Assembly: GCA_019828595.1 (NCBI GenBank)
Contig: JAHQRK010000021.1
Coordinates: 62,001-126,000 of the forward strand
DNA length: 64,000 bases
Origin: Aphanomyces cochlioides
Lineage: Eukaryota; Oomycota; Saprolegniomycetes; Saprolegniales; Verrucalvaceae
Direction of reading: 5' to 3'
In this document: positions 1 through 64,000 of the stretch, in pieces
Numbering within the stretch: position 1 is the first letter of the stretch
Layout of the letters: every line of letters starts with the position of its first letter
The notes under the pieces: generated by a model
Databases searched by the model: none
What the model was told of the DNA's origin: nothing
What the model saw: only the letters and a program-made list of their open reading frames with translations
Made by a program: the position numbers and the translations under genes

Positions 1-1638
1 CATGCTTCGTGGTGAAGGATGGGTTGTCAAGTCCGCGCTCGACCAAGTTCGCCGAGAAGTTGAACGAGCTCACAACGCTGATGATAAATCCATGCCTTCG
101 CTTGTCGACAAAGTGCCAAAGCCATGGCCTGTCCCTCCCACGTATTTCCAAACGAACAAGTTTACTGAAGTATTCCAGTCGTTTGTCGATACATATGGCG
201 TCCCTCGATACGGTGAAATTAACCCTGCAGTGTTCACTGCGGTTACCTTCCCGTTCCTCTTCGGTGTCATGTACGGCGATATCGGTCACGGTTTCTGCGT
301 CTTTTTGTTTGGCATGTACATGATTGGCACCGAGAAGATTTTGGAAAAGGGGCGAGTGGGCGAAATGACGGCTCAATTGTATGGTGGACGATACATGATT
401 ACACTCATGGGTGTGTTCGCCGTGTATGCCGGCTTTGTCTATAATGATTTCTTCTCGCTACCATTGAATTTGTTTGGATCCAAGTGGAAGTACCCAGACA
501 ACTGCGAAGAGTTGGCAAAGAAGCATTTGAAGTGCGAAGCTTACTACAGCTACGATGGTGTCACCAATACCTCCCTTTCAAATGTCCAAAACGGCCACAA
601 TGTGTATGGCTTTGGATTGGATCCTATCTGGAAGACTTCTGAAAATGAATTGCTCTTTTTCAACTCGTTCAAGATGAAATTGAGTGTCATTTTGGGTATC
701 ACTCAAATGGGCTTTGGTATTCTTATCAAAGGTTGGAACGCACTGTACTTCAGAGATTATGCGCTCTTCTTCCTCGATTTTATTCCTCAGCTTGTCTTTG
801 CTGGCTCGTTGTTCTTCTACATGGTTGTTTTGATCGTCATGAAGTGGTTTATCAACTGGTCGGAGCGTATGGCCTACGAAGTGTGCCCTTTCAACTTTGA
901 AGGTCCTCACACTGGCTGCCGTCCCCCCGCTTTGATCAACACGTTGATTAATATTGCCTTGCAACCAACTGCTGTGGCTGATCCTATGTACGATGGACAA
1001 AAGAAAACCCAGCAATGGCTTTTGCTTGCTGCCGTGCTTTCCGTGCCAGTCATGCTTTTGGGTCACCCTCTTTACTTGAAGATGCTTCATGGACAATCAG
1101 CCCCTGAGGTGTCGCACCAAGTCGACTTTGAACAATTGGAAGAAGATGACGACGCTCACTCCAAGCAAGCCCCTGCTGCGAGTTCCTCGCATGGTCATGG
1201 TCATGGCGAAGAATTTATTTTCTCTGAAGTGGTGATCCATCAAGCAATTGAAACGATTGAATTTGTGCTGGGTATGGTTTCCAACACTGCGTCGTACTTG
1301 CGTCTCTGGGCTTTGAGTTTGGCTCACTCTGGTAAGCACCCTTGATATTTTTTCTCTAATATTGTCCTGTAGAGTTGTCAACAGTCTTCTTTGAAAAAGC
1401 CATGCTGTCTGCCATCAACATGGACTCGTTCTTGGCCATCTTTATCGGCTTTGCTCTCTTTGCTGCGGTCACATTTGGTGTCATTTTGTGCATGGACGTG
1501 TTGGAATGCTTCTTGCATGCCTTGCGTTTGCACTGGGTGGAATTCCAAAGCAAGTTCTACAAGGCCGATGGTCGCAAGTTCCATCCTTTCAACTTCAAGG
1601 AAATGATCCGTGCTACTCAATTCGAACCCAGCAGTTAA
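1..1638 (+). CDS. V-type H+-ATPase subunit a (Vo sector), C-terminal part, 5' end outside window
   Basis: This is the membrane half of the large a subunit of the vacuolar proton pump, which forms the proton half-channels against the c-ring in endomembranes. The reading frame is already open at base 2, so the N-terminal cytosolic domain lies upstream of the window. Exon 1 runs to 1331 and exon 2 is 1373-1638, joined across a 41-nt GT-AG intron (1332-1372). The join restores the family motif LRLWALSLAHS followed by ELSTVFF. Visible marks are the GVMYGDIGHG motif near residue 93, several hydrophobic helices, the LRLWALSLAH helix holding the essential arginine, and the C-terminal HALRLHWVEF segment. 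A His-rich patch (HGHGHGEE) precedes the penultimate helices. The C-terminus is complete. It converges with the next gene, with 135 bp between the stop codons. Confidence 0.96.
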
Positions 1639-1773
1639 ATTTACTGCAGCCTTCCATTCATTGCATTCTCTGGAACTGCGATGCTGGTAGATTCTCTCTT
1701 GTATTTCCTTTAAACCCTTGCACGTAATGAAAACACTTGTTTTCATTGTCAAAGAGTTACTTCTTGTATGATT

Positions 1774-2227
1774 CTACTTGCTTTCCTTTTGAGCAGTGGA
1801 CGCTTCCTGTTGTGCCTTCTTGGTTTGCTCTCTATACAAAAGTGTTAGCAACACTGATCATTGCCTTCAACGAGCTCACAACTTCTTCAGTTGCTTGCGG
1901 AGTTGCGACGTTGCGCTCAATTCGTTCACTCGTTCAAGGGCTTTGGTATCAGCGTACAAATAGCCCGATACACTGCCGAGCAATGCAGACCCCACAATTG
2001 CGGCAATTTGGTATCGTCGGGGAAATGGCCCCACGGCTGCACAAAGACAAGAATCACACCGATGTTCATCATGGCATCAACGTACCAGTCACAGCTCCAC
2101 TCACGATAGCTCCAGCAGCAGCACCGATCGAGCTGTACTGTTGCAAATCAGTCTTGCGCTGGTCAAACCACGCTTTCTCTTCCAACGTGAGCGTAATTTG
2201 CGGTGGAGTTGGCGGCGTCGTTGCCAT
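1774..2227 (-). CDS. Small two-helix membrane protein, 118 aa, three exons
   Basis: I do not recognise the family. Reading the minus strand from an ATG at 2227, three exons (2227-2086, 2036-1880, 1831-1774) join over 49- and 48-nt GT-AG introns into one 118-residue protein. The N-terminus is Pro/Thr-rich (MATTPPTPPQITL). Two small-residue-rich hydrophobic segments follow, roughly residues 33-48 and 56-76. A highly charged, Lys/Gln-rich tail (LRKQLKKLEQTKKAQQ) could form a coiled coil. Size and layout suggest an organelle-membrane protein, but that is inference. The join is supported because the phase is kept across both introns and the final exon stays open to a TAG. The gene lies tail-to-tail with the V-ATPase gene and head-to-tail with the zinc transporter, whose stop is 147 bp upstream of its start. 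Confidence 0.72.
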
Positions 2228-2373
2228 GGTTATGGATTGAAAATGAAAGGCTTGACAATTTAATAACGGGGTGCAGGGTTTAAGGGATTAAAGTTAAGAG
2301 AGGTGTAGGGGTTAATAAACCCTGTTTGAAGTGCATGTTGAACAGCCAAATCAGGTAAAGTTACATGTCCTAT

Positions 2374-4006
2374 CTAAACTACCACATCTACACCTAGCCG
2401 TTGATTGAATGAGCATTTGGCCGCATCGCCTTCTTGCTCGACTTGAATCGTCATGAAGTCAAATTCGTGGTGGGTTAAAATGCACTCTTGGACAGTCATG
2501 ACGAGGGATTTTGACTGAATATTTTTGCTCTCGACGACGTGCATGGCCAGTGCAAAGCTGCTCGATGAGATGGACCATACCCGGACATCATGCACGTCTT
2601 TGACATTTGGGAGAGCTCGTACAGCTTCTTCAATTGCCATGACATCTACATATAACGTTAGAAAGTGTTCAAATGCTCGTAGGAGCATACCAACAGCAGA
2701 TGGAGTTCCTTCCATCAATAAATGCAACGTGGTTCTGCAAATGCCCACAGTCGTTGCGACAACAATTATGGAGAAGAACAACGTTACGATGGGATCGCAC
2801 AATTGCCACGATGGCTCATACCTAATAATTTCATCAGCAAAAATCCGATCAGATGAGCAAGACCTACCAGATCAAGGCGCCAGCAAGACACACACCAAGA
2901 CTCTGGAGGAAATCGCCCAGCGCATGCAAATACGCAGCGCGAACGTTCAAGTTTTCAGCAGCACACGACTCTGACACCAAGTCGGACTCGCAATCACTGG
3001 ACGAATCCACGGTGCTTCTCGAAGAGCCTTCCAGTTCACACATATTATGGCTACATTCCTTCTCGTTGTGGTTATCATCATGTTCTTCGTGCGAATGAGG
3101 AGTTTCACACGATGCTTGAAATGTTGATTCGTCGTGACCGCCATGGGCATGACCGTGATGATGATCTCCATGAGAATGCCCATGATTTCCATGAGAATGA
3201 CCGTGACTTCCATGAGAGTGGCCATGCTTTTCGTGAGAATGTCCATGAGAATGACCATGTCCACCGTGAGAGTGTCCATGACCAAGAATTTTCATCAATG
3301 CAATATTGACAATCAAACCCATGAACGCCACGATAAACATCACACGCCCATTGACTTGTGGGATCGTATGAGGTGAGTGGCTTTTCGTTAGAGCCAGAAT
3401 GCGCTGGATAGCAGCCCAAACCAAGCCAATCGTCAACATCCAAATGACAAAAATGCTTGCAAGTGCACCGATGGCTTCAGCTCGCTTGTAGCCAAACGGC
3501 ATGGATGCCTAAATGGAAAATGCGTAAATACAATCTATCAGAGTGATAGCTTTCGCGATTACCGTAGCTGGTCGTTTCGACAAGTAGAGCGCAAAGAGCG
3601 ACAGAATGAAGCTCAGCACATCACTGAGGAGATGTGCGGCGTCAGACATGATCGCAAGACTGCCAGCGAGATAACCACCGAGCAGTTCGACCACCATGAA
3701 GACGACACAGAAGAGACAAGCCCATTCAAGCTTGCGTTGCGCTTCGTCCACTGTGGCTTTTGAGTCATTTTGCATGGCAGTAAGTGACTCAACGGACGGA
3801 GAGGACACGGGCACCTGTTCAAATTGCATCGAGATAGCGGTGGGGCAGTCCTTCTTGAGAGTCACACAGAATGGAGCTCCGTCGTTTGGATGGGAGAGGA
3901 CAGCGACGGGCCGTCCCGAGGATGAAAGCAAAATGGTGCACCAGTTCGCTCCGTATGCTTTCGATCCAGCTGATTCGACACGGGCCGGCATCATGTCATG
4001 GTTCAT
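2374..4006 (-). CDS. Cation diffusion facilitator (ZnT-type) zinc transporter, His-rich loop, 495 aa
   Basis: A proton-coupled Zn2+ exporter of the CDF family that loads zinc into vacuole, ER or other endomembrane lumens. Exons are 4006-3563, 3508-2868, 2821-2691 and 2645-2374. The last intron (2690-2646, 45 nt) is a multiple of three and therefore looks like coding sequence. Removing it restores the family run [15 protein letters not shown]. Metal-site residues are visible in helix 2 (SDAAHLLSD, residues 121-129) and helix 5 (HALGD, 343-347). Between helices 4 and 5 lies a cytosolic loop with about a dozen HGHSH-like units (residues 225-273) and a second His/Cys patch, as in ZnT/Zrc1 proteins. 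The C-terminal cytosolic domain keeps [12 protein letters not shown]. The N-terminus of about 90 residues has no recognised motif. The family call is firm; the membrane where it acts is inferred. Confidence 0.93.
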
Positions 4007-4391
4007 GACTTGAAATTATACTTGATATTTGTATGCGACGGTGTCGTTACGACCACCTTAAAAAACCTAAGAAATATAACACATCGTTATCAGGTATCTA
4101 CATAGTAAAATCAAGTGAAAAAGAAAAACCTAAAAACCTACGTGCAGATTTTCAACTCAATTTTTGAAGGAAAATGAACTAAAAACCCTAGAAAAACCTT
4201 CCACTGGATTTTTATTCAAGTAAACTTTCAAATTTCGAGTGCCGCCGATCGACGTGGACTTTGATTGATGGAGGAAAGAAGATGACATGTGGAGAACAAA
4301 GCGATTGATGGAACTAGTCATGTCATGTACATCATGCATTTATCGATGGTCTTATTGACTCTTGAAGATTTCGATCTCCAAGGTTGTTTCA
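4007..4391. other. Intergenic region between divergent genes
   Basis: A 385-bp shared upstream region of the zinc transporter (minus strand) and the START/FYVE gene (plus strand). It is AT-rich, with several short runs resembling AAAACCTA. I see no coding exon and no clear regulatory motif. Confidence 0.5.
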
Positions 4392-6325
4392 ATGGAGAAG
4401 ATGCAAGATGAAGAACCTCCCATTCAACCTGTGAATGCATGTACTCCCCCACTTGTTGCTAGGAACTCGGGAAACATTTAGCTCAATCTCTTTTCCTTGA
4501 ACCTGACCATGGAGGAACGCTGCAAGTGCCTTGGAAATCAACCGTAGAAATACACGGTTTGACGTCGCAATGGCGTTGCACTCTACAAGGATGCCTAGCG
4601 TGGTTATAATTGATCCCGAGCGATTTGTAAAGACATCATCAGCTCCCCCGGAATTAGTGTTGAGATGATTGACTCAGTAATGTGGACTATGAATAGATTC
4701 CCGACTGACATTTCCGTTTGGGCAAGCCTCATGTCGTCTCGAGACCTCTCGAAGGAATTCATCCCGAGTGATCCATCGTTGGACAACGAACTCTTATTTC
4801 GTCGAAAGTGTGAATCTTTGCTACGTGAAGCATTGATCCAGCCATTTGATGAGCATTCTGCCTCTGACCGTGGATGGAGCATTCGCCACAACAAACAAGG
4901 TCCGTCTAGTTCGATTTTGATCATGCACTCATTATCTTCAGGGGTGAGGGTATTTCGCCAGAATCTGCCAGACAAGGAGCTGGATAAGTATGTTTGTGTC
5001 GGCATCATGAATACTTCGTTACCGCGTCTGAGCTATGGCTTGCACGCTGATTCGTCTGATGATCAGCGAATTGCTTCATCAATTTTATACGAGCGCGAAT
5101 TCATCGATGCACAAGTATTGAGGGTGTTTGAGACCAAAGATGACGACGATTCATTCAAATTTTCTGGCATCAAGTACGTGAAATCACAAATGCCCCTTCA
5201 ATCGTCGTGTGCGACGCGCGACTCGTTGTTTTACGAAGTAAGGCAACAACCCATGTGACCAATCTCTTATTGCAATGTAGTATTCTGGCTGTCGACAAAT
5301 TCCAAACGGTGGACGCTATTTATTCGTTGTTCAAGACAGCGTGACTTCAAAACTCGGTAACCATCGACTCTTTTCCCAGCAAACGTGTATATTTTGTAGT
5401 GCCTCCGTACAAAAATATAACACGAGAAGCGATTACGATGGTGTATCTACTACATGAATTGTCTGGAGGACGAGTGCATTTCACCGTCGAGTCGTATGTA
5501 TCTCACAATCCTGAAATTCCATCATGGTGAGCTTTTTATCTCTGATTTCGAGTTCTATAACTGTTTGAAAGGTTTCCTGCCTATTCATACTGGCAAACGT
5601 TAGTTCGTCTGTCTTCACTTCCTGAAACCCGCTGGATTGTGAGTGAAAAGAAATTCCTAACTCAATGGGTGCCAGACAAGTAAATCCACAATAATATGAT
5701 CGGTCGAGTCACCTACGATGGATGTATTAGGGATCGCAAGAGCTGCTCGGTGTGCTCTAAGAAATTCAATCCACTTCGATCCCGTCATCATTGTCGAGCA
5801 TGTGGAGATGTATGGTGAAATTTCCTTTGACATCAATATAAACTCCCTTAGATCATGTGCAGCGCTTGCTCGATTCGAATTGCATACACTCCACTCTTTT
5901 TGCATTCGAGTCCAACGAAAAACGCCATGCTAGAACATAAAGTTTGCGAGCAATGTGTGAGAAATGCCAAGAATCAACTCTCAATGCGACCCCTCAACTT
6001 TTCAGACAAGTCACGAGCATTTGGTGACGTTGTCGCGACAACGACATTTTCAAACTCTGGAAAAGAAGACGGAATGTCCACTGCGATGCTTGTTGAGGAA
6101 GCAAAGGCGATTTTGCGAGGTGATATAGAGCACCGAAAGTCAAGACGAACATCCTCAATGGAATCTTTTGGCATGAGAGATCTTCAGCCAAGAGAAAGCG
6201 TTGTGTCGTCCGCCGCTTCCAGTAGTAATTCCATGGCAGACAACAAAGCGACCGATACGTCTCGTTCGGGTTTTCTTGTCTGCAGCTTCATCGGAGGCGA
6301 ATTGAAGTCTGTCCACTCGACGTAG
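4392..6325 (+). CDS. START-like / FYVE zinc-finger protein, about 545 aa, eight exons
   Basis: A lipid-binding adaptor of the oomycete START-like plus FYVE class; FYVE domains bind phosphatidylinositol 3-phosphate on endosomes. Proposed exons are 4392-4430, 4463-4602, 4643-5237, 5281-5356, 5400-5526, 5572-5679, 5731-5809 and 5852-6325. Every join keeps phase. The join 5679/5731 rebuilds the FYVE start: WVPD, then CSVC, then RHHCRACGD; the next exon adds MCSAC and the closing CEQC pair. The N-terminal 350 residues form the START-like region. The C-terminal 115 residues are Ser-rich and low-complexity. The first exon and its 32-nt intron are the weakest part. If they are wrong, translation could begin at ATG 4665, giving 478 aa. 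The FYVE call is firm; cargo and partners are unknown. Confidence 0.85.
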
Positions 6326-6787
6326 CCCTGAGTAAGTACTTTTAAGTTTAAATTTGCCATTAAATTTTCATCGTGTTTCATCGCAAGATTAGTCTCAAGT
6401 ATCATTTCGTATTGCCATGAAGAGCAAAGAGAATTACTTTGGTACTTTCAGAAATAGACTGTATTTCGTAGAGATCTCAGAACACTCAGCCATTCATTAG
6501 TTTGTCAAAGTTTGATTGAATTGTTTCAATGAGTCTACAGAAGGCGGATTTGTAAACGTCGATCGAACTGAGCATCTTGCAAGAGATTTAGTCTCGAAAA
6601 GTTGCTCCAATCCTAACATCAATGTGAGAAATCTTTGCACTGAACGACGTCAGACGTACTTTGATGGTACAAGTGGCTGGAGAAATGTACCCTCTGGTAG
6701 GTTCTACTGGCAGCAGGCCCATCCTTTGATATGCTTCTGCAATAAGCCCTAGTCCGCAAGAGGCATTTGAGATAACAGAGTGCCAAG
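6326..6787. other. Intergenic, between tail-to-tail genes
   Basis: A 462-bp gap between the stop codons of the FYVE gene and the YiiX-like gene. An unsupported 78-codon plus-strand frame (6516-6752) lies here. It has no recognisable motif and no obvious splice partner, so I do not call it. Confidence 0.45.
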
Positions 6788-7498
6788 TTACTTTCTACCT
6801 GCGGCTGGGAACACTGGAGAATTTTTTGTTTTTCCTGGCGATGCCAATTGATTCAGCACGGTACTCAACGAAAAACGAGATGGACGATTGAGGTTTTCTT
6901 GGACGAATTGTGCAGCAGCTGCTTCCATTTCTTTGGTTCTCTGATAGAAGTACAAAAGTCAGTCCAGCTGTTGGGTCGATCGAGTTTACCTTGACTCGCA
7001 ATGGCACAACGACAATGTCCGTTGACAGCGACGTTAGAATCCGAGCACTGTAAGGTCGGCACTTGACTCCAGAGTACGTCTCTTCGACGACAAATTTGTC
7101 GCCTACATGATTGACAAGAATGAATCCACAATGGTTGAATTGGGATTTCCACTGATCCACTTGACTTGTGAGAAAACAGCTAAGACCATCCATAGGCTAC
7201 AAACACATCCATCATATATCCACAATATGCTCGATTCTACCTGCATGTAGGCACAATTGCGTCGAAAGAGAATGAGATCTCCCGTCTTGAGTGTGTCCGA
7301 CATGACGTCGTCCATGGATCCAGTGATAAAATTATATCCACGAGGTGGATTATTCGCCTGCGATCTCGCCATGACAACAAATCCACTCCATCCTGCAATC
7401 GATACAAACGGCAATGCGCTCAATGCTTTTGCAGACATGGACCAACCCATGATGGCACGCTTCTGTCCGTGGTCGCAAAAAACAGACTGCCATTTCAA
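6788..7498 (-). CDS. Permuted papain-fold (YiiX/C92, NlpC/P60-like) protein, 205 aa
   Basis: Exons 7498-7241, 7196-6990 and 6940-6788 join over introns of 44 and 49 nt. Removing the second intron replaces an unlikely Ser/Cys-rich stretch with a helical tail (RTKEMEAAAQFVQENL). An N-terminal hydrophobic segment (about residues 17-45) could be a signal anchor. The body carries GDLILFRRN followed about 37 residues later by FNHCGFILV and then VEETYSGVK. That spacing is typical of YiiX/YebB-like permuted papain folds, where the His of the second block is catalytic and a Cys follows much later. I see no Cys in the C-terminal third, so this copy may not be a cysteine hydrolase. The start could instead be the internal Met at residue 17. 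The fold call is moderately sure; the substrate is unknown. Confidence 0.68.
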
Positions 7499-9162
7499 TC
7501 CAGATGTGCAAACTCAAACCCCTGCACCCCCAACTTTGAAGTACTGCAATATATTGCACATGACAAAATTATTTATCGTTATCAACACCTGTGTTTCTGA
7601 AGAAAATTCTTGTATTGTACTGGGAATTTGTCGGACGAGGTTTCGGAATTGATACGTTGGTGATGTGATTGGTTAATATTATAAATAAATTTGAATGTCA
7701 TGATCGCCTTGGACATTTCTGAGGTTTAAGTTATTCATGGAGTTCATGTGAGCCAAATATCAGGCAGCGACATGCATCACAGCCACTATTTTCAAATAGT
7801 GAGTATTTTGACGTGTTTTACATCCCGTCAGAGTAGTAAATTGAAGCGATATTGAATTAGAGAGAGACTTTAAGTGTATGTGTTGAATAGCATGTTGTCC
7901 TACAATTCCAGCGCAAAAGGGAGCTTTGAGATGTTGCGCTCGATTAAACATGAAATATTATTATTCAGTTGCAAGCTAAAGTACTTGAGTTTGTCTGCAA
8001 ACGTAATGCAGTTTGATCAACAAGGTTGAGATTCTAAATGGTAAAATGACTCCTTGTCTGAGAGGATAACGAACATTTTAAAGGAATGTAGAGGTGCTAA
8101 TGCATGTCAATCCTACATACAATGTATTCAGATAAACCCCACTCGTTTATTTGTGATTCAATAGTTCCGAAGATATTTGGACAGCAATTCAACCTACACA
8201 AGTACCGGCACTTGAAGCTTATTTCAATTCATTTAAATTAGATCAATATTCATGTTGATAACAATCAACTACGAGACGTTTAGAGTCATCGTAATAGCTG
8301 CATGGGGCTTGTAATTTTCACCTTGAAATTGCGGAGCATGAAATCCTTTTTTGATGGTAACGACTGTCTGTAGAATTTATATTAACTACCAATCAAATAG
8401 CACCGATTATCTTTCCGACAATTTCATGTGTAATATCTCTATGACTTGAGATTTGTATACCCATCACAAAAATATTATCGGAAAAGGGTCGACTATTTTT
8501 CCGACGACTCCGATATTTCGTCATATTTTATCCGACATTTTCTTGTGAATGGTATTTACAGGTTTCGCACAATGTACATATCGAGGACTCTGATATGTTT
8601 TGAGGCTTTCACTGTTAGCAAACATATTTTTGTGGTCCTAGCATACGAGATACACAAGTGTCGCATCGATATTTTACTCTCAATATAACTTTCAACAAAT
8701 ATCTTTGACATTGATAACTACTATTAATGTTGCGCTTCTGAGTCTAATTTCTCGTCAACTGAATGCAAGCCGATGTGCACACAGTAAAGAGCAAGTCGGG
8801 GTCGTATCGAGAATATCAGAAGCTCTCATGGATTCCTTGCCTTAAACCCAGTTTCTTGTAGATAAATTATTGTTTCAAATATTGTGCATTAAAAATACAT
8901 CACAATATATTGACTCGCTTTGACAACAATCCTTCTCCTGAGTGCACAACGCCAAGCTGCTTGGCTGCAATTGCCAAGCAGTCGTCAAGATAAAGCGATG
9001 AAAGCGAAGCTTTGATGATGATGCTGCCTCACATTGAAGTTGCTTTTTCCAACTGCCTCGACAAGAAATTCGTCGATTGGCTCTTCATTTCTTGATCACT
9101 TTTCATTTGTCCGTGTTGTGGTCAAGTCGCCTCGCCCAAGTCTTTTGCTGCCTTTTTATTCC
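7499..9162. other. Gene-poor intergenic stretch
   Basis: About 1.66 kb of AT-rich sequence between divergent genes. Only short frames without family motifs occur. The part nearest 9163 must contain the kinase promoter. I see no transposon ends or RNA gene. Confidence 0.5.
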
Positions 9163-11231
9163 ATGGCGACTGCTAGCTCCTCTGGATTGTTCAAAATGAT
9201 CAATGAATCCACGTCTGTTGTGGACGAAATGCTCCAAGGCCTTGTCCACACGTCGCCGCATTTGAGTCTCGTGCCAGAGCACCGTGTCGTACTTCATCAA
9301 GACTACCAAGCTGTCAAGCAGAACCAAGTGACGTTGCTTTCTGGGGGCGGAAGTGGCCACGAGCCAGCTCATGCAGGCTACATTGGAGACGGCATGCTAA
9401 CGGGTGTCATTTGCGGCGGTGTCTTTGCATCGCCAAGTACGAAGCAAGTACTCGCAGCAATTCGACTTGTGGCTGGCGAGCATGGTTGTTTAATCATCGT
9501 CAAGAATTACACGGCAGGACTCCACGCTTGCGATTCGATTAATGGATTATCCATAGGGCGATAGGTTGAATTTTGGCCTGGCCATTGAAACGGCCAAAGC
9601 TGAAGGTTTCAACGTGGACATGGTAGTCATTGGTGATGACGTTGCCATTCCAGGTGAAGAAAAGTTGCCGAAGAACAAGTTTTCACAAACTACATACTGT
9701 AGGAGCTAAAGCAGGACGACGCGGCGTTGCTGGCACTGTCTTCGTGCACAAAATTGCCGGAGCGATGGCAGCTCAAGGATATCCTTTGGACGTGATTGCA
9801 AACAAACTACGCCAGTTGACAATTGGAACAATGGGTGTGGCATGGAAATCTTGCACTTTACCAGGCCAATCGACGAGGTGACTCTGCGCAATAATGCATT
9901 TATACCAATTTTGTAGTCGCCATATCAACTCAAATGAAATGGAACTTGGGCTTGGAATTCACGGCGAGCCTGGCGTTCGCACAGCATCCCAAAAATCCTC
10001 CAAAGACACCGTCGCTGAGCTTCTCGAGACGATTCACACTGATTTGGGTGTCCAACGTACGTAGCAATTTTCTAAGATGAATGTTTGATTCGAATAGGCC
10101 ACGACAGCGTTGTATTGATGGTGAACAATTTGGGATCAACAACAGCGATGGAATTGAACGTGATTGCAAATGACACTTTAGAATTCTGCCGCCGTCAAGA
10201 TCTCAATGTTGAAAGAATTGTTGTCGGTAATTTCATGACGGCGCTGGATATGTCCGGGTTTTCCATCACGGTGTGGAAATTAGACTCGATGCAACAGCAT
10301 GCCCTCTTGGCATGGTTGGATTTTGCAGTGACGGCTCCGGCATGGCCAGCTAGGATTGCTCGACCTTTCAAGGCTAATCAATTCGTGAACGCTCCAAAGG
10401 AAACAACCTCACAGCCAACGTCAGTTGGTAATTCTCAACTAACCGCTCGTGGACTTCTTCTCAAACAAGCGATTGAAGCAGCAGCTCGACGTATTATTCA
10501 AGCTGAGCCCGAATTGACTGAATGGGACTCCAAGGTAAGCTAATTACCTTAAATATAGCGTTGAGTTGGAGTTGCAGGTTGGTGATGGGGATTGTGGCCA
10601 TACGTTGAAAGGTGGGGCTCAAGCAATTCTCGACGACCTTGCATCTTATCCACTCAATGTTCCATCGTTGGCGCTTCATGCTATCGCTGCTACTATCGGT
10701 AAATCGATTGGGGGAACTTCTGGAGGTAATATATTCGTACGGATGTGCTTTGGCCTCATGGACTCGTAGTACTCTACACAATCTTCTTCACGGCCGCTGG
10801 AACAGCCATGCAAACCCATGACAAAGGCCAGGAGAATTCAACCGTATCGGCCCATGGTTGGGTCGATTGCTTTGAGGCAGGTGTTGCAGCTATCCAAAAG
10901 TATGGTGGAGCGCTTGAAGGATCTCGCACGATGGTAGACGCCTTGTTGCCGGCTCTGCGCGCTGCAAAAAAGGTATGAAAATATGAATAATGGTAAATTT
11001 AAAGTGATCATTTAGGCGGAGCTTGGTTCGTACTCGGACTGGTTGCCTTCTGTAGAAAAAGCAGCGTGTGAAGGAGCGGAAAACACCAAAGAAATTTCGC
11101 CTCGTGACGCCATGGGCCGGACGAGTTACGTTGGTGCTGACTTTGTCAAGGGTGTGCCAGATCCAGGTGCTATGGCCGTCGCGTATTGGATTCATGCTGT
11201 TGTGTCTATTTTGCTCGGCGCTACTCAATAG
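9163..11231 (+). CDS. Dihydroxyacetone (glycerone) kinase, ATP-dependent DhaK-DhaL fusion, 588 aa
   Basis: Phosphorylates dihydroxyacetone to DHAP with ATP, feeding glycerol and triose carbon into glycolysis. Eight exons: 9163-9513, 9557-9653, 9703-9877, 9917-10056, 10098-10534, 10578-10725, 10770-10972 and 11016-11231, all in phase. The total of 588 aa matches the usual length of the eukaryotic one-chain enzyme. The DhaK part shows [15 protein letters not shown] and the substrate-binding histidine in GLGIHGEPG (His223). The DhaL part starts near residue 401 with VGDGDCGHT, whose aspartates hold Mg-ATP. The C-terminal [19 protein letters not shown] is also typical. Intron 1 (9514-9556) appears to be GC-AG rather than GT-AG; joining there gives the expected NYT-GDRLNFG. 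The ATG at 9163 is chosen because it begins the family-length protein. Confidence 0.94.
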
Positions 11232-11443
11232 AAGGCATACTCGGCTTGAAGTCAAATTAATGCAATGCCTTCACGTTGTTGTGACATCCCACAATAATTG
11301 AATTGAGCTTGCGTTATGTGTTGATCTCGATTACTTGAAAGCTGCGCAGGCATGAATCGTTGAGAGAAATTTTGTGCGTCAAATGGCATCGGTGGGAAGA
11401 ACCCTGCGCCCAGGTCGATCCAACTCTTAGCTATTAGTCAAAC

Positions 11444-11785
11444 TTGTACAGCAGTCCTATCATGGGTTTCAAGGGCTCCACTCGTCTTGTTTGGATTTTT
11501 AATGACGTTGTAGTTTACCCTGAAGCATCAGGAATACTTTTCGTAGCCGTGAAAATGGCGACAATGCCTTTTCAGTATTCACACCTAGTAATGGCTCAGA
11601 CGGTCGACATTCTATTTGTCTTGTCGTCAGCATCATCGCACATGGAATGGATTGTTCGAAAGGGTCCCAGGAGTGCAAGCACTACCAAACGAAGTGTGAA
11701 TCATTACGCGAAAAGCAGCCTGAAGGAAATGTTTATAATCCATGCGAAAAGACTTCATGAGTAATTTCGCATGGGTCATGTGAAA
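11444..11785 (+). pseudogene. Relic of the cluster membrane-protein family (exon 4 to exon 6 remains)
   Basis: A decayed fragment of the polytopic family that fills 29-62 kb. Three blocks align with intact members. LYSSPIMGFKGSTRLVW corresponds to exon 4 (YSGPILSLMSSTPIVW). MATMPFQYSHLVMA corresponds to exon 5 (MSTLPFQYSRLVM). KGPRSASTTKRSVNHY corresponds to the start of exon 6 (VGPRPTPDAMPRSVSHY). A GCATGGGTCATGTGA near 11770 resembles the family's C-terminal CQWVM-stop. Most of exon 6 and the introns are deleted. It lies 17.5 kb from the nearest other member, with the whole transposon block in between. Confidence 0.7.
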
Positions 11786-12188
11786 TACTAGTATCGGAGA
11801 AGAGAAACCACGAATAAGCTCGGAGGCCCAGTCGACAAGGAGGTAAGATCTCAAAATTGGGCAGTCCAAGTCGCTGCAAAGAGGCATGCCGATGCAGCTT
11901 TGTAATAAGAGGGATATTGGCTGTGGCTGGTGATCGGTCAAATAAATGTACTTCCGCTTGCTCTGCCGTATGCACATCAGAAGGCACTTTCAAACTTGTA
12001 ATCTATAAATCAAGTCGAAAATCCTCTAAAAGTGCACAGGGAACTCGGTCTTCACACGCTGGTGTTGCGAAAGTGTAGGCTCTGTACATGGTTGACCAAT
12101 AGAGCAGAATTCCAGGCGTTAAAGCCGCAGATGGGGCATACTTCAGTGCAGACTGTACTCACCAGCCTCGCTAGTGCAAGTAAGAAAG
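11786..12188. other. Intergenic, no gene seen
   Basis: About 400 bp between the family relic and the 3' end of the subtilase gene. Minus-strand frames here overlap the relic and carry no motif. Confidence 0.45.
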
Positions 12189-15100
12189 TCAAGACAGAGA
12201 AATAAGCACATTCAGACCTTGATCACTTCGAGGGGTTCCAGCGGCTTGCACATAATTGGAGTCGATCACGTTCACATCTTTCTTTCGCACGACGGCAAAT
12301 ACGACAAATGCCAAAACAACGCCGCCAAGCACCGCAATGACGATAGTCATCCAAGTCTTCCATTCAAGTGGCGTCTCGGGATCTGTTGCTGTGTATGGAT
12401 ACATATCGGTGGTGACTGGAGGCGGATGGGTCGGGGGAGATGCAATTCCAGGTATTTTTAACGTCGAGCTCAGTTCAGATGAGGCCACCAAAGCGTACGG
12501 TTGAGAGGGAGTGGCAAGAACAGATGAACCAGTAACGCGAGCTTCGACTCGAATACTTGAACTAATCGTGGCATTGGGGATGAAGTGGGTCAGATTGTCA
12601 TAGGACACCTCGACCATTTCAACGTTATTAAGAGCATCTCTAGAGGCTCCCCCAGATCCACTCAGCGGGTAAAAGACCTTTGGACAGTCTGGAATGGTGA
12701 CAGATAAATCCAAATCATTTTGCAGCATTTTCATTGCGTAAAGACTGCCGGACGGGTCACTCCACACCTACCATAAAACTCATGACCTCAAATTTTATTC
12801 TACAAACCAATGTCACACGCAGTATCTCGTTAGGACGGACTTCAAAAACGTGCACGTGAACTGCCTTATGCGTCAAAGACGGTGAATCGTTTAGAGTCGT
12901 GTTGGGCAAAAATGACACCACGGCATGCTTGTGAGGCCCAAAAAATGCCAAATTCGTCAAATTTGGCAAGCCGTAACCTAGTCGTCTTCAGTCGCATTTG
13001 TTTGTGTAAATACCTTGATTCATATCTGGATATTGAAGATGCGCAGCTTGTTGCTCGACATATTTACAAGTTATTAATCCCTTCATATTTTGGAGTCTTC
13101 TGTTCAGCCCACGTGAGCTGTGAATCAACAGCGCTTTCACTAGTGCGGCAGGAATTCGTGGCATACCAAAAGATTTGTCCATAACGCCTGCTTTCCACCA
13201 TCCATCGCGCAGCCATTCATGGATTAATACTGCAAGGCCTGCCACCACTGGTGTTGCCTGCAATCCATTCATTTCCTCATCTTCCATCAGAACGAATTAC
13301 CTGTGATGTGCCTTGTAAAGGACACATCTTTTCTGATTTCGCTACGGAATTTGAAGCTTCACTCTGGGCAGATATTAAGATTTGACCCGGAGCAACAAGG
13401 TCGGGCTTCAGTCGACCGTCGCTTGTTGGACCTTGAGATGAAAATGCCGCGACACTCCGAGCATTGAAGACATTTGGGCAATCAAACGATTTCGATAGGC
13501 TTTCACATGAGTTCAAAGATGCCCCAACTCTAAATTTTGAGCAATTTGAAGAAGAAATGGTCGCAGTCACTTACGTAATAACATTTTTCGCCCCTGCAGG
13601 TGAAGTGATGCTACGAGCACCTTCTTCGCCAGAATTACCAGCTGCAATAACGATTAGCGTCTCGGGGTTTTCAAATACAAACTGGTCCAAGTCTCGCGCT
13701 TGCTATCGTCGTACACGAAATAATGAGCCGAACTATCCTTCAGTTAGAATATTACCCGACTGTAGTCATCACCAGGTAGACCCCATGAAAACGAAAAAAT
13801 ACGTGCCCCCGCTTTAAATTGCGGTCCTAGTAATTCCTTGACATTACTCGGTGTGGCAAGATTAACAGGACATTTAATTCCTTCAATATTTGCGCATTGC
13901 GGATCCTAAGTCCACAGTGAATATTTATTTCAAGGCAACGTGAACTTACCTGTGTTCCGATATCTGCAAAAGCAATCTTTGCATTCGGTGCAATTCCAAC
14001 ATTAAACGATTTGCTGCTGTAGGAATTACCAGCGAGCACTCCTGACACGTGCGTCCCATGCCCACACGTGACTGTTTCTGATTGATCGACTTTGTCTCCA
14101 AAAACATGATAAAGAACAATCTACAGCTTAATCAGGTAGTCAAGCAATTAGTCCTTACTTTTCGTGCGTTTAAGTTGATGCGATTAAATTCACGGGGACC
14201 AGGCTGATCAAATTGGTCATGGTCGAGATACAGTCCTGAATCCGTGATTCCAACGACGACTCCATTTCCCAAACTATTCAAGTCCAATTCAGAGAAACAG
14301 GACAAATTCACATTTATACATACATGCCTTGCTTTTGCACTTCGTCGATTCCGACAACGCTGGCTAATCCATTGTCGAGTCTTCTCGAGCGAGTATCCCA
14401 AGACATAGATTGGGAACTAAGACCTCCGTAAATGGTCAAGTATAACACTTCTTGCTGCTCACAGAGCCAAATGATTACGTTGATCCATGTTTTGAAATTG
14501 GATAATGGGCGGAGGTATCTAAAGGACGGTCATACCAACAAAACAATAATAACTACACGTACATTGTACTCGAAGGACTAGTTTGTAAAATGTTGACGAT
14601 TCCTGTAATGTTTTGTAGTCCCGAATTAAAACGAGGCAGTTGCAATTCTTCGGACACTCCATCGCCCAAAACAACTTCTATCGGGGGTGACATGCTTGAC
14701 AAAGCAGACATGGACCGCGCGAAAGGGCTCAATTTCATTAATAGGGGCAAAACTGTCACTTGAAATACACAGTCAAGACTGTTTAATTTGCTAGCCAAGG
14801 ATGCATTGATGTATAGGAGAGCAACAGTATTTCCTGCTTCACAAATAAAGATAGAGACTTCGCTTGTCGTACCTTCATCAGCTCCGTTGCTTTGACTAAG
14901 TAGTCGCAATGGTAAATTCGAATTGTCTAAGAAATTTCGAATCTGATGGATGCAGTTGTATTCCCCAGGCGATCGAACAAGCTTAATCAATGTAGGAAAC
15001 GTCAAGTTTGCATTTGCTGGCTAAACATGACAGATAAGTTGAATAGAACATGGCACAGTACACCTTAGGAGAGGCAAAGCTATGTACCAGCTTACAACTA

Positions 15101-15444
15101 GACATGTCTGGGTTGGAATCTTGCAATGTCCAATTCATTGCAGTCTTGAAATCTCTGAAAAAGGACGCAAACGTCACTCCTTTTGACGTGACATCCAAAG
15201 ACACCCCCTCGATGGGTGAGCTGTCGCAGTGAATCAACTGCAGAGTACTTGCATTGCGAACTCTTAACTGGCGCAAAGATCGCGGACACTTTGACGCACA
15301 ATTTCCTGGACTTCTTGGATTGAAGACTGAGCAATAGTAGTCGCACCATGCAGCTGCCGAGGAGAACGCCAATGGTACATTGAGCAAGTCGCTCATTGCG
15401 ACTTTGAGTAGTGCAAGCCCCACGAATATGTTCACCACGCGCAT
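12189..15444 (-). CDS. Membrane-anchored subtilisin-like serine protease (S8), 926 aa, 12 exons
   Basis: A secretory-pathway subtilase. Exons: 15444-15064, 15020-14873, 14833-14563, 14518-14324, 14273-14159, 14120-13950, 13905-13756, 13702-13575, 13529-13301, 13257-13014, 12977-12808 and 12767-12189. All introns are 36-55 nt and in phase. An N-terminal signal peptide and a Cys-containing region of about 310 residues precede the protease. The catalytic residues are all present: Asp343 (VVGITDSGL), His391 (CGHGTHVSG), oxyanion Asn500 (AAGNSGEEG) and Ser595 (GTSQATPV). A beta-sandwich domain follows (LVWSDPSGS), as in KP43-like subtilases, then a Pro/Thr-rich linker, one transmembrane helix (about residues 872-894) and a short basic tail. 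The last few residues may be altered by an undetected terminal intron. It is likely type I membrane-bound with the protease outside. Substrates are unknown. Confidence 0.88.
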
Positions 15445-16202
15445 AATGTCAAACTGTCACTCGTTGTGGCTCGGTTGTACTTTCTGCCCGTTGGCAGTTC
15501 TTGTCTCATACCGACTTGATTTTGAAGTGATCCAGCCAGTCAACAACACATTTGAAGATAAATATTCCTTTCCCACACGATACACTTCGTTCCATGACGC
15601 ACAACATCAAGAGTATCTCTCCACCTCGGATCTTTCCCGCCAATCTCGAAAATGACGCTTCAAATCAGTTTAAAATGCATTAACAACACAGTTGCATTCT
15701 AAAATATTTTAAAATATTCCGTCACAATGAGGACGACATTTAAAACGCATTTAAAATAAAAAAGTCCTTAGAATCCCATCATCCCGCTCTCTCTTCATGG
15801 CGACGACATTTATAGCCATGGCGTGAGCGAACTATGCTACACTACTCACTGTCTGCATTGAACCAGCGTTCATCAACAAAACGAAGTAGCTTTATCGTTT
15901 TCAGGCACTGAAAATCTCAAGGATACCTTGAGAAGTGGGACCACAATGTCAAGGAAAATGGTCCTGAAGTCCAAAGTCCGATAGTTTTCTCGGAGTCGTC
16001 GGCCTTGAATCTAGCACTGGGAAGCTCTCGCCATCGATGAGAACACCTCAGTGGCTTGTAGAACTTGTCAAAGTCTTTGGTGTTGTACAGTAGTAGCTCG
16101 CGAAGTTTGATTGCATGACGAACGACATATACAGAATGATAGCAAGCATCATCACATCACACAGGTTGATTTCATCGTTAGAAAAAGAAGCAATGTGCGC
16201 AT
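15445..16202. other. Intergenic, upstream region of the subtilase
   Basis: 758 bp between the subtilase start and the desaturase stop, both on the minus strand. No exon or repeat is recognised. It should hold the subtilase promoter and the desaturase 3' UTR. Confidence 0.5.
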
Positions 16203-17564
16203 TTACATGGCTGGGAATTCACGGATGAAATCAGTCGAGATTTCCTTGAGCTTGGCAACCACTTCGACAAGACCATCGACGAATCCAGTCTCATGGTATG
16301 GCACAGCGTATTGCTTGCAGAGCGACTTGACCAAAACGTTGAGCGCTGGCAAATGGTGGCGAGGAACCATTGGGAACAAATGATGGTCCACTTGGTAGTT
16401 CAAACCACCCATGAACCAGTCAATGAACCACGAGCCAGACACGTTGCGGGTCGTGAGCACTTGGAGCTTCCAGAAGTCAGGCTTTTCATCACGGTCAAAG
16501 ACAGCCATGCCGTTGTGACCAATGCTAAACACAAGGGCCAAGAAGAGACCGCAAGAAGCTTGGCTCACCCAGATGAACGAAATCGCTTGGAGGAACGACA
16601 TGCCCGAGAAGTTAACCAACGCCAAGTTCCACAAGTAGTATGTGATCAAGCCCGCACGTTCCAAGATTGGGTACTTCAATGGGTCATAAGTACCAGCAGG
16701 ACCAAGGCCTTGAAAGACATACTTGTACGACTGGTGGACCCAGCTCACACGAGCCAACAGCAGGATCGGGAAGTACAAGATCGCTTGGTTCTTGACAAAG
16801 AAGACGCCCCACGATCCGCTCTCGACAGTCTTGGCCATCTTGAACGACCACGCCAAGATGGGCATAGTATCGATATCGGGATCACCGAGGTAACCAATGT
16901 CATGGTCGGTGTGCAAGTTTGGAATGGCATGGTGCGTGTTGTGCTTGTTCTTCCACCATCCACACGAAAAACCTTGCCACACGTTACCGATCATCATGGT
17001 TGCAAGGTCGTTCAAGGCATGATTGGCAAAAACTTGCTGGTGACCAAAGTCATGGGCAAGCCAGCCGCATTGCTGGTAGAACAAACCCAAGATGCAGGCA
17101 GCCACCATGTACATGGTCGTGCTTTCAGTGTTGAAGCAAATGTACGCGGCGATCAATGCAATGCTCAACGTCGACAAGGTCTTGTACAAGTAGTACATCA
17201 TGCTGGCATTGTACAAGCCCATGCGCTTGACTTCGAGACGCAACTTGCGGTAGGCAGTAATGAACTCGGATTGGGCTTGCTTTTCGGATTCCGTCAAGGA
17301 CGAGTCAACAAAGGCCGTCGATTCATCCACATCACCAACGTAGTATTGCTCAAGAAGCTTCAAGGCAGAAGATGGGTGAAACACTGCAAACGCATCAGTG
17401 GCATCTTCACCAGCCTGAGTAAGCATGACCGCGCCCCCTGGATGGTTGTCAAAGTGCGAGATATCGTAGACCTTGTGGTGGATCACAATCCAGGCATTGT
17501 CGGCCTTATTGTGCTTGCGCACGGCCTGCCACGAAATCTTCTTAGACACAGGACGCTGACACAT
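16203..17564 (-). CDS. Cytochrome b5-fused front-end fatty-acid desaturase, delta-6 type, 453 aa
   Basis: Introduces a cis double bond near the carboxyl end of polyunsaturated acyl chains in the ER, an early step toward arachidonic and eicosapentaenoic acids. The gene is intronless. I start at ATG 17564, not the longer frame from 17735. This gives 453 residues beginning MCQRPVSKKISW, the length I recall for the Saprolegnia delta-6 enzyme, and the 57 upstream residues look non-coding. The cytochrome b5 domain has the haem motif HPGG (residues 41-44). Three histidine boxes follow: HDFGHQ, HNTHH and QVDHH. The Gln in the third box marks front-end desaturases. The C-terminus REFPAM is also as expected. 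Delta-6 rather than delta-5 specificity is inferred from recalled similarity. A long open frame on the opposite strand is only an antisense shadow. Confidence 0.94.
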   Translation of the reverse strand: MCQRPVSKKISWQAVRKHNKADNAWIVIHHKVYDISHFDNHPGGAVMLTQAGEDATDAFAVFHPSSALKLLEQYYVGDVDESTAFVDSSLTESEKQAQSEFITAYRKLRLEVKRMGLYNASMMYYLYKTLSTLSIALIAAYICFNTESTTMYMVAACILGLFYQQCGWLAHDFGHQQVFANHALNDLATMMIGNVWQGFSCGWWKNKHNTHHAIPNLHTDHDIGYLGDPDIDTMPILAWSFKMAKTVESGSWGVFFVKNQAILYFPILLLARVSWVHQSYKYVFQGLGPAGTYDPLKYPILERAGLITYYLWNLALVNFSGMSFLQAISFIWVSQASCGLFLALVFSIGHNGMAVFDRDEKPDFWKLQVLTTRNVSGSWFIDWFMGGLNYQVDHHLFPMVPRHHLPALNVLVKSLCKQYAVPYHETGFVDGLVEVVAKLKEISTDFIREFPAM

Positions 17565-20306
17565 GCTAAGGACAGCAAATCGTCGACTGAGGTCATGGAT
17601 TTCCACTCGACCACCAAACCTGAGCCTTGTGGATGCACGACAATGTACGATCATACATTCACGTGCATTGACATATCGTATTTGTGTTCGAGTCGTACAT
17701 TCAGAGTGCGTACATCTCCCTTGGTATAACGACATATAAACCCAGCTTCTACGGTGTCATTTTTAGTGTCACGAAAAATTGGACCTCATTGTCAGCTGAA
17801 TGCCGTATATTTGCACAGCCTTCTACTTTCTGAAAGACGTAGATATATCATTGCAGAAGTGTAGTTTGGTGTGTTCGTTGATTCTTCATATATTCCACAG
17901 TGTTGAGCCCTTTTTCTGCACAACTCAAGCTTGGTGTTTCTAAACCCAGGGGACCTTAAATGTACTGAATTGTACAGTTGTCGTACAACGAACGTACGAT
18001 TGGTCATCATCATTGATTCACATGATCGTCACAGATTGGACCAATCAAAATCCTCCATTTGTTTCAAAAGAGGGTGATCATCAGATATAAGCGCATGCAA
18101 AATGGACTGAAATGACAAAAGACGACAATGGGTTCCTACCATTTTTTGTCAAATCATGAAAAACATCTTATTGGTATCTTGACCGTATACGTCAACATGC
18201 GCCGTCACAAGGAAACGCACAACGACAGTGAGGACGGAGAAATTCGTGGCCGCCGCTGGATCAAAGTCAGGATGCATAAATGAAGTTTTAATCGTGATAC
18301 ATATATCAAGCAAAAAGCCGTCGTTTGATACAAAAACAGCGAAACACGACGGACAACTAAACGTGGCATGTGACAGTCTTGACAAGCTATATCTCGTTTC
18401 TTTGGCTTTCTTCACATAGACAACATGTATTGTTGGCTCGAGGAAAAACAGCGATCTATCGAAAAGCTCCAGGTTTTGTGGGCAACCCAGCTTGGTGCAT
18501 ACAGCCAAAGATAAGTAAAAGCATGATATCATAGAAATTAATCCTTCGAATGACCACCACTATGTTTGTGCTCGTAAGAATAAGTTTGCCAAGATTAATA
18601 TCTTTAAAGCAACTATAACAACACTTAATTGGCTGTTAAAAGGGCTGCAAAGCATAAGAGAAGTTTTCCAAACGGCGAGATAATTATCGGGGAAATTTAA
18701 ACAAGGATGTTGAACTCGGTGGACACAAGGAAACGGCGTGAATTTGGTCCAACTTGAACAAAGTGCAAGACCCCCCAGGAGCTGAGACAACAGCTTCGAT
18801 GTCTATTGATCTTTGGCACGCAAATTCATCTTTGTTCTCAACTTGGCATCAATAACATCAGCCCTTGGTCGACTGGATTCAATGTATATTACCTTCATCA
18901 CACTTTATGGCTTAACTCACTAAGCATCCGCCACATGAAGTCCTTACAAACAATTTAACTTCCAGCTTGAATATTATTTAAGAAAACATGCCAATAGAGT
19001 CACCAAGTTGGGTTCTCATGACATTGGCGTTTGAAACTAAAGACGCCGCTTTTGACTTCTAAGATGCTGGGTCGACGGACGGATGTTAACTCATAGACCC
19101 AAATCCAACGTGCAAAATGTGCCTCTCGTCGGCAATCAAGTTGCTGATTGCTACATTTCGTACGTCAAACTGACTAGCAAGTTTGACTGTGTTCGTGTTG
19201 CTTTAAAATTCCAATAATGTCATACTCAAGAGCACTTCATTGCAACTTCATTGCATTTCCGTGCCGTCAGCAAGGAAGAGTGTGCAGTCAATGAGGGCTG
19301 TCGTAAACTGCATTCACCTTGAAGAGCCTATCACCATTGCACTTTGCATTTTCCAGCCTTTTCTTTCCATGCCCCTCAAAGGTTCAAATTCGAACCGATT
19401 ATAGCGCTCTCGGTGGCACTTCGCAATGATATCGTGCTAAACGACGTAGTAAACCCAGCTTGCTCAAAACTGGAATGATTTGTGAAGGCATTCGAGGGAG
19501 ATAGTTTAATAAAACGAACTGCCGCTCGCCAATTCGAGCCAAGTTGGCATAAACCGATGGTACGAAATTATTTCAACACACATGTTACTTTCCCTACGGC
19601 ACTTAATCGTCGCAACTTTAAACAGGGTTCAATAACATCCTTCCAAAATTATAGTCCAGTCCGACGAGGGGACACCAATCTGTGAGTTGATTCGCCTGCG
19701 AATACCTACTTGTCCATCAGCGCTTCTAGATACACAGGAGAGACTATTTATCGACCACACTGTTTCAATCAAAGAAAGCAAGACAATGTCATGATTCTCT
19801 TCCTAATGTAAGAATGGTGCGTTGAGCGTGATCTGAGCTAATTATGACATGTAATGGACTGAATGGCAGGACGATGGCACAAGCATTTCTTTTTCAAACT
19901 GCCCCCATTGACTTCAAATCGACTTGGGAAAGTTCAATGTGAGAGGATGGAGCTGAGTTAATGTGAGAGAATGTAGCAGAGTTAAAAATCTTTTGTCATC
20001 TTCTGCCATTCAATGCACGTTTGCCCAAGGAAGTTGGCATTAGACAAATTTTGCTATCATGAAAATGTCAAAAAATTTACCGGATATTTCCTTGTGTGAT
20101 CCCCACAAGCAATTTCTCACAAGGATTTCTACTAACATGAAGTGCCAGTCGTATGGGAATTTTAAGGACATTTTTGAGAAGCGCAGAATATGCTCTTCCA
20201 TTTAAACCTAGCAATAATCAAATTTAACAAGAAATTCGTAGTGAAAGGATTTTGTGAAGTTGCTCAAATTTCAACGGAGTGCCAGTTGTCAGCCGCTTTT
20301 TATATT
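17565..20306. other. Gene-free stretch
   Basis: 2.7 kb between the desaturase start and the first Harbinger element. Only short frames without family motifs are present, none with convincing splice partners. The region next to 17564 must act as the desaturase promoter. I see no RNA gene or element ends. Confidence 0.5.
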
Positions 20307-20345
20307 AGGGGGTTTCAAAGCTGCACAGGAAATCAGATCAGAAAT

Positions 20346-21483
20346 ATGTCACAGAAAATACGCCGCTGTAATTGGTCAAAATTACAAGCCTCTGATCTGT
20401 GTTCTTTCCTGTGGTCTGTGGCATTTTTGGCTCAGAGGCCTGCACAGCTCTGCCTGGCGGAGGCTTATCAGTTTGTGAAGGTAAAGCAAATGGTGGTCGC
20501 ATGGGATGGAGACAACTGCAAGTGCTCCGAGTGCACAAGCGTCTCAATTGACGACCGCAGCTCCGTTGACATACTTATTGGCTGGATCACGCATCGAAAC
20601 AGGGCGGGCGAGTTCTTCAATTGGATGTGCTACAAAGGCGCCACGAAGACTAAGACAGGAGCGAACAAACGCACTGTAGCGAATGAAATCTCAACTCTAC
20701 TACGCAAGCATGGACTACAACGTGATGGAGCAGCCGTTATCGACAAGATTGCTAGGATTGTCGCGTCATTCAATAGAGCAAAGGACTGAGAGCGCAATAC
20801 GGGTCGCGGTTTGCTTGCGTCGACGTCCGATAGCTTTGCATGCGACGAAAACAACTATGATCACCATGAAATCCAAGCGCAAAACGAGGTACAATTACAG
20901 GATGTTTTTCAGTATTTAAACGAGCATGAAATAGAAAACGATCGAGGAGGCTAAGCTGAACTTTTGCAAGTACTACAATGAGCTTTCAATTGTTTTCAAC
21001 GATAAACCATTGTCAACCCCTGTCTACCATTCAAGTACTGGCGATGTTATCGACTTTCCAGCTAATGCTTTGTTGAAAACAAATACCAATGAATTACAAG
21101 ATGACATCAACTATGAAGCCGACGGACATGGGTCACCGCCGCGTCGAGTACACGAAGCAAGTGAAAATAAGCCGCCACAAAAGAAGCTGAAGCAATCAAG
21201 TGATTCAAGACAAAAGTCGTTCGGTGAGACGATAGCGTCGGCTCTTGAAGGGCAAGGCAAGGTGCAGCTTCAAATGGCAAAAGAGTTCATGCGTTCGAAA
21301 GAGTGGGAAGCCGAAGTACGTGACAGAGAGGTTACTGTGAAGGCTCGCGAGATGGAAATACTCCATCGAAAGGAAATGCACAATGCTATCATGGATGAAT
21401 GTAGATTGATGTATCAAATGGACATTCCAAAGCAAGAAATACTCGATCATGCCAGACAAGAGAAAGAAAGACTAGGACTTTAA
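20346..21483 (+). pseudogene. Harbinger accessory ORF (DNA-binding protein), disabled by an in-frame TGA
   Basis: The first block (about 20490-20786) reads VVAWDGDN...SVDILIGWI and IVASFNRAKD. This is the kind of N-terminal module I associate with the second protein of oomycete and fungal Harbinger elements. Directly after AKD a TGA (20787-20789) stands where relatives usually have Trp, and the same frame then continues as ERNTGRGLLAS. A possible 49-nt intron (GTACAATTAC to GAAATAG) would link this to the second block, KTIEEAKLNFCKYYNEL. That block leads into a charged coiled-coil tail ending at 21483. Apart from the TGA the frame is open. The likely start is ATG 20490 or 20346, inside the element. 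Confidence 0.6.
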
Positions 21484-22784
21484 CTGCTAATTTGTCTTTC
21501 ATTCCAAAACTTGTTGCAATGATACTCACGGCGATCTTTAGCTGTGTCATAGCCATGGCTAACCGACTTCCCTTCATCAACAGGTTGGTCGGTACTATCA
21601 TAAGCCTGGATGTCAAGATCCCAGTCGTCTTCAGGATCGTTCATTTCAATAAGCAAGTTGTGCAAAATGGTTGCACATCTGATGTAAAGAACCATGGTCT
21701 TTGCGGCAACCCTCTTGGCAATATCCATCCGCATTCCCCGGAGCGATTGGAATCTCCCCTTCAAGAGGCCAATACAGTGCTCGTTGACAGACCGGCATTG
21801 TGCTACACGAGTGTTGAAGTTCACTTGCATTTCTGACAATCGATGCCCGCGAATTCGTTTGTAAGTAGGCAGCAAGAAGTCACACAACATGTAGCCAGAG
21901 TCGGCTAGTAAAAACTCAAGCTGACCAAAATACATCGCAGGCTTTGTACCCAGCTTGCTATTAGACCAAACTCGCATGTCATGAACAGCACCAGGCCATC
22001 CAAGGTCCATAAAACGCACGCGCTTCTTATCACCACATTCAACCATTCCAGCCATGCCATAATAACCCTTTCGGCTATAAAAATCTTCGCCATGAATAGA
22101 AGGACGAGCGTACACAGGGAATAACGTCCCGTCAACAAACCCAACACATCCCTCAAAGCCATGCTCTTCATTGATTCGATTGGCAATCATTTTACGCTCC
22201 TCAGAGCTTGGCCAATATACAACGCGATGCTCCAAAGCCATGAGAGCGACAAGGCAGCGAGTACAATACAATGAAATTGAGCCTTCGCTAAGTCCAAAAT
22301 GTCTGGCCAAGATTCCAACTGAACTGCCATTTCCAAACCGTCCAACCTTTGCAAGGAAGACAAGAAGCTGATGGTCAACAGGAGCCTGGGCCAATGTTGA
22401 GTAGTTTGAAAAGACTTCGTGTTCTCGGATTAGCATAACGATTTGTCGGAAACTGTTTTTGTTCATTCGAGCCTCTTGGCGAAAGCGTCCATCATCCAAA
22501 CGCATCAAGAAATCAAACGGCGGCTCTCGTTTGGGGACAGGGTAACGGTGGCGTAGATATCGCTGGGACAAGAGTTCTCCATACATGACAAGAAGCTGAT
22601 CCAAGTTGAGACCGAGCTGAGACGAAGTGGCACCAAAGACAATGGAAACTAAGAGTCGGAATTCGGTGTCGAAAGGTTCGAGTTGATGGTTTGTAGATGC
22701 TTCGTTGCACACACCGATGGATTCGCTTGAGTTGGGAGTTTGTGTGGTGGAGAGAGCAATCAGCCGCTGCATGTTGCTGATCAT
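21480..22784 (-). CDS. Harbinger transposase (DDE_Tnp_4 type), 434 aa, intact
   Basis: The enzyme that cuts and rejoins the element's ends. A single exon encodes an N-terminal helix-rich DNA-binding region, with an HTH-like part around ARHFGLSEGSISLYC. The RNase-H-like DDE core has the first Asp in GFVDGTLFPV, the second in WPGAVHDMRVWSNS, a conserved LLADSGYML block, and the acidic residue in NEHCIGLLKGRFQSL. No stop or frameshift is visible and both element ends are present. This protein therefore looks functional, although its partner ORF is broken. Confidence 0.92.
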   Translation of the reverse strand: MISNMQRLIALSTTQTPNSSESIGVCNEASTNHQLEPFDTEFRLLVSIVFGATSSQLGLNLDQLLVMYGELLSQRYLRHRYPVPKREPPFDFLMRLDDGRFRQEARMNKNSFRQIVMLIREHEVFSNYSTLAQAPVDHQLLVFLAKVGRFGNGSSVGILARHFGLSEGSISLYCTRCLVALMALEHRVVYWPSSEERKMIANRINEEHGFEGCVGFVDGTLFPVYARPSIHGEDFYSRKGYYGMAGMVECGDKKRVRFMDLGWPGAVHDMRVWSNSKLGTKPAMYFGQLEFLLADSGYMLCDFLLPTYKRIRGHRLSEMQVNFNTRVAQCRSVNEHCIGLLKGRFQSLRGMRMDIAKRVAAKTMVLYIRCATILHNLLIEMNDPEDDWDLDIQAYDSTDQPVDEGKSVSHGYDTAKDRREYHCNKFWNERQISS

Positions 22785-22986
22785 CGTCTGGCGCTCAGAG
22801 TAGCGAACAATTGGTAAGGAGAAATGACGGAGATGTGTATTATCTTTGAGAGTTCATCTGATCTGTGCCTCAGAGAACTCGATTCACAGGTGGCCATGCC
22901 GCTTATTTCGATTGGACTATAACTTGCCATTACCAACGACAAATTATCCCTTCTGTGCGAGTTCCTGTGCAGCTTTGAAACCCCCT

Positions 22987-24455
22987 ATTGATTAATGTAT
23001 TATTCATTCGATTCCAAATCGAATCGACTTACCAGAATCGACTAACAATCGACTAACCAATCATAGATCAGTATTTTCCATATTTTGACCAATCAAATCA
23101 CCTTAGTTTTGTGACTTGGGGGAAAGGCCATGATGGACGCTGACTCGCAGAAGATACGCGCGGCGTCTTGACGCTTCATAGCGAGGTAGTAGTTGGCGTA
23201 GAAATCATGCGTGGTGGTATTCTGGGATGCAGGTGTCAGTGAACTTAGCTCAGAACAATTGCTAGCAAGAAAATGTACTTAAATTTGTATACTATACAAT
23301 ATTGCATATTAATTTCAGTACAGTCGATTAATATGCGATTTGGCCAATGATCTGCCAAGTCCACATTTCACTGAAAAGGACAATATGTGTATAGATAAAA
23401 TGGACGACACGACAATTTTATCCGACAATTTTATGATTGGTCGAAAAGCATGAGAGTATGATATTCTCATTGACTTCGTCAACATAGGAATCGACACCCC
23501 TCGAGTTAAGGCCTCACATTCTAACTCTACAACACATGCTATGTGATTTCAGAAGACAATGTCTTGTGTCAGTACTATAGCTTTCAACTCAATATGATTA
23601 ATTCAGCATGCAAACTAGTTAAGACTTTTGATCATTGATTGAGAGCACGTAGCGTGCATCAAGATCTCGCTCCAATATCGTCTGAAATTGAAGTGACTTT
23701 TGATACACGCTCTCGATCATGCCGTAGATAACGCAAGAGTCATCTTTGAGACTCATTATAGTTGGTCGCATAGATTCAAGAACACCATAAGTGCTATATG
23801 CAAGTGAGAGTCTCGTGCAGAACGTAGAATATAGCTACTTGATTTCGTTTATTGCGGTTTCTTTAACCATTATACTCAATCTGGATGACGGCCAGCCATG
23901 ACAGATTAATTACTTCAAATTACAGTGTGTTTTGGAAACGTTACGATTTTCACTCGTGGACATACAGCTGGGCATAGAGAGTAATCATAAGCATAGAGAA
24001 ACTGCAAAGATAGTTTTCATCGAAATATACATATGATTCTGGATTTGCTGTGCTTCCACAGTGCGTTTTACTATTCATACTGTGTCTAGAGCATGTATCT
24101 AGATCTCGCTGCAAAATCAGGCGATTTCGAAGCCAACTTCGGATTCAGGCTTGGTGCGCTCAATTTTTGATCGAGAGCATCACACATACATCAAGGTGTC
24201 GCTCCAAAATCACGTAATATTTAAGCGGACATTGATCATGCAGTAAGATAAACCAAGTATCTTTGAGACTCATCACCTTTGGTCACATTGTTTAAGGAGC
24301 GTCATATTAACCCTATATGACTATATGGCAATGAAGCGTCTTCTGCGGAATGTAGGATAAAGCTGCTTGATTTCATTCATTGAGGTTTCCTTTACCGTGA
24401 AGCTCAATCTGCACGACGATAGATCTATGACAGACCAATCACACAGTGAGTATTA
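22987..24455. other. Inter-transposon gap containing a diverged direct duplication
   Basis: About 1.47 kb without genes. Two blocks, about 23630-23925 and about 24100-24440, are diverged direct copies. Both contain ATCTTTGAGACTCAT followed by a match to TTGGTC, then a TTGATTTC..TT.ATTG.GGTTTC block, then CTCAATCTG.A.GACG, then ATGACAGA. The second copy abuts Harbinger element 2. Confidence 0.6.
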
Positions 24456-24551
24456 GAGCATCTCCACCGGTTGGTGCTATGACCAAATTTATCCTTGATT
24501 CTGATTGGCATAGATCTATAGAGCATAGCCACATTGTAACGCCATTCACCA

Positions 24552-25829
24552 ATGTGGCGAAAGAGAATCGTGCGCGAGATCCTGGATGACGATGACGAAG
24601 TCTACATAACTTCGACAGCTCTCGACCTTGATATGAAAACGAAGAAGCGACATGGTGGATCGTTACCTGGTAAAGCCCAAAATCGATCAAGATCATTTAT
24701 GGACGCTCACACCATGTTGGTTGAACGGTATTTCTGTCAAACACCAACGTACAATGCAGTCATATTTGAACGACGCTTCCGCATGCCGCGAGAGCTCTTC
24801 AACCGTATTCACCATGACCTGGAAGCAAACTATTCATTTTTCCAGCAGAGACGTGATGCAACCGGCAAGCCGGGCATAAGCTCATATGTCAAAGTCACTG
24901 CAGCGATTCGCTGTCTTGCATACGCAAAGGCAGGCGATGAACTTGACGAAATCTGCCAAATTGCGGAGTCTACAATGTTCGAAATACTGTACAAATTCTG
25001 CAACGATGTCATGGATCTGTATGGATCTGTCTACCTTCGATTTCCAAACAATGACGATATAATCCGGCTTATGGATCAGAACCAAGCACGAGGATTTCCT
25101 GGTATGATCGGCTCGATTGACTGCATGAAATGGGAATGGGCGCTGTGTCCTCGTGCATTTGCTGGACAATACAAAGGGTGGGAGAAGAAGCCAACTGTGG
25201 TGCTAGATGCCATTGCGTCTGCTGATTTATGGATATGGCATGCATTTTTTGGTGTTGCTGGTTCAAACAACGACATAAATGTGCTTCAACGATCTCCGTT
25301 CATTAAAAAACTCTTATCCGAAGAGGTTCCTCAAGTTGGATATACCGTTAATGGCACTTACAGAACTCTGCCATATCTCCTTGCAGATGGTATCTATCCT
25401 TGTTGGCCAATATTTGCAAAAGGAATCTCAACTCCTCGCACAGCAAAAGAGCGGCTGTACACTCAACTACACTCTGGTCTACGCAAGGACATCGAAAGAG
25501 CATTTGGTGTCCTGCAAAAGCGCTGGCGCATTCTGGCAGTACCCGCTCGTTTTTGGACCATTGACCGCTTGGACAGTGTGATGCAGTGTTGCATTATACT
25601 CCACAATATGATTGTTGAGGAAAGACGTGGACATGATGCGGTCGTAGATATGACTGTTGAAATGAACCTTGAATCGGACGATTTGACACGAGAAAGATAT
25701 GTGCCTACAATCGACAGTATGGTATCAACTTGGAAAGCAATCGCAGATGAATCAAAGCATGTCCAATTGCAAAGTGACCTCGTAAACCACGTGTGGAACT
25801 TCAGTGGCAACAGAGAAGAGACTCTATGA
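24552..25829 (+). CDS. Harbinger transposase (plant-transposon-protein type), 425 aa, intact
   Basis: A single open frame. It has a basic N-terminus, then the block RRFRMPRELFNRI typical of this subfamily, a helix-turn-helix region (DELDEICQIAESTMFEIL), and the DDE core. The core shows GMIGSIDCMKWEW for the first Asp, GVAGSNNDINVL for the second, LADGIYPCW, and ERAFGVLQKRWRI for the final acidic residue. No disruption is visible. The start at 24552 lies 96 bp inside the left end of the element. It belongs to a different subfamily from the transposase of element 1. Confidence 0.92.
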   Translation: MWRKRIVREILDDDDEVYITSTALDLDMKTKKRHGGSLPGKAQNRSRSFMDAHTMLVERYFCQTPTYNAVIFERRFRMPRELFNRIHHDLEANYSFFQQRRDATGKPGISSYVKVTAAIRCLAYAKAGDELDEICQIAESTMFEILYKFCNDVMDLYGSVYLRFPNNDDIIRLMDQNQARGFPGMIGSIDCMKWEWALCPRAFAGQYKGWEKKPTVVLDAIASADLWIWHAFFGVAGSNNDINVLQRSPFIKKLLSEEVPQVGYTVNGTYRTLPYLLADGIYPCWPIFAKGISTPRTAKERLYTQLHSGLRKDIERAFGVLQKRWRILAVPARFWTIDRLDSVMQCCIILHNMIVEERRGHDAVVDMTVEMNLESDDLTRERYVPTIDSMVSTWKAIADESKHVQLQSDLVNHVWNFSGNREETL

Positions 25830-25868
25830 AATCTGTGAAGCTCCAATTTGAATATATTTCTTTATAGA

Positions 25869-26651
25869 CTAATCTTCAGCCTCTTTTGTCTCAAATGGTG
25901 CAGACTCAACAGAACCAGCAGAGTATTCTTGCATATTGTCTTGGGTCATAAATAAATCTGCATTAGAGTCTTTTGACATGAACTCAGCAAGCTTCTTTTG
26001 ACGCAAAGCCGAAAAGAATTGTTTTCGCTCAAGTGGATCAACGTCCGGCATGTTGAAGAGCTCAATACAAGCCATCTCAATCAAGATATCATTCTTGCGG
26101 ACCAATGAATTGGCGATTGATTGAGATGTACTCAGTTGGACTCGACGAAATTTGGCCTCGGCAATTGCCAATGTTGTTGCTTTTGCACCAGCAGGTCGTT
26201 GTGTGGCGCCTTCCCTTTCGCCATCTCGAACAGAGTCTCTCATCCCATCTGCATGGCGCTTTTTCGTATTTGTATGCTTCCATTTCTCTTTAGTTGATAG
26301 AACATTGTAGGCCGCGTGAAACACAAATTGCTCGCCATGCTGTGCTTCATACATCGTCAAAGCATCTTTAAACATGTCGTCACTCGTCTTACCACTCTCG
26401 TTCAGCCTTGAAACGACAGACATACATCCCGAGAAGCGTCCAACTTCTCGGTTGATGTCAACCCACCGACTTTTGAGAGCAGACATGGATCGGGAGCTTC
26501 CCCTGTTATTCTCCATGAAGTGCTTGTGGATGCTAGTCCAGAGCGTGTCTGATCTTTGATCAATCCCATTTATTGGGTCCTCCGATGCTGCACACCAAGC
26601 CAAACAGAGATTGCGGTCTTCAATATCACTCCATGCTTTCCCACGGGGCAT
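25869..26651 (-). CDS. Harbinger Myb/SANT-like accessory protein, about 260 aa, intact
   Basis: The second protein of the element; in the superfamily it binds DNA and helps nuclear import of the transposase. I start at ATG 26651 (MPRGKAWSDIEDRNLCLAWC) instead of the upstream in-frame Met at 26675. The Trp-containing SANT-like repeat begins there. The domain continues with WTSIHKHF and SALKSRWVDINREVGRF, the NAM-associated type. A basic middle region (KEKWKHTNTKKRH) and an acidic C-terminal tail follow. The frame is open throughout. Confidence 0.82.
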   Translation of the reverse strand: MPRGKAWSDIEDRNLCLAWCAASEDPINGIDQRSDTLWTSIHKHFMENNRGSSRSMSALKSRWVDINREVGRFSGCMSVVSRLNESGKTSDDMFKDALTMYEAQHGEQFVFHAAYNVLSTKEKWKHTNTKKRHADGMRDSVRDGEREGATQRPAGAKATTLAIAEAKFRRVQLSTSQSIANSLVRKNDILIEMACIELFNMPDVDPLERKQFFSALRQKKLAEFMSKDSNADLFMTQDNMQEYSAGSVESAPFETKEAED

Positions 26652-26835
26652 TTTTGTCAGGTCTCTTCCTCGCAAGGGTCTATAGCACTCGATGTCTATG
26701 GTGACTCTTCATAGACACTGAAACGGTCCAAGTGCTAAATATTTAGCCATAGAACTCTTGGGTGAATAGAGAATTTATAAAATATGAGAGGAAATGTCTA
26801 TATGATAGCCATAGCATCGACCGGTGGAGATGCTC

Positions 26836-27339
26836 TTAGGGATTTAGCCAATCAAACGCTGTACATGTTAAATGTTAACGATATGTGTCTGCCGCAACAA
26901 CCTCCTCGTCCAATCAAGTGTGAGGAATGAAATTTCGACCAATAAGCGAAAGATTTGGTGTCGGTTGTCCAATCACAAGTCTGAAATTTGTCGGTTTTTT
27001 GTCGTGTGTGTATATTATGTATGGATTTGATCTACCCAGATTGTACCCATTGTATTTATAAATTTTAAGAGAAATATAAAATACTACACGTATCTCTTAA
27101 TAGAGTTTTGGCCAGACTTTCAAAAATGGAAAAATTAATGTTGCTTAGGAAGTGCGAGGAGATGCTCCAGCTAACGTTATATCATCTCTAGCTTTGCGCA
27201 AAACTAGCGGATATTTGCGCAAAACTAGTGGATATTTGCGCAAAACTAGCGGATACTTGCGCAAAACTAGCGGATACATGCGCAAAACTAGCGGATATTT
27301 GCTGTGTTATTTTCTTTCAAAATGCAAATCTGTTGTAAT
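26836..27339. other. Gap with a short tandem repeat
   Basis: 504 bp without a gene. It is AT-rich and contains the 21-bp tandem array described separately. Inverted ends of the neighbouring pogo-type element were looked for here and not found. Confidence 0.45.
27196..27300. repeat. Tandem repeat, five copies of a 21-bp unit
   Basis: Five consecutive 21-bp units, GCGCAAAACTAGCGGATATT plus T, with only single-base variation (for example GTGG for GCGG, TACA for TATT). The unit length is a multiple of three, so one frame reads RKTSGYL repeatedly. No surrounding gene supports translation. Confidence 0.95.
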
Positions 27340-28754
27340 CTATACAATGGCTGCTTCTACAACATTGAAAAGTGATGTCGTTTGAATCGCAGGGGTGGGT
27401 TTCTTCTTGCGCTTTGAATTTCTGGCTTGAGCTTCCAATAACTCCTGATACTCCACAGTAATTAACTTACCGCTGACTGTAAGAGTGTTCCGTGAAGCTC
27501 TTTTTGCAGAGGGCTTGATTGGCAAGAGAAGCACTGACTTCTGAATTGCCGTCACGCGCTGCATCCACATTGGTTTCACCATCTCCATAAGCTCTTCTTG
27601 AGGCTTGAACAGAGACAATCTGTACATCATCTTGTCCACTCATGGCGGGAACAGCCCCGTGCACACAAAGCCATTGACAATACTCGACGTTTTGGTCTTC
27701 TCAGCCCACATACGGCAGCCAATGTCAATTGCAACCTTTTTGCTCACGTTGGGGGAGTCATCGATCCATTTGAGGTCGGAAACTTCTTGACGCACAGCTT
27801 GCTTGAATGGCCGAAACACCGTGACATCCAATGGTTGCAAAATATGGGTGGAATTGGACGGGGAAAAGAGAAGCAAAATACCAAGGTCAACAGCATGTTG
27901 AGCAATATGGCGCGAAAAATGCGACGAGCAGCCGTCCATGATGAGTAGGATAGGTCCTGGAGTTGATGTTGGAACGGCATCATTGAACATAGACAGCCAT
28001 TTGTTGCAAATGAACGAGTTGATCCATCCTTTCTCAGACGTAGTCACAGCAGATCCAGGATAAGTGAGGCTATCACAGGCCTCAGTCGACACCGTTTCTC
28101 CGGGAAATATAAACAAGGGTGGGATCTTGAAGCCGTCAGCCCCGACACATGCAACAACTGTGATGTGATCAGACACTTGAGGATCTGACGTGCATGCATT
28201 CTTCGAGGCTTTGCTAACGACAACCTTCTCAGACGACTTGCTTGGCGAAAAGCTCGTCTCGTCCATGTTGAACATTCTTGAGGGACCCATGCCAACTTGA
28301 GTCAGAGCAAGAACCAATTGATGGAAGAAGTCGAGGACGATTTCTTGGGTCACTGCTGAGCGCGACTTGGAATTTTTTTAGCCTTTTTAGAGATGAGATC
28401 GTCGTGGCGTTTCATGAAACCACGAAACCAACCAGACGTTACATTTCTCTCGCCATGACCATGAAGCTCGGCCAAGGCTTTGTCAGCCCTTTCCATTATT
28501 TGTTTTCGTTTGGCCGAATGCCCATCTTGCTGCATGCATGTTACCCATGCTGCAATGTTGTGCGGCAGTAATGGCGCGGGTCCCATGGTTGAGCTTGTCG
28601 AAGTACCCTTTGCTGCTAATGCAACGTGCGTTCGAAGTGTTCTTGCCGGAATTTTGTATCTCTTGCTTATAACCCCGGGTTTTGCAGTGTTTTCGAGGAC
28701 TTCTTTCACCGCCTTGGCCATGTCGTCAGGAGTATAAGCTGTCTTTCGCGCCAT
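27340..28754 (-). pseudogene. pogo/Tigger-type transposase (Tc1-mariner superfamily), one frameshift and one stop
   Basis: The N-terminal part (28754-28350) has a psq-like HTH (GVISKRYKIPARTLRTH) and a CENP-B-type second HTH ending GWFRGFMKRHDDLISKKAKK. At an A7 run near 28372 the frame shifts by one. The protein then continues in the other frame (28353-27643) with the DDE_1 core: NMDETSF, LLIMDGCSSHFS and ILQPLDVTVFRPFK supply the three aspartates. A TGA at 27640-27642 interrupts after CTGLFPP, and the same frame continues to 27340 with a Lys/Arg-rich tail. With these two lesions corrected the protein would be of normal length, so it is a young pseudogene. No terminal inverted repeats were identified. 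Confidence 0.85.
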
Positions 28755-29250
28755 TTTGTCAAATTGAATGGCCTGGTAGAGAAAACCCGTGAAACATTAT
28801 ACTTAAGTACTGTATTTATTTCTGAGAGAACTCGATTTGCAGAGTTTTCTTTATGACCAATAAAGATTCACTCTTAATCTGATTGGCTTAACAAAAAGCG
28901 GCCGACTACTACGCGCGAGGCTTTGTTTTGCCAAAGGAACCTAGTGAAAGCCCTCAATTTTGAGGACATGCAGTATGGAAGCTGAAATGTTCACTTTGCA
29001 TGAAACAGATTTCATATTGAATGAAAATATACTGTTTTTTATTGATTTTTGTGTTCGATTGGCGTTTTCTATAATGTTCCTTTCCACATTGGTGGAAATT
29101 AAATCCAACTTGGCCGAGAAAAGGTGTAGTTCCGGCCGACTACTGGCACTTCACGTTAGCAGAATTTGTCTATTGTCATCGGTTACGACGTTGAATTATA
29201 AATAGAATAGACAGGAAAACAAGAGTTACTACTGGTCATTTTGGGACAAC
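28755..29250. other. Intergenic, between pogo relic and the membrane-protein cluster
   Basis: About 500 bp. An 11-bp motif CGGCCGACTAC occurs twice (about 28899 and 29136). I see no coding exon. It would contain the promoter of the intact gene at 29251. Confidence 0.4.
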
Positions 29251-31119
29251 ATGACCAAGGTTCAAGAGATCCGACGCAACGAGGCCACAGCATCATGCAC
29301 TCACTGGTCTGTTGCGTACAATCTCGTCTTTGTCCTCAGTTTGGTGACTACGGTACAAATTCGTAATCTCTTTGTTGGGAAGTTTGACATCTCTATAGCC
29401 ATTTATGGCGTATCTCGCCGAGCCTCGACCAGGTGGAGTCATTTCACACGACCTTCCGACTTGGACGTCGTATAATGAATTCATCAATGTCACATCGGCA
29501 TATCTCCAGGAGCTTTACAATAACAAAACCATGGATTCGAATGCAGTCAGTCATCAAGACATTGCGTCAAACACGTTTGTGATGCGATTTGGCTTGGCAT
29601 TGCCGTTTGAAATCCCCAAAGACGATGTATTTGACTACTACATTAAGATGCCAGGTAGAAAATGTCATTGACATGTACCTTCAATTCGCTGACAATACAT
29701 AGCGTCGCCCTTTTTTGGCAATGGAATCCGAGATTATGTATCTCAGTTCCTCACATCAAACGAGTCAAGTCGGAGAGCAATGCAGCCGTGGCAAATATGC
29801 CAACACAATCGAATCTTGACTATTACCTATAGCGAATTATGTGTTTGGATGGACGAACAACCAGAGGCAGGCCGTTATACTGTCTGGGGATCAACCATTC
29901 AGCGAGAATATTCCACAACAAGTTGGGCCAAGTTTATCTTTCGATGTGTGGTGTCTAGCTACATCTTATCCATGTTTTGGCTACGATACTATCGGTACTA
30001 CATCCCTCTCTTGTACAATTTGCGCTACATCGGACTTGGCCCCGACTATACACGTTATGAAGTTGTGGTGGGAGATCCTGCATATGCGATTTTGAGCGAT
30101 CCAGTTGTGTCGTTTGCAATGGCCATTGACCTCTGTTGGGGCATGGGTTACACGGTCCTTGCTGACAGTAGTGTGGCCCAATTTCACGACTTTTGGTTGT
30201 ATGTTCGAGGCTGCATCTACCTCTCACGAAGTGTAAAAAGATTTTACATCGTAATTGACTGATTTAAGCTTGCAGGTATGGCTATCCTATTTTGGCATGC
30301 AAATTCTGTCGGCCATCGTCAAGTGGCGTCGATGGGAAATGTCTTATGCTCAAGTCGATCCAGCCTTCTTGGCCATCAGTGCTTACATGTACAGCGGCCC
30401 GATATTAAGTCTCATGAGCTCCACGCCCATCGTGTGGAGCTTCTACTACATGGGAAAATTCTTTCAATCCGCAAAGTCAGACGATGAAGCTATCGAGTGC
30501 ATCTCAGGTAGCCAAAGTGGAGTTCTCTATTTGTTAAATGATTGTGTCACAGGTTTACTTGTTGTATTCTTGATTATGTCGACGTTGCCGTTTCAGTATT
30601 CACGTCTAGTCATGGGCTGGCGACGTCGAAAAAGTAACTCAATCAAGTCAAAATGCCATTTAATAACCGAATTGCATAGATCGAGTGGGTCCAAGGCCTA
30701 CCCCAGACGCGATGCCAAGAAGTGTGAGCCACTATTCGTACAATGACTTGAAGGCTTTCATAATCCTTGCTGCTACCTTGAAACACACTGCACGGACATT
30801 TTCAGGCGGTTCCCTTCACAATCTCTATAGAAAGAACCCACGGTATCGAAAATTGCCACTGATCAGCCATCTAGCAGCTGATTGCTTTGTCTTGTGCTAT
30901 AAATCTGACGGAAGTATTGACCAACACGTGCGACTAAGCCTCTTGTCATGCCTGGATCCGCTTGTTCACGACACCACCAACGCGATTGCCAAGTGCATGT
31001 CATCACATTCTCATTGCGTCTGTGTCATCAATAACGATGCATGTGGATCTTTCATGCCGAGCTCATCGACTTCAAACTGCGTACACAGAGCTGAATCCAA
31101 TTGCCAATGGGTCATGTGA
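29251..31119 (+). CDS. Family copy P1: unassigned polytopic membrane protein, 546 aa, intact
   Basis: I do not recognise the family; this is the intact singleton and the reference for the others. Exons 29251-29352, 29399-29654, 29703-30232, 30276-30507, 30553-30633 and 30680-31119 join in phase. The protein starts MTKVQEIRRN, followed by a transmembrane helix (WSVAYNLVFVLSLVTT). Next comes a probably lumenal or external loop of about 130 residues with several N-x-S/T sites and conserved Cys/His (ICQHNR, YSELC). About five more helices follow, with a signature YTRYEVVVGDPAYAILSDPV and a basic KWRRWE loop between them. The C-terminal soluble domain of about 145 residues has NPRYRKLPLISH, ADCFVLCYKSDG and several Cys, and ends CQWVM. 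It resembles a transporter or receptor in layout only; no function can be inferred. Confidence 0.88.
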
Positions 31120-31454
31120 TGGGTTTGTGTTCGTTATATCCACCTCGCTAGACCCAACGATGACTCGGCAAGTGCGAATCATACAGTTAATAGCTTCAAA
31201 ACACATTTGCCGTGTTTCACTTGAACATGACAAATGACATTCAACCGACAGCTTTCTTGACCCTTTATTTATTGTGCGATTCTCACTAATTTTGTGCTCT
31301 ACGACAGCAGCAACTACTCGTGCTCATTAAAGATATACGCGTAGACATAGAGCGGCCACACTGCCACTTGAAAAGATGTTTTGCCACGTGTCATCATAGT
31401 GCAAGTTCATGCCTCAGGCTGGGTGTGTAGGATATAATTTTCTTCTTGATTGAC
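31120..31454. other. Gap between tail-to-tail family copies P1 and P2
   Basis: 335 bp separating the 3' ends of P1 (plus) and P2 (minus). Nothing recognised besides the presumed 3' UTRs. Confidence 0.4.
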
Positions 31455-33233
31455 TCACATAACCCACAGGCAATTCGAACCACCAGGATGAATGCACAAG
31501 GTTGAGTTGGATGTTGGCATAAATGTCGCGCACCCATCGTTGCTGATTACACTCACAGTGTGGAAATGCAAAGAATTACAAGTCGGTATTGCAAGGTTGA
31601 ACTCGCCGAGTTGTGGATCCAAACATGAAATTAAGCTCAGGCGGACTTGTTGGTCTAGACTTCCGTCGGATTGATAGCAAAAGACAAAGTAGTCGTCAGC
31701 TCGGTGGCTAATCAGCGGTAGTTTTCTGTGTCTTGTATTCTTGCGATATAAAGTGTGAAGAATGCCACCAGCCAATCGTTTGGTCTGCTTCTTCATTGTG
31801 AATGCAAGGATCAGACGAGCCTTCAGGTCGTTGAACTCGTAGTTGCTGACATTGCCCTCGATGCTACGGATTTTTCTTGGACCCACTCGATCTACACATG
31901 AATTATGTTGGACCAGACACAAGGTTATACTCGACTTTTGTCGACACCACGCCATGACGATTCGCGAGTATTGGAATGGCAACGTGGACATAACCATTGA
32001 GACGACAAAATGCCAAGAGCTTCGGATACAAGCCTCTCGAAAGGGAAAACCCTTTCCTGAGATACATTCAATCGCTTCATTGTCTGATTTGGCGGACTGA
32101 AAGAAGCAGGTACATAATTGTATAAAATAGCCAGACGATGCGTGTGGAGCAGAGTAGACTCATGATCGGTCCACTGTACAAGTAAGCACTGATTGCCAAG
32201 AAGGCTGGATCGACTTGAGCATACCAATTTTCCCATCGACGCCACTTAACAATAGCCGAAAGCAACTGCATACCCAGGTAAGACAACCATACCTATAAGC
32301 TCTCGTCAGTGATGTGCAACTTCACTGTGTTACATATCGAGAGAGATAAATGCAACCGTTCACGTACAGCCAGAAGTTGTGATAGTGCGCCACTCCGATG
32401 ATGGCTAGAATCATATATCCCATACCCCACCAGAGGTCAACTGCCATGGCAAGGGAGACGACTGGATCACTCAAAATTGCATACGCAGGGTCGCCGAGCA
32501 CAATTTCATAACGAACGTAATCAGCAGCAAGCCCGATGTGCTGTAAATTGGACAAGAGAGGGATATAGTAGCAGTAATAGCGTCTCCATAGTAAATAGAT
32601 AATATAGCTGGAGATAAGCCAGCGATAGGCAAATTTAATCCAGCTTGTCGTGGGTGATTCCAATTGAGAGGCTGCCCACCACACAGTATACTGCTCTGAT
32701 TCCGATTGTTCCACCATCCAGATGCAAAGTTCACTGTACGTCATTGTTAAAATCCGATTGTGTTGGCAGAACTGCCAAGGATGCATTTGGTTGCGACTTG
32801 TTTTGTTGGCAGTCAGAAAGTCCGTCATAAAATCGCGGACCCCACTACTGAAAAACGGAGAAACTAAGAGTTCCAATAAGATTTCGGGTGACTTTAAGCA
32901 ATCCTTACCTGGTATTCTGATGTAGTAGTCAAACGCATCATGTCTGGACACCACAAAGGGTAGACTCATGTTAAATCGAATCACGCTTGTGTTGGTTGCA
33001 ATATCCCGTCGACTGACCAAGCTTTCATCCATTGTATTGTCGTTGTAGAGTTGTTGAAGGTATGCGAGGCTCAGAAAGGTAGGCCATAAAAGGCTACAGC
33101 AATTAGCAGCAGTCCGTACAAGATTAATTTACCGTCGTTACCAAATGATGACAAAGATGAGTTTGTACGGAAGTGACCATCGAGTACACGACGCGGTGGC
33201 TATTGCACGTCGGATCTCATGCACCTTGGTCAT
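31455..33233 (-). pseudogene. Family copy P2, pseudogene
   Basis: All six exons are recognisable on the minus strand from ATG 33233 (MTKVHEIRR) to the CLWVM stop at 31455. Defects: a one-base deletion near 33145 turns the end of exon 1 into an early stop. A deletion of roughly 75 bp near 33065 removes the conserved region after LSEPR and shifts the frame. A further indel near 32115 breaks exon 4, and the donor of intron 4 (about 32060) reads GA instead of GT. A 236-codon frame (32322-33032) survives across exons 2-3 only because intron 2 happens to stay open. P1 and P2 form an inverted, tail-to-tail pair. Confidence 0.87.
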
Positions 33234-33276
33234 ACCGTCCAACTTGGACTCGTTACAAGCTTTCGAGCTTCTCAAT

Positions 33277-33473
33277 TTATAAATTACCATTAGATTCGTG
33301 AATCGTATGCGTATTATCCGATTTACGATCTACAGGACCTTGTAATACGGCGAAGAGTTACCTGATTTCGAAATGGCTTTGAGCATTCTACGTGCTTGGT
33401 AGCTGTCTACGGTGTAGGGTTGGAGATGCCTCACCAGCTCCGCAGCTTTTCCAAGTCTTGGTACTTCTTCCAT
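33277..33473 (-). CDS. Possible tiny two-exon gene, 54 aa, unsupported by homology
   Basis: From ATG 33473 the minus strand reads MEEVPRLGKAAELVRHLQ, then reaches a GTAACT donor (exon 33473-33362). A CCTGTAG acceptor gives exon 33329-33277, which ends in TAA. The amphipathic helical character and correct splice signals make it plausible as a small gene or as an orphaned first exon. It lies only 44 bp upstream of the P2 pseudogene on the same strand. I know no family for it, and similar sequence is absent upstream of the other family copies. Confidence 0.25.
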
Positions 33474-34306
33474 TCTTCACATGACAGTTAATTGTGTTTG
33501 ATAGCGCCGGCGCTGATCTCATTAAACTCAACACCCAACGAAGTCTCGTTCCATTGCAAATCGTTCAGCAGTTCAGTAGTCATCATTGTCATGCTTAGCA
33601 TGATATGATTGTACCCAAATTCGAGGAGAAGGCTAGATTATATCAGGAGCTACTCACGCAGCCACTCTGATGGCTTCAAAGTTGTGTGACGCTTAAAAAC
33701 ATTCGTCGAAGGCAACCACAATTATTCACGGACCATAGGTAGTTTGATAGTCAATGGGTTAAAGGTCAATTCTTCGCCCTAGCACTTGGGTTCAATCGAC
33801 TGACTGGGGCAAAGAATATCAATCAAATGCACAAACCTGCAACCTCAAAAGAACTGTGGTTGCACTAACGCTCCTTTGAGATTGACCCACAGCGCACGAT
33901 ACACTTTCTTCTTCTACGGGTTCAAAACTTTTTGAACCCGTAGTTCATAGGAAGTTTGCACTTGACTTGAATACCAGTCTCAATTCTACAAGGGTATCAT
34001 GTACAGCGAAATTACCGCAACGATGTACTTGTTCAAAACGAAATGATGTGTGAGGCTGGCGATGTTTTTTGTGCTGGACTTGAATGCATGGGTCAATTTG
34101 TACGATTCACTCAACTTTTGACATGACGATTAAATGACCCACTCGACATTTGGAGCAATCAGCTTCTTGGGGCCAGAAAAGTTAATTACATCTTGGGAGA
34201 TGTTGATCTTGATTGCTTGTTTGCCTTGAAGAACCAGAGCGAGGTGACAAAATCTCCCTTTCGTTTAGCAGAGTTGGTACTTCTGTAATTCAGCAGTTAG
34301 ACAGAT
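33474..34306. other. Gap without a confident gene
   Basis: About 830 bp between family copies P2 and P3. A short minus-strand frame around 34139-34250 ends in EWVI-stop and could be a remnant exon, but it has no partner. No repeat is seen. Confidence 0.35.
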
Positions 34307-36190
34307 TTACATGACCAATTCGCAGTCCGACTCTGCTCGATGAATGATCTTTGCCGTTTTCGAGGATGAAGTCAATGTTGGACATGCTGTCTTGTTGATA
34401 ACGCACACGCATTGGGCATGCAATGTTTTGTACATCGGAAGGGCGCACTTTGGATTGTCCAGCTGAGGATTCATCCAGGATAGCAAGCTCAGTCGTATTT
34501 GCTGGTCCAAAGTTCCATCCGCTTTGTAGCATAAGACAAAGCAGTCGGCTGCTCGATGACTAAAGAGCGGAATACGCTTGTATCGTGGATTCACTTTGGC
34601 CAATTGATGCAGAGTTGCTCCTGTAGACCGCTTGGCTTGCTTTTCCATGGTCATCGAAAGAAGAATAAGTGCTTTCATGTCGTTGTACGTGTAATTGCTA
34701 ACTCGATGAAGCATATTGCGTGCACTAGTGGAGCGTACTCGACCTAATCGTTCACATGAGGCCAAGAAAATTTAATGAGGATCGACTGACTCGATTTAAG
34801 AGGTTTCAATGCAACGGCGAGTCGAGAATACATAAAAGGAAGTGCTCCATAGATTGACGTCAGAATCAGTGATGCTATTGGAGTAGCACATGTGAGGGCA
34901 AATTCATTACATGTTGTGATACCCGTGATAGCTTCAATGGCTTCGTTTTCCAGCGCACTAGGGACAAAAATGGACCACATTTGATAAAACAACCACATGA
35001 TAGGCGTTGTTCCTAGCATGCTGATAATCGGCCCGCTGTAAATGTACGCAGAGATCGACAAAAGGGCTGGATCGACGTCAGCGTAAGTCGCTTCCCATCA
35101 CCTCCACTTGACAACTGAGGAGAGGATTCGTAACCCAAGATAAGAATACCACACCTAAAAGTCAACCAAATGTCAGAATTGCAGAAGCTCGATTGACATA
35201 CGTATCGTGACATATACACACAGCCACTAGCATAGAGCAAGAGGTCTTGGAATTGCGTCACACGCATGAGACCCAAAGTTACATATCCTGCCCACCGTAG
35301 ATATCCACCACCATGGCCAAAGATACGAGAGGATCACTCAAAATTGCGTACGCTGGACCACCCACCACAACTTCGTAACGAGTGTAGTCGATGAAGATCC
35401 CCACGTGTCGTAAGTTTGACAATAATGTCTTGTAGTGGCGATAGTAGCGCGCCCAGAGCAAATATGAAATGTACCCGGCAAGCAAAGAACGGAAGCCAAA
35501 CTTGATCCAACACGACGTCGCGGTTTCATAGATTTGTGTGGCCGACCAGACTGTGTAATGCGTCACGCTTGTTTCTTCGATCCATATACATAATTCACTG
35601 AATGTCAAAGCGAGAATTCGATTGTGCTGGCATATTCGCCATGGCTTCATTTGGTTCCGATAGGTTTCGTTCGATGTTAAGAAGGTTGATAGAAAAGCTC
35701 GAATACCCTCGCCATAGTAAGGTGCCGCTAGATGCAATCCATCATTTTGATCGTCCTCAAGATCAATTTCAGGCTTACCTGGCATGCTTATCGTGTAATC
35801 GAGAACTTCGTCGTCTGGTATCTCACACGGCAAAACCCGATTCAAACGCATACCAAATGTATTGGTCGCAGTGTCTCGCCGACTGACGGCATTTGTGCCC
35901 ATGGTACTATTGTTGTAGAGTAGTTGGAAATATATCGTCGTCACATTGACATATTCTTCATACGAGTTCCACGTTGGCATGTATTCTGCCTCAACGCTTC
36001 CGGGAAGTGGTTCCGCCAGGTATGCCATGTACGGCTGGGGAGGACAAGTTCAACGTAAGTCGAGATTACCAGATGGCAAGTGGCATACCGTCGAAGTCAA
36101 GCTGAGGATGAACATGACATTGTACGCGATAGACCATCGAGTATACGACGCTACGGCTGTGATATGTCGAAGCTCATAGACCTTTGTCAT
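34307..36190 (-). pseudogene. Family copy P3, pseudogene
   Basis: Six exons are recognisable from ATG 36190 (MTKVYELRH) to the final VM-stop at 34307, with introns at the family positions. The reading frame is open through exon 2 and most of exon 3. A one-base deletion near 35287 shifts the frame inside the AMVVDIYGG segment. A CGA-to-TGA change (35098-35100) puts a stop in the conserved KWRRWE loop of exon 4. One VVVGDPAY glycine-aspartate motif has become VVVGGPAY. Exon 6 (starting RVRSTSARNML) is intact. It resembles P4 more than P1, P7 or P8, sharing GTNAVSRRDTATN and RVSNYTYNDMKAL. Confidence 0.88.
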
Positions 36191-36437
36191 GCAGGCCAGG
36201 TTCCTTAAAATCTAAATATAGCTGATCAGACACAGTTTACCCTTCCATTCGAGTCGAAAGCAATATTCGTGCGCAAAGATTGTGTTGTCTGCGTTAGCTA
36301 GCAGAAGGAGCATGAAAATATTGTAGGCTATAGGCAATTCACCTGTTGTTGATGAGTTCGTAAATGACTTCTTCGCCCCTCGACCCCACTTTGAACTTTT
36401 AAAGGGCAGCTACAGTATGGGGAACATAGCAAACCTT

Positions 36438-36602
36438 CAACATGCGAACCATAAGTCTGGGAGCCAAAGCAACGTAGGGACCAAACGCTATCCCGGCCAG
36501 CCTTTTAGGAACCAAAGCAGCGTCGGGACTGAACGCTTCTTGGGAACTAAAACAGCGTTGGGACTGAACGCAATCCCTGCCAACTTCTTGGGAACCAGGC
36601 AT
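36438..36602. repeat. Imperfect tandem repeat (minisatellite-like)
   Basis: About four degenerate units of 35-50 bp. Each begins GGGAACCAAAGCAGCG or a close variant, followed by T.GGGACTGAACGC. Unit lengths vary, so it is not a simple coding repeat. The open frame through it (36417-36632) is probably incidental. Confidence 0.7.
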
Positions 36603-36731
36603 GTGGAATGGCCGCACATTTATTACCCATAGAACAATCCAAGTCATGGGCTCAATGAACTACACGTCAAGGCTTCCGAGAGAGCCACAGGCGGATAATC
36701 ACAGCGCAGATTGTCTACAGCTTCTACCAGC

Positions 36732-37281
36732 TTATTCAGACGAAAACTTGGACACTTTGTCGCCCGATGGAGTCGTGTATTGGGAATATCCACGGCCGTT
36801 GTTGTAGTACGTCGACCCGTTCGAATTCCTACAACTTGTTTAGATGCCATAGTAAGACGAAGACAGCTTACGAGTAATAGTAGGAACCGTCGTTATTGGA
36901 GTAATGATAGCTCGTCGTGTTTGGTTGCGACGGCGCGGGCGAGTTGTAGCGGTTGACTTGCGAGTTGTAACCAGAGCTGTTGCATGATGGGGAAAGCCAA
37001 AATGTCATCGAAGCACGTGCGTTTCCCCCGTTGGACACTGGCAAAGCGAAGAGGTACTTCAATTCTGCGAGAGACGCCAAGATCCTTGGCACGTCAGCTG
37101 CACAATGCACTTTCTCTATCATCTTCAATGTTTGTCGACACTGACGTACGCACTCCGACCAGAACGAAGAATTCTTTCGTCTGTACCGGTTTGATAATTA
37201 TTTTCCAATTGTTGTGCTTGATGCAATATGGCGAATACCTCCTTCATCGCTGTGCACGCCTTCTCCAATAAGGCTTGAAAT
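36732..37281 (-). pseudogene. Remnant of a Cys-containing, Ser/Tyr/Asn-rich protein gene, probably secreted, frameshifted
   Basis: The minus strand shows two coding-like blocks in different frames. The first, around 37275-37175, reads QALLEKACTAMKEVFAIL and YQTGTDE. About one base is missing near 37170, after which the next frame reads NSSFWSECVRQCRQTLK and KVHCAADVPRILASL. An in-phase 43-nt intron (36871-36829) links a low-complexity tail (YNSPAPSQPNTTSYHYS) to the final exon NGRGYSQYTTPSGDK, ending at TAA 36732. A further intron of 81 nt is possible near 36970. No start codon or signal peptide was found upstream. The Cys spacing and tail suggest a secreted oomycete protein, possibly elicitin-like, but I cannot place it. 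Confidence 0.45.
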
Positions 37282-38072
37282 CGACGTTACTACGTTACGA
37301 GAACCCCTCCTACTTTTGCTAGACAAGGGACAGTACCTCAATGGGAATCATCGTAAGTGACGTTCGATTCGCCTGAACTCCTAGTTGAGTTTGCCATTGT
37401 TTTATGAATCATATTGACTTCACTGAAGTAGAGCGCATAAAGGTTGACAAGTCCAATTTGATTGCACACTGCACACGGTTAAAACGCAGAGATGGTCGAG
37501 GTGCAGGCTTCACGTGTACACCAACGAGGAATCGTGTCGCTATTTGATTCCTCTGGAGAGGTAAAAATTCGTTCACTGACTCACCCCCCCCCGCGAGGAT
37601 GCTGAAAAGGGGTCGTCGTTTTCTTCGTAGAGCAGATAAAAATACTTGATCGCAATGCATTTCTCTTGAATGTCCGCCTAAACCATTTCAATGTTGGCCA
37701 TTCACTGCAACAATTCAAAAGCAAGGAGATCAATGACCGAATTCAAACATCTAATGCAATTGCGACGATAAATTGCCCATTCGTACCTCTGCAGGAGAGT
37801 GAAGCGTTTCGCTGGGCTCCATGGAACCTGTGCAGTCTGCAAGATTTCCAGCCTCTATGTAGTAGAAGAGGCAAACCGTAGGGATGCGTATGCTGTAGTA
37901 CTCAGTATAGTTGATCCTATTCACTCGATAGTTAATTACTTCCAGATTTCGAGGAGCTTGTACGAACAAACCATTCTGAACTTGATGGCTTGGTGAAAAC
38001 GTTGACGAAAAATACACTAAAGTAACGATCCTAACGGATAGAACATTCAACGAGGCCGAGAGGACCTTGTTC
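37282..38072. other. Gap without a confident gene
   Basis: About 790 bp between the secreted-protein remnant and family copy P4. It includes a C-rich run (about 37586-37596). No family motif is found. Confidence 0.4.
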
Positions 38073-39684
38073 ATGACCAAGGTCCATGAAGTTCGACGAC
38101 TCACTGCAATCGCCTCTTGCACTCGCTGGTCAATGGCCTACAATGTCATCTGTGCTTTCAACTTGGCTTCGACGGTACGTCGTATTTTGACTGATGGCTC
38201 ATCTCAACGGAATATTTTTTCTGTAGCCCTTCGTATCTCGCTGAGCCTAGGCCGGGGGGAGTGAAAGAAAACTTCTTCCAACATGGAGCTCATACGATGA
38301 ATATGTCCACGTGACAACAAACTATTTCCAACAGCTTTAAAACAACAGCACCATGGGGACAAACACCGTCAGCCTGCGTGACACTGCGACCAACTCATTT
38401 GGAATGCGCATGACTATGGCTCTACCGTTTGAAATCCCCGACGACGATGTGTTTGACATCCCAATACGCATGCCAGGTAATTTCTCGCCCCAGCTTACCG
38501 AGCTCTGTACTTTTAGCGGCTCCCTTCTTTGGTGATGGAATTCGAGCTTTAGTATCGACCTTCCTTACATCCAATGAAACACACCGAGATCAGATAAAGA
38601 CGTGGAGAATATGCCAACACAACTGCATGCTCACCCTGACGTACAGTGAGCTGTGTTTATAGATCGAGTAGACCGACTCGACGCAATACACAATCTGGGT
38701 TGCCACGCACATCTACGAAACAGTTGCCTCGTGGTGGATCAAATTTGGTCTCAGAACTTTACTTGCTGCATACATCTTATATCAACTCTGGGTGCGCTAC
38801 TATCGCCATTGCAAGATCTTGCTATCCAACTTACGACGTTTCTCCCCAGAATACACACGCTATGAAGTTGTGGTGTGCGATCCAGCGTATGCAATTTTGA
38901 GCGATCTAGTCGTGTCGCTAGCTATGGTTGCCGATATCTTTGGAGGCTCTGGCTATGTTACATTGGGCCTCATTCGCGTGACGCAGTTCCAAGACCTTTG
39001 GTTGCATGCAAATGGTTGCCTCTATATGTCGCGATATGTAAAACCCTTGGTCATCCGCACGGCTGAAAATTTTCATGAGATTTGGTTTTCTTATCTCAGC
39101 TTGCACATTCTCTCTTCAGTTGTCAAGTGGAGGCGATGGGAGGCTACGTTTGCCCCCGTTGATCCTGCACTACTGGCTGTCACTGCCTACGTATATAGCG
39201 GGCCCATCATTAGCGTCATGGGTATAACACCGGTCATGTGGTTGTTCTACCAAATGTGGTCTCTATTTCTACCTGATTCACAAAAATATCAAGCGGCAGA
39301 AGGCATCACATGTACAAAATCTTGCGAAGACTTCGTCCTCATATCTTTCATGTGTTGTAGCTGCGTGTATAATGACGTCAATTTTTGGAGCGCTTCCTTT
39401 GATATATTCTCGACTCTCCATGGTGCTGCAATCTCAAAAATCGAGTACATGCTTCAATTTGTTGTTAAGACTCCTCATGAAAATTTCTAGATCGAGTACG
39501 TTCAATGAGCTCCCGCGGCGCCATTCAACGAGTTAGCAATTACACGTACAACGACATGAAAGCGCTTATCCTTCTCTCCATGACGATGCAAAAGCAAGCC
39601 AAGCGTTCGACGGGAGCAACTCTGCATCAACTGTACAAAGTCAACCCACGATACAAACGGATTCCGCTCTTTAGTCATCGAGGA
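38073..39684 (+). pseudogene. Family copy P4, pseudogene truncated in exon 6
   Basis: Begins at ATG 38073 (MTKVHEVRRLTAIASC). Defects: about five bases lost at the start of exon 2 (near 38231), TAA at 38338-38340 (Tyr codon lost), and TAG at 38660-38662 and 38669-38671 in the SELCL segment. Exon 4 and the intron boundaries are still readable (VDPALLAVTAYVYSGP). The copy stops abruptly in exon 6 after IPLFSHR (39684). What follows is a different stretch leading into relic P5, so the last 75 or so codons are missing. Overall it is closest to P3. Confidence 0.87.
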
Positions 39685-39749
39685 GTAAGAAATGAGAAAT
39701 CCCCTGGAATGCGATATTCTGATGACGTCATGGGTGCTTCTTGTTGACC

Positions 39750-40703
39750 CGACAAGCGCGCTCATCTTGAAACAAAATGCAAGCACTACTCATACAACGA
39801 CTTGAAAGCTTTTCCAATCCTCACATTGAACGTCCGAAGCATGTAATCGGAGGTGTGACAGAGCATGAGCAAGAATGAAGAAGATACAGTCCAAGCTGCA
39901 GCGAGGAGAGCGCGATTCCGCAGATTCGGAGCATGCGGCCAACGACGGAGGCCAGAACGCTACATGAGAATTTGACCAATACCGAAGAGTTTCGAGTGGA
40001 AAATGCAAGAGGAACGCGGGTGTATGACCCCGAGGTCATCTGCTTCATCGTTGTGAAGTAACCAAGTCCAAGACTGCGTGTTTGGAGCGGCCGACCGACT
40101 TTATTTGCGGCGGCGTGATCCTGTGTTTGGTTGTCGTACCCACCGCGTACCGACAACACCCCCCTGTACTGTTTCCCTTGCCAATAGCCCTTCACCGCGC
40201 GGCGGCGCACGTCTTTTTGGGCCAAAGACACCCCACCTCCCCCATCGTTTTCATCTTGTGCCACCCTACGACTTGCAACCGTCGGGTTCGTTCGTTGACT
40301 CCTGTGCACCACAATACTACAAGTCGAAAATCTCACAAAGAGCTTTTGACCGACAATTTCTTGGCGAGTGTGAGTTTCCTTCCGCACTCATCCCCCCTAC
40401 CACAGAGGCTTTTTGCACAGTTTATACTATAAGAACCGAAGGCGTCGAAAATTATAATTGATCAGCCATCGATCTGCAGACTGTAATCTGATGGCAGCCT
40501 CGACCTCCAAGTTCGATTGAGCTGCTTATGTGGATGGATCCACTTCTCAACGAGCCTAAACATGCAATTATTCCCAAGTGCACCACAATACATCCTCGCA
40601 GCGCATGTATCAACAATTCCAATGGCTGTACAAGATTGATAGCCAGGGGCAAGACAACTCAGAGTATACATGTTGCAGAGTCCAAATGTCAATGGGTCAT
40701 GTG
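39750..40703 (+). pseudogene. Family relic P5: exon 6 only, split by a GC-rich insert of about 560 bp
   Basis: The first piece (about 39750-39854) reads KHYSYNDLKAFPILTLNV, the beginning of family exon 6. The second (about 40415-40703) resumes at the matching point: nucleotides like CACGCTTTATACCATAAGAACC, then ISHRSADC, LDLQVRLS, and AESKCQWVM with its TGA at the end. Several frameshifts lie within. Between them, about 39855-40412 is foreign and noticeably richer in G and C. I find no family similarity or transposon ends in the insert. No exons 1-5 are present, although P4 lies immediately upstream and lacks exactly the 3' end. Confidence 0.65.
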
Positions 40704-41207
40704 AGAAGCAGAGCAATGCAGATTCGCCGCCTGGGGATGGCCACGTAATACTTAACTTGGGTTTCAAGTTGATGGCCAGTCAGAAAAGAATTCAGCAATC
40801 TCTTGGCAATCATGAGATTGTCCGTCGATGAAGTTTTGTGCCCTTCTGAATCACATTTACGATTTCTTATCTTGGTAATGCTGGTCTTTCGTAGCATTTT
40901 TCTTGACTCCTGGCTTCTGAAACATTGTCAGTTCAGTTCGCCAAGTCGACAGAATTCGTCGTTTCACTCAACCACGTTGGAAAACGTAATCGTCTTGAAC
41001 TTATTGCTTGAAAACTATTAAAATATTCTGCACCTCGATGAGGACTACAGGACGATCTTGAGAATTTCACCACTCGTAACATCCTTTAAATCCTTTTGTT
41101 CTGCTATGATGAGCCTTGAAAAGATAAGGCGGAGCAGTCGTGGGAAACGCCAGCTCGATGTAGACTTCAAAAATAGCAAGTAACAGCTATTCCAAGCGCA
41201 TGTCTAC
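40704..41207. other. Gap between family relic P5 and copy P6
   Basis: About 500 bp with no recognisable exon or repeat. Confidence 0.4.
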
Positions 41208-43160
41208 ATGACGAAGGTTAATGAGATCCGATGCACCTCGGCTACAGCTTCGTGCACTCGCTGGTCGATTGCGTACATCATATTTGTACTCAATTTAGCT
41301 ACGACGGTAAGCAATAGATGCACTGGATGAAGAGTCTTACAGTCCTACAGCCATTCATGGGATACCTTGCAGAACCTCGTCCTGGGGGAATCACAACCGA
41401 CCACCTTCCACCTTGGACGTCGTTTGATGAATTCGTCAACGTGACTGCGACGTACCTCCAACAGCTCTACAACAACGAGATGATGGATATGGATGCCGTC
41501 GAGCGGCGAGACATGGTATGCGACGGAATATGACTTTAGCTTATGAAATGCCCGCTGAAAATATATTTGATCATCTTATCAGTATGCCAGGTAATTCTTT
41601 GCTCTCCTCTCACTCTAAGGATAACATGTGTCTTAGCATCAATGCTGTATGGGAAAGCCATGCGTGATTTTGTGGCTGCATTCTTGACAGCAAACGAAAC
41701 CAGCCGCAATTTACTAAAGCCATGGCGAATTTGCCAACATGATCGCATTCTATCAATGACGTACAGTGAACTGTGTCTATGGATGGTCGAAGAATCAGAA
41801 CCAAATCAATACACAGTGTGGACCGCTGTTGGTTTAGTCGAATCATTCATTACCTCGTGGCTCAAGTTTGTGTATCGATGTTTCTTGCCTCATATGTCGT
41901 CTATATCCTCTGGAATCGATACTACCGTCACTACATTCCACTTTTGTCCAACTTGGACTCGCCCCCGACTACGTTCGGTACGAAATCGTAGTGGGCGATC
42001 CAGCGTATGCAATTTTGAGCAATCCAATTGTAACATTTGGGATGGTTGTGGACAATTGGTGGGGCATGGGCTATGTTACTCTGGCCACTCATTCGTGTGA
42101 GTCAATTCCAAGACATGTTTTTGTATGTGAGTGGTTGTATTTATCTGTCCCGATATGTATTCAAACTTTATTTGCCCCTGACTAATTTGGGGTTGTTAGG
42201 TCTGGCTAGCCTACCTCGGAATGCGCGTACTCTCGTCACTGGTCAAATGGCGGCGGTGGGAAGCTTCATTTGCGCCAGTGGATCCAGCATTCCTAGCCGT
42301 GTGTGCTTACGTGTACAGCGACCCTATTACGACGCTCATGTTGACAACAAGCATGGTGTATCAATCATATGAAATGGCTGGGTTGTTTCTACCTCCAGAG
42401 CTGGAAAATCAAGCGATTGAAGGCATTACAGGTTCATATCTGCTGACCTTGTGCTAAAATTTACAGTTTCGAGTACGTCCATTCTCATGGCTATACTCCC
42501 ATTCATTTACTCGAGTTTGGCAGCTGTATGGGCTCGCAAAACAACAAGTAAGCAAAATAGTTTCTATTTATGCTGATCAACGGCGATGGTATAGATCGCG
42601 TCCATCCTCTCACGTCTTCACAGTCAATGAGAAAGTCGGTGAGCGACTACTCGTACAACGACATGAAAGCACTCCTTTTGCTCGCTTTAACGATGAAGAA
42701 GCAAGCCAAACGTGCAACGGGAGCTGTGCTTCATGAATTATACCAAGACAGCCCACGATACCGCAGCATTCCACTGTTTAACCATCGAGCTGCCGATTGT
42801 TTTATCTTGTGTTACAAAGCCGACGGAGGTGTAGACCGGCAAGCCCGCCTTAGCTTGCTTTCATGGCTTGATCCGCAGCTTGACGATGCCAAATTTGGCA
42901 TTCGCGAGTGCACATCGCTGCACTTTCAATGCGTTTGTATCGTCAATAACGAAGGCTGCCCAAGCTTCATGCCAGTTTCGAAGTCAGCGAAATGCATTCA
43001 TGCAGGCGATTCGCATTGTCAATGGGTCATGTCACGAGTACAATTTAAACTAACTGTCTATGATGGAAAGTTTGGCGTTTCAATGACGCAAGCGAAGGCC
43101 CACATGTGGGACTATCACATAGAGGGGCGAGTTACTCGAAATAGTGACAAGAATTGGTAG
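41208..43160 (+). pseudogene. Family copy P6, pseudogene with a lost stop codon
   Basis: Starts at ATG 41208 (MTKVNEIRC). Six exons can be followed. A 16-19-bp deletion near 41515 removes the segment ending in TNTF and shifts the frame. One base is lost near 41887, a few bases near 41953, and one is gained near 42091, all in exon 3. Exons 4-6 are nearly clean. The normal terminal codon after CQWVM is TCA (43032-43034) instead of TGA, so the frame runs on for 38 more residues to 43160. The accumulation of separate indels indicates long loss of constraint. Confidence 0.87.
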
Positions 43161-44133
43161 GAGGCTCCATTCAATTATGCCGAAGATATCCTCGATCAAA
43201 CGTGTTGTCTTGTGATATACACTTGATGAAGGTGACAAGAAAAAAATTCGTCCCAGGTGGCTGTCATGAATCTGTGTTGAAAAAGTCTGACAGTTATTCC
43301 CCACCACACTTGCCAACATGAAAATATTGTGTCTGGCTTACCTTTTACCCCAGCTACACTGATAGCAACATTAGTGTCACTCGATGCATTTTTGAAAGAC
43401 CACTGGAAAGGTGACAAGCATCACATTCTTCCATGTCGATTCATTCGTTGGGCGATTCTCGAGATTTATGTACATGCCTGTCGCATGAAAATATACACAA
43501 ATCCCTTTTTGATGCACGTTGGGGGCTCCCTCCTCCGAGTTATCGCCTGCAGAAATTTTTTCACTCCACCTCCGCTTCGCGCAATTTTCTGGGCGGATGT
43601 ATGACGTCGTCCGCGCAGTTTAAGGCTTCGCAATCGCTGCTGGAATGAGAAAACCTAAAATCTGAACAGAAACTTGAATAAAACCTTAGAAAAAACAGTA
43701 AAAACCTGTGACCAGCACCCGTGACCTGACGCGAACCTGACCTGTAAAGGATTCTTCCAGGAAGGTAGCTCCTTGCTCGAGGATGTATTACCAAATTCAT
43801 TGGAAATCGACACTCTTTGTAACCCAACGCTGCATTCCATCAGAAAATGATTTAATGGCTTACATTCTCTAGCTAATGGCTTGGAATCCAATGATGTGCT
43901 AGCTTGTAAGCTGAAGCAGACTTCACCTTTACTGAAAACCAAGTACTGCTAGCTTGCTCTGAATCATGCATGCCAAGTTTTGACAATTTTTCGTGACTTC
44001 TTGATCGCATTCAAACGAAATAGCACTACTTCCAAGATATAGGAATTTGACTTGCTCGATAGTCCAACAAAATGCCTTCGATTATCAAAATTGCAAGGCT
44101 CCAATGGTCGTAGTAGGCCAGGAAGGATTTGAG
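43161..44133. other. Gap left of the palindrome
   Basis: Nearly 1 kb with no confident gene, up to the outer boundary of the left palindrome arm. Short overlapping frames on both strands lack motifs. Confidence 0.45.
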
Positions 44134-44304
44134 CCCATGAAAAAGGCAAAGAAGTTGCCGATATAACAAGAAGAGTTACGTTTTCCTTCGTCGACTAGCC
44201 GATATAATTGTGTCTGTCAACTCAGCTTGGAAGTTGGCGGGATGTAGAGAGATATGCATTACTTTTTCGTAGACTTATTTCTTCAATTCAATTGAAACAG
44301 GGTT

Positions 44305-46180
44305 TTACATGACCCACTGGCACTTGGAGTCCGCTACATGAATACATTGACGAGTCTTGGCGGAGGCCTTGAAAGTTTCGCAGCCTTCTTTATCGATGAC
44401 GCAAACGCAACGGGAATGTGCTGACGAACACATTGGAATAGCGAGATCAGGATCATTTTCTAGTCGATCCAAGCACGAGAGTAAACTCAATCGAACTTGC
44501 ATATCTAGTTCGCCGTCGATGTTGTAACATAAGACAAAACAATCGGCAGCTCGATGGCTAATTAACGGCAATTTGCGATAGCGTGGATTCTTGTAATATA
44601 AAGCGTGCAGTGAGCCTCCGATTGATTCCTTTGGGAATCTTCTCACAGTCAAAGTAAGGAAAAACAGCGCTTTCAAGTCGTTGAATGAAAAATTGCTCAC
44701 CTTTTGCCTAATAACGATGGAGTTTGTTACGTCTACGCGGTCTACAAAATATCATTTCAAACAAAATCCATGTTACCGACGACAACTTACTGCGTTTGCG
44801 TTGACTCCACGCCAAAGATGCATGTGAAAGTGGAATAGGTAGAGTTGCCGTGAGATAAGCCACCAGCAATGAAGCTGCTTGATTTGTAAGATAAATAGTA
44901 GTTGGAATACTTTGATTTACCTGAGAAAGACTCGACAGCTTGATTGTCAAGCTCGGCCGACTGGAAAAAACAACCAAAGGTGTAGAAAGTCCAAACAATG
45001 GGTGTTGAGCACATCAGAGTCATGAGGGGTCCGCATTGAAAGTATGTTGCAATGGCGATAAAAGCTGGGTCGATCGCGGCATAAAATTTTTCCCATCGAC
45101 GTCGTTTGGCCACAAAAGAGAGAACCTGTGCTCCGTAGTAGGATACCCATATCTACAACGCTTGTCATCCGGTCATGCAAGCCAATAAATACTTACAAAT
45201 CGTGCGAGGTACATACAACCGCAGACGTACACCCAGGCGTCATGGAATTGAGTCACGCGCATAATTGCAAGAATAATATACCCTGTACCCCAAAGGCCAT
45301 CTAGGGCCGTTAAAAATACCAGGACCGGTTCGCTTAAAATTGCATACAAGGGATCTCCAACCACAATTTCATACCGATCGTACTTGGGATCAAGTCCAAG
45401 ATGACGCAAATTGGTCAAGAGTGGAATGTAATGGCGGTAGTATCGAGTCCAGAGCACGTAAGATAAATAACTTGCAACAAAACATCGATAGGCAAACTTG
45501 GCCCAACAAGATTCTGGGGACTCACGTACAATGGCTGCCCCCCAAACGATATACTGATTCGGCTCAGTGTCGCTCAATATCCAGAGACACAATTCGCCGT
45601 ACGTGAACGACATCAGGCGCTCGTGTTGACACATGCGCCACGGTTGCATTTCATTCCGCAGTGTCTCGTTGGACGCAAGAAAGTTTGTGACAAATTCACG
45701 TACGCCGTTGCTGTACAGCGCCGCCCCTATTGTTGTTTTATTAACTGAGGTAGACGAGGCAGGAGTACCTGGCATTCTGATGTAGTAGCCAAAGGCTTTG
45801 TTGCTGGGAACTTCAGATGGCAGTATCATGGAATACCTGAGCGCAAACGAATTGGTAGCAATGTCATGGGCACTGATAGAATACACGTCCACAGTCATAT
45901 TGTTGTAAATCCTTTGAAGAAACGTTGCTGTCCCATTAACGTATTCATCAAACGAGTCCCACGACGGAAAGTTGCTTGCTTCAACGCCACCAGGTCGAGG
46001 CTCAGTGAGGTAGGCCGTGAAAGGCTAAATTTGATGGATCAGAAGACCCGTCAAAGGCAATAAAGGGCTACATACCGTTGAAACCAAGTTGACTGCAAAG
46101 AAGACATTGTAAGCGATCGACCAGCGAGAAAACGTAGTTGATCTTGCGACTGGTTGACGAAATTCTTCGACTTTAGTCAT
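44305..46180 (-). CDS. Family copy P7: polytopic membrane protein, 547 aa, intact, left arm
   Basis: Exons on the minus strand: 46180-46076, 46024-45769, 45726-45197, 45152-44921, 44874-44791 and 44741-44305. All are in phase with GT-AG introns, and exons 2-4 are 256, 530 and 232 nt as in P1. The protein begins MTKVEEFRQPVARS and has the family layout: an N-terminal helix, a long loop with NGTATF, NNMTVD and SNETLR glycosylation sites and MCQHERL, about five further helices, the signature RYEIVVGDPLYAILSEPV, and a C-terminal domain ending SKCQWVM. It is one of two tandem genes in the arm, 1,157 bp downstream of P8 in the same orientation. An identical copy lies in the right arm. Function unknown. 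Confidence 0.88.
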
Positions 46181-47337
46181 GCTGTCAAGGTCACAAGGCT
46201 TTGGTCTTTGCTGTTATTTTGGTTCATGGCAATTCACTTCTAACAATAGATTGAAAGTGGTTACAAAAATAGAGACTTTTACATACCCTTTGGGTGCGTC
46301 TGGTTAAATCTCAAAATCAAAATGCTATTTTCAGCTAGAATGGGATCAACGACTTATGGCATACTACACCCTTTTGCGTTTAAGTTAGGTCGATGTTTGA
46401 TTGACATATTCTGTTCAAAAGAATTCAAGGTCAATGACATTTCAATAAACACAACTGCATTTCAATTAAGTCTCAGTTTCATCAACAGCATTTTAAATGA
46501 GGATGCCATTTTGAGGCCAACAATAATTGAGGTCAAAACATGAAGTTGTTTATCTCACAGTGTTTTGCACCAAATCCAATATGGGATGGGATATACTCGC
46601 TGGAGGCTCCCAAAATACCATTTTACTGGTACGAAATGGCCAGTGTTAACTTTTTTCCAAGTGATGTTGTCCTTTCCAGTCGCGGAGTTGACGGTTTCTA
46701 AATGCCATTGATGGGCCAATTTATTACTGGTTACCAGACGCTCGCTAAGAAGTGCGCAAGGTTTGCGATAAGCACAATATGATAGTCGTGGAAGATGTTA
46801 TGTCAAATCAAAAGCCTGACATGTGAAAACCCCAGCTCTGTTCTTTTCTTCAGAAATCTAGCAGTTCGTTCTTATGACAAAGCAGACATATACAGCTGCA
46901 TCTACCGGTAGATAAACATATTGGATGTGTGCTTTGAGTGGGATGCTTTACACCAACCGAGTTAATGAGCACGACCATTTCCCCACAGAAAGATATCACT
47001 TGTACCATCTGGCTTGCGTTGTTGTGGTCATGCTAGAACATCGTATTTACGCAGCATAAGCGATAGACTCTCTTGAGTATTCACTCAAACAAGTCAATCA
47101 GTGTGTTGAGCGCGATGAGTCGTGAGTGCATCGAGTAGCCTCGTGTATTGCGAATATGCTATAAATTGTAGCGCTTGAAACCAAACGACGGAGTTGACAG
47201 ACGCAAAGAAGTGGACATTGCAATGTGTATCCGTCGATAGCAATCTGTTCCAATCGTGCCAAGGAAATCGTGGGACCACCTTGCGAACGCTTCATGTAAC
47301 ACTTCTCCTCAGATTATGCATTCAACATTCATAATGG
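46181..47337. other. Intergenic spacer between P7 and P8 (left arm)
   Basis: About 1.16 kb upstream of P7. It is identical by eye to 58352-59508 in the right arm. No exon is recognised. A repeated motif caAAATGcTATTTT / gatGCCATTTTGAGG occurs about 180 bp apart, but no transposon structure is clear. Confidence 0.45.
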
Positions 47338-49198
47338 TTACATAACCCATTGACAATTTGCTTCGGCGAGATGAATACATGGTGTATTCTTGGAAGTCGC
47401 ACAGTCTTCTTTATCTATAACACAAACACAGCGAGGGTGAACTGTCGAGCACTTGTGGATTGCATGACTTGGGTCGTCGAGTAATGGATTTATCCACGAT
47501 AATAAGCTCAATCGAACTTGTAAGTCTAGGGTTCCATCTGATGTGTAGCACAAAACAAAACAGTCTGCAGCTCGGTGGCTAATCAAAGGCAACTTTCGAT
47601 AGCGTGGGTTCTTATGGTATAAAGCGTGGAGTGAGCCTCCAATCGAATTCTTAGGTTGATGTCTCACGGTCAATGCCAGGAGTAGAAAAGCTTTCAGGTC
47701 ATTGTACGAGCGGTGGCTAACTTTTTGTCTAATAACGAGTGAATCTGTCACGCCAACGCGATCTACAGCATTTTCCATCAGACAAATCTAGTCTATCGAG
47801 GACAATTTACTGCGTTTGCGCCGCCTACATTCCATGGCAGTGCGTGAAAATGGAATAGGCAGAGTTGCCGCGAGAAAAGCCACCACAAGTGTTGCTAGAC
47901 AAACTAAACTAGTATGATCGTTCTCGACCTACCTGTGACAGCTTCTACGGCTTCATTGTCATGAGAAGCTGGCTGAAAGAAACATCCCGCGGTGTAAAAT
48001 ATCCAAACAAGTGGCGTCGACATCAAGAGACTCATGTAAGGACCACTTTGAATGTATGTGGCAATGGCCAAGAAACCAGGATCAACTGGGGCATACCATG
48101 CTTCCCACTGTCGTCGCTTGACCGCGAATGAGAAAATCTGCATTCCGAGGTAGGATAGCCAAATCTACAATTAATTCAAATGAGCACAAGTCATGACATT
48201 CAGTAGATACACATCGAGCGAGGAACATGCAACCGCTGACATATAACCAAATGTCGTGGAACTGCGAGACACGCATGATTCCGAGAATAATGTACCCTGT
48301 GCCCCACACGTTGTCAATAATGATTGCTGTCACCACGAGGGGATCACACAAAATGGTATATAAGGGATCTCCGACGACAATTTCGTATCGAACGTATTCA
48401 GGCTTAACGCCAAGTCGTTGTAAATTGGACAAGAGAGGGATGTAGTGACAGTAGTAGCGTGTCCAAAGCACGTAGCAAACGTAGATAGAGAGCAGACAGC
48501 GCAGAATAAATTTGGTCCAGCATGTGGCTGCTGATTCATGTATCATTGCCGCTCCCCAGACTGTATATTGAGTTGGCTCAGGGTCTTTCACAATCCAGAG
48601 GCATATTTCGCCATAAGTAAAGGATAATAGACGCTCGTGTTGGCACATTCGCCACGGTTGCAATTCGTTGCGTTTTGTTTCGTTGGAGGTAAGAAAGTTG
48701 GTGGCAAAGGCGCGAACGCCATTGCTATATAGCCCAGCTCCTAAAACATGAATGCTTCGTAATCAAAGATAGCAAAGAAAGACTTACCAGGCATTCTTAT
48801 GTAGTAGTCGAACGCATTGCGGTTTGGGATCTCAAAAGGCAGAGTCATGGTGTATCGGATCACAAACGAGTTTGTTGGAATATCTCGACGACCAACTGTG
48901 TTGATTTCCATCGTCTCGTTATTATAGAGTGTTTGGAGGAACGTTGTTGTGCCATTGACGTAATCTTCAAACGAATTCCATGCTGGAAAGTTGTTTGATC
49001 TGTTTCGACCAGGCGGTGGCTCCGATAGATAGGCCATGAATGGCTACAGACATTCGATCAGACGCCATGACCATGTAGATAACGGGTGCGTACCGTGGAC
49101 ACCAAATTGACAATAAAAATGACATTGTGTGCGATAGACCAGCGAGTGCATCTAGCAGGCCTTGCCGTAGGTTGTCGAATCTCGTCAACTTTGTCCAT
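47338..49198 (-). CDS. Family copy P8: polytopic membrane protein, 543 aa, intact, left arm
   Basis: Exons: 49198-49094, 49043-48788, 48740-48211, 48164-47933, 47894-47811 and 47762-47338; internal exons are again 256, 530 and 232 nt. It starts MDKVDEIRQPTARPARC, so the second residue of the usual MTKV is changed. The loop has NGTTTF and NNETME glycosylation sites and MCQHERLLSFTYGE. The signature is RYEIVVGDPLYTILCDPL, and the C-terminal domain ends ANCQWVM. It is more similar to P7 than to P1. Its start lies only about 80 bp outside the inner end of the arm that differs between copies, so the promoter region falls partly in the diverged zone. Function unknown. Confidence 0.88.
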
Positions 49199-49457
49199 GC
49201 AGTCAAGACGATACTATGCGCTGTCAATGTGTCGGTTTTGCTGTCTGGAGGGCCTTTCGCCAAAATTAGAATAGACCAATGACGTCCGGAAGGATGGTCA
49301 TCGGTATCTCGACTTGAAATCTTGACAAAGGCATTTTGAATCATTGGAGCATTGAGAAGTTCTGGTATCATCAATTAAGATATGTGATGCATTCAATACG
49401 CAACAAGCAAGACGGCTCAGTTCTCATTCTCTATCTCTGCTACATGCCTTGCTGCAT

Positions 49458-49601
49458 GATGACCCATGGAACCTTTTTGCCTCATCTTGTGACACCATCA
49501 ACTAGCTGAGAGAACGGACTTCAATTAAAAAGCTGGACTCCCTCATAGCCAGGTGTTAGAGGCCATAAAGTCAGGAGACAAAGCGCACGGTCACAAAACT
49601 A
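49458..49601 (+). repeat. Unit S, 144 bp, inverted copy at 61737-61880
   Basis: Starts GATGACCCATGGAACC and ends CACAAAACTA. The reverse complement at 61737-61880 has the same length with two mismatches in the first 12 bases. At the left locus it follows the inner end of arm L after a single T. On the right it lies beyond the outer end of the arm, separated from it by repeat X. Confidence 0.92.
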
Positions 49602-49782
49602 GTTTTTCTCATTGTCGATAGCATGACGAATATAGCTGAAGTCGAGTTGACTTTCTTGGAGTAACTTTCGCGAAGATTGTTGTTGAGAGCCGACAATGTT
49701 AGCGACATTTCGACTTTAGATATTTGAGAGGCACGTGTAGCTCTGACATGAAAGCCAAATCTACAGACGATAAAATGACTTT

Positions 49783-51160
49783 TCATTTGACCCTTTGACA
49801 ACTCAACTCGCTACCATGAATGCAACGAGTTGTCATTGAAGGTGTTGCGAGAGTGCTGCAGCTTTCAAAGTTGATCAGACAAACGCAATTTTCATGCCGG
49901 GATGTGCACTGCGGAATTGCATACTTGGGATCGCTGAGTAGAGGATCGAGCCATGCAAGCAAACTCGGACGTATTTGCTGGTCTATGCTTCCATCAGATT
50001 TGTAGCACAGAACAAAACAATCTCCAGCACGATGGCTTGCGAGCGGAATCTTTCGATATCGCGGATTGTCTTGGTATAATTTGTGCAACGTTCCTCCCGT
50101 ACTCCGCTTGGCATGTGTTTTCATCGTTATTGCGAATAAGATACGTGCTTTCACATCGTTGTAAGAAAACTGGCTCAACTTGATAGATTCAAGACGTGAA
50201 CCCATGGGTCGTACTCGATCTAGACACATCCATGAACAAATATAATTGAAAGACTAGTACAAATAGATTTGCACCGTGAGCATGCGTTGGAGAGAGCGAG
50301 AATATATGAAAGGCAGAATCGACATGAGAAACGACATGGATGCGATCGCTTATTCAAAATCAAATTCAGTCAAAGGCTCGACATGTGGCCATACCTGAAA
50401 TTCCTTCGATGGCTTGGTTGTCGAGATAGGCTGGCTGAAAGTGGAGAGCCAAGTCGTAAAACATCAGTACCATCTTGGTGGTACAAAACAAACTCATTCC
50501 TGGTCCATTGTACAAATATGTACAAATCGCCAAGAAAGCTGGATCCACTGGGACATACTATGCTTCCCATCGCCTCCACTTGATGAATGACGAGAGGGCT
50601 CTCATGCCAAGGTATGCGAACCAAACCTACAAAATCGTAGTGAGACTTTCAACTAAAATGCAGATTACGAATCGAGAGAGATACATGCAGCCGCTAATGT
50701 ACATCCAAACATCATGGAATTGATTCACACGAATGAGACTCAGAGTCACATATCCAGATCCGATCCAAATATCCAAGACCATGCCCAGGTACACGACAGG
50801 GTCGCTCAAGATTGCATACGCTGGGTCGCCCACGACGACTTCGTATCGTATATACTCTGGTGAAAACCCGAGCTGTCGTAGATTGAACAAGAGAGTCTTG
50901 TAGTGGCAGTAATAGCGTGTCCAAAGAAGGTACAGGATGTACAAAGCTAGGATCACTCGCAAGACAAACTTGATCCAGCAAGTTTCGATCGATTCATCAA
51001 TGTGCGAAGCAAACCAGACTGTGTATTGATTTGCTTCAGTGCCTTGGACAATCCAAAGGCACATTTGGCTGTATGGCAACGAGAGGAGGCGATTATGTTG
51101 ACACATTTGCCAAGGTTTGAGGTGCTGGCAAGATGTCTCGTTGGATGTGAGGAAGGATGC
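49783..51160 (-). pseudogene. Family copy P9/P10, 3' part: exon 3 (truncated) to exon 6, pseudogene
   Basis: Minus-strand similarity begins abruptly at 51160 with ASFLTSNETS, in the middle of family exon 3, exactly where the right palindrome arm ends. It runs through exon 3 (MCQHNRLLSLPYS, RYEVVVGDPAYAILSDPV), exon 4, exon 5 and exon 6. TAG at 50558-50560 replaces the Trp of the family EAWYAPVDP motif, and the usual C-terminal QWVM is changed to QRVK. Exons 1-2 and the first codons of exon 3 are missing here. They are found at 61881-62357 on the same strand. The phase and residue count match if the two parts are placed side by side, so this was one gene split by the insertion. Confidence 0.88.
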
Positions 51161-51326
51161 TGCAGCAAGGCATGTAGCAGAGATAGAGAATGAGAACTGA
51201 ACCGTCTTGCTTGTTGCGTATTGAATGCACCACATATCTTCATTGATGATACCAGAACTTCTCAATGCTCCAATGATTCAAAATGCCTTTGTCAAGATTT
51301 CAAGTCGAGATACCGATGACCATCCT

Positions 51327-51631
51327 TGTTGAACTCTCTGGACATCTCAAAGATGTGAAAATGTCACGAGTTTGAACTTTGGCGAAGTTGAACGGGATGA
51401 ACCATTGACATTGAACAGAAGACAGAGACGCGAGGAGCAACGTCTCCTAAGGACATGAAGAACGAACTATGTAGATACGAGAAACAAGTAGTTAGACTAG
51501 GGTCAGCTGGATCAATGTGCTTAATTCACTTTTCGATTTACTTCCTTGGTCTCAAGTCGTTTGCCTTACCGCATCCGTTCCGATTCCTCTCGCAGTCAAC
51601 AGTTGACAAAATCGACAACAACGAATCAACA
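51327..51631 (+). repeat. 5' LTR of the copia element
   Basis: 305 bp, TG...CA termini, identical by eye to 56089-56393. The sequence just inside the LTR (GGTTCTAAGCCC) should be the primer-binding site, but it is not the usual initiator-tRNA complement I would expect. Confidence 0.95.
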
Positions 51632-51669
51632 GGTTCTAAGCCCAAGAACCGGAACACCAAGCAAGGAAG

Positions 51670-52591
51670 ATGTCTGGAACGACAACAAGCATTAAACTCA
51701 ACAACCGAAACTTTCGCGACTGGCGAACGTATCTCAAAGGACGCTTGATGATGAAAGGACTTTATGGAACGCTATCCCCTCAAGAAAACAACCCAATTAG
51801 CGATGAAGACAACCAAAAAGCGTACGGGATTTTAATCGAAAACGCTGGAGACGGAACAGTACCGTCACATTGATGGCATTGCGGCTGTCGATCTGGCATT
51901 CAAGGCACTGCAAACGTATCACGAACCCATAACCAAGGCCGATCGCATCGAAATCCTGAAGGAGTGGTCTCAAATTGAATGGAACTGCAAGAGAGAGAAC
52001 TTACCCAACTTTATCCATCGATTTGAAGTCCTTGCGCGACGTTTACGAGACATCGGTGTTACTGAGTCAGACGAAAACTTGGTAGCCAAGCTATTGGCAT
52101 TGACGCCTTGGAGTTTTCGGCATATTGTTGACCGACTGCTTCACACGGCGGACCAAAGCTTATCAACTGTGAAAGTTGCTCTCGAGGCAGAATGGAAGGC
52201 GGCACTACGCAATTGAGCAATGAGCAAGAACGATGAGATGTTCAACAGTGAGCGAGCTCTTACCGCAGACGGCGGTCGAAGAGGTGGTCGTGGTCATGGC
52301 CGGGGACGAGGGCAAGCCCATGGACAAGGAGCCAACCAAGCCACCAAGAGTAATAGCGCAGCCAAGAAGGGGACATGCCACTACTGTGGAAAAGAAGGGC
52401 ATTGGGCATCAGAATGTCGAAAGAAAATGGCCGATCAAGCCGAAAACCCCCAAGAGAGATCAAACCAAGCAACTGACGAAGAGTTCATGTTCACAGCCGA
52501 TGACACAGTGGACTTTGATAGTGAAAACTATCAAAATTGTGACGAACAAGACGGCAAAATGGAAACCATGACTCAGAGGATGGCCATGTGA
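51670..52591 (+). pseudogene. copia gag (UBN2-like capsid plus CCHC zinc knuckle), disrupted
   Basis: Starts MSGTTTSIKLNNRNFRDW, the typical N-terminus of copia gag. A one-base indel near 51857 shifts the frame. The capsid continues with LKEWSQIEWNCKRENLP and LLALTPWSFRHIVDRL until TGA 52214-52216. Past that stop the nucleocapsid has a Gly/Arg-rich stretch and a clear zinc knuckle CHYCGKEGHWASEC. At least two lesions are therefore present in gag alone. Confidence 0.85.
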
Positions 52592-55500
52592 TTGAAGATG
52601 TCAAAACGGATCCACCCGCTCAACACGCCGATATCTCAATCGAAAACACAGAACCGGCAGATCCCGAACCATTTTGGAGCGACGCACAATGGGGGCCAGC
52701 AGACTATCGGCCTACAAGAACAATCAACGTCCGAGGTGTTGAAACGACAGTCACATTCATGAGCAAGGAGGACATCCTCATTGCAATCCACATGCTAGAC
52801 CCCGACGGATCGCAAATCCGACCTCTGCCAGCATTCCTCACATCAAGGTATTTGGTCACGTGCTACTCACCAAGTGCATACAAAGAACCTTGTGTAACCA
52901 CGTCAGTCTACAGCCTGGGCAAATGATTGTGAAAATCCCATGACAATGCACGAATGGATGGAAAAGGACGCGTACTTCTCGTACATTCACAAAGTAGAAG
53001 GCTCAACACCACGATAGGCGGACGAATTGCTCTCCTTGCAAACGATCCACATGCAAGTCGCACACGATTTTCGACAGCTGCATTTTGCATTGTCAATTTT
53101 TGAAGGACCTGCGCATACAATTATCGTCGACTCCGGTGCATCGTCTCACATGACGGGAAATGAGGCCTACCTACAAGACATAAAGCCTTGCAACAGACGT
53201 GTCGTGGTCGCTGATGGCAAGAGCGTGGTGGCAAACAGCTACGGCACAATGAAATTCAAGACCAGCCTCGGTACAAACATCTTCTTGATCCATGTCTTGT
53301 TCGTCGAAGGCATGCCAACAACCCTGCTATCCATTCCAGCTCTCATGCGATCTGCTCCCAACGCTAGTGTGAAGTTTGAGAAAGACAAGTGCACAATCTA
53401 CGACGGAAGAAGGGAAGTCGCTAAAGCAAGTGTTACCCCTGATGGACGGCTTTACACTCTTGACGCCATACCAACTCAAGAGCACGCGAACACAGCACTA
53501 AACGACACAGCTCAACTGTGGCACAACCGTATTGGACACTTGCCACTGGCCGCTCTACAATTGTGCGCCAACAACGAACTTGTGATTCCAAAGCCACTTG
53601 GAAATCAAATTGCATCATGTTTGGATTGCCCTAGAGCGAAAATGCATAAATCATCCATGCCCAAAACGCACACGCGCACCTTCAAAGCCGGAGAATGCTG
53701 GCAATCAGACACAAAAGGATCACCTCCGACAATGTCCAACGGCGGTAGTCGATTCTATACAGTCTACGTCGATGACGCCACTGGGTACAAAATCGTACGC
53801 ATCATCAACTCCACAGACACCGAAACCCAGGCAAAGAATTTCGCCGAGATTCTAGCGTTTTCAGAACGTCAAACAGGAAGAAAGGTAAAAGTCTTCCGCT
53901 TTGACGACGGCCCCGAATACAAGTCACAAGCCTTCAACAATTGGCTCAAGAGGCGCGGTATCAAGCATGAACGCTCAGCAGCCGATAACCAATCTCAAAA
54001 TGGCGTCGCCGAACGAGCCCACCGTACCATTATGGAAATGGCCTTGGCCATGCTCATTCATGCTCGACTGCACAAAAAATGGTGGGCGGACGCTGTCAAT
54101 ACTGCTGTATTTATCTTGAATCGGGCCCTACACACCAACAAGAGCACCAAGACTCCAATAGAGCTTTCAGTGGTCACGTACCAACACTGAAAAACATGCG
54201 CGTTTTCGACTGCAATTGTTTTAACATGGTGCGCAATCCCGAAAAACGCAACAAATTGGAGCCGAAAGCCACATTGTGCATCATGATCTCGAGCACATGC
54301 CCCCTCCACAAACACCATTAAGACGGTCATCCAGACTCCGAGTACCAACCACACGATACCAAGATTCAGCAGCACTAATCACACCCTTGGACACGAACCT
54401 AGAGCGCTACCACATTGAAAATTTTATGCCTGAACATGAAATCACGTACCGCTCTGACGGAGTCGAATACGCCTGCAACGCGGCTGTCCACCTTCATCCC
54501 GTACCACAAAGCCATAAAGAAGCCATGGCATCTCCAGACTGGCGAAACTGGAAAGCGGCTGAAGAAGCTGAAGTCGCGCAACTCTTAGCTTTAAAGACCT
54601 GGACCGTTGCCAAGCCTCCAGTTGATCGCAAAATCATCCGCGGGCGATGGGCATATGCCCGCAAAACTGACGCAGCTGGCAACATCATTCGCTGGAAAGC
54701 GAGATGGGTTTTAAAAGGCTTCAACCAAGTCGAAGGGGTTGACTACGATGAGTCGTCATCAAACGTCATCAAAATGACATCCGTGCGAGCGATACTCGCT
54801 GTTGCCGCCGCCCGCAATTTGGTCATTGAGTAAGCCGACGCCATCAATGCCTACATCCAAGCCAAGTTAGAGCGACCGATATGGGCAGTCGAACCCGAAG
54901 GATATGAAACTCAAGCAGGACTCGCAGCACATGTACACAAGGCGCTCTACGGACTCAAAGTGGCCACGAATGGGAAATTCATTGCAAGCAGAAAATCGCC
55001 GAGCTTGGGTGGAAGCAATGCGCACACGATCCATGCGTATTCACACGTGATCATGACCAAGGTTTGGAATTTCTTGATACATACGTTGACGATTTTATTG
55101 TTGCAACCACAAAACAATCACTCATGGACAAGATCATGGAAGATTTTGCATCAAAAATGAATCTCAAACGCATGGGACCCATCAGCTACATATTGGGCAT
55201 CAGAGTTACAAGAAGTATCGAGAACAAGACGCTTGCAATGGTACAAGATGCATACACTGACAAGGTCCTGGCACGTTTCAATATGACCAAATGCCACCCC
55301 GTAGCAACGCCAGAAGTACCCGACCAAGAAGACCTTTGGCATGACGACGCGCAGCAGAATGCAAATCAAGGGGAGTTCAGAGCAATCGTTGGATCACTGG
55401 TTTACTTGATGGTTTGTACAAGACCCGATATCGCCCACGCCGTTCAAAGATTATCACGCCACCTTCACGATCCAAGAGCACCGCATAAGGTCGGCGCAAA

Positions 55501-56083
55501 GCGAGTGCTACGATACTTAGCAGGCACAAGACAACACGGTATCATGTTTGGACACGGAAAGCCTATCATACAAGGTTACTGTGATGCCTCCTGGGCAACA
55601 AAACCCGACCGAAGATCCACAACTGGCTTTTGTTGGTCCTTCCTTGGCGGGCCACTAATGTGGAAAAGCGTACGCCAACGTATCACAGCCTTATCAAGTT
55701 GTGAAGCGGAGTACGTAGCAGCAGCCGAGGCAGCAAGAGAATCGGTGTGGCTCAACGGACTCATGAGAGACCTTGGCATCATCCAAAAGACAATGCATCT
55801 CAACTGCGACAACATGTCTGCAATTTCCACCGCCAAGTCTACAGCCATACATGAGCGAACGAAACTCAGCGACGTGAGACACCACTTCCTTCGTGAGCTC
55901 ATTTAACAAGGCACATTGACCCTCAACTTCGTTCCGACCGCTGACATGCACGCCGACGCATTAACGAAGACGTCAACCAAACATGGCATCCAAAAATTCG
56001 TCAAGTGGCACATGGAGACAACGACCGACCACCAAACACCCGCCAACAAAAAACGGACACAAGACAACATTCACCAAAGTTAG
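52588..56083 (+). pseudogene. copia pol (protease, integrase, reverse transcriptase, RNase H), disrupted
   Basis: Protease DSGASSHMTG (near 53132), the pre-integrase block LWHNRIGHLPL, and the integrase core with SDTKG, the middle Asp region and the NGVAERAHRT Glu block lie in one open frame, 53027-54190. The frame breaks near 54187. Reverse transcriptase follows, with KTWTVAKPPVDRK, KARWVLKGFNQVEG and YVDDFIVA, then RNase H with GYCDASWATKPDRRSTTGF and SSCEAEYVA. Lesions include TAG 53015-53017, frameshifts near 52920 and 54187, TAA 54831-54833 before ADAINAYIQA, a disrupted stretch near 54960-55070, and TAA 55904-55906 before QGTL. Two of the stops look like CAA-to-TAA changes. Confidence 0.88.
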
Positions 56084-56088
56084 GGGAG

Positions 56089-56393
56089 TGTTGAACTCTC
56101 TGGACATCTCAAAGATGTGAAAATGTCACGAGTTTGAACTTTGGCGAAGTTGAACGGGATGAACCATTGACATTGAACAGAAGACAGAGACGCGAGGAGC
56201 AACGTCTCCTAAGGACATGAAGAACGAACTATGTAGATACGAGAAACAAGTAGTTAGACTAGGGTCAGCTGGATCAATGTGCTTAATTCACTTTTCGATT
56301 TACTTCCTTGGTCTCAAGTCGTTTGCCTTACCGCATCCGTTCCGATTCCTCTCGCAGTCAACAGTTGACAAAATCGACAACAACGAATCAACA
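56089..56393 (+). repeat. 3' LTR of the copia element
   Basis: 305 bp, identical by eye to the 5' LTR, preceded by the purine tract and followed directly by ATCCT. Confidence 0.95.
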
Positions 56394-56490
56394 ATCCTTC
56401 CAGACGTCATTGATCTATTCTAATTTTGGCGAAAGGCCCTCCAGACAGCAAAACCGACACATTGACAGCGCATAGTATCGTCTTGACTGC

Positions 56491-58351
56491 ATGGACAAAG
56501 TTGACGAGATTCGACAACCTACGGCAAGGCCTGCTAGATGCACTCGCTGGTCTATCGCACACAATGTCATTTTTATTGTCAATTTGGTGTCCACGGTACG
56601 CACCCGTTATCTACATGGTCATGGCGTCTGATCGAATGTCTGTAGCCATTCATGGCCTATCTATCGGAGCCACCGCCTGGTCGAAACAGATCAAACAACT
56701 TTCCAGCATGGAATTCGTTTGAAGATTACGTCAATGGCACAACAACGTTCCTCCAAACACTCTATAATAACGAGACGATGGAAATCAACACAGTTGGTCG
56801 TCGAGATATTCCAACAAACTCGTTTGTGATCCGATACACCATGACTCTGCCTTTTGAGATCCCAAACCGCAATGCGTTCGACTACTACATAAGAATGCCT
56901 GGTAAGTCTTTCTTTGCTATCTTTGATTACGAAGCATTCATGTTTTAGGAGCTGGGCTATATAGCAATGGCGTTCGCGCCTTTGCCACCAACTTTCTTAC
57001 CTCCAACGAAACAAAACGCAACGAATTGCAACCGTGGCGAATGTGCCAACACGAGCGTCTATTATCCTTTACTTATGGCGAAATATGCCTCTGGATTGTG
57101 AAAGACCCTGAGCCAACTCAATATACAGTCTGGGGAGCGGCAATGATACATGAATCAGCAGCCACATGCTGGACCAAATTTATTCTGCGCTGTCTGCTCT
57201 CTATCTACGTTTGCTACGTGCTTTGGACACGCTACTACTGTCACTACATCCCTCTCTTGTCCAATTTACAACGACTTGGCGTTAAGCCTGAATACGTTCG
57301 ATACGAAATTGTCGTCGGAGATCCCTTATATACCATTTTGTGTGATCCCCTCGTGGTGACAGCAATCATTATTGACAACGTGTGGGGCACAGGGTACATT
57401 ATTCTCGGAATCATGCGTGTCTCGCAGTTCCACGACATTTGGTTATATGTCAGCGGTTGCATGTTCCTCGCTCGATGTGTATCTACTGAATGTCATGACT
57501 TGTGCTCATTTGAATTAATTGTAGATTTGGCTATCCTACCTCGGAATGCAGATTTTCTCATTCGCGGTCAAGCGACGACAGTGGGAAGCATGGTATGCCC
57601 CAGTTGATCCTGGTTTCTTGGCCATTGCCACATACATTCAAAGTGGTCCTTACATGAGTCTCTTGATGTCGACGCCACTTGTTTGGATATTTTACACCGC
57701 GGGATGTTTCTTTCAGCCAGCTTCTCATGACAATGAAGCCGTAGAAGCTGTCACAGGTAGGTCGAGAACGATCATACTAGTTTAGTTTGTCTAGCAACAC
57801 TTGTGGTGGCTTTTCTCGCGGCAACTCTGCCTATTCCATTTTCACGCACTGCCATGGAATGTAGGCGGCGCAAACGCAGTAAATTGTCCTCGATAGACTA
57901 GATTTGTCTGATGGAAAATGCTGTAGATCGCGTTGGCGTGACAGATTCACTCGTTATTAGACAAAAAGTTAGCCACCGCTCGTACAATGACCTGAAAGCT
58001 TTTCTACTCCTGGCATTGACCGTGAGACATCAACCTAAGAATTCGATTGGAGGCTCACTCCACGCTTTATACCATAAGAACCCACGCTATCGAAAGTTGC
58101 CTTTGATTAGCCACCGAGCTGCAGACTGTTTTGTTTTGTGCTACACATCAGATGGAACCCTAGACTTACAAGTTCGATTGAGCTTATTATCGTGGATAAA
58201 TCCATTACTCGACGACCCAAGTCATGCAATCCACAAGTGCTCGACAGTTCACCCTCGCTGTGTTTGTGTTATAGATAAAGAAGACTGTGCGACTTCCAAG
58301 AATACACCATGTATTCATCTCGCCGAAGCAAATTGTCAATGGGTTATGTAA
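56491..58351 (+). CDS. Family copy P8', 543 aa, identical to P8, right arm
   Basis: Mirror copy of P8. Exons: 56491-56595, 56646-56901, 56949-57478, 57525-57756, 57795-57878 and 57927-58351. The translated protein is the same as that of 47338-49198. The copia element ends 98 bp upstream of its ATG, separating this copy from the upstream sequence the left copy has. Any LTR promoter activity could therefore affect it. The nearest differences between the two P8 copies (56402, 56413) lie between the element and the start codon. Confidence 0.88.
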
Positions 58352-59508
58352 CCATTATGAATGTTGAATGCATAATCTGAGGAGAAGTGTTACATGAAGC
58401 GTTCGCAAGGTGGTCCCACGATTTCCTTGGCACGATTGGAACAGATTGCTATCGACGGATACACATTGCAATGTCCACTTCTTTGCGTCTGTCAACTCCG
58501 TCGTTTGGTTTCAAGCGCTACAATTTATAGCATATTCGCAATACACGAGGCTACTCGATGCACTCACGACTCATCGCGCTCAACACACTGATTGACTTGT
58601 TTGAGTGAATACTCAAGAGAGTCTATCGCTTATGCTGCGTAAATACGATGTTCTAGCATGACCACAACAACGCAAGCCAGATGGTACAAGTGATATCTTT
58701 CTGTGGGGAAATGGTCGTGCTCATTAACTCGGTTGGTGTAAAGCATCCCACTCAAAGCACACATCCAATATGTTTATCTACCGGTAGATGCAGCTGTATA
58801 TGTCTGCTTTGTCATAAGAACGAACTGCTAGATTTCTGAAGAAAAGAACAGAGCTGGGGTTTTCACATGTCAGGCTTTTGATTTGACATAACATCTTCCA
58901 CGACTATCATATTGTGCTTATCGCAAACCTTGCGCACTTCTTAGCGAGCGTCTGGTAACCAGTAATAAATTGGCCCATCAATGGCATTTAGAAACCGTCA
59001 ACTCCGCGACTGGAAAGGACAACATCACTTGGAAAAAAGTTAACACTGGCCATTTCGTACCAGTAAAATGGTATTTTGGGAGCCTCCAGCGAGTATATCC
59101 CATCCCATATTGGATTTGGTGCAAAACACTGTGAGATAAACAACTTCATGTTTTGACCTCAATTATTGTTGGCCTCAAAATGGCATCCTCATTTAAAATG
59201 CTGTTGATGAAACTGAGACTTAATTGAAATGCAGTTGTGTTTATTGAAATGTCATTGACCTTGAATTCTTTTGAACAGAATATGTCAATCAAACATCGAC
59301 CTAACTTAAACGCAAAAGGGTGTAGTATGCCATAAGTCGTTGATCCCATTCTAGCTGAAAATAGCATTTTGATTTTGAGATTTAACCAGACGCACCCAAA
59401 GGGTATGTAAAAGTCTCTATTTTTGTAACCACTTTCAATCTATTGTTAGAAGTGAATTGCCATGAACCAAAATAACAGCAAAGACCAAAGCCTTGTGACC
59501 TTGACAGC
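58352..59508. other. Intergenic spacer between P8' and P7' (right arm)
   Basis: Mirror of 46181-47337, identical by eye; no gene recognised. Confidence 0.45.
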
Positions 59509-61384
59509 ATGACTAAAGTCGAAGAATTTCGTCAACCAGTCGCAAGATCAACTACGTTTTCTCGCTGGTCGATCGCTTACAATGTCTTCTTTGCAGTCAA
59601 CTTGGTTTCAACGGTATGTAGCCCTTTATTGCCTTTGACGGGTCTTCTGATCCATCAAATTTAGCCTTTCACGGCCTACCTCACTGAGCCTCGACCTGGT
59701 GGCGTTGAAGCAAGCAACTTTCCGTCGTGGGACTCGTTTGATGAATACGTTAATGGGACAGCAACGTTTCTTCAAAGGATTTACAACAATATGACTGTGG
59801 ACGTGTATTCTATCAGTGCCCATGACATTGCTACCAATTCGTTTGCGCTCAGGTATTCCATGATACTGCCATCTGAAGTTCCCAGCAACAAAGCCTTTGG
59901 CTACTACATCAGAATGCCAGGTACTCCTGCCTCGTCTACCTCAGTTAATAAAACAACAATAGGGGCGGCGCTGTACAGCAACGGCGTACGTGAATTTGTC
60001 ACAAACTTTCTTGCGTCCAACGAGACACTGCGGAATGAAATGCAACCGTGGCGCATGTGTCAACACGAGCGCCTGATGTCGTTCACGTACGGCGAATTGT
60101 GTCTCTGGATATTGAGCGACACTGAGCCGAATCAGTATATCGTTTGGGGGGCAGCCATTGTACGTGAGTCCCCAGAATCTTGTTGGGCCAAGTTTGCCTA
60201 TCGATGTTTTGTTGCAAGTTATTTATCTTACGTGCTCTGGACTCGATACTACCGCCATTACATTCCACTCTTGACCAATTTGCGTCATCTTGGACTTGAT
60301 CCCAAGTACGATCGGTATGAAATTGTGGTTGGAGATCCCTTGTATGCAATTTTAAGCGAACCGGTCCTGGTATTTTTAACGGCCCTAGATGGCCTTTGGG
60401 GTACAGGGTATATTATTCTTGCAATTATGCGCGTGACTCAATTCCATGACGCCTGGGTGTACGTCTGCGGTTGTATGTACCTCGCACGATTTGTAAGTAT
60501 TTATTGGCTTGCATGACCGGATGACAAGCGTTGTAGATATGGGTATCCTACTACGGAGCACAGGTTCTCTCTTTTGTGGCCAAACGACGTCGATGGGAAA
60601 AATTTTATGCCGCGATCGACCCAGCTTTTATCGCCATTGCAACATACTTTCAATGCGGACCCCTCATGACTCTGATGTGCTCAACACCCATTGTTTGGAC
60701 TTTCTACACCTTTGGTTGTTTTTTCCAGTCGGCCGAGCTTGACAATCAAGCTGTCGAGTCTTTCTCAGGTAAATCAAAGTATTCCAACTACTATTTATCT
60801 TACAAATCAAGCAGCTTCATTGCTGGTGGCTTATCTCACGGCAACTCTACCTATTCCACTTTCACATGCATCTTTGGCGTGGAGTCAACGCAAACGCAGT
60901 AAGTTGTCGTCGGTAACATGGATTTTGTTTGAAATGATATTTTGTAGACCGCGTAGACGTAACAAACTCCATCGTTATTAGGCAAAAGGTGAGCAATTTT
61001 TCATTCAACGACTTGAAAGCGCTGTTTTTCCTTACTTTGACTGTGAGAAGATTCCCAAAGGAATCAATCGGAGGCTCACTGCACGCTTTATATTACAAGA
61101 ATCCACGCTATCGCAAATTGCCGTTGATTAGCCATCGAGCTGCCGATTGTTTTGTCTTATGTTACAACATCGACGGCGAACTAGATATGCAAGTTCGATT
61201 GAGTTTACTCTCGTGCTTGGATCGACTAGAAAATGATCCTGATCTCGCTATTCCAATGTGTTCGTCAGCACATTCCCGTTGCGTTTGCGTCATCGATAAA
61301 GAAGGCTGCGAAACTTTCAAGGCCTCCGCCAAGACTCGTCAATGTATTCATGTAGCGGACTCCAAGTGCCAGTGGGTCATGTAA
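59509..61384 (+). CDS. Family copy P7', 547 aa, identical to P7, right arm
   Basis: Mirror copy of P7. Exons: 59509-59613, 59665-59920, 59963-60492, 60537-60768, 60815-60898 and 60948-61384, with the same splice signals and the same translation as 44305-46180. The 3' flank stays identical to the left copy for 171 bp, to the outer edge of the arm at 61555. Function unknown, as for P7. Confidence 0.88.
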
Positions 61385-61555
61385 AACCCTGTTTCAATTG
61401 AATTGAAGAAATAAGTCTACGAAAAAGTAATGCATATCTCTCTACATCCCGCCAACTTCCAAGCTGAGTTGACAGACACAATTATATCGGCTAGTCGACG
61501 AAGGAAAACGTAACTCTTCTTGTTATATCGGCAACTTCTTTGCCTTTTTCATGGG

Positions 61556-61736
61556 ATACGAAATATAAGCTAAAAATACGAAATTAAATGCAAGAGGTAT
61601 GAAATATAATGCAAGTCATGCGAAATATAAATCGATTTTCGTCGCGGGCCACGAAATTAAATGCAAGTCATACGAAATATATTGCAAATGGTACGAAATA
61701 TATCGCAAGTTGAACGAACTAAACCTGCAAATGGTG
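61556..61736. repeat. AT-rich imperfect tandem repeat X, 181 bp
   Basis: About eight degenerate units of 20-23 bp around the consensus TACGAAATATAATGCAAGTC, with variants such as ACGAAATTAAATGCAAG and ACGAAATATATCGCAAG. It joins the outer end of the right arm to unit S. It is not present beside arm L or unit S at the left locus, nor did I find it elsewhere in the window. Confidence 0.88.
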
Positions 61737-61880
61737 TAGTTTTGTGACCGTGCGCTTTGTCTCCTGACTTTATGGCCTCTAACACCTGGCTATGAGGGAG
61801 TCCAGCTTTTTAATTGAAGTCCGTTCTCTCAGCTAGTTGATGGTGTCACAAGATGAGGCAAAAAGGTTACATAGGTCATC
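61737..61880 (-). repeat. Unit S, inverted copy on the right
   Basis: Reverse complement of 49458-49601, same length, two mismatches. Its start (GATGACC, reading minus) directly abuts the interrupted exon 3 of P10, after TTTGATA. Confidence 0.92.
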
Positions 61881-62357
61881 TATCAAATTTCGAATTCCAT
61901 TTCCAAAGAAACCTGGCGCTGAGGAACGATTTTCAGCTTGTCATCATAGTCGAAGTACGCATCCTTATGAGATACTCAAAGATGTCACCCTTGGGGACTT
62001 CAAACGGCAGTGTCATTTCGTGACGCATTGCAAATGTGTTGGTCTTAAAATCTCGTCGGCTAACTTGATGGAATTCCATCGTTTCGTTGTTGTAGAGCTG
62101 TTGGAAATACGTTGCCGTCACTTGAACGTACTCGCCGAATGTAGTCCAAGTGGGAGGCATAATTGAAACGACTCCAACAGGCCGAGGCTCCGCGAGATAT
62201 GCCATGAAAGGCTACATAGCACGTCAGACATGCAGACTGGCCGTAGCATAAGTACCGTCGGTGCTAAGTTAAGAACAAAGAAGATATTGTACACGACTGA
62301 CCAACGTGTGCATGACGCTCTCGCCGATGGTTGTCGTATTTGCTCGACCTTGGTCAT
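61881..62357 (-). pseudogene. Family copy P9/P10, 5' part: exons 1-2 and start of exon 3
   Basis: From ATG 62357 the minus strand reads MTKVEQIRQPSARASC. An intron ends with the AG just before 62215. Exon 2 follows (PFMAYLAEPRPVGVV, NNETMEFHQVSRRD, TLPFEVPKGDIFEY). Its end is slightly altered (RM followed by GTACTT instead of RMPG-GTAAG). After an acceptor CTCAG the first codons of exon 3 read PGFFGNGIRNLI, then stop at 61881, where unit S begins. The remainder of exon 3 resumes at 51160 as ASFLTSNE. RNLI plus ASF gives exactly the family spacing seen in RDYVSQF of P1. Confidence 0.88.
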
Positions 62358-62850
62358 GCCCATGATAGCCAAATACTCGACTGTCCGAGATTCCAACGTC
62401 TCAAGCAGGAGCAAGTAATTGGGTTGCTAAATTTGGGAACGCCCCGTGTCCCGTACTTCTTAACTCTGAATAGCATCACTGCAACCTACCACGACAAAAA
62501 TGGCACCAACTTCCTTCGTGTAATCCTTGATGGTCTTTGGAACAAGATCAGATGACGAGGTTTTGAGCAAATTCGCCACTGTTCACAATGCGAGCGCAGT
62601 CTCATACTTTGCAATTTAGGTCCAGAGCATCGCTACCAACGGCATTCATATCGCTTCTTAGATCTTAGAGATGAGACTCATCTGTAGTGTGCAAGTGCCA
62701 AATGTAGATGCAAAAGTTTAACGATGAACTATAGCGTTAGCGAGGAGAGGAGCATGTCAAATGTGGTAAGAACTTGATAGATGTGATATTTGCTGTTGAT
62801 ATGACTACCAAAGAAAATTTCCCAATGTTGGAGCCCTTGTGTGAGCAGAA
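62358..62850. other. Intergenic, no gene seen
   Basis: About 490 bp between the P10 start and the stop of the PG-rich repeat gene. It would have held the P9/P10 promoter. Confidence 0.4.
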
Positions 62851-64000
62851 TCATATTCGTTTTTCCATTTCCGTGGCAATTGTAATGTTGTAAGTCGGTC
62901 GATTCCAATCCGTTTCGATTGTGTCGGGGTTATACGCACCAGGACCCTATCGCATTATGATATTGACTATTGAAATGGTCTCTAGCTTACCACATTGTCG
63001 AGAGGAGACAATTTCGTCTTGAATCGTGGCTCCTACAAAATCTCCGTTAATGACACAATGCAATGATGCTATTTACAGCAGAGACAAACACATCCTTACG
63101 ATGACTGGAAGGTTTAGCTTGGTGGAGAGCTTGGGGCGTAGAATATGATCCAGGGCCCTAAATATGTTCGTTTTAGTGAGATGAATTAATTTCAGAGTAA
63201 TATCCACCGGAAGATTTGCTGCTTGCTTGTTCATGTACGAGCCTCGATCCAAGTGTGATGCAAAGACAGCTTTACTTCCTGGTTTATCCCAGCGCATGGA
63301 AGTCTACAGCAGCAATTATAAGGACCTGTGGGATATCAGGGGTGTAACCTCATAGTCGCCTGGACATGGAACGCTATCATGATTTGACTGCGACCGAAAC
63401 CGATCTGTCGTCGAGGCAAACGACGAGCTCTTTGTCGCTTTGGGTGGCTCTTCTACTCGATTGTGATGAGAGACTTGTTTCTAGACACAGCTCAAACCTT
63501 GATTTGTTTTGTGAACTGGCGATGATTCTTGCTCGAGAAGTGTTTCAAGAAGTGATTGTGACTTCGGTGACTCGAACCGCTTGGTTGTCGATCCAAACGC
63601 ACCGGTACGGCCAGCCTATTTGTTGACTAACTAAGACCTAGACAGAGTGACGGCAGTACCAGACGATGTTGCAGTTCCTGCACTAGACTTGGCGCTTCAT
63701 ACGATCCAGGACCGACAACATCTCCAGCTTGGACGGATTTTTCAAAACGTGGGTTGGTCGACGCAAACCCAACTTTGGACTTGCTGCTTGGTATTGGAAC
63801 GTACCGGTGCGGTGTTTCAGCTGGAGTAGGTTGCGGTGGTGGTGGAGCAAACTTGTCTTGCTCAAACCGTGAGCTAGTGCTTCCGAAGAACTGGAGATGC
63901 TGTGGCTTTCTCTGTGGGGTCAAGCCCACCGTGTTGTTGTACGCTCCTGGGCCAGGCAAATTTGCTCCATTGGTGACGGGGTTTGCTGCACGGTCACGTG
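62851..64000 (-). CDS. Sperm-tail PG-rich repeat (SHIPPO/ODF3-like) protein, C-terminal part, runs off the window
   Basis: A flagellar or microtubule-associated protein, fitting an organism with motile zoospores. The minus strand enters at 64000 in frame and gives exons 64000-63660, 63615-63498, 63452-63349, 63303-63208, 63157-63092, 63032-62991 and 62946-62851, all in phase. Joins rebuild repeated PG-rich units: PGPGAYNNTVG, VVGPGSYEAPS, CPGDYE, LPGPGSYSTPQ and VGPGAYNPDT. Each is preceded by an S-x-x-RF-type element such as FGSTTKRFE, FASTTDRF or KDEPRF. The C-terminus is MEKRI-stop. The N-terminal part lies beyond the right edge. The exon at 63032-62991 is only 42 nt. The repeat family is secure; cellular location is inferred. 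Confidence 0.87.

What the first reader, a model, noticed from the sequence alone, without database searches (positions are those of the whole stretch)
44134..61555. Near-perfect 5.3-kb palindrome carrying two intact genes per arm
Arms L (44134-49456) and R (51161-61555 minus a 5,072-bp copia insertion) are inverted copies of exactly equal length, 5,323 bp, around a 1,704-bp spacer. Comparison by eye finds only five base differences. The encoded proteins of both gene pairs are identical. This arrangement resembles the ampliconic palindromes of animal sex chromosomes, where arm-to-arm gene conversion keeps copies the same. I know of no description in an oomycete. A collapsed or duplicated assembly could mimic it, but the one-sided copia insertion with its own target duplication argues that both arms exist.
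Basis: seen in the sequence. Interest (0 to 1): 0.9.

Follow-up and report, generated by a model that had tools for sequence, protein, structure and literature searches.

The report
Palindrome made by re-inserted DNA circle
In a sugar-beet root-rot oomycete, two neighbouring genes appear to have been copied into a small DNA circle that then broke open and landed, flipped, inside a third related gene next door, leaving a near-perfect palindrome; this shows one concrete way such palindromes can arise.

Summary
The palindrome is real. Arms L (44134-49456) and R (61555-51161, minus a 5,072-bp copia insertion) are 5,323 bp each and differ at six bases, not five. The organism is Aphanomyces cochlioides. 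The 144 bp just inside arm L (49458-49601) sit just outside arm R (61880-61737) and were found nowhere else in the assembly. So R is a circularly permuted, inverted copy of L 44134-49601. A 181-bp piece of a dispersed TIR transposon marks the closing joint; the opening point is 49456|49458. R lies inside a third paralogue, G3, whose halves abut exactly on the two sister genes whose alignments reach the break. L is therefore donor and R copy. A circular intermediate captured in a break of G3 needs the fewest coincidences; an assembly hairpin cannot produce this. Seven of eight substitutions lie within 181 bp of the opening point. Recency suffices for the identity; gene conversion is possible but unproven. 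Four more near-identical palindromes of this family were seen, and identical-score neighbours in other families are mostly inverted.

The parts
44134..49456 (+). Arm L (donor): genes G1 and G2, both on the minus strand
   Evidence: donor status
49458..49601 (+). 144-bp block directly inside arm L (upstream of G2); the permuted part of the copied segment, two differences from its copy
   Evidence: two places only in the assembly; differences
44305..46189 (-). G1; protein record AC1031_009622 fits it (whether that record was made on this arm or on R was not checked). Exon blocks compared: 46189-46073, 46024-45767, 45730-45191, 45152-44790, 44751-44308
47338..49207 (-). G2; protein record AC1031_009621 fits it (arm not checked)
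51161..61880 (-). R insert as a whole: permuted inverted copy of 44134-49601 placed inside G3; 5,648 bp without copia and its target duplication
51161..61555 (-). Arm R, interrupted by copia
61737..61880 (-). Copy of the 144-bp block at the far end of the insert
61556..61736 (-). 181-bp filler at the closing joint of the inferred circle: end of a dispersed transposon with inverted ends (roughly 630-660 bp when both ends are present, probable TA target), truncated at its inner side
51327..56393 (+). copia element inserted in R only; LTRs 51327-51631 and 56089-56393 identical; TSD ATCCT
56482..58351 (+). G2 copy in arm R
59500..61384 (+). G1 copy in arm R
49788..51160 (-). G3, 3' part (third paralogue, interrupted by R)
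61881..62360 (-). G3, 5' part, on the far side of R
49456..49458 (.). Opening point of the inferred circle; base 49457 is missing from R

Best explanation
Segment 44134-49601 (genes G1 and G2 with their flanks) was copied into a circular molecule. The circle closed through a 181-bp transposon-end fragment, with overlaps of 4 bp (ACTA) and 1 bp. It opened once, at 49456|49458 with loss of one base, and was captured in inverted orientation by a clean break in the neighbouring paralogue G3. This disrupted G3 and made a palindrome with G3's 3' part as spacer. A copia element later entered the new arm. Shown from sequence: permuted order, inverted orientation, filler, split G3, no further copies found. 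Inferred: the physical circle, end joining, and the order of events. The arms are alike mainly because the event is recent (inference).
For: The 144-bp block is inner to L and outer to R, with only two places found in the assembly. The two ends of R are neighbours in L, one base apart. The two ends of the L segment are joined in R through a fragment of a repeat that has 44 other listed matches, some of them parts of one copy. G3's 5' part lies at 61881-62360 and its 3' part at 51160-49788. Aligned separately, the halves abut at position 555/556 of the p38 slice (window 38000-39700) and 541/542 of the p29 slice (window 29200-31150) (arithmetic by hand). No target duplication seen, and overlaps of at most 1 bp at the insertion joints (read by eye). 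Only two full copies of the probed kilobase of arm L and no uninterrupted G3 elsewhere in the assembly. The same block swap is described as the mark of circular intermediates in human duplications (PMC7450558, abstract and Results read; PMC7188851, abstract and first part of Results read).
Against: No circle was observed and no read data were available. The closing joint carries 181 bp of foreign filler, whereas PMC7450558 reports changes of 1-27 bp and overlaps of one or two bases. On the five other paralogues the 5' half aligns only to 78-80 bp before the break, and extrapolation leaves 5-14 bp unaccounted for. No relative's empty site could be checked. None of the four other palindromes seen shows a permuted block within the context held, so this is one event and not shown to be a general route.
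Confidence: 0.76

Rival explanations
1. Replication-based template switching (MMBIR/FoSTeS): synthesis left G3, copied 49458-49601, jumped to a transposon end, jumped to 44134, copied to 49456 and returned to G3. No circle is needed.
For: Short overlaps (4, 1, 0-1 bp) and a repeat-derived filler at joints are typical of template switching (recalled).
Against: The last copied base (49456) would have to fall next to the first (49458) by chance, roughly 1 in 2,000 over 5.5 kb (my estimate), and synthesis would have to return to the same point of G3 without loss.
Confidence: 0.15
2. L was once a tandem duplicate joined by the transposon fragment; one unit's length was copied into G3 and the tandem later collapsed.
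For: PMC7188851 names this as a typical false positive for circle signatures.
Against: No second 144-bp block remains beside L, and the listed filler matches include none beside L (40 of 304 candidates scored); the copied stretch would have to be one unit less one base. Pop-out from a tandem is itself a circle.
Confidence: 0.06
3. Palindrome kept alike by arm-to-arm gene conversion, as in ampliconic palindromes; the differences at the ends are stretches that conversion did not reach. This does not exclude the circle origin: it would act after it.
For: Seven of eight substitutions lie in a 193-bp arc of the 5,468-bp circle, reached by 0 of 200,000 random placements. In the sister palindrome C14:312524-316217 all 17 substitutions lie in the outer 137 bp and none in the remaining 3,557 bp.
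Against: Both differences in the isolated 144-bp block, which conversion should hardly reach, lie within 12 bp of the opening point and none in the other 132 bp; this fits damage near the break better. One difference in about 5.1 kb and identical LTRs fit a young event. It does not explain the permuted order.
Confidence: 0.2
4. Assembly artefact (hairpin read or collapsed copy).
For: Palindromes are a known assembler trap (recalled); the C32:39390-50728 palindrome, almost without spacer and with arms identical over 5,638 bp, could be one.
Against: R is permuted, has transposon filler, a one-sided copia with TSD, and divides G3.
Confidence: 0.03

Closest known systems
Circular-DNA-mediated segmental duplications in human (PMC7450558; abstract and Results read)
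   Same: Block order A-B/C-D becomes B-A/D-C; opening point adjacent in the donor; no homology at joints; small losses.
   Different: There donors of 22-3,918 kb, copies 0.09-58 Mb away or on another chromosome, joints with 1-27 bp changes; here 5.5 kb, under 20 kb away, inverted next to its donor so that a palindrome results, inside a paralogue, with a 181-bp transposon filler.
eccDNA-mediated duplication in human (PMC7188851; abstract and first part of Results read)
   Same: Swapped order between donor and copy without a second flanking block.
   Different: Human; no palindrome or gene-splitting target in the parts I read.
Zygosaccharomyces bailii region in wine yeast (PMC3053389; passages read)
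   Same: Permuted copies from a circle, inserted with little or no sequence similarity at breakpoints.
   Different: Horizontally acquired 17-kb segment, several insertions, circle with a functional ARS; not a local palindrome.
eccDNAs of Magnaporthe oryzae (PMC9694575; passages read)
   Same: Filamentous plant pathogen; the same swapped-order signature was sought.
   Different: [quoted passage not shown] a fungus, not an oomycete.
Ampliconic palindromes of sex chromosomes (PMC3403216, PMC8981503; search listing only)
   Same: Near-identical inverted arms; multicopy genes and spacer (recalled).
   Different: No evidence here for sex linkage or for a need of gene conversion; origin traced to a permuted insertion.

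Membership tests
Duplication through a circular intermediate | Swapped block order between donor and derivative (A-B/C-D to B-A/D-C) | tested here: met
   49458-49601 = 61880-61737 while 44134-49456 = 61555-51161
Duplication through a circular intermediate | Ends of the derivative are adjacent in the donor | tested here: met
   49456 and 49458, one base lost
Duplication through a circular intermediate | Donor ends joined inside the derivative with only short indels or microhomology | tested here: inconclusive
   Joined, but through a 181-bp transposon fragment with 4-bp and 1-bp overlaps
Duplication through a circular intermediate | Acceptor site contiguous before insertion | tested here: met
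   G3 halves abut exactly on the two paralogues whose alignments reach the break; on the other five extrapolation over 78-80 bp leaves 5-14 bp. No relative with an empty site was available.
Duplication through a circular intermediate | No tandem copy at the donor that could mimic the pattern | tested here: met
   Two places for the 144-bp block and two full copies of the probed kilobase
Duplication through a circular intermediate | Physical circle | not testable with these tools
   No reads or eccDNA data
Palindrome maintained by gene conversion | Inverted arms over 99% identical around a spacer, with multicopy genes | tested here: met
Palindrome maintained by gene conversion | Arms more alike than their age allows | tested here: inconclusive
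   Differences clustered at ends, but age unknown and copia LTRs identical
Palindrome maintained by gene conversion | Sex-linked or non-recombining chromosome | not testable with these tools
   No linkage data
Assembly hairpin | Mirror-symmetric joint without other change | tested here: not met
   Permuted order, filler, split G3

The most novel reading that the evidence does not exclude
In Aphanomyces cochlioides, clustered gene families grow mainly by inverted duplication, part of it through DNA circles re-inserted beside their source. The resulting palindromes may then be kept identical by arm-to-arm conversion, an autosomal counterpart of sex-chromosome palindromes in a plant pathogen.
Probability: 0.3. 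Interest if true: 0.8.

Novelty: new variant of a known kind. Interest (0 to 1): 0.6.

Why it matters
It resolves to the base how one near-perfect palindrome arose: which arm is the source, where the circle opened and closed, and which gene was hit. Re-integration of gene-bearing circles has been proposed as a source of variation in filamentous plant pathogens; a dedicated search in 306 Magnaporthe oryzae genomes, limited to non-repetitive regions, found no case (PMC9694575, passages read). My searches for extrachromosomal circular DNA with Phytophthora and for eccDNA with oomycete listed 8 and 5 papers; none of the titles reports such a case in an oomycete. The site also makes arm-to-arm conversion in such a palindrome directly testable, because the donor and all joints are known.

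Tried and rejected
R as the ancestral arm: rejected, because R interrupts G3, whose halves fit together on sister genes.

Canonical transposon insertion at the closing joint: rejected. Of 16 element ends printed, 15 read T-ACTACACC and one (L034, second end) reads TAGTACACC, consistent with a TA target; R has A in place of the T, and the element is cut off at its inner side.

The 144-bp block as a dispersed repeat: rejected, two places only.

A second haplotype with whole G3: not in the assembly.

Circle signature in the other palindromes: looked for and not found in four of four. The context held was limited: 26 kb for C34 and for C14:256-282, 20 kb for C32, 10 kb for C14:312-322.

Function of the proteins: no Pfam match above cut-off in the members scanned; the only matches listed (42570-43160, 35279-36028, P0003) are far below it. 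The 15 relatives listed are all from Aphanomyces. The AlphaFold model was too poor to search with (mean pLDDT 52).

Sampling notes. The palindromes outside the window came from listings of this family's matches, and C14:312-322 was picked because one search showed an inverted pair there, so they are no random sample. Ten other family stretches (L018-L027, 6-10 kb each) hold no near-identical inverted pair beyond one of 97 bp in L021. As non-family comparison I hold only window 1-29,000 and L011 and L012, without such pairs. The tallies of identical-score pairs were read by eye and rest on equal bit scores, not on DNA; some listings are capped (one search scored 100 of 271 candidates, 92 of 149, 9 of 120).
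Full report
OBSERVATION. Self-BLAST of the window and a base-by-base comparison confirm the palindrome at the stated coordinates. Arms of 5,323 bp lie around a 1,704-bp spacer. Arm R is interrupted by a copia element (51327-56393) with identical 305-bp LTRs and the target duplication ATCCT. Of ten exon blocks compared, nine are identical as DNA and one carries a single synonymous difference.

ORGANISM AND GENES. The window is C14:62001-126000 of a 76.2-Mb, 94-contig assembly. The best protein match of G1 is a hypothetical protein of Aphanomyces cochlioides on a contig of 1,534,234 bp, the length of C14. Of the 15 matches listed, two are from A. cochlioides (fitting G1 and G2) and 13 from A. 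euteiches. The published reference is UMN_Aphcoc_1.0 (cited in PMC11653986, passages read; the genome paper itself was not read). The family has no Pfam match above cut-off in the members scanned. Diverged members, whole or partial, lie from about 29 to 62 kb of the window in both orientations.

THE PERMUTED BLOCK. The 144 bp immediately inside arm L (49458-49601) also occur, inverted and with two differences, just outside arm R (61880-61737), and were found nowhere else in the assembly. Read in the orientation of L, R is therefore [49458-49601] - 181 bp - [44134-49456]. The two ends of R are neighbours in L, with base 49457 lost, and the two ends of the L segment are joined in R. This is the A-B/C-D to B-A/D-C swap that PMC7450558 uses to recognise duplication through a circular intermediate; PMC7188851 uses the same kind of order swap.

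THE FILLER. The 181 bp at the closing joint belong to a dispersed repeat (45 listed matches, one of them itself, some being parts of one copy; 40 of 304 candidates scored; identities 81-98% apart from itself). Seven of the nine other copies examined carry a second, inverted copy nearby, giving elements of roughly 630-660 bp. Fifteen of 16 ends printed read T-ACTACACCATTTGC or nearly so, which suggests a TA target (inference). In R the T is replaced by the A of the L sequence and the inner part is cut off. So this looks like a captured fragment with a 4-bp overlap (ACTA) on one side and 1 bp on the other, not a transposon insertion.

THE TARGET. A third paralogue, G3, has its 3' part in the spacer (49788-51160) and its 5' part beyond R (61881-62360), both on the minus strand. 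The two halves were aligned separately to seven paralogues. On the two whose alignments reach the break, p38 and p29, the halves abut at 555/556 and 541/542, with no gap or overlap. On the other five the alignment of the 5' half stops 78-80 bp before the break, and extrapolation leaves 5-14 bp. R is thus an insertion into G3 without visible loss or target duplication, and L is the donor. No uninterrupted G3 exists elsewhere in the assembly.

MECHANISM. The simplest account is one circle, opened once and captured in a break of G3. Template switching would need its last copied base to fall beside its first by chance and a return to the same place in G3. A tandem-duplication history would need a lost second unit and a copied piece of exactly one unit less one base. 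The physical circle, end joining, and the timing of copia after the insertion are inferred.

IDENTITY OF THE ARMS. Eight substitutions separate donor and copy (six in the arms, two in the 144-bp block). Seven lie within 181 bp on one side and 12 bp on the other of the opening point; none of 200,000 random placements gave so tight an arc. Either mutations arose near the ends during repair, or the ends keep an older divergence that conversion erased elsewhere. The isolated 144-bp block, which conversion should hardly reach, has both its differences in its outer 12 bp and none in the other 132 bp, which favours the first. A sister palindrome favours the second: at C14:312524-316217 / 321396-317704 all 17 substitutions lie in the outer 137 bp, with one single-base indel and no substitution in the next 3,557 bp. 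I leave conversion, acting after the circle event, at about one in five for this site.

A WIDER HABIT. Among the family loci fetched, four further near-identical inverted pairs turned up: C34:128063-130621/134440-131882 (2,559 bp, identical); C14:265140-267746/275018-272408 (two substitutions and a 4-bp indel, plus a 372-bp outer block with two mismatches, and an LTR element in one arm only); C32:39390-50728 (arms identical over 5,638 bp, almost no spacer, perhaps an artefact); and the C14:312-321 pair. None shows a permuted block within the context held. Ten other family stretches (L018-L027) show no such pair beyond one of 97 bp. In listings for this family and five other families (trypsin, C1 and S8 peptidases, P450, sugar transporter), I counted neighbours within 30 kb on one contig with identical bit scores and spans. 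Eight loci are inverted: the window itself; C14:265711/273646; C5:649495/652112; C5:634150/638154; C23:3581293/3595153 with 3584610/3591836; C5:1716980/1720690; C1:2112767/2117327; C15:351474/373496. One is direct (C4:1016618/1020937), one is a mixed triple (C5:580307, 593776, 604535), and the sugar transporters have none. Without this family the count is six inverted, one direct and the mixed triple. Direct copies may also be under-represented by assembly or by recombinational loss.

LITERATURE. Full-text searches for palindrome with oomycete, inverted and gene conversion (2 papers), extrachromosomal circular DNA with Phytophthora, eccDNA with oomycete, two of Aphanomyces, inverted repeat and segmental duplication (first 10 of 545 listed) and four of Phytophthora, inverted duplication, palindromic, effector and tandem (first 12 of 125 listed) gave no title reporting such a case in an oomycete. 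A review treats eccDNA in filamentous pathogens as a speculation (PMC9779921, passages read). PMC9694575 found no eccDNA-mediated translocation in 306 M. oryzae genomes, with scripts limited to non-repetitive regions (passages read). The library lacks most subscription papers.

VERDICT. A real palindrome with an explained origin: a new variant of circle-mediated duplication, in which local inverted re-insertion into a paralogue makes a palindrome. The sex-chromosome comparison describes the look but is not needed for the origin.

Noticed in passing
C14:312524-316217 and 321396-317704 (L049): Palindrome of the same family: 17 substitutions all in the outer 137 bp, then 3,557 bp without any (one indel). 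Looks like a conversion or recombination edge.
   Followed up: partly
C34:128063-130621 and 134440-131882 (L015): Inverted pair of 2,559 bp, identical, with gene copies truncated at the right arm.
   Followed up: partly
C14:264768-267746 and 281653-272408 (L013, L014): Near-identical palindrome with an LTR element (376-bp repeats, 275262-280964) in one arm only; the other arm lacks about 6.3 kb including it.
   Followed up: partly
C32:39390-50728 (L016, L017): Palindrome with almost no spacer, arms identical over 5,638 bp; real or a hairpin artefact.
   Followed up: no
C5, C23, C1, C15 (places): Identical-score neighbours in peptidase and P450 families are mostly inverted (six loci, against one direct and one mixed triple), so the habit seems not confined to this gene family.
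   Followed up: partly
61556-61740 and L029-L037: Dispersed transposon with long inverted ends built of short internal repeats, probable TA target; listed matches 81-98% identical to the filler.
   Followed up: partly
44305-44751 and 47338-47787: A conserved last exon block of the family (148-149 codons, stop to stop) is missing from the public protein models that fit G1 and G2 (P0001, P0002).
   Followed up: no
L021, L022, L023 (C89, C68, C53): Stretches 99.9-99.98% identical on three contigs, two of them short; perhaps alternative haplotypes left in the assembly.
   Followed up: no
21480-22784, 24552-25829, 27640-28290: Three different DDE transposase ORFs (best Pfam matches PF13359, PF04827, PF03184) just left of the gene cluster.
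   Followed up: no
16203-17735: Cyt-b5 plus fatty-acid desaturase ORF with a 478-codon ATG-to-stop frame open on the opposite strand.
   Followed up: no
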